Shown here: piece after piece, positions 1 to 20,066 of the stretch
Layout of the letters: each line of letters begins with the position of its first letter
Numbering within the stretch: position 1 is the stretch's first letter
Source: a virus
IMG/VR virus record: IMGVR_UViG_3300009159_000435
Coordinates: 1-20,066 of that record
Strand: one strand, 5' to 3'
DNA length: 20,066 nucleotides
Program-made: the position numbers and the translations under genes
The notes under the pieces: model-generated
Told to the model about the DNA's origin: nothing
Databases searched by the model: none
Seen by the model: the letters and a program-made list of their open reading frames with translations, nothing else

Positions 1-158
1 CAATGATAACTCCAACCTTTTTCAGATGGTTTAAGACCGCCGCGATTGCGCTGATCTCGTGTACTGCCATTATGTTGACAACATACTGCATTGAAACTTA
101 TCCAACCCGATGGGGTGGCTTTTCGTTTCGCTGGCAAGTACTCAAGGATGTCTAGCAT
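1..158 (-). CDS. DNA primase, gp61-like, N-terminal part (runs off left edge)
   Basis: Minus-strand frame opening with ATG at 158 and still open at base 1, giving about 52 residues. Seen: an N-terminal stretch with residues VCCQHNG (about 25-31), then RDQRNRGG and a GWSYH block that should continue into a further cysteine. This spacing of CC-x-H and a following HC pair is what I know from the zinc-ribbon start of gp61-type primases of marine T4-like phages, which make the RNA primers for lagging-strand synthesis beside the replicative helicase. It starts two bases after the TAA of the upstream SGNH gene, so it is probably translated by coupling. The start codon lies inside a 7-bp hairpin stem. 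The primase catalytic domain is outside the window, so the call rests on the zinc ribbon only. A plus-strand frame over the same bases (3-155) is judged a shadow. Confidence 0.72.
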   Translation of the reverse strand, partial: MLDILEYLPAKRKATPSGWISFNAVCCQHNGSTRDQRNRGGLKPSEKGWSYH

Positions 159-162
159 CCTT
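144..162 (-). promoter_or_regulatory. Hairpin enclosing the primase start codon
   Basis: On the minus strand AAGGATG, a 5-nt loop CTAGA, then CATCCTT form a perfect 7-bp stem. The left arm holds the last two A residues of the upstream stop codon, the only AGG-like bases near the start, and the ATG of the primase. Ribosomes finishing the upstream gene would open the stem. No T-run follows, so it does not look like a terminator. Its regulatory role is inference. Confidence 0.4.
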
Positions 163-886
163 ACATTGTAGCAGAGTCTATAGTAGAAATCAACTTTTCA
201 GCAATCATTTTATGCCCAGATTCATTTGGATGACCTCCGGGCTTTACCAGTTTGTGTCTATCAGGATGAATGTCGATCCAAGGAGCAATTGCAAAATCTG
301 TCCAGATCAATGTAGGTAAATCCACAGTACCCCTAGCAGGCATGATATGGAATTGCATCATTGGAATGTTCTTCCTACTTGCAACACCATCAAAAAACAT
401 CACAGTCTGTTGATAATTTAAACGTGCTAGTGCATCGCAGTTGGTCAATACCAACTGTTGTTTAATCATGGTACGAAATTCTTCAGGTACTACACTACTT
501 CCAAAGTTTACCCAGGTAGAATGTACAAACTTGTTCCAAGGTGCGTCATTGCTGTAAATCACATGATTGGGATTGTAAAAGCTAAGTCGGTCCGAATCAG
601 TGTGCCCTAGTAACACCAAACATTCCTCTGGGTTGGGTTCATGATCCAGCCACCATTGGAATGTCCAAATTGAACTTTGCATTGATCCTCCTGGAATACC
701 AAAATTCTCAACAGGCACATTGTAACGTTTGCCAAGGACCCCCAAGAAGTTGTGGGTGGTTCGATATGTATCATTTAGTGTCCAACAGGAATGTGCGTCA
801 GAGTGCTGTTGTACTAGCACCGGATCCAGTAACTCGTCACCATACATCCACGAATCGCCAAATCCTACAATTTTTTTATATTTCAT
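161..886 (-). CDS. SGNH/GDSL-like hydrolase
   Basis: 241 aa. The N-terminus reads IVGFGDSWMYGDE with the GDS nucleophile block at residues 10-12. Near the C-terminus HPNESGH (residues 219-225) fits the histidine block of the SGNH family, whose members are esterases or deacetylases, often acting on acyl groups of carbohydrates. No signal peptide or membrane segment is seen, so it acts in the cytoplasm or as part of the virion. The ATG at 886 shares four bases (ATGA) with the stop of the tail-type gene upstream, so the two are probably translated together; this suggests a virion-associated or tail-glycan role, which is inference. Downstream, primase begins two bases after the stop. The Asp and Gly/Asn oxyanion blocks are harder to place, so catalytic competence is likely but not shown. 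Confidence 0.72.
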   Translation of the reverse strand: MKYKKIVGFGDSWMYGDELLDPVLVQQHSDAHSCWTLNDTYRTTHNFLGVLGKRYNVPVENFGIPGGSMQSSIWTFQWWLDHEPNPEECLVLLGHTDSDRLSFYNPNHVIYSNDAPWNKFVHSTWVNFGSSVVPEEFRTMIKQQLVLTNCDALARLNYQQTVMFFDGVASRKNIPMMQFHIMPARGTVDLPTLIWTDFAIAPWIDIHPDRHKLVKPGGHPNESGHKMIAEKLISTIDSATM

Positions 887-1971
887 CTAACTAGTATGCT
901 TACGATGGCTCCACGATTGAGACTGACTGCTGCAATCTGATTGCTTTGTTGTGGGTTACTAACATAACCTTGACCACCATTAATAACATTTATGGCACTT
1001 ACTGAGTTACCTTCAATTTCTGCTTCGGCTACTGCACCTGCACCTAGACCAATTATGTTCACACGCGGCGGCGCAAGATACCCGTATCCTGACTGAGTTA
1101 CTGTGATTGAGGTGATCACTCCGTTGGCTCCGTAAGCTGTGGCTGTGGCCAATTGTACCTGTTCTGTACCGGGCCATTGATCCGCCACAAGTCTCAACAA
1201 AGGATGATATCCCAATACATTGATATAGTCTGTGCCAGTTTTATTGTAATAGCTCTGCTGTTCAGTGACATCTACCCAGACTGATTCATAAGTTTGCGCA
1301 CCTTGTGCTTTGACATTACCAGTGAAGTGATCCATTTCCATTTGAAATGTGGTCAAGCTAGAACCATTACTGTTCACATGGCTGCTGAATCTTTGTGGAT
1401 CATTGAAAACATTTCCGTATGCACCAGGTGGGTTTAATGCCCAGTCTGGATAGTTGGCGCTGAATACCGGATCCAGAAATGCTTCTGGTCCATATATGTT
1501 AGGTATAGTCACCAAGTGGCTGGGCACAAAAGCAGGCTTCACACTATCTACAATGTCCACATCGCCACGAGCCTGTGCCTGCGCATCCACAAACACAGCT
1601 TCCACAAGATTGCCACTCGCACGTTCTATACTGTAGCTTGATGGTTCGGGAGGAAATTCAGAAGTTTCTGCAGAGGTTAATGTGACTTTGGCACGCCCGT
1701 ACTGAGCGTTGATTATGACCATGTCTTTTTCAATCAACTGTGCAGTACCTGTTAGATTGATCAATTTGAATCGTAATTCACTCCCTGTGATGTTCACAGG
1801 CTTTTGATCTTGATTAACAAACTCAAACAAGATCACGTTGTCAACACCTTTGTTGATGGTTAATTTTTTAGCGTACACAGGGTCCCACCTCCGGTCAAAA
1901 TAAGCACCGCTGGAATCCAAGACCAACACTCGTTGGATTTGCTGATAGATATAGATCTGAGTTGAATACAT
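883..1971 (-). CDS. Virion structural protein (tail/baseplate/fibre type)
   Basis: 362 aa from ATG at 1971. An upstream in-frame TTG at 1983 is possible, but GGAG lies six bases before the ATG, so I chose the ATG. The first ~80 residues form a beta-rich domain (LTINKGVDNVILFEFVNQDQ, then ELRFKLI) like the N-terminal adaptor of phage baseplate or fibre proteins. The C-terminus (about residues 286-341) has two copies of a glycine-tyrosine motif, ITVTQSGYGYLAPP and INVINGGQGYVSNP, which I know from repeat regions of virion proteins in marine myoviruses. No catalytic motif is seen. It is the first gene of a leftward unit and overlaps the SGNH gene by ATGA. The family assignment is by pattern memory; the exact structural position is unknown. 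Confidence 0.62.
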   Translation of the reverse strand: MYSTQIYIYQQIQRVLVLDSSGAYFDRRWDPVYAKKLTINKGVDNVILFEFVNQDQKPVNITGSELRFKLINLTGTAQLIEKDMVIINAQYGRAKVTLTSAETSEFPPEPSSYSIERASGNLVEAVFVDAQAQARGDVDIVDSVKPAFVPSHLVTIPNIYGPEAFLDPVFSANYPDWALNPPGAYGNVFNDPQRFSSHVNSNGSSLTTFQMEMDHFTGNVKAQGAQTYESVWVDVTEQQSYYNKTGTDYINVLGYHPLLRLVADQWPGTEQVQLATATAYGANGVITSITVTQSGYGYLAPPRVNIIGLGAGAVAEAEIEGNSVSAINVINGGQGYVSNPQQSNQIAAVSLNRGAIVSILVR

Positions 1972-1986
1972 ATGGTGCTCCAATGA

Positions 1987-1994
1987 TATTTACC
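1987..1994 (-). promoter_or_regulatory. Possible late promoter, minus strand (GGTAAATA)
   Basis: The minus strand reads GGTAAATA, matching six of eight bases of the T4 late -10 box TATAAATA, about 15 bases before the ATG of the tail-type gene. The same octamer lies before the leftward methyltransferase gene at 14423-14430, also opposite a plus-strand TAAATA box. The predicted transcript start would be very close to the ribosome-binding site, which weakens the call. Confidence 0.35.
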
Positions 1995-2007
1995 TAGACC
2001 CTCCAGG

Positions 2008-2015
2008 TATAAATA
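2008..2015 (+). promoter_or_regulatory. T4-type late promoter TATAAATA
   Basis: A perfect match to the T4 late promoter box, recognised in T4 by sigma gp55 with gp33 and the sliding clamp. It lies 17 bases before the ATG at 2032 in a 60-bp divergent gap. It would drive the two-gene rightward cassette 2032-3203, which otherwise sits alone among leftward genes. Confidence 0.7.
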
Positions 2016-2031
2016 TCCGAACTAGTACAAT

Positions 2032-2409
2032 ATGGGCAGAGACTTATTTCAAAAACTTGCTGACAAATATCCGTTTATAACGCTGTGTATGTACGCCACC
2101 AACGAATATGTGGGCATTGTACAGAATAGAGATGATATAATCACCACCATCTATGACTTTGGAAATGTTAAAGACCTAGAGCAAAAACGTCGCTATTTGG
2201 ATTTGGCCAACACCTGGTGGTGGGAATCTAATCGCAGCATACCTATCAACATATTTCTACGCGGCGAATGGGATGAATTCCGCGGGTGTTTACGAACGTT
2301 TGTAAACAAAGATTTAGAAATACTGCATGGCCCTGTGTGCAGCCTAAACGATATTGTACGTAGGAAAGGCAAACGAAAATCAATTACTTTAGTTAGGCGT
2401 ATTGAATGA
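2032..2409 (+). CDS. Conserved phage protein of unknown function
   Basis: 125 aa, soluble, with no signal or membrane segment. Features: an N-terminal FQKLADKYPFITLCMYATNEYVGIVQNRDD block, a WWWE cluster near residue 63, and a strongly basic C-terminus (RRKGKRKS). I recall similar short proteins opening with FQKLADKYPF in marine T4-like phages, but none with a known function. It starts 17 bases after the late-promoter box and has no clear Shine-Dalgarno sequence. Its stop overlaps the next ATG (ATGA at 2406), so it is co-translated with the SGNH hydrolase. A small nucleic-acid- or virion-associated role is possible but not shown. Confidence 0.7.
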   Translation: MGRDLFQKLADKYPFITLCMYATNEYVGIVQNRDDIITTIYDFGNVKDLEQKRRYLDLANTWWWESNRSIPINIFLRGEWDEFRGCLRTFVNKDLEILHGPVCSLNDIVRRKGKRKSITLVRRIE

Positions 2410-3203
2410 GTATTATAAAAAATTTAGTTGTAAACGGTTGCTCTTTTACCGACGAAAGATGTGGGCCAACTTGGGCAACGTGTCTATCACAGACACATTC
2501 CAATCTGAATTATCATAATATGGGCAGAGGCGGTGCTGGCAATCGTTATATTTGTAATAGTACCATTCAATTTTTAGAAAATCAAAATTTTAATCCGGCA
2601 GAGACTATAGTTATTATCATGTGGTCTGGACCTGGGCGAATAGATGTAGATCTCAGTAGTGAGTGGTGGAATTATCTATATGAGAAACATCCTTATGGAA
2701 AAAATCTCAATAATCAACATTATTATCTATTCAGTGGTGGTATCAATGGTTACGGTCCAACTGACATAAGAGAAATATTTAACTGGGGATATAAATTATC
2801 TGACCCACATACATTATGTTCAGACTCGTTGATGTATTTTATAAACTTAGAAAATTATCTCAAGATTCACGGATATCAATATCGATTTACTAGTTTTGTT
2901 AATTATTGGAACCCAATGAATGAAAGTTCCAAAATCACAAATCAACATTCAATTTCATATTTTTGTAACAATTATGCAATTTATCAAAACTATAAAATGA
3001 CAAATTGGTTTTTTGTAAATGATCAACGAGACTGTTTGGCTGAATTTTCAATGGATATCAATGAACTTGATCATACCGCCCATCCTACTGCGGAAGGACA
3101 TAGAAAATTTACAGAGAAAATAGTTTTGCCTATGTTTGAAGATCTATTAGATTCATGTGTAGCGCAACCAAGGCTGCATATCCCACAGCATGAGCTTTTT
3201 TAA
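2406..3203 (+). CDS. SGNH hydrolase-like protein, AT-rich
   Basis: 265 aa. VVNGCSFTDE (GCSF at residues 11-14) takes the place of the GDS nucleophile block. MGRGGAGN (39-46) fits the Gly/Asn oxyanion block, and HPTAEGH (226-232) is the catalytic-histidine block. These place it in the SGNH superfamily of acyl-ester hydrolases and acyltransferases. It is clearly diverged from the SGNH gene at 161-886. Base composition is extreme: the 60 bases 2941-3000 contain only 11 G or C, against 31 of 60 at 3241-3300 in the next gene, which suggests recent acquisition. The last ~20 residues, after FEDLL, run antisense over the 3' end of the opposing gene and contain no family motif. The substrate is unknown. 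Confidence 0.68.
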   Translation: MSIIKNLVVNGCSFTDERCGPTWATCLSQTHSNLNYHNMGRGGAGNRYICNSTIQFLENQNFNPAETIVIIMWSGPGRIDVDLSSEWWNYLYEKHPYGKNLNNQHYYLFSGGINGYGPTDIREIFNWGYKLSDPHTLCSDSLMYFINLENYLKIHGYQYRFTSFVNYWNPMNESSKITNQHSISYFCNNYAIYQNYKMTNWFFVNDQRDCLAEFSMDINELDHTAHPTAEGHRKFTEKIVLPMFEDLLDSCVAQPRLHIPQHELF

Positions 3204-3690
3204 ATGTATAACCTCTACTGTCATCACCGTCCCATACTGAGTCAAACACTTGAGGCCAAGGCTGATTCTGCAAGTGTGCCTTGCCTGGACGTATCACACT
3301 GATAAACGCTGCCATTCTAGTAATTGAATCAGGCTGCATACTCTTTAGCAATGCTTGATAGTTGCCTATGTGTACCAGTTGGCTGGCCCATTCTGGATCC
3401 TGCCATAATCTATCCCAAGGTGGTGTTGCTGCCAACATCTGTTCATAATGTGCAGGGTCACGAATCAAGTTGTACACACTCATGTTCAACAAGTCAATTT
3501 TGAAATAACCACGGGCTTCGGCTGTTTCATAGTCTATGGCTGCACATCCTAGAACAGGATCACGTGGTATGTCTGTGATGTAGATACCCGAGTTGTGTTT
3601 CTTTCCATTGCTTTGCCGTGCGGCTGTGTGCTGGATCAGTGCCAGCACAGCATCTCTATTGGGCACGTCAATGTCAATGTCTGCACTCAT
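3130..3690 (-). CDS. Miniature DNA polymerase III alpha (DnaE)-like protein
   Basis: 186 aa, against more than 1,000 for bacterial DnaE. Motifs of the DnaE palm and nearby region appear in the family order: SADIDIDV at 2-9 (compare PDFDVDF, two catalytic Asp), an HNSGIYIT block at 32-39 (compare the HxxGVVI block), GYFKIDLLN at 61-69 with D66 (compare VKFDFLGL, third catalytic Asp), IRPG at 133-136 (compare YRPG), and YTFKKAHAVGYA at 161-172 (compare GYGFNKSHSAAYA). The long stretches between these motifs, the PHP domain and the tau- and clamp-binding parts are absent. I remember similar short proteins in cyanomyoviruses without a proven function. It is coupled by ATGA (3687-3690) to a small virion-type gene. 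Polymerase activity is doubtful at this size; a recruited structural or regulatory role is possible. Confidence 0.6.
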   Translation of the reverse strand: MSADIDIDVPNRDAVLALIQHTAARQSNGKKHNSGIYITDIPRDPVLGCAAIDYETAEARGYFKIDLLNMSVYNLIRDPAHYEQMLAATPPWDRLWQDPEWASQLVHIGNYQALLKSMQPDSITRMAAFISVIRPGKAHLQNQPWPQVFDSVWDGDDSRGYTFKKAHAVGYAALVALHMNLIDLQT

Positions 3691-4037
3691 ATCGTTACCA
3701 ATGCCACTGTCATTCGCAGTTGTTCTTTAGCTTTGTCCACTGCATCTACTAGATCAGCAATTGCTGGATGTTGTTCGGCCAATGCTTTCATTTTTTGTTC
3801 TTCTGTCATCTTGTCAATAACCCAATTCATAGCCGATTGATATGTTGCAGTAAGGCTCACAGTTGCATAACTGGAGTTTATTTGAATCCATCTAGAACCG
3901 TCAAATGCTTCCAACAGATTACCGTTGACCCGTATCATACCTTGTATGGGATTGTTTGTGTTTTGTGTCACATATGGTAAACTAGTGTCGCCGCCATTTA
4001 CATTTACATACGCATCACCCATTAGTCCCTTGATCAT
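3687..4037 (-). CDS. Small virion-type protein of unknown function
   Basis: 116 aa. Residues ~10-55 contain YVNVNGGDTSLPYV, then GMIRVNGNLLEAFDGSRWIQI, the 'x-V-x-N-G-x-L-E-x-F-D-G-x-x-W' pattern common in small beta domains of phage tail and fibre proteins. The C-terminal third is helical and probably coiled (MTEEQKMKALAEQH, then LVDAVDKAKEQL). I recall proteins of this layout beside the DnaE-like small protein in marine T4-like phages. Both ends show ATGA overlaps (4034-4037 upstream, 3687-3690 downstream), so it sits in a strictly coupled series. No enzymatic motif is seen. A structural role is inferred from the pattern only. Confidence 0.6.
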   Translation of the reverse strand: MIKGLMGDAYVNVNGGDTSLPYVTQNTNNPIQGMIRVNGNLLEAFDGSRWIQINSSYATVSLTATYQSAMNWVIDKMTEEQKMKALAEQHPAIADLVDAVDKAKEQLRMTVALVTI

Positions 4038-5113
4038 GTTATATTCAACCCTAATATTGCCTGTTCAAACTGTTGGAAATTTTTATTCATCGTGCGGTTT
4101 AAATTTAAAAAATTAGATCTATTTTTCAATGCAATCAATTCCAATGCTGACTGATTTGCTGTCCAGTCAAATGAATCAAGATTATTGCACAGATCAACTA
4201 TTTTGTCAACACGATTGATGTATTCCAAATCGGCATCGTAACTTTCGTCCCATAAACTATCATAGGTATGGAATCCTATTTCTTTAAGATATTTCAAAAA
4301 GTGTGGAGTTGCAACTATCACAAATGGCATTCCGGTTATTAGACACTTGATGGTTTTTTCAGTTGGAAAAAATCCAAACCTCTGTGGAATATCTGTTTCC
4401 ACCACAAGATTAAAATTGGCCTGATTGTACATGTTGATAGGCAATGTATCACTGAGACTGTATGGATATTTTTTTAATAATGAGGTGTAAGGATCAAAGC
4501 TATCAGGTTCAAATTTAACTATATCAAATTGCCCCGATGGCATCCCTAAATCAACACCACTATATTTGAAAATAAAATTTGTGTAATTGATTTTTTTCAA
4601 TAATTGATCCTTGACGTAATCTCTCTGAACACGTGCCACCCCGGTGGTAGACACAAATCTCATAGGCTTTGGAGTATTGAATTGATACTCATTTTCTTGA
4701 TAAAAACAAATGCCTAACGGATTATTACTTGTATCGGTTACTTTAAAAAGAAAATGATAATATGTTATCCAGGTATAGTTTATCAATATATTTGCCGCCG
4801 CAGACGGTGGTAGTTGATTACAGTGGCCATCACTGGCAAATATAATGTAGTGTTTGTCTTTATTATATTGATTAAACCAGACTGCTGCATGTTTACCTTC
4901 TTCTATGCAATCAATTACTATTATCGGAGCGTCACATCGATTTACAGCATCAACATCGCTATATTGAATGCAAGGTATTCCAGTTTTACTATTTCGTATG
5001 TCTACAATTTTTTCCAAAGATGGATGATGTAACGTATTATAATCTTTCCACACTTGATATCGATTTAAAAATTCAATCACCAAGCCAGTTGCATTAATTT
5101 CTAATTTTTTCAT
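4034..5113 (-). CDS. Exostosin-like glycosyltransferase (probable)
   Basis: 359 aa from ATG at 5113. The frame is open to 5188, but the upstream gene stops at 5113-5115 and forms TAATG with this start, and AGGA lies five bases before it. The C-terminal half has VVETD, FFPTEKTIKCLITGMPFVIV and FLKYLKEIGFHTYDSLWDESYD followed by NRVDKIVDL. This is the signature I know from exostosin-type (GT47-like) glycosyltransferases in phage and bacterial glycan clusters: E-K-T at the nucleotide-sugar site and G-x-P-F. The N-terminal half is not recognised. The gene is AT-rich (11 G/C in the 60 bases 4561-4620), unlike the genes on both sides, which suggests insertion into an older operon. Donor and acceptor are unknown. 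Confidence 0.6.
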   Translation of the reverse strand: MKKLEINATGLVIEFLNRYQVWKDYNTLHHPSLEKIVDIRNSKTGIPCIQYSDVDAVNRCDAPIIVIDCIEEGKHAAVWFNQYNKDKHYIIFASDGHCNQLPPSAAANILINYTWITYYHFLFKVTDTSNNPLGICFYQENEYQFNTPKPMRFVSTTGVARVQRDYVKDQLLKKINYTNFIFKYSGVDLGMPSGQFDIVKFEPDSFDPYTSLLKKYPYSLSDTLPINMYNQANFNLVVETDIPQRFGFFPTEKTIKCLITGMPFVIVATPHFLKYLKEIGFHTYDSLWDESYDADLEYINRVDKIVDLCNNLDSFDWTANQSALELIALKNRSNFLNLNRTMNKNFQQFEQAILGLNIT

Positions 5114-5799
5114 TACCATCCTGCTTGTGTTAAAATTTCTTGTGCATACGCTTGATCTGCCGGATAATCCACAAACTTCTTTTGCCATATGTCTGAATCA
5201 ATATAAGGCCATATCATTGCCACTTGCTCTGAATTGAGTTCACTCAGGAACTTCTGTCCTGATTCACTATTGTAAATCACCCATGCACTTATCCTACCTG
5301 TAGTGACTGCATAGCAGGTGGCATTTGCGCTGCCGTATCTTAAACAGTCATGAGAAGGAGCATTTTGTTTTTCACTCCAGTTTATGCCATATTCAATCGC
5401 ACGAGACAATGCATCATCTACTGCCTCTCGGCGCACATATTCCACAAGATATTCTGTGTATAGCTTATCGCTGCACCAGTTGTCGATCTTCTTGTTGTTC
5501 TTTAACAACCACTCTAGGAAACGTACAGGGCTGATTACTCGAACATCCACACAGTATCGCCCCCATTTGACAAATGCACGATAGTAAGGTGACGTGGCAA
5601 AGTCATCCCAAGACTTGACTTTGGCTGACCCCTGTGTGTATTCGTAGAACTTCAAGTAGCCTTGCAGACCTAATTGCACACCACGTTCAGAAGATTCTTG
5701 ATAGCGTTTCTTCTGTTCGCACACATGCACACTCAGACTAGATTCCTTGCTGAATGATCGATTGCAATACTTACATGTGAAGTTACTTGTCGTTGCCAT
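5113..5799 (-). CDS. Zinc-finger (CxxC...HxC) phage protein
   Basis: 228 aa from ATG at 5799; a GTG two codons upstream (5805) is the alternative. Cys9, Cys12, His25 and Cys27 form a CxxC-x12-HxC finger (FTCKYCNRSF, then LSVHVCEQKKR), close to a C2H2 finger with the last His replaced by Cys. The rest (~200 aa) is unlike any enzyme I know but follows a pattern I remember from marine T4-like phages (QLGLQGYLKFYEYTQGSAK, then YYRAFVKWGRYC). A DNA- or RNA-binding role, for example in transcription or packaging, is a guess. The start overlaps the end of the upstream gene by 17 nt, and its TAA overlaps the following ATG. Confidence 0.7.
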   Translation of the reverse strand: MATTSNFTCKYCNRSFSKESSLSVHVCEQKKRYQESSERGVQLGLQGYLKFYEYTQGSAKVKSWDDFATSPYYRAFVKWGRYCVDVRVISPVRFLEWLLKNNKKIDNWCSDKLYTEYLVEYVRREAVDDALSRAIEYGINWSEKQNAPSHDCLRYGSANATCYAVTTGRISAWVIYNSESGQKFLSELNSEQVAMIWPYIDSDIWQKKFVDYPADQAYAQEILTQAGW

Positions 5800-6223
5800 G
5801 GTCACGGATGAGTTGTGTGACTTCTTTTTTAGTGGTCATTGTGGACATGAGATCAATTTCATCTTCTTTGAAATGCGGATACAACTCACGCAATTGCTTC
5901 TTCATGGCTGAATCCCCGGCTTCTTTCTTCTTGAGAGAAATCCAACTATGCCGCATAGATCCCATGCCCGGGCTGGCTGCTGTGGCCATAAGCCATTGCA
6001 GTTTAGGATGCCGGTGCATGGTAAAGAAGTGCTTGTTGAGATAATGATTCACACTCTGCACATAATATTCTTGTAGTTCTTGGGTACCATCTACTGTGCT
6101 GCCCCAACGCACCATGAGGAATGTTGAAAACTTCTTGCGTTCTTCAACTGTGAGTTCATCATAGAATGCTCTATTCTTTGCGTCCATTTGTCGCATCTCA
6201 TTGCTGATGTGTAGTTTATCCAT
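5783..6223 (-). CDS. Conserved phage protein of unknown function
   Basis: 146 aa from ATG at 6223. The frame can be extended to a TTG at 6235, but the ATG is the better start and overlaps the upstream stop by 8 nt. The protein is all-alpha in appearance, with LHISNEMRQMDAKNRAFYDE, then RKKFSTFLMVRWGS, then HYLNKHFF, and a charged C-terminus. I recall homologues next to the zinc-finger gene in marine T4-like phages, so the pair may work together. No catalytic motif is seen. Richer-GC composition matches the zinc-finger gene rather than the AT-rich methyltransferase gene upstream. Confidence 0.68.
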   Translation of the reverse strand: MDKLHISNEMRQMDAKNRAFYDELTVEERKKFSTFLMVRWGSTVDGTQELQEYYVQSVNHYLNKHFFTMHRHPKLQWLMATAASPGMGSMRHSWISLKKKEAGDSAMKKQLRELYPHFKEDEIDLMSTMTTKKEVTQLIRDHGNDK

Positions 6224-6833
6224 TGTTTTTTTCAAATTGATATATTGGCCAGTCAGATTTTAAACTTAAATTTTCAGGTAAAATCTCTTTTGTATGTAAT
6301 CGATAACCAAGATTTGTCAGAGATGCTATTAGCAATCTTTCATTAATCTGTATTACAATACCACAAGTTTTTTTGTCAGATACAACATATCTCATGCCCG
6401 GGGAGTTAATGGGTTCTTGATACCAACTCAGCATCTTACCCGGAGAGTCAATTAGTATAGTTTGCGGATCACAATAGTTTACCAGTTGCTCTAACAACAA
6501 CAATGGGGCATGGCTATGATAAATTACTCCTAGCACAATAGCTACATCTACTGGTCCAACTTGATTCAAATCATGATGCATATCGCCTAATAGTATTTTG
6601 CATGATGCTAAATTGGGATTTAATTTTAACTGATCGACTGCACTCTTATTTGCCTCAATCAATGTGAGATTAGTTGGCCGATGTTTTATGATACGTTCAC
6701 TAATACAGCCGCCGTATGGACCTATCTCCACCACAGACTTACTTTCACATAGATGTAACCAATTATCGTCAATGTGTTGCCAAGTATCTTGTCCAGGTAC
6801 CTGTGTCATATCCAAATTGTAATTATTGCTCAT
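6216..6833 (-). CDS. Class I SAM-dependent methyltransferase
   Basis: 205 aa. Motif I is VVEIGPYGG (34-42), followed by an acidic residue at the end of strand 2 (LTLIEAN, E60), GDMHHDL (83-89) and VDVAIVLGVIYHSHAP (95-110). The YHxxxP after strand 4 resembles methyltransferases of the CmoB/Methyltransf_27 type. The fold is clear; the substrate is not. A small metabolite or sugar is likely given the glycosyltransferases nearby. ATGA overlap with the 79-aa gene upstream. AT-rich (15 G/C in the 60 bases 6241-6300), so it looks like another insertion between conserved phage genes. Confidence 0.75.
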   Translation of the reverse strand: MSNNYNLDMTQVPGQDTWQHIDDNWLHLCESKSVVEIGPYGGCISERIIKHRPTNLTLIEANKSAVDQLKLNPNLASCKILLGDMHHDLNQVGPVDVAIVLGVIYHSHAPLLLLEQLVNYCDPQTILIDSPGKMLSWYQEPINSPGMRYVVSDKKTCGIVIQINERLLIASLTNLGYRLHTKEILPENLSLKSDWPIYQFEKNNG

Positions 6834-7069
6834 CTTGTTTTAGTCAGGTGATAGATCATTATAACACGTTCAATGGCATCTTGTAAAGCGGGATTGGTAT
6901 CAGCTGCTCTGCGAATGTTACCCCACAATTTTGATTCCATGATGTGATCATGTAAGGGTCTGCCATCATGTGTTCTAGCATCGTGAGTGCTGATCAACTC
7001 ACGTTGGTCAGACCCGTGCTCACGAGAGTACACTGTATTACCACCATCGGGACTTTCGAATATTGGCAT
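6830..7069 (-). CDS. Small conserved phage protein of unknown function
   Basis: 79 aa, soluble. It opens with MPIFESPDGGNTVYSREHGS and has a central LHDHIMESKLWGNIRRAA, then an alpha-helical end (LQDAIERVIMIYHL). I remember this protein as a conserved neighbour of other core genes in marine T4-like phages, always without assigned function. It lies four bases after the stop of the family-25-like glycosyltransferase and overlaps the methyltransferase gene by ATGA. No motif points to a reaction. Confidence 0.7.
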   Translation of the reverse strand: MPIFESPDGGNTVYSREHGSDQRELISTHDARTHDGRPLHDHIMESKLWGNIRRAADTNPALQDAIERVIMIYHLTKTR

Positions 7070-7073
7070 TGAG

Positions 7074-7886
7074 CTAGTTCAACACGATCATTGCATCTTT
7101 GAAATCCAATGTTGGTCCATTCAGCCGCCATTGTTGTGAAACCACTCGATGCGACCAATACTGTGCATCATTTGCAACTTCGGCACCTTCTGTGATTACC
7201 ACTTTGTTTTCAAAAGTGGTGCCGAGTTTGTCATGTTCAACCAACATTGGAAAATTATAAATGCCAGGGGCCTGTAGATACAAGAGATTTTCTATAATAG
7301 GGCCATACTGATCCCCATAGATGTCAATCAAATCAAGATTGTAGGTGTTGTATCCGTGACAGGTTCTATCCAGCAGAAGTTTAACATAGGAGCGTCGGAA
7401 CAAGGAATATGCTCCCCACCAGCGGCCACGTGTGAGTTTGATTGCTAAGTTTGGTTCGCCGGCTGGATTGCAGTAAGGCATTTGTACCTTGGTCAGCTGT
7501 ACTCCATTCCAATCTGCCGGAAGATGTTGTACGAACTCATCCCAGGTAAAATTCCAATGGTCTATGCTTTGAAAACTCACATCATCTTCGCAGAAAATAG
7601 CATACTCCTCGTTGGTTGACACGTACCAATTTCTCAACAGATTCAGATGAGAAATTATGGTGCCCATCTGAACAACAACTTCTTTCATGAATCTGCCCGA
7701 TCCAGTGATATCTATCATGGAGGAAATTTTATTAAATCGTTCAGTGAGGTATACGTTTGTTTTTATAATGCCATACTGATCAAATTGATCTTGCATGAAT
7801 TTTCTACGATCGACACTTTCGTATAAACTGGTGTAATTGACCGATGGAAAGTTTTTGATTTTTTCTTCGATGGTTAATGCTGTCAT
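7074..7886 (-). CDS. Glycosyltransferase, GT25-like (LPS-type)
   Basis: 270 aa. The N-terminal YESVDRRKFMQDQFDQYGI (22-40) matches the 'S-x-D-R-R ... M ... Q/L ... G-I' opening of family 25 transferases, and YAIFCEDDVSF (95-105) is the acidic E-D-D metal/nucleotide-sugar site. Also seen: LTRGRWWGAYSLFRRSYVKLLL, resembling the 'G-x-x-A-Y-x-x-S' segment near the acceptor site. Family 25 enzymes add galactose or glucose to lipopolysaccharide or protein glycans. Located in the cytoplasm. It sits between two conserved phage genes, with spacings of 3 and 4 nt. The donor is unknown. Confidence 0.68.
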   Translation of the reverse strand: MTALTIEEKIKNFPSVNYTSLYESVDRRKFMQDQFDQYGIIKTNVYLTERFNKISSMIDITGSGRFMKEVVVQMGTIISHLNLLRNWYVSTNEEYAIFCEDDVSFQSIDHWNFTWDEFVQHLPADWNGVQLTKVQMPYCNPAGEPNLAIKLTRGRWWGAYSLFRRSYVKLLLDRTCHGYNTYNLDLIDIYGDQYGPIIENLLYLQAPGIYNFPMLVEHDKLGTTFENKVVITEGAEVANDAQYWSHRVVSQQWRLNGPTLDFKDAMIVLN

Positions 7887-7889
7887 GGT

Positions 7890-8390
7890 TTACCAAGCCT
7901 TGTTATAGTCCACAATCTCACAGTTACGGCTAATGTCTTTGACAAAATACACACAGTCAGGTTGCGGTGCATCATTGATAGGAACGCATAACATCTGCCC
8001 ATTTTTTAGTTTGGGTGCATACCACGCTACTTCTTGATATACATCTACAATTTCAATAGGCGGAAAACTTGGCCGGAAACTGGAGAGAGGATTGAATTGA
8101 AACAGTTTAAATCCACGATCATTGATGCTGGTGAGTGGTAGCATTTCTAAATCACCCACATCGGGTTCTCCAATTAGCACTTGCCAATCCATGGGCATTT
8201 TAATTCTTGCATCACCTATTTGTAATACCAATGCAGGTGCATTAAAACTTTCTAAAAAGATCAACGGTATGTAATGATAGTCAGGGTTGGCTGGATCAGA
8301 ATTGTCTAATATAGCAAATCTCATATCATCTACTTCTTCAGGTAAATGATCGAGATCGTAGGGTCGGTTGTCAAGGGTTAAGATACGCAT
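7890..8390 (-). CDS. Conserved phage protein of unknown function
   Basis: 166 aa from ATG at 8390. The frame stays open to 8624 but that part is antisense-free overlap with uvsW in another frame, so I reject it. The start MRILTLDNRPYDLDHLP and blocks MRFAILDNSDPANPDYHYIPLI, RIKMPMDWQVLIGEP and YFVKDISRNCEIVDYNKAW match a protein I remember from marine T4-like phages; function unknown. Predicted largely beta, soluble. A 37-nt gap separates it from uvsW and holds a TTGCAT-17-TACAAT arrangement (8397-8425), a weak sigma70-like candidate whose start would fall at the ATG. No Shine-Dalgarno sequence is seen. Confidence 0.68.
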   Translation of the reverse strand: MRILTLDNRPYDLDHLPEEVDDMRFAILDNSDPANPDYHYIPLIFLESFNAPALVLQIGDARIKMPMDWQVLIGEPDVGDLEMLPLTSINDRGFKLFQFNPLSSFRPSFPPIEIVDVYQEVAWYAPKLKNGQMLCVPINDAPQPDCVYFVKDISRNCEIVDYNKAW

Positions 8391-8427
8391 GAGTTTATTG
8401 TACTGTATTTTTTGTAAAAATGCAACC

Positions 8428-9888
8428 TCATTGCCAATGTAATTTTTCCTGGGTATAAGGATATTCAGCATCATTATAGTAGGCCTTGCGTTTGACCAAA
8501 TGTCGTTTGCTGAATCTGCATGTTGATGTGATATCCCAAATCTGCACATGATCCTTGTCTTCGGCTTTTCTGATACCGCGACCAATTGATTGTATAACCC
8601 TAGTAAAACTCTTGCCCGACTCAATCATTACCAAGTTAAAGATGCGTGGTATGTTGATACCCACCGCTGCCACACCATATGTGGCCACAATGATTTTGCC
8701 AGTAGCTGTGGCCACTTCGTCGTATTCTTCCTGACGTGCAGCACCTTTGGTTGCGCCCGATACAAATACTGCTCGATCGCCTAGCCTTGCAACTAATTCA
8801 TGCCCTGGTGCCACACGATCTACCAACACTAGAGTATTACCAGTTTCATTAACTTGCAGCACCAACTGTGCAATGGCATCCAGTCGACCCGATTCTTCCA
8901 ATAGATATTTTAATTCTTGTTGGTAAGTTTTGTGTTCCACAGTGTCTACCATCTGCACCACATTCACATGACACTGTGCCAGTACGCCTCGATCTTGCAG
9001 TTCACTAGCAGCCAGTTTTGAAATCACTGGGCCTAGACTTACCAGCAGTGCTTGGCTTTCAAATGCTTCTTTGGGTATAGTTCCGGTCAATCCCCAACGA
9101 ATTGGCACTTGCGCCATCACTGTGGTCAACAAGGTCTTTAATGCATCAGCTTTGGCCATATGTACTTCGTCTACAATAACACATACAACATCTTCAATGA
9201 ACTCTTGTATGGTACAATCACCTATGCCATTCTTGGTGTTCTTCTTCAGATTGTTTAGGCTTTGCCAAGTGCATATGGTATGACTACGCCCGTATTCTTT
9301 TCTATCCCCAAAGTACACACCTACATCCAATTCCATGTTGATGTAGTCTTTTTCAGTTTGTGTAACCAAGCTCTTGTTAGGCACAATCACAATGCTGCGA
9401 CCATACTTGCTGACTGCATCACTTAGTGCTGCTGTCATAATAGTCTTGCCTGCACCGGTGGCCACTTCTTGTAGGCACTGTGGGTTGGCTAGGAAATTGT
9501 TGATAATTTCTACTTGGTAATCACGTAGCTCGATGGGCTTGCCTGCTTGTGGATGTTTTTCTGGCCACGATTTGTGTGCATAGGTTTGTTCATGCACCTG
9601 ATCAAACTCAAATGTGGTTGTGTACGTGCGTTGGTCATCTAGTTCAACATCATAATTGTGTTTGTCTAGTATGGGCAAGATCTCAGGTAGTAAATTTACG
9701 TAAGTGCTGCCTCCAAGTTGGAAGTATGCAACCTTACCATCCCAACGACCTAGTCTCACAGCTGGTAGATAACGTGCGTAGGGCACATCGTATTTGAATT
9801 TCTTTACCAGTTCTTTGCGAGCATCAAGATCCAGGCCTTCAATTTTGATATTGACTTCATCGCTTATTTTAATTGTGCATCTTTTCAT
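8428..9888 (-). CDS. uvsW: UvsW-like superfamily 2 helicase
   Basis: 486 aa from ATG at 9888; the frame extends to a TTG at 9939 that runs through a terminator, so I reject it. Motifs: Walker A ATGAGKT (143-149) after a Q-motif-like LRDYQ (121-125), VDEVH (239-243), GLTGT (266-270), and QSIGRGIRK (433-441, motif VI). The ~110-residue N-terminal domain (GRWDGKVAYF, then LLPEIL) agrees with UvsW. In T4 UvsW unwinds branched DNA and R-loops, and shifts replication from origin- to recombination-dependent mode. Length is close to T4 UvsW (about 500). It begins 35 nt after the terminator of the AAA+ unit, so it needs its own promoter; no Shine-Dalgarno sequence is evident. Confidence 0.93.
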   Translation of the reverse strand: MKRCTIKISDEVNIKIEGLDLDARKELVKKFKYDVPYARYLPAVRLGRWDGKVAYFQLGGSTYVNLLPEILPILDKHNYDVELDDQRTYTTTFEFDQVHEQTYAHKSWPEKHPQAGKPIELRDYQVEIINNFLANPQCLQEVATGAGKTIMTAALSDAVSKYGRSIVIVPNKSLVTQTEKDYINMELDVGVYFGDRKEYGRSHTICTWQSLNNLKKNTKNGIGDCTIQEFIEDVVCVIVDEVHMAKADALKTLLTTVMAQVPIRWGLTGTIPKEAFESQALLVSLGPVISKLAASELQDRGVLAQCHVNVVQMVDTVEHKTYQQELKYLLEESGRLDAIAQLVLQVNETGNTLVLVDRVAPGHELVARLGDRAVFVSGATKGAARQEEYDEVATATGKIIVATYGVAAVGINIPRIFNLVMIESGKSFTRVIQSIGRGIRKAEDKDHVQIWDITSTCRFSKRHLVKRKAYYNDAEYPYTQEKLHWQ

Positions 9889-9895
9889 ATAGTAT

Positions 9896-9924
9896 ATAGT
9901 AACATACTTAAATAGGATAGTCAA
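9896..9924 (-). promoter_or_regulatory. Weak sigma70-like promoter candidate for uvsW
   Basis: Minus strand TTGACT (9919-9924), a 17-nt spacer, and TACTAT (9896-9901). The -35 box overlaps the T-run of the terminator. The start point would be about at the ATG, so a leaderless message would result; this makes it uncertain. Confidence 0.25.
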
Positions 9925-9948
9925 AAAAACAGGCACCAAAGTGCCTGT
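9923..9948 (-). terminator. Rho-independent terminator ending the AAA+ unit
   Basis: On the minus strand ACAGGCAC, a 4-nt loop TTTG, then GTGCCTGT form an 8-bp stem, directly followed by a run of T residues (9923-9928, seven counting the last stem base). A textbook intrinsic terminator. It separates the AAA+/small-gene transcript from uvsW. Confidence 0.85.
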
Positions 9949-9949
9949 A

Positions 9950-9987
9950 TAAAAGAGTCGCTGGGCTAGAAAAACTTTGGCGACTCT
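9950..9987 (-). terminator. Second hairpin, possible tandem terminator
   Basis: On the minus strand AGAGTCGC (9980-9987) pairs with GCGACTCT (9954-9961) across an 18-nt loop and is followed by TTTA. A third small hairpin (TTGGC/GCCAA, 9993-10007) lies just upstream. With the strong terminator at 9923-9948 these make three stems in 80 bases after the last small gene. They could be a tandem terminator or protect the 3' end of the message. Confidence 0.5.
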
Positions 9988-10012
9988 GTTTCTTGGCTTT
10001 ACGCCAAAAATC

Positions 10013-10117
10013 TTATGAGATCTTTACTATTTGGAATCCAATTTCTTTAGCTTCATCAGCTTCATATTCGGAATCCACAGTGTACAAAAACAAATCACCA
10101 TCCCAGATTTCAAACAT
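10013..10117 (-). CDS. 34-aa acidic protein
   Basis: 34 aa: begins MFEIWDGDLFLYTVDSEYE and ends with a GFQIVKIS tail. Strong start signal: AAGGA six bases before the ATG. Acidic, soluble, no membrane segment. I recall short proteins with the same WDGDLFLY-x-VDSEYEADEA pattern in marine T4-like phages; function unknown. It starts nine bases after the stop of the 46-aa membrane gene and ends 26 bases before the first terminator stem, so it closes the AAA+ unit. Confidence 0.65.
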   Translation of the reverse strand: MFEIWDGDLFLYTVDSEYEADEAKEIGFQIVKIS

Positions 10118-10126
10118 ACAGTTTCC

Positions 10127-10267
10127 TTAAAAGATTTCAACCATTAATCGGGCTAGATACCAGGCACTGATAACCAAACAGATCCATCCTGTTACTGTAG
10201 CGCCATCCTCAAAGCAATGCTTGGCAAACCACCCATTCAGCAACATCCAAACAATCGACACTTCCAT
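10127..10267 (-). CDS. 46-aa small membrane protein (predicted)
   Basis: 46 aa with two hydrophobic stretches: residues 4-14 (SIVWMLLNGWF) and 26-38 (TGWICLVISAWYL), separated by a short polar turn with K-H and E-D-G. It ends with a charged R-L-M-V-E-I-F tail. It may form a helical hairpin in the inner membrane. The start ATG at 10267 lies nine bases after the stop of the 27-aa gene; no strong Shine-Dalgarno sequence is seen. The reading frame is clean and its position between other co-directional small genes supports it. Function unknown. Confidence 0.55.
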   Translation of the reverse strand: MEVSIVWMLLNGWFAKHCFEDGATVTGWICLVISAWYLARLMVEIF

Positions 10268-10276
10268 TTTAATCAC

Positions 10277-10360
10277 TCACAGTAAAAGCATGGCAGCTAT
10301 GAAAAATGCCAACCATGGGTGGCCGAAATACAATGCAGCAATTACGGCTACCCAACCCAT
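10277..10360 (-). CDS. 27-aa hydrophobic peptide (predicted)
   Basis: 27 aa, MGWVAVIAALYFGHPWLAFF then IAAMLLL: almost entirely hydrophobic, interrupted by G-H-P-W, and long enough for one membrane span. The ATG is separated from the AAA+ stop by one base (TAAGATG), so it could be reached by ribosomes ending the upstream gene. No independent evidence of conservation can be given. Function unknown; a membrane-acting helper of the AAA+ protein is only a guess. Confidence 0.45.
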   Translation of the reverse strand: MGWVAVIAALYFGHPWLAFFIAAMLLL

Positions 10361-10361
10361 C

Positions 10362-11390
10362 TTAGTCTGCTACCTTCATGCAGGTAGTCTCTGCAAGACG
10401 GCGCCAGTTATCAGGACTCAGTTTACGCAAGTCTGCGATCTTCAATGCCATACGCAGGCTCATTTCACGTAAACGAGCTTGGTTAGTTTCCATGAACTCA
10501 AAGATACTGTCTTGAGTCTCGGGCTCAAAGTCGTAACCATCAAACAATACACCGTCCTTGGCGATCTGCTTGATACGCAAGATCTTGTCACGCATGGTGT
10601 CAAGAGTCAAGTCTAGGTAATGGCAACGACTTTGCAGTGCGTCCAAGTGATCGCGCAGTTTCTGCGATTTCATCTTGTCAAACTTCAAGTTGGTGATAAA
10701 GATCACCGAGCCTTTGAACTCGAAACGATCTGGGATGCCTTCGCGACGCAGAGTGGAACTCTCGCTCAACCACGAAATAACACGCTTCTTGCCAGAGTCC
10801 AATGCACCTTTCAGCAAGTTCAGAGCAACGTCATCCAACAGGATCGAGTCACAGTCATCAAACACTACCATACAGTTAGCATCACTGTATTTGTACAGAG
10901 TCTGATACAGTCCAATAGGAGTAGCACTACCTTTCACAACTTCTGCACGAAGCTTCTTGCCTGCGATCTTGTCAAACAGTGTGGCTTTTTCGATCTCTTG
11001 TTCCACGCCGTAGCTCTTGCCCACGCCAGGAGGGCCGCTCACAATCATAGCACGGATGTCGCCGCCAATGCAGGCTTTTGACATTTCTGTGAGTATTTCA
11101 AAACGCTCGCGGATACGAGTCATTGCTTCTTCTTCAGTCTCTACTACAAAAGCAGATGCCTTAGCAGCAGGTGTGTTCATTTCCACAGTGTCACCGTTCA
11201 CCATCTCGTAGTCAGAGATAGCATTAACGCGGATGCGGACTGTGGCAGGGCAGTTGGGGAATGTGCCGTTGTTTTGCACAGTGACATAGCCGCCTTTGGC
11301 GCCAGTTTGAAAGCCGCTTACCAGCATGAAGTTTTGGTTGCTAACAGTCTTGCCGCGGTACTCGCCGCGAATAATACGAATTGCGCTCAT
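10362..11390 (-). CDS. AAA+ ATPase
   Basis: 342 aa. N-terminal ~70 residues form a small beta domain (IRGEYRGKTVSNQNFMLV, then GGYVTVQN). The AAA+ core has Walker A GPPGVGKS (119-126), Walker B VVFDDCDS (175-182) and sensor 1 FITN (231-234). A basic helical C-terminus (MSLRMALKIADLRKL) follows. It is an oligomeric ATPase remodelling protein or nucleic acid; the partner is unknown. Codon use is richer in G+C (34 of the 60 bases 11221-11280) than neighbouring glycan genes. It is the first gene after two tandem sigma70-type promoters and is followed by three tiny genes and terminators, so it is a self-contained, probably early unit. A GGGG nine bases before the start is the only ribosome-binding candidate. 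Could be a RuvB- or clamp-loader-like remodeler, but no subfamily is clear. Confidence 0.8.
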   Translation of the reverse strand: MSAIRIIRGEYRGKTVSNQNFMLVSGFQTGAKGGYVTVQNNGTFPNCPATVRIRVNAISDYEMVNGDTVEMNTPAAKASAFVVETEEEAMTRIRERFEILTEMSKACIGGDIRAMIVSGPPGVGKSYGVEQEIEKATLFDKIAGKKLRAEVVKGSATPIGLYQTLYKYSDANCMVVFDDCDSILLDDVALNLLKGALDSGKKRVISWLSESSTLRREGIPDRFEFKGSVIFITNLKFDKMKSQKLRDHLDALQSRCHYLDLTLDTMRDKILRIKQIAKDGVLFDGYDFEPETQDSIFEFMETNQARLREMSLRMALKIADLRKLSPDNWRRLAETTCMKVAD

Positions 11391-11422
11391 GGTTTCTAGC
11401 CCCGTTGTGTTGTTAAGCCACT

Positions 11423-11451
11423 ATTGTAGCAGTTGTTGAGATACCGGTCAA
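11423..11451 (-). promoter_or_regulatory. Sigma70-type promoter P2 for the AAA+ unit
   Basis: Minus strand TTGACC (11446-11451), a 17-nt spacer, and TACAAT (11423-11428). Five of six bases match in each box. The start would be near 11416, giving a leader of about 26 nt before the ATG at 11390. The -35 box lies in the 12-mer GTTGACCGGTAT shared exactly with P1. Confidence 0.75.
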
Positions 11452-11552
11452 CTCCTTTTTACAGGATTTTTCCAATTTTTTCTGCGAAAACTGTGGGCTT
11501 TTTGCCACATTATTAAGCAGTTTTTTGTTGGTATCTTTGTTGACATGTAGCT

Positions 11553-11581
11553 ATTATAGCCGATCATACAATACCGGTCAA
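11553..11581 (-). promoter_or_regulatory. Sigma70-type promoter P1 for the AAA+ unit
   Basis: Minus strand TTGACC (11576-11581), a 17-nt spacer, and a perfect TATAAT (11553-11558). It lies 130 bp upstream of P2. The -35 box is inside a perfect interrupted dyad CCGGT-TG-ACCGG (11574-11585), a possible operator, and the -10 box is inside GCTATAATAGC, also a dyad. The 201-bp gap 11391-11591 holds only these promoters and the AT-rich leader between them; I see no reliable gene in it. Confidence 0.78.
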
Positions 11582-11591
11582 CCGGGCTGAG

Positions 11592-12398
11592 CTAGCGCCA
11601 GTGTTGTTTTATCACAACATCGTTGGTTTCGTGCGGCTTAGGATCCCCGTGAAACACCAATACACTATTGCCGGGAGAAAGTATAGTGCCGCGCCCGGGC
11701 CTATTGTAAGTTCTATTCGTGAAGTTCATGCCGCCGTCTAGTGCAGTCCATCTCCAACTCACAACACGATCAGGATCCATGAATCGGCGTTTTTCCGGAG
11801 CAATCACTGTGGTGAGATATTCCTGATCGCCGCCGTGTTGATATCTGCTGATTATTTTGCTGGCTCCGTTTTGCTCAAAGTTTGACCACACATGCGACCA
11901 TTTGGTAGTGTCCCAATACATCACAGATGAGTTCATGTTTTGCACATCTGCTTTCCACAACACTCTGAAATCACGTATGGTCCAAAAATAAAATGGGCTG
12001 AGATCTACCATCCAATCTATGTTGTCAACAATCACTGTGTCTAGATCAAAGTACAGCAATTGCCCAGAATGGTGGGCAGGATTAAACATCTGCATTTTGT
12101 ACCACCAGCTGCGTTTGCGGCCACTGATACCAGTCCATTCCATTAGATTGTGTCGGATCATGTGTGGTGGCACTGATCGACTGGCTTCTGTATACACATG
12201 CAATCTCACGCCACGTGTTAGGTGGCGACTCAACATGCTGTGTAATCTTTCTACATAAACCCAATTATATCCATTGCCATGAATCACACAGGCACAATCT
12301 ACAGGCCCAGTGGGAGTATTCTCAGGATTCATTTGTTTTTTTGCTCGATACGCTTCTCGTTCAGCACGATGCAAATCTTTTTCACGTTGGGTAGCCAC
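11592..12398 (-). CDS. Glycosyltransferase, GT-A type
   Basis: 268 aa from a GTG at 12398; GGA lies eight bases upstream, and the first internal ATG would lose 22 residues. After a charged N-terminal helix, the core begins CACVIHGNGYNWVYVERL (35-52). LLYFDLDTVIVDNID (114-128) holds the D-x-D metal/nucleotide-sugar motif, and HGD near the C-terminus (VFHGDPKPHE) fits the second metal or donor site of GT8-like enzymes. Cytoplasmic. The gene lies four bases after the GT17-like gene and is the last of a leftward set of four (14415 to 11592). Donor and acceptor are unknown. Confidence 0.68.
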   Translation of the reverse strand: MATQREKDLHRAEREAYRAKKQMNPENTPTGPVDCACVIHGNGYNWVYVERLHSMLSRHLTRGVRLHVYTEASRSVPPHMIRHNLMEWTGISGRKRSWWYKMQMFNPAHHSGQLLYFDLDTVIVDNIDWMVDLSPFYFWTIRDFRVLWKADVQNMNSSVMYWDTTKWSHVWSNFEQNGASKIISRYQHGGDQEYLTTVIAPEKRRFMDPDRVVSWRWTALDGGMNFTNRTYNRPGRGTILSPGNSVLVFHGDPKPHETNDVVIKQHWR

Positions 12399-12402
12399 TT
12401 TA

Positions 12403-13188
12403 CTATTCCGGTGGATTATTCCAATACGCTGGATATTGTCGTAGCACCATCTGAACTGCGTCTGGATACGTGATGTTTATGGTATGTGTGGTACATTTGT
12501 GGTTGATTGCGGATATAGTGTCTAGTTGTTTAAATGCTGATAATATTTGTTCAGGATCTCTATGCTGACTCTCTATACAACTTACTACTTTGTTACGTAT
12601 GAGCTCATCAGATCCCATCCAGGTCCAGTGCCATCCCACATGCATTCTTAATCCCACACAATGACTGCGGTCTTTGCGTTTGACATTTTTTCCTTTGTAT
12701 AGTTCGTGCGGAGTATCAAACATCCTTCGACGTGCTACTACGCTTCCTTGCCATCCACGTTCAGCATGTTGATCAAACTTATACATAAACATGTCAAATC
12801 CGCAACTCACAGGCTGATCATGTTGATCCATCAATGCAATGATATCTGCCCAGCAGTCAGGATTGATTATCTCATCAAGATCACCGTGTATCACAATGTC
12901 TTCGGGATCACAATCAGCTAGGGCAGGAGCGATAGCTTGACGCATCATTGTTTCGCATACAAGATTAGTCTGATGTTCTTGTAATTCTAATGTAACAACT
13001 TGAATCCTATCGCCGTAGAGTTGTCGGTATCGATCAAGATTGTTTAGCAGATTATAAGGTTTAGCTATGCCACTAAAGGTTCTGCTGGCCTCTAGTACCA
13101 CCCATTGATCCACGTAATGATTGGTGATAGCTAAATGTATATCTAGCATATCAAACTCGTTGTTGAACAATAAAGTATCAATTATCAT
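12403..13188 (-). CDS. Glycosyltransferase family 17 (MGAT3-like)
   Basis: 261 aa, full length for bacterial and phage members. It starts with IDTLLFNNEFDMLDIHL and WVVLEASRTFSG (29-40). Then come the D-x-D site HGDLDEIINPD (101-111), a GWHWTWMG block before the C-terminal region, and an RKDRSHCVGLRM stretch. This is the family 17 pattern, whose best-known member adds a beta-1,4-N-acetylglucosamine; the sugar used here is not known. It is soluble, two bases after the methyltransferase stop and four before the next gene's start, so co-translated. Confidence 0.82.
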   Translation of the reverse strand: MIIDTLLFNNEFDMLDIHLAITNHYVDQWVVLEASRTFSGIAKPYNLLNNLDRYRQLYGDRIQVVTLELQEHQTNLVCETMMRQAIAPALADCDPEDIVIHGDLDEIINPDCWADIIALMDQHDQPVSCGFDMFMYKFDQHAERGWQGSVVARRRMFDTPHELYKGKNVKRKDRSHCVGLRMHVGWHWTWMGSDELIRNKVVSCIESQHRDPEQILSAFKQLDTISAINHKCTTHTINITYPDAVQMVLRQYPAYWNNPPE

Positions 13189-13190
13189 GG

Positions 13191-13826
13191 TTAAAATCTA
13201 TAGATGATCTGATAGGCATCATACAACGGTTTCATTCCTTTTGCGTCTAGGTAGTCTGCTATATAATGGCCTTTTCCAGTACGAGCGTTAGATTCTAAAA
13301 ATCTGCTGTTGTCATCTATCACTACCATGGCACCTGGTTTAAGATATGGTTCAATTATTTGGAATTCCTGCAAATGGTGTGTTGCACTGAGATGATCGTC
13401 GTTCCATTTTACATCATAGCTGTCAAGATAGAATAGATCAACGGTGTTTAGATCCAACTGTGTGGCCAAATATAATACACTATCCATGCATGTAGATTCA
13501 AAACTGTCAGATGTGATAGCTGTACGGGCAGCAGCCACAGCTTCTGGGTCTATATCCACACTACGTACACTACCTTTGTGATGATCTACAAATTCTGTGA
13601 ACAATCTAGCACTTTGCCCATCTTTCCAATTGCCTGGATTTCTTAGTGTGCCAGTTTCAATAATATGATATTCAGACTGATCAAGACTTTCAAGATATGC
13701 AAACACCAGATTAAATCCGTCGGCACGTTGATATAGTCCTTCTATCAGCCCTCGTTTGGCACCACTTACTTGGGGAGTTAACAAGTGGTAATAGTTATTG
13801 CGATAATGTTCAAGCCAGGTGGTCAT
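13191..13826 (-). CDS. Class I SAM-dependent methyltransferase (Methyltransf_24-like)
   Basis: 211 aa. Motif I reads IIETGTLRNPGNWKDG (55-70), in place of the usual G-x-G. SVDIDPEAV (89-97) is the acidic strand 2 end, DLFYLDSYD (130-138) the strand 4 motif, and VVIDDNSRF (168-176) the D-D pair often binding metal in sugar-O-methyltransferases. Cytoplasmic. It lies between a second methyltransferase of the same broad type (7-nt gap) and the GT17-like gene (2-nt gap), which suggests methylation of a sugar or its carrier; the acceptor is unknown. Confidence 0.75.
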   Translation of the reverse strand: MTTWLEHYRNNYYHLLTPQVSGAKRGLIEGLYQRADGFNLVFAYLESLDQSEYHIIETGTLRNPGNWKDGQSARLFTEFVDHHKGSVRSVDIDPEAVAAARTAITSDSFESTCMDSVLYLATQLDLNTVDLFYLDSYDVKWNDDHLSATHHLQEFQIIEPYLKPGAMVVIDDNSRFLESNARTGKGHYIADYLDAKGMKPLYDAYQIIYRF

Positions 13827-13833
13827 GTGTTAT

Positions 13834-14415
13834 TTAAATCGAATTGCTGTGAGCAAATGGTTTTGTCACTATCCAACAACGACCCGATCTGCTGACTTTA
13901 ATATCCTGCGGGCCAAAGAAATCCCATACTGCTTGTTGCACACCTGGATATCCTTTGGTGTAATCATCACCGGCAAATCTTGATCCTGGACGCAATTTTG
14001 GCCACCATGCAGTTAGATCATTTGTGACCGCTTCATAACTATGCCCGGCATCCACATAACAAAAATCCACAGAATTATCTTCAAAGTCATCAGCAGCATC
14101 CCAACTGATTTTGCTCAGCATGGTAACCTGTTCTATTATCGGATTTAGATTTTGGCAAAAAATGTTTTCAAGGTCTTGCACAACATCTACATCATAAGCA
14201 ATTGCCGCTTCCCCTTTCCATGTATCTACACAGTAGAATGGACCTAGCTTATCACGGTTGATCAGTTCTACTACACAATAAGCTGCACTACGGCCGGTCC
14301 AGGATCCTAATTCAACCCAGGTACCACCAGCTGGAAATTGATCTAACACAATGTCAAGCATGATAGTATTCTTGTGACTCATAAATCCGTTGATGGTTTG
14401 ATAAAAATGCTCCAT
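13834..14415 (-). CDS. Class I SAM-dependent methyltransferase (Methyltransf_24-like)
   Basis: 193 aa. Motif I WVELGSWTGRSA (33-44), VDTWKGE at strand 2 (63-69), YVDAGHSYEAV (120-130) and AGDDY (148-152). The D-A-G-H-S-Y-E block is the hallmark of Methyltransf_24 proteins, many of which modify sugars or hydroxamates in surface-glycan clusters. First gene of the leftward set, with its ATG overlapping the divergent start region. No Shine-Dalgarno sequence is seen; a GGTAAATA octamer lies eight bases upstream. It differs from its neighbour at 13191 too much to be a recent duplicate. Confidence 0.78.
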   Translation of the reverse strand: MEHFYQTINGFMSHKNTIMLDIVLDQFPAGGTWVELGSWTGRSAAYCVVELINRDKLGPFYCVDTWKGEAAIAYDVDVVQDLENIFCQNLNPIIEQVTMLSKISWDAADDFEDNSVDFCYVDAGHSYEAVTNDLTAWWPKLRPGSRFAGDDYTKGYPGVQQAVWDFFGPQDIKVSRSGRCWIVTKPFAHSNSI

Positions 14416-14422
14416 GATATTT

Positions 14423-14430
14423 TATTTACC
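14423..14430 (-). promoter_or_regulatory. Possible late promoter, minus strand (GGTAAATA)
   Basis: Same octamer as at 1987-1994, eight bases before the leftward methyltransferase ATG, again opposite a plus-strand TAAATA box. Predicted initiation would be almost at the start codon, so this is weak. Confidence 0.3.
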
Positions 14431-14442
14431 GTTATATACGCC

Positions 14443-14450
14443 GATAAATA
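14443..14450 (+). promoter_or_regulatory. T4-type late promoter (GATAAATA)
   Basis: Seven of eight bases of TATAAATA, 15 bases before the ATG at 14465, in the divergent gap before the five-gene rightward operon. The predicted RNA start is near 14456, which favours ATG 14465 over ATG 14456 for the first gene. Confidence 0.55.
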
Positions 14451-14464
14451 TTTCTATGGACACT

Positions 14465-15223
14465 ATGAAAATTGTAATTGTTACCGGCGGGTTTGACCCT
14501 ATGCATTCTGGTCATGTGATGTATCTTAGAGATGCACGTAAACTTGGGCACATGTTAATTGTGGGATTGAACTCTGATGAATGGCTCACCCGCAAAAAGG
14601 GCAAACCATTCATGAACTATCACGAACGCTGGGCTGTGCTGCTGGGCTGTAGATATGTAGATGGCGTTATCAGTTTTGATGATGCCGACGGATCAGCATG
14701 TGATGCAATTCGCAAAGTCAAAGCTCAATATCCCGGCGCAGAAATAACCTTTGCCAATGGCGGAGATCGCACAAAAGAAAACATACCCGAAATGGTGTTT
14801 GATGATGTGGAGTTTGTGTTTGGGGTAGGCGGAGAGAACAAAGCCAACAGCAGCAGCTGGATCTTGGAAGAATGGAAAAAGCCCAAAACAGATCGTGCCT
14901 GGGGCTACTATCGTATTTTACATGAAGTTGGATCACATGTAAAACTCAAAGAACTCACTGTGATGCCCGGGCAACGACTCAGTATGCAACGTCATGAAAA
15001 ACGTGCAGAGTTTTGGTTTGTGGCCGAAGGTGAAGCCACAGTATACACCGTAGATCCGTACAGCACTGACTATGATTTGTTAGCCAGTCCTGCTCGGCAT
15101 CAACACACCTGGATTCGACTAGGAGAATGGCATCAGTTATGTAACGAAACTGATCAGTTGCTTAAACTAATCGAAATACAGTATGGTGAAGATTGCATAG
15201 AAGAAGATATTGAGCGCAAATGA
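14465..15223 (+). CDS. Nucleotidyltransferase-cupin fusion (heptose-1-P adenylyltransferase/cytidylyltransferase-like plus sugar isomerase-type cupin)
   Basis: 252 aa from ATG 14465; an ATG at 14456 adds three residues, and the open frame to 14414 crosses the promoter. Residues 1-140 are a cytidylyltransferase-like domain: GGFDPMHSGH (8-17) with the HxGH nucleotide site, GLNSDEW (34-40), and NSSSW (128-132) near the second, ISSTR-like site. Residues ~146-250 are a cupin: WGYYRILHEVG, LTVMPGQRLSMQRHEKRAEFW and an HQLCNETDQ block, as in mannose-6-phosphate isomerase type II C-termini. It probably activates a sugar phosphate (heptose- or glycerol-like) and binds or isomerises a sugar. It opens an operon whose next four genes are glycosyltransferase- or capsule-like, and its end overlaps the next start by ATGA. 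Confidence 0.8.
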   Translation: MKIVIVTGGFDPMHSGHVMYLRDARKLGHMLIVGLNSDEWLTRKKGKPFMNYHERWAVLLGCRYVDGVISFDDADGSACDAIRKVKAQYPGAEITFANGGDRTKENIPEMVFDDVEFVFGVGGENKANSSSWILEEWKKPKTDRAWGYYRILHEVGSHVKLKELTVMPGQRLSMQRHEKRAEFWFVAEGEATVYTVDPYSTDYDLLASPARHQHTWIRLGEWHQLCNETDQLLKLIEIQYGEDCIEEDIERK

Positions 15224-15912
15224 TCGACATCATACCAGTGTTTGTAGGGTACGACCCTAGAGAAGCAATTGCATTTCATGTGTGTACCAATAGCATAATT
15301 AGAAATGCCAGCAGACCAGTTAGTATTATTCCACTAGCATTGAATTTGTTCAAAGACTACAAGGAAACACATACTGATGGTAGTAATCAGTTCATCTACT
15401 CGAGATTCTTAGTGCCGCATTTGATGCAATACACCGGTCATGCTATCTTTATAGATGGTGACATGATTGTTCGTGGTGATATTGCTGAGTTATGGGATTT
15501 ACGAAATACTTCAATGGATGTGCAAGTGGTCAAGCACGATTACGAAACACGCATGACTGAAAAGTATCTTGGCAGCAAAAACGAAAACTATCCACGCAAG
15601 AACTGGAGCAGTGTTATGCTGTGGAACTGTAACAGTTTTCCTAATCGTAAGCTCACTCCTGAATTTGTTGAAAAATCCACCGGAGCAGAACTGCATAGAT
15701 TCACCTGGCTTGATGACGCTCGCATAGGAGAGTTACCTGCTGAATGGAACTGGTTGGATGTAGAATATGAATACAATCCACTAGCAAAATTGGTTCACTT
15801 CACACTAGGAACTCCTTGCTTTCATGAGTTTGCTGACCAAGGCGACTTCTCAGATGAGTGGCATAGAGAGCGTATCTTTACTGAATACTGTCAACAAAGA
15901 AATATATTATGA
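15220..15912 (+). CDS. Glycosyltransferase, GT8-like
   Basis: 230 aa. VGYDPREAIAFHV (9-21) is the donor-binding start. IFIDGDMIVRGDIAELW (76-92) carries the D-x-D metal site, and YPRKNWSSVMLWNC (124-137) and LPAEWNWL follow in the usual order. HFTLGTPCF near the C-terminus fits the H-x-x-G-x-x-x-P loop of GT-A retaining transferases. No signal or membrane segment: a cytoplasmic enzyme. The start shares four bases with the fusion gene and the end four bases with the next gene. The sugar is unknown, presumably the one activated by the first gene of the operon. Confidence 0.78.
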   Translation: MIDIIPVFVGYDPREAIAFHVCTNSIIRNASRPVSIIPLALNLFKDYKETHTDGSNQFIYSRFLVPHLMQYTGHAIFIDGDMIVRGDIAELWDLRNTSMDVQVVKHDYETRMTEKYLGSKNENYPRKNWSSVMLWNCNSFPNRKLTPEFVEKSTGAELHRFTWLDDARIGELPAEWNWLDVEYEYNPLAKLVHFTLGTPCFHEFADQGDFSDEWHRERIFTEYCQQRNIL

Positions 15913-16721
15913 GCAATTGGATTTTCCTAAGTAAAGGTGGTCAGGACGAGTATATAAACATGCTAGCCCACAGTGCAAAAATGCAACCAATGGATACTGA
16001 TCACTTTGATTATCATTATGATATAGCTGTGGATCGTAATCAGTTGGTACTACGTGGCATTCTCAAACACAAGATCATGAAAAAATGCCTAGCAGATGGT
16101 AACAATTTTTACTACATGGATTCAGGATATATTGGAAATAATGTAGGCAACAAAAACACACAAGGCATCAAACAATATCACAGGATTGTGCTCAATGACT
16201 TGCAGCACCGGACTATACGACCACGTCCTAGCGATAGATGGGATTTGTTGGGGATCACCCCTTCTGCTCGTCGACACGGACATAAAATTATACTAGCAGC
16301 ACCTGATGAAAAACCCTGCAAGTATTATGGTATTGATCAGCAACAATGGATCCAGGACACTGTGGCCAAAATCAAAAAATACACAGACCGGCCAGTTGTG
16401 GTTCGTGAACGTGCATCATTACGCATAGATAGAGTAATGAATCAGCCTCTGAGTCACGTGTTAACACAAGATGTGCATGCCTTGGTCACATTTAACAGTG
16501 TAGCAGCAGTAGAAAGTATACTGGCCGGAGTTCCTGCATTTGTGATGGCACCCAGTCATGTGGCAGAACCAGTGGCCAATCAAGATTTGGCCAAGATAGA
16601 AGATCCATTTTATCCTGATCGGGACTTGTTAGATGCGTGGTGCCACAGCATGGCATATGGACAATATCATGTGCGCGAATTAAAAAATGGCACAGCATTT
16701 AGAATGATGCAAGAAATATGA
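15909..16721 (+). CDS. Capsule-polysaccharide-biosynthesis-like protein (KpsC/S-like), copy 1
   Basis: 270 aa. The C-terminal half has IKKYTDRPVVVRERAS, then VHALVTFNSVAAVESILAGVPAFVM, then LAKIEDPFYPDRDLLDAWCHSMAYGQY. This is the 'T/V-x-x-S-x-x-A-x-E-x-x-x-x-G-x-P' donor-site pattern of the Kdo-transferase-like capsule proteins (GT-B fold). The following gene shows the same blocks, so the two are tandem paralogues, though only distantly alike. The N-terminal half is unlike anything I recognise. ATGA overlaps at both ends. Enzymatic activity is likely; the substrate is not known. Confidence 0.68.
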   Translation: MSNWIFLSKGGQDEYINMLAHSAKMQPMDTDHFDYHYDIAVDRNQLVLRGILKHKIMKKCLADGNNFYYMDSGYIGNNVGNKNTQGIKQYHRIVLNDLQHRTIRPRPSDRWDLLGITPSARRHGHKIILAAPDEKPCKYYGIDQQQWIQDTVAKIKKYTDRPVVVRERASLRIDRVMNQPLSHVLTQDVHALVTFNSVAAVESILAGVPAFVMAPSHVAEPVANQDLAKIEDPFYPDRDLLDAWCHSMAYGQYHVRELKNGTAFRMMQEI

Positions 16722-17683
16722 GAGTCGTAAGTTACACAGCTACATTGCCTAAAAAAGAGCAATACACTCCTGAAACTTTAAAGAACGCCACTGACAAAGT
16801 CAATACCTTAACGTACTTTGCTCAGGGTGTGAATGCACAAGAGGACGAAGGTATTGTAGAAACCAACATGACTTATCAGCCCAGCGATGTGGCTGTTATA
16901 CTAGGTTGGGTACATGAGCACGGCAAGACCGCATCACATCTACAATTTCGCCAGGAGATCCTAGATGGACAACGTGCATCAGGTGGTAGAACTATTATAG
17001 CTGACAGCAATCTGTTCTTGTACAAAAACAAAGAAAATCCCGGGTATTGGTTGCGTTATAGCTATGATGGTATCTTTGCCAACACTGGAGAATATTGTAA
17101 TCAAACTCCTGATCCTGCCAGATGGGGGTTGATTCAACAACACTACGGACTAGAACTAAAACCTTGGAGAGCTGCCGGCAATCATATCTTGTTATGTTTG
17201 CAACGCGATGGCGGATGGAGCATGGGTGGGTGGAATGTGATAGATTGGGCTATCAAAGCCATAGTTGAAATACGCAAGTATAGTGATCGTCCTATACGTA
17301 TCCGTCCCCATCCTGGAGACAAACGAGCTGTAAAATATTCTGACAGATTGCTGAAACTGTGTTTAGGTCGTCGAATACCTAAAATTGAAATTAGTCAATC
17401 AGCATCATCATTGACGCAAGATTTTGTTAATTGTTGGGCAGTTGTAAATCACAATTCCAGTCCGGGTGTGGCTGCTGCTATAGAAGGAATTCCAGTGTTT
17501 CTTACTGACCCAGATCGTAGTCAAGCACGAGATGTAGCAACGTTGTTGTTGAATCGAATTGAAAATCCTTTTATGCCTGATCGGCAAGAGTGGGTTCAAC
17601 GCATCAGTCAGTTCCATTGGAGTCACGAGGAATTGCGTACAGGTGTGTGTTGGGCACACATGAAAAAATGGGCAAAAAAATGA
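16718..17683 (+). CDS. Capsule-polysaccharide-biosynthesis-like protein (KpsC/S-like), copy 2
   Basis: 321 aa, about 50 longer than the copy before it, mostly in the N-terminal half (TLTYFAQGVNAQED, then VAVILGWVHEHG). The shared core is IRKYSDRPIRIRPHPGDK, then VVNHNSSPGVAAAIEGIPVFL, then NRIENPFMPDRQEWVQRISQ and a W-S-x-E-E-L-R-x-G end. The R-x-H-P-G block is typical of the active region of Kdo-transferase-like capsule enzymes; the first copy has R-E-R-A-S instead, so the two may differ in activity. ATGA overlaps at both ends. Confidence 0.7.
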   Translation: MRVVSYTATLPKKEQYTPETLKNATDKVNTLTYFAQGVNAQEDEGIVETNMTYQPSDVAVILGWVHEHGKTASHLQFRQEILDGQRASGGRTIIADSNLFLYKNKENPGYWLRYSYDGIFANTGEYCNQTPDPARWGLIQQHYGLELKPWRAAGNHILLCLQRDGGWSMGGWNVIDWAIKAIVEIRKYSDRPIRIRPHPGDKRAVKYSDRLLKLCLGRRIPKIEISQSASSLTQDFVNCWAVVNHNSSPGVAAAIEGIPVFLTDPDRSQARDVATLLLNRIENPFMPDRQEWVQRISQFHWSHEELRTGVCWAHMKKWAKK

Positions 17684-18447
17684 TACAAGTTATAACCAGT
17701 TTTAATCAAATATATTATGATCTCATTGGGCAAGACAGTGTGAATAGTTTCCTAGAACATTGGCCCAAGGATCTTTCAATCACCTGTTATGTAGAAGGAT
17801 TCTCACTACCTGAACATAAACGTATAAAACAAATTGATTTTGATCAGCTAGATCCTGATTATGAAAAATTCCAGTCAGACACAAGATTTAGTCAGTCAGA
17901 CAAGAAATTTTCAAAGAAAGCATACAGCGTTATGCATGCTTTGGTACATAGTCAAGCAGATTGGATTGTATGGCAAGATGCTGATGTTCTTACATTAAAG
18001 ACGGTTCCGCAATCATTGATTGATTCACTGCTACGGCCCGAGTGTCTCAGTATGTATATGGGTGTGACATATTATGAAAGCAAGTCTAGACAACCTGGTG
18101 AATGGTTATGTCCTGAAACTGGAATCTTTGCAGTGAACACCCGTCACAGAGAGTTTCATGCCTTTAGGACCGAATACATCAGACGTTATCATGAACGTGA
18201 CTACAAAGATCTTCGTAGATTCTACGACAATGATGTGTTTGGTGCAGCGTTGAATTCAGTAAATGCACAAAATAACGATTTGTGCTATGGGTTTGAAAAG
18301 AAATATAAAACACCAATGCCGCATACTGTGTTGGGACCATACCTGATGCATTACAAAGCTAAACATAGCAAAGCTGAATATTCCAAAGCAGATGTCAGCG
18401 AGATCTGCTTTGATCCTGACTTATCTCAGTACCCCGAAGACCAATAA
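17680..18447 (+). CDS. Glycosyltransferase-like protein, GT-A type
   Basis: 255 aa from ATG 17680, chosen because it overlaps the upstream stop as ATGA like the other operon genes; ATG 17668 and an earlier frame to 17590 are alternatives. VITSFNQIYYDLIGQDSVNS opens the fold, FSKKAYSVMHALV (77-89) and WIVWQDADVLTL (95-106) give the D-x-D site. It is a paralogue of the opposing gene at 18426-19250, which shares F-S-x-K-A-Y-S-V-x-H-A and the D-A-D site. Last gene of the rightward operon; its 3' end overlaps that gene by 22 nt tail to tail. Donor and acceptor unknown. Confidence 0.7.
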   Translation: MIQVITSFNQIYYDLIGQDSVNSFLEHWPKDLSITCYVEGFSLPEHKRIKQIDFDQLDPDYEKFQSDTRFSQSDKKFSKKAYSVMHALVHSQADWIVWQDADVLTLKTVPQSLIDSLLRPECLSMYMGVTYYESKSRQPGEWLCPETGIFAVNTRHREFHAFRTEYIRRYHERDYKDLRRFYDNDVFGAALNSVNAQNNDLCYGFEKKYKTPMPHTVLGPYLMHYKAKHSKAEYSKADVSEICFDPDLSQYPEDQ

Positions 18448-19250
18448 CGTTCGTTCCTGGGGCGGATGAGATCCTTGGCAAGACTACGTCCTGTGTCTTT
18501 TCGATTGCCTTTGAGGTGATCCAAATATGCTCCCCAGACTGTGTTGATCAGAGGATGCCCTTCACCTTGGATCAAACCTTCACTCCAGTTCAATACTCGC
18601 CATTCAGGATGAGCTGCTTGAACTTCTTTACGAGTTTCGTCAAATACCCAGCAGTCATTCCATTCAGCCATGGTCATGAGTCGACCTGAATCATATGCCA
18701 GTTGAAACTCTGCAAGCCATTTGCGTGTGATTGAATTTCGCAGATTCATTGCATACAATCCACATTCAGAGAACTTTCTTTCTCGCCCCAAATAAGCCAA
18801 GCCTACATCCGATGGCATTTGTAGCAACAAGAATGCTTCACTGAGACTGGTATGACATATCATATCAGCGTCCATCCAAAACAATACATCAGTGGCACAG
18901 TTAGCAGCAGCATGGAAAACACTGTATGCTTTGTGGCTGAATCGTATAGCATCCCAACGGAATCCAATACCCGGGGCTTTGCCTTTTTTATCTGCTGGTC
19001 CGGTTGCTACTTCGCCACGAGCTCTAGGGTCAGGTCCCCATCGTTGCTTGAATGCAACAATCTCTGGACTCAGTGCATGTAGATCTCTCACATGCAGATT
19101 ACTAGCTGATTGTGTGATTGTGCAATCTTCAGTATACACATACAGATCAACTGCGCTTGGCCAACTTTTTAAAAAAGTATCAATCATCCTGCTGGCATAC
19201 TTGTCGTACCCTGCTTGATTGAATGTAGTAACTACTGCATATTTGGTCAT
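18426..19250 (-). CDS. Glycosyltransferase-like protein, GT-A type
   Basis: 274 aa. VVTTFNQAGYDKYASRMIDT (6-25), RFSHKAYSVFHA (103-114) and VLFWMDADMICHTSL (122-136) parallel the gene at 17680 block for block. A stretch of about 20 extra residues (RWGPDPRARGEVATGPADKK) lies before the shared motif. The C-terminus has WSEGLIQGEGHPLINTVWGAYLDHLKG, probably the acceptor side. Its ATG overlaps the FkbM-like gene upstream by ATGA, so the two are co-translated: one would transfer and one would methylate. Substrate unknown. Confidence 0.7.
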   Translation of the reverse strand: MTKYAVVTTFNQAGYDKYASRMIDTFLKSWPSAVDLYVYTEDCTITQSASNLHVRDLHALSPEIVAFKQRWGPDPRARGEVATGPADKKGKAPGIGFRWDAIRFSHKAYSVFHAAANCATDVLFWMDADMICHTSLSEAFLLLQMPSDVGLAYLGRERKFSECGLYAMNLRNSITRKWLAEFQLAYDSGRLMTMAEWNDCWVFDETRKEVQAAHPEWRVLNWSEGLIQGEGHPLINTVWGAYLDHLKGNRKDTGRSLAKDLIRPRNERYWSSGY

Positions 19251-19969
19251 TCAAAATCCTTGTAGATAGTCGGTTGATAATCTTTCCAACACCAATGTTC
19301 TTGTATCATTGTTTTTATGTCCTGTAGCTCAACTTCAATTTGTGATAACACAGGCACATCAGGTATAGTGACTCTAGCAGGATCATAGTAAAAAGCATTG
19401 TGATTGCTGATACTATTTAATGTGAAAAATTTCATGCCATAATGTTCCCACAGTTTGGTGTATTTGCTCAAACTGGCTCCACAAAAAAATCTACGATCAT
19501 AAGTCTTTTTTCTTGCATTAGGGATATACGGAAAGCTGGCCTGTATTGTAGGTCCAAAGTGCTTGTTGATCTCTACACACACCGCAGCAGGGCGGAATCC
19601 TGCTTCTAATAATGCACGAGCAATTTCGTAGTCAAAACTGTCTATGTCAAGACTAAAGAAATCAGTGTTCCAATCAGCAACAGGCCTTAGAACATCTACT
19701 ATGTCGTCGGGAGTAATCATCTGTTTTAATTTAGTGATAGCATCACCCCAACGATTTGGAGTATCAGGTTCCCATTCTCTACCGTCGACTCCAACACCAC
19801 GATAGCCACGATCTAATAGATCCATGGTCATGTTTTGATTTCCTGTGCCAAATCCTATTTCTACAAAGGTTTGATGTGGATCTTGCAAACCATTGAGTAA
19901 GAGTTCAATAATACCAGTTTCGCCAAATTGACTGTGACCTTGTTTTTCGTATGGAAGAGTGAAGTGCAT
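19247..19969 (-). CDS. FkbM-like SAM-dependent methyltransferase
   Basis: 240 aa. GHSQFGETGIIELLL (11-25) and FVEIGFGTGNQNMTMDLLDRGY (35-56) contain motif I; GVGVDGRE (58-65) is the SAM-ribose acidic end. DFFSLDIDSFDYEIARALL (103-121) and VCVEINK complete the D-x-D and V-E-x-N blocks known from FkbM-type methyltransferases, which often O-methylate sugars. Cytoplasmic. First gene of a two-gene leftward unit; only 17 nt separate it from a divergent plus-strand start, and I see no TAAATA box there. Confidence 0.75.
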   Translation of the reverse strand: MHFTLPYEKQGHSQFGETGIIELLLNGLQDPHQTFVEIGFGTGNQNMTMDLLDRGYRGVGVDGREWEPDTPNRWGDAITKLKQMITPDDIVDVLRPVADWNTDFFSLDIDSFDYEIARALLEAGFRPAAVCVEINKHFGPTIQASFPYIPNARKKTYDRRFFCGASLSKYTKLWEHYGMKFFTLNSISNHNAFYYDPARVTIPDVPVLSQIEVELQDIKTMIQEHWCWKDYQPTIYKDFE

Positions 19970-19986
19970 ATATACTAGTTATCACT

Positions 19987-20066
19987 ATGAACATCAGTAT
20001 TTTTAATAAATTTGGCGCCCTCAATTCAGGGCCAGTATTTGAAGCATTTCGCAACGGTTGCAAAAA
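19987..20066 (+). CDS. Start of a glycan-related protein (runs off right edge)
   Basis: ATG at 19987, open through the last base; 26 residues visible: MNISIFNKFGALNSGPVFEA and then FRNGCK. The 'N-x-F-G-A-L-N-S-x-P-V-F-x-A-F' opening is one I associate with capsule- or glycosyltransferase-like proteins in phage glycan clusters, but this is memory and the fold cannot be seen. No Shine-Dalgarno sequence in the 17-nt gap. It would be the first gene of another rightward set. Confidence 0.5.
   Translation, partial: MNISIFNKFGALNSGPVFEAFRNGCK

Follow-up and report, generated by a model that had tools for sequence, protein, structure and literature searches.

The window, by which we mean the whole 20,066-nucleotide stretch of viral DNA analysed here, carries on its minus strand an AAA+ ATPase gene followed by three very small genes (p27, p46 and p34). 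Along that strand the order is P1, P2, AAA+, p27, p46, p34, three hairpins, the uvsW promoter and uvsW (Table 1). The four genes were recovered as the initial annotation had described them, that is, an AAA+ gene followed by 27-, 46- and 34-aa genes, and they are separated by only 1, 9 and 9 nt; an equally tight three-ORF chain arose by chance in 10 of 200,000 mono-nucleotide shuffles. The p46 gene is counted here from a conserved ATG and appears as a 49-aa ORF in the program-made list, where it was counted from an upstream GTG, and an AAGGA ribosome-binding sequence lies directly 5′ of p34. The same annotation had placed promoters at one end of the unit and tandem terminators at the other. Indeed, two promoter matches stand on one side and three consecutive hairpins (folding z = -6.1), the last two of them strong intrinsic terminators, lie 3′ of p34 on the other; promoters and terminators are conserved in homologues. 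Judging from sequence comparison, we think it rather likely that the AAA+/microgene unit is an accessory operon, insulated at both ends and probably expressed early, in a jumbo myophage.

Table 1. Predicted features of the AAA+/microgene unit and its boundary with uvsW (nucleotide positions are those of the window; residues are those of the AAA+ protein).
Feature	Position	Strand	Details
Distal promoter P1	11553-11581	(-)	TTGACC-17-TATAAT
Proximal promoter P2	11423-11451	(-)	TTGACC-17-TACAAT, ~61 nt 5′ of the AAA+ start codon
AAA+ gene (NrdC.10 family)	10362-11390	(-)	342 aa
SH3-like barrel	residues 1-66		
Disordered linker	residues 66-82		
AAA+ domain	residues 86-342		Walker A GPPGVGKS; Walker B FDDCD; sensor 1 FITN; arginine-finger candidate SRCHY; sensor 2 region LREMSLRMALK
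p27 gene	10277-10360	(-)	27-aa hydrophobic microprotein, predicted single helix
p46 gene	10127-10267	(-)	46-aa microprotein, predicted two-helix membrane hairpin, from the conserved ATG
p34 gene	10013-10117	(-)	34-aa acidic microprotein
Hairpin nearest to the p34 stop codon	9989-10011	(-)	by folding
Terminator hairpin 1	9954-9987	(-)	AGAGTCGC...GCGACTCT TTTAT
Terminator hairpin 2	9929-9948	(-)	ACAGGCACTTTGGTGCCTGT, then T-run
Fused terminator-promoter boundary	9919-9948	(-)	T-run overlaps the next -35 box: TTTTTTGACT
uvsW promoter	9896-9924	(-)	TTGACT-17-TACTAT, 7 nt before ATG; marks the unit boundary
UvsW-type helicase	8428-9888	(-)	phrog_16, E=7.9e-72; downstream neighbour, outside the unit

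No near match to bases 1-12000 of the window was found in the phage collection. The jumbo phages nearest to its UvsW are Sinorhizobium phage Phosso (469 kb, 54%) and Cronobacter GAP32 (359 kb, 48%), and the relatives of the window include records of 300-364 kb. The related contigs are those of uncultured jumbo phages, presumably from freshwater, a habitat suggested by the kind of collections in which the contigs are held. A search of bacterial genome contigs for a relative of the AAA+ protein, which might have pointed to a host, gave none that could be confirmed. A ribosomal S21 gene is present in seven of the 11 long related records (G002, G003, G005, G007, G008, G009 and G012). Elsewhere in the window, at 14414-15223 (+), we noticed by eye an ORF whose N-terminal half is HxGH nucleotidyltransferase-like and whose C-terminal half is cupin-like. 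It sits in a cluster whose other ORFs are glycosyltransferase-like and methyltransferase-like, likewise recognized by eye.

The AAA+ protein matches phrog_1250 over its full length (E=4.6e-84, residues 2-339 on positions 2-327 of a profile of 327), and T4 nrdC.10 aligned with it at 35% identity over 74% of the query. On these matches it is not a new protein and belongs to a known and widespread phage family, that of T4 NrdC.10. Within the phage collection searched, 1,236 records contained a match, T4 included, and all of these matches were less than 60% identical. In a 2006 survey, nrdC.10 appeared as an AAA-ATPase ORF conserved in three of six T4-like phages (PMC1524935), and our reading of the literature found no tested function for NrdC.10. 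The Walker A motif, the DDxD Walker B motif, the sensor 1 asparagine, the SR motif and the sensor 2 arginines are invariant or nearly so among the homologues.

The AlphaFold model of the protein has a pLDDT of 86, and that of the N-domain alone a pLDDT of 90. The solved folds nearest to the modelled AAA+ core are those of the MoxR/NorQ/CbbQ proteins (Z up to 13.2 over 212 residues), whose scores are tied, within 1, with those of sigma54 activators and MCM. The MoxR/NorQ/CbbQ proteins differ from the window protein in their N-domain, and a VWA partner gene, searched for with a single VWA profile (PF13519), was not detected in ten of the 11 long records, the one match lying far from AAA+. Profile matches to loader families were obtained in PHROGs (phrog_3277, DnaC-like, E=1.1e-4; phrog_168, E=0.006), and matches to RFC profiles from the PDB (E 7e-4) covered part of the core. 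The SH3-like barrel is a fold common to some nucleic-acid-binding and protein-binding domains. The modelled N-domain matched SH3 folds with a Z of about 5, the Spt4/5 complex being among the matched rows, but the SH3-like matches are weak (best Foldseek E = 0.48) and give a fold class and no function. T4 MotB, an early DNA-binding protein with a predicted KOW/SH3-like N-terminal barrel (PMC7827196), also has an SH3-like N-terminus but is without an AAA+ domain; the analogy is a loose structural one only.

Upstream of the AAA+ homologues, a TTGAC/TATAAT-type match was present in 122 of 175 distinct regions, against 2.8% of single-nucleotide shuffles of such regions. A promoter matching P1, at about -190, recurs upstream of most homologues. 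In close relatives the promoters are mostly paired, at about -190 and -61, with the proximal one sometimes at about -75. By their sequence pattern P1 and P2 are twin host-type (sigma70) promoters, both of them conserved. The T4 annotation places early promoter 54.4 directly 5′ of nrdC.10, and it is from this promoter together with the host-type promoters of the window that we infer early expression of the unit. T4 NrdC.10 is comparable to the window protein in being a full-length homologue with the same domain order and in having a promoter directly upstream, annotated in T4 as early. However, it is only 35% identical, it is followed by nrdC.9 and other genes with no p34 or p46, and uvsW is not its neighbour. 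The closest annotated AAA+ proteins, 48% identical, are found in the PA5oct-group Pseudomonas jumbo phages (Cassandra, Arenbergviridae, 288 kb), but the annotated genes downstream in Cassandra encode about 185, 136 and 288 aa and include no annotated microgene train.

At the other end of the unit, the T-run of hairpin 2 passes without a break into the -35 box (TTGACT) of the uvsW promoter. A leaderless-type promoter was found after p34 in 81 distinct loci, and all 81 keep this fusion of hairpin, T-run and -35 box; another 75 loci, counted without de-duplication, had no such promoter within 700 nt. Changes in the stem of hairpin 2 are compensated across loci (ACAGGCAC/GTGCCTGT, GTAGGCAC/GTGCCTAC, ACAGGGAC/GTCCCTGT), and in homologues CGACTCTTTT or CCCGGGCTTT, which resemble hairpin 1, stand ahead of it. 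The listed uvsW ORF (8428-9939, 503 aa) begins at a TTG at 9939, inside the terminator. Given the position of the uvsW promoter, the start is more probably the ATG at 9888 (486 aa) rather than this TTG, and since the promoter lies only 7 nt before the ATG, the uvsW mRNA is predicted to be leaderless.

We compared 80 AAA+ loci from viral contigs and searched the 1.3 kb downstream of each with profiles, which recovered 21 distinct sequences of p27, 38 of p46 and 38 of p34, those of the window included. Pooled dN/dS was 0.46 for p27, 0.38 for p46 and 0.26 for p34, whereas the +1 and +2 frames gave values of 0.98-1.55 (0.98 and 1.55 in the case of p27), and column permutation yielded no value as low as the real one in 200 trials for any of the three. 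The comparison with the shifted frames and the permutation rule out that these are chance ORFs; going by their substitution patterns, p27, p46 and p34 are real coding genes under purifying selection. The proposal that small genes of this kind accompany the ATPase also survived the check on which it could have fallen, all three frames being conserved beside AAA+ homologues. Two of the products had been described as hydrophobic and one as acidic, and this is borne out by a GRAVY of 1.88 for p27, two hydrophobic stretches in p46 (conserved pattern WFAKxxFExG...GWxxLxxSAW...IF) and, for p34, a pI of 4.05 and a net charge of -7 (conserved pattern M[FY]EIWDGDLFLYxVDTxYEADEAxExGF). By hydropathy, p27 and p46 fit membrane proteins.

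No functional match was obtained for any of the three proteins in PADLOC, Pfam, NCBIfam or PHROGs, in agreement with the initial annotation, which knew of no function for their combination with the ATPase. The matches of p27 and p46 likewise included no superinfection-exclusion family (e.g. T4 Imm) or other assigned function, very short proteins being hard to match. A tblastn search of cultured phages left p34 without any match and p46 without a credible one. Three members of the p46 family matched phrog_21338 (E 1.2e-4) and three matched phrog_2925 (E 0.003), neither of which has a known function. The p34 matches to phrog_17674 (E 0.009, for one p34 member), DUF6150 (E 0.11) and TIGR03000 (E 0.05) were treated as chance, and hydrophobic composition probably accounts for the match of p27 to TraQ (E 0.02-0.04). 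The suggestion of an undescribed small system was borne out in part: by these searches the microgenes are mostly new families, but the ATPase that they accompany belongs to a phage family already known, that of T4 nrdC.10.

When p34 alone was used as the query, each of the 147 loci whose flank was long enough had AAA+ upstream, and the remaining 13 were cut by contig ends; the loci overlap and represent 103 distinct neighbourhoods. In the p34-anchored loci the identity of the AAA+ protein went down to 54%, and the gap between the two genes ranged from 5 to 913 nt. The same search anchored on p46 gave AAA+ upstream in 53 of 53 loci with enough flank. Each of 20 long records contains one AAA+ gene; p34 is present in 17 of them, p46 in six. 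Where present, p34 occurs once and at no second genomic location, up to about 0.9 kb downstream of AAA+ except in one record (G014), where it lies about 2 kb downstream. In the collections searched, p34 and p46 were thus found only with an AAA+ gene of the phrog_1250 family.

This exclusive association, the tightness of the operon and its conserved order (of 185 loci that have at least two microgenes, 177 keep them in this order), together with two proteins that fit membrane insertion, could suggest that the four proteins form one obligate, membrane-tethered AAA+ machine serving host takeover or superinfection exclusion. However, in 183 distinct neighbourhoods we counted p27-p46-p34 in 19, p46-p34 in 15, p27-p34 in 32, p34 alone in 52, p46 alone in 6, p27 alone in 8 and none of the three in 41, further sets, p27-p46 among them, also occurring. 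Each microgene is therefore missing in many close relatives where AAA+ stays, and the earlier view of the four genes as one system is not supported. Since the microgenes were lost independently and nearly every combination is seen, they would make up an optional accessory set and not an obligate system. The absence of p34 and p46 from the tblastn results in cultured phages and the lack of any library match pointing to exclusion or defence also speak against an obligate machine, which we consider very unlikely.

Downstream of the unit, uvsW was found in 122 of 140 AAA+ loci and in 137 of 150 p34 loci, and the AAA+/p34/uvsW block is, by gene order, syntenic in the related phage clade. The 'DNA helicase' encoded downstream of the AAA+ homologue of Vibrio phage D506 is not UvsW, so the adjacency of AAA+ and uvsW is seen only in the closer clade. 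With uvsW following p34 so often, the linkage of AAA+ and p34 may be inherited gene order and not function. A serious rival to a functional linkage, which we regard as possible rather than probable, is that the microgenes are passengers, i.e. independent small host-modifying proteins lodged in a permissive slot between AAA+ and uvsW, and linked to AAA+ by the gene order of the clade only. Such passengers would be dispensable, as each microgene is, and in other loci (e.g. L002, L003, L033 and L048) unrelated larger genes have been swapped into the interval between p34 and uvsW, among them radical-SAM-like ('MPFC...') and 285-300-aa ('MPQHL...') families, many with a leaderless-type promoter of their own. 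But p34 adjoins AAA+ even where uvsW was not found nearby (e.g. L108, L123 and L129), it has been kept across the AAA+ divergence noted above, and the 20 long records showed no second location for it.

We thus favour an accessory operon, in which host RNA polymerase would read the unit from the twin promoters, most likely early, and stop before uvsW. The AAA+ protein would assemble into a ring-shaped ATPase whose target, a protein or nucleoprotein, it remodels, ring assembly being expected from the resemblance of its core to ring-forming AAA+ proteins (MoxR/NorQ, sigma54 activators, MCM), and the SH3-like N-terminal barrel may be the part that binds the target. The microgenes would be optional riders whose precise insertion or deletion leaves the promoter on one side and the terminator on the other in place, and each is selected as a protein in its own right. 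The p27 and p46 proteins would insert into the inner membrane, most likely as separate envelope modifiers made simultaneously. For p34 the most likely role would be that of a soluble acidic partner contacting AAA+, as an adaptor or an inhibitor, an assignment that we offer tentatively and with less than even confidence; p34 is missing from many close relatives that keep AAA+, so AAA+ works without it. Any effect of the unit on the host, be it the host takeover or the superinfection exclusion that had been proposed, would be a further, presumed step of this scheme.

It is conceivable, though we find it doubtful, that p34 is a dedicated adaptor or regulator of the NrdC.10 ring and that p27 and p46 are alternative membrane add-ons which direct or localise it; if true, these phages would have a modular AAA+ system whose microprotein cofactors can be exchanged. 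Alternatively, p34 could be a dedicated inhibitor or acidic mimic of a host target (e.g. RNA polymerase or a nuclease), with AAA+ acting as a separate nucleoprotein remodeller. The strong conservation of p34, a charge of -7 within 34 aa and the SH3-like N-domain of AAA+ are all consistent with this, but p34 has no family match, and we judge it unlikely. Whichever the role of p34, NrdC.10 is widespread and we found no tested function for it, and a linked 34-aa protein offers a concrete candidate partner. The unit also illustrates cleanly how microproteins (27 to 46 aa), easily overlooked by gene finders, are gained and lost singly between promoters and terminators that stay in place, while selection acts on them.

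The uvsW promoter is one of many of its type in these phages. The pattern TTGAC-N17-TATAMT, set 6 nt (5-7) before an ATG, occurs in the window (9886-9924, minus strand) and throughout the related loci, and with this spacing the predicted transcription start is the A of the ATG. We counted 215 distinct leaderless-type sites ahead of ORFs of at least 100 codons, a few sites inside the AAA+ gene being included in that number, and 150 of them have a spacing of exactly 6 nt. Phage transcripts were often leaderless in a jumbo-phage transcriptome (PMC5312081). The density of such promoters in these phages seems worth study: strict matches numbered 7-18 per record in eight long records, against 0 for the reversed pattern.
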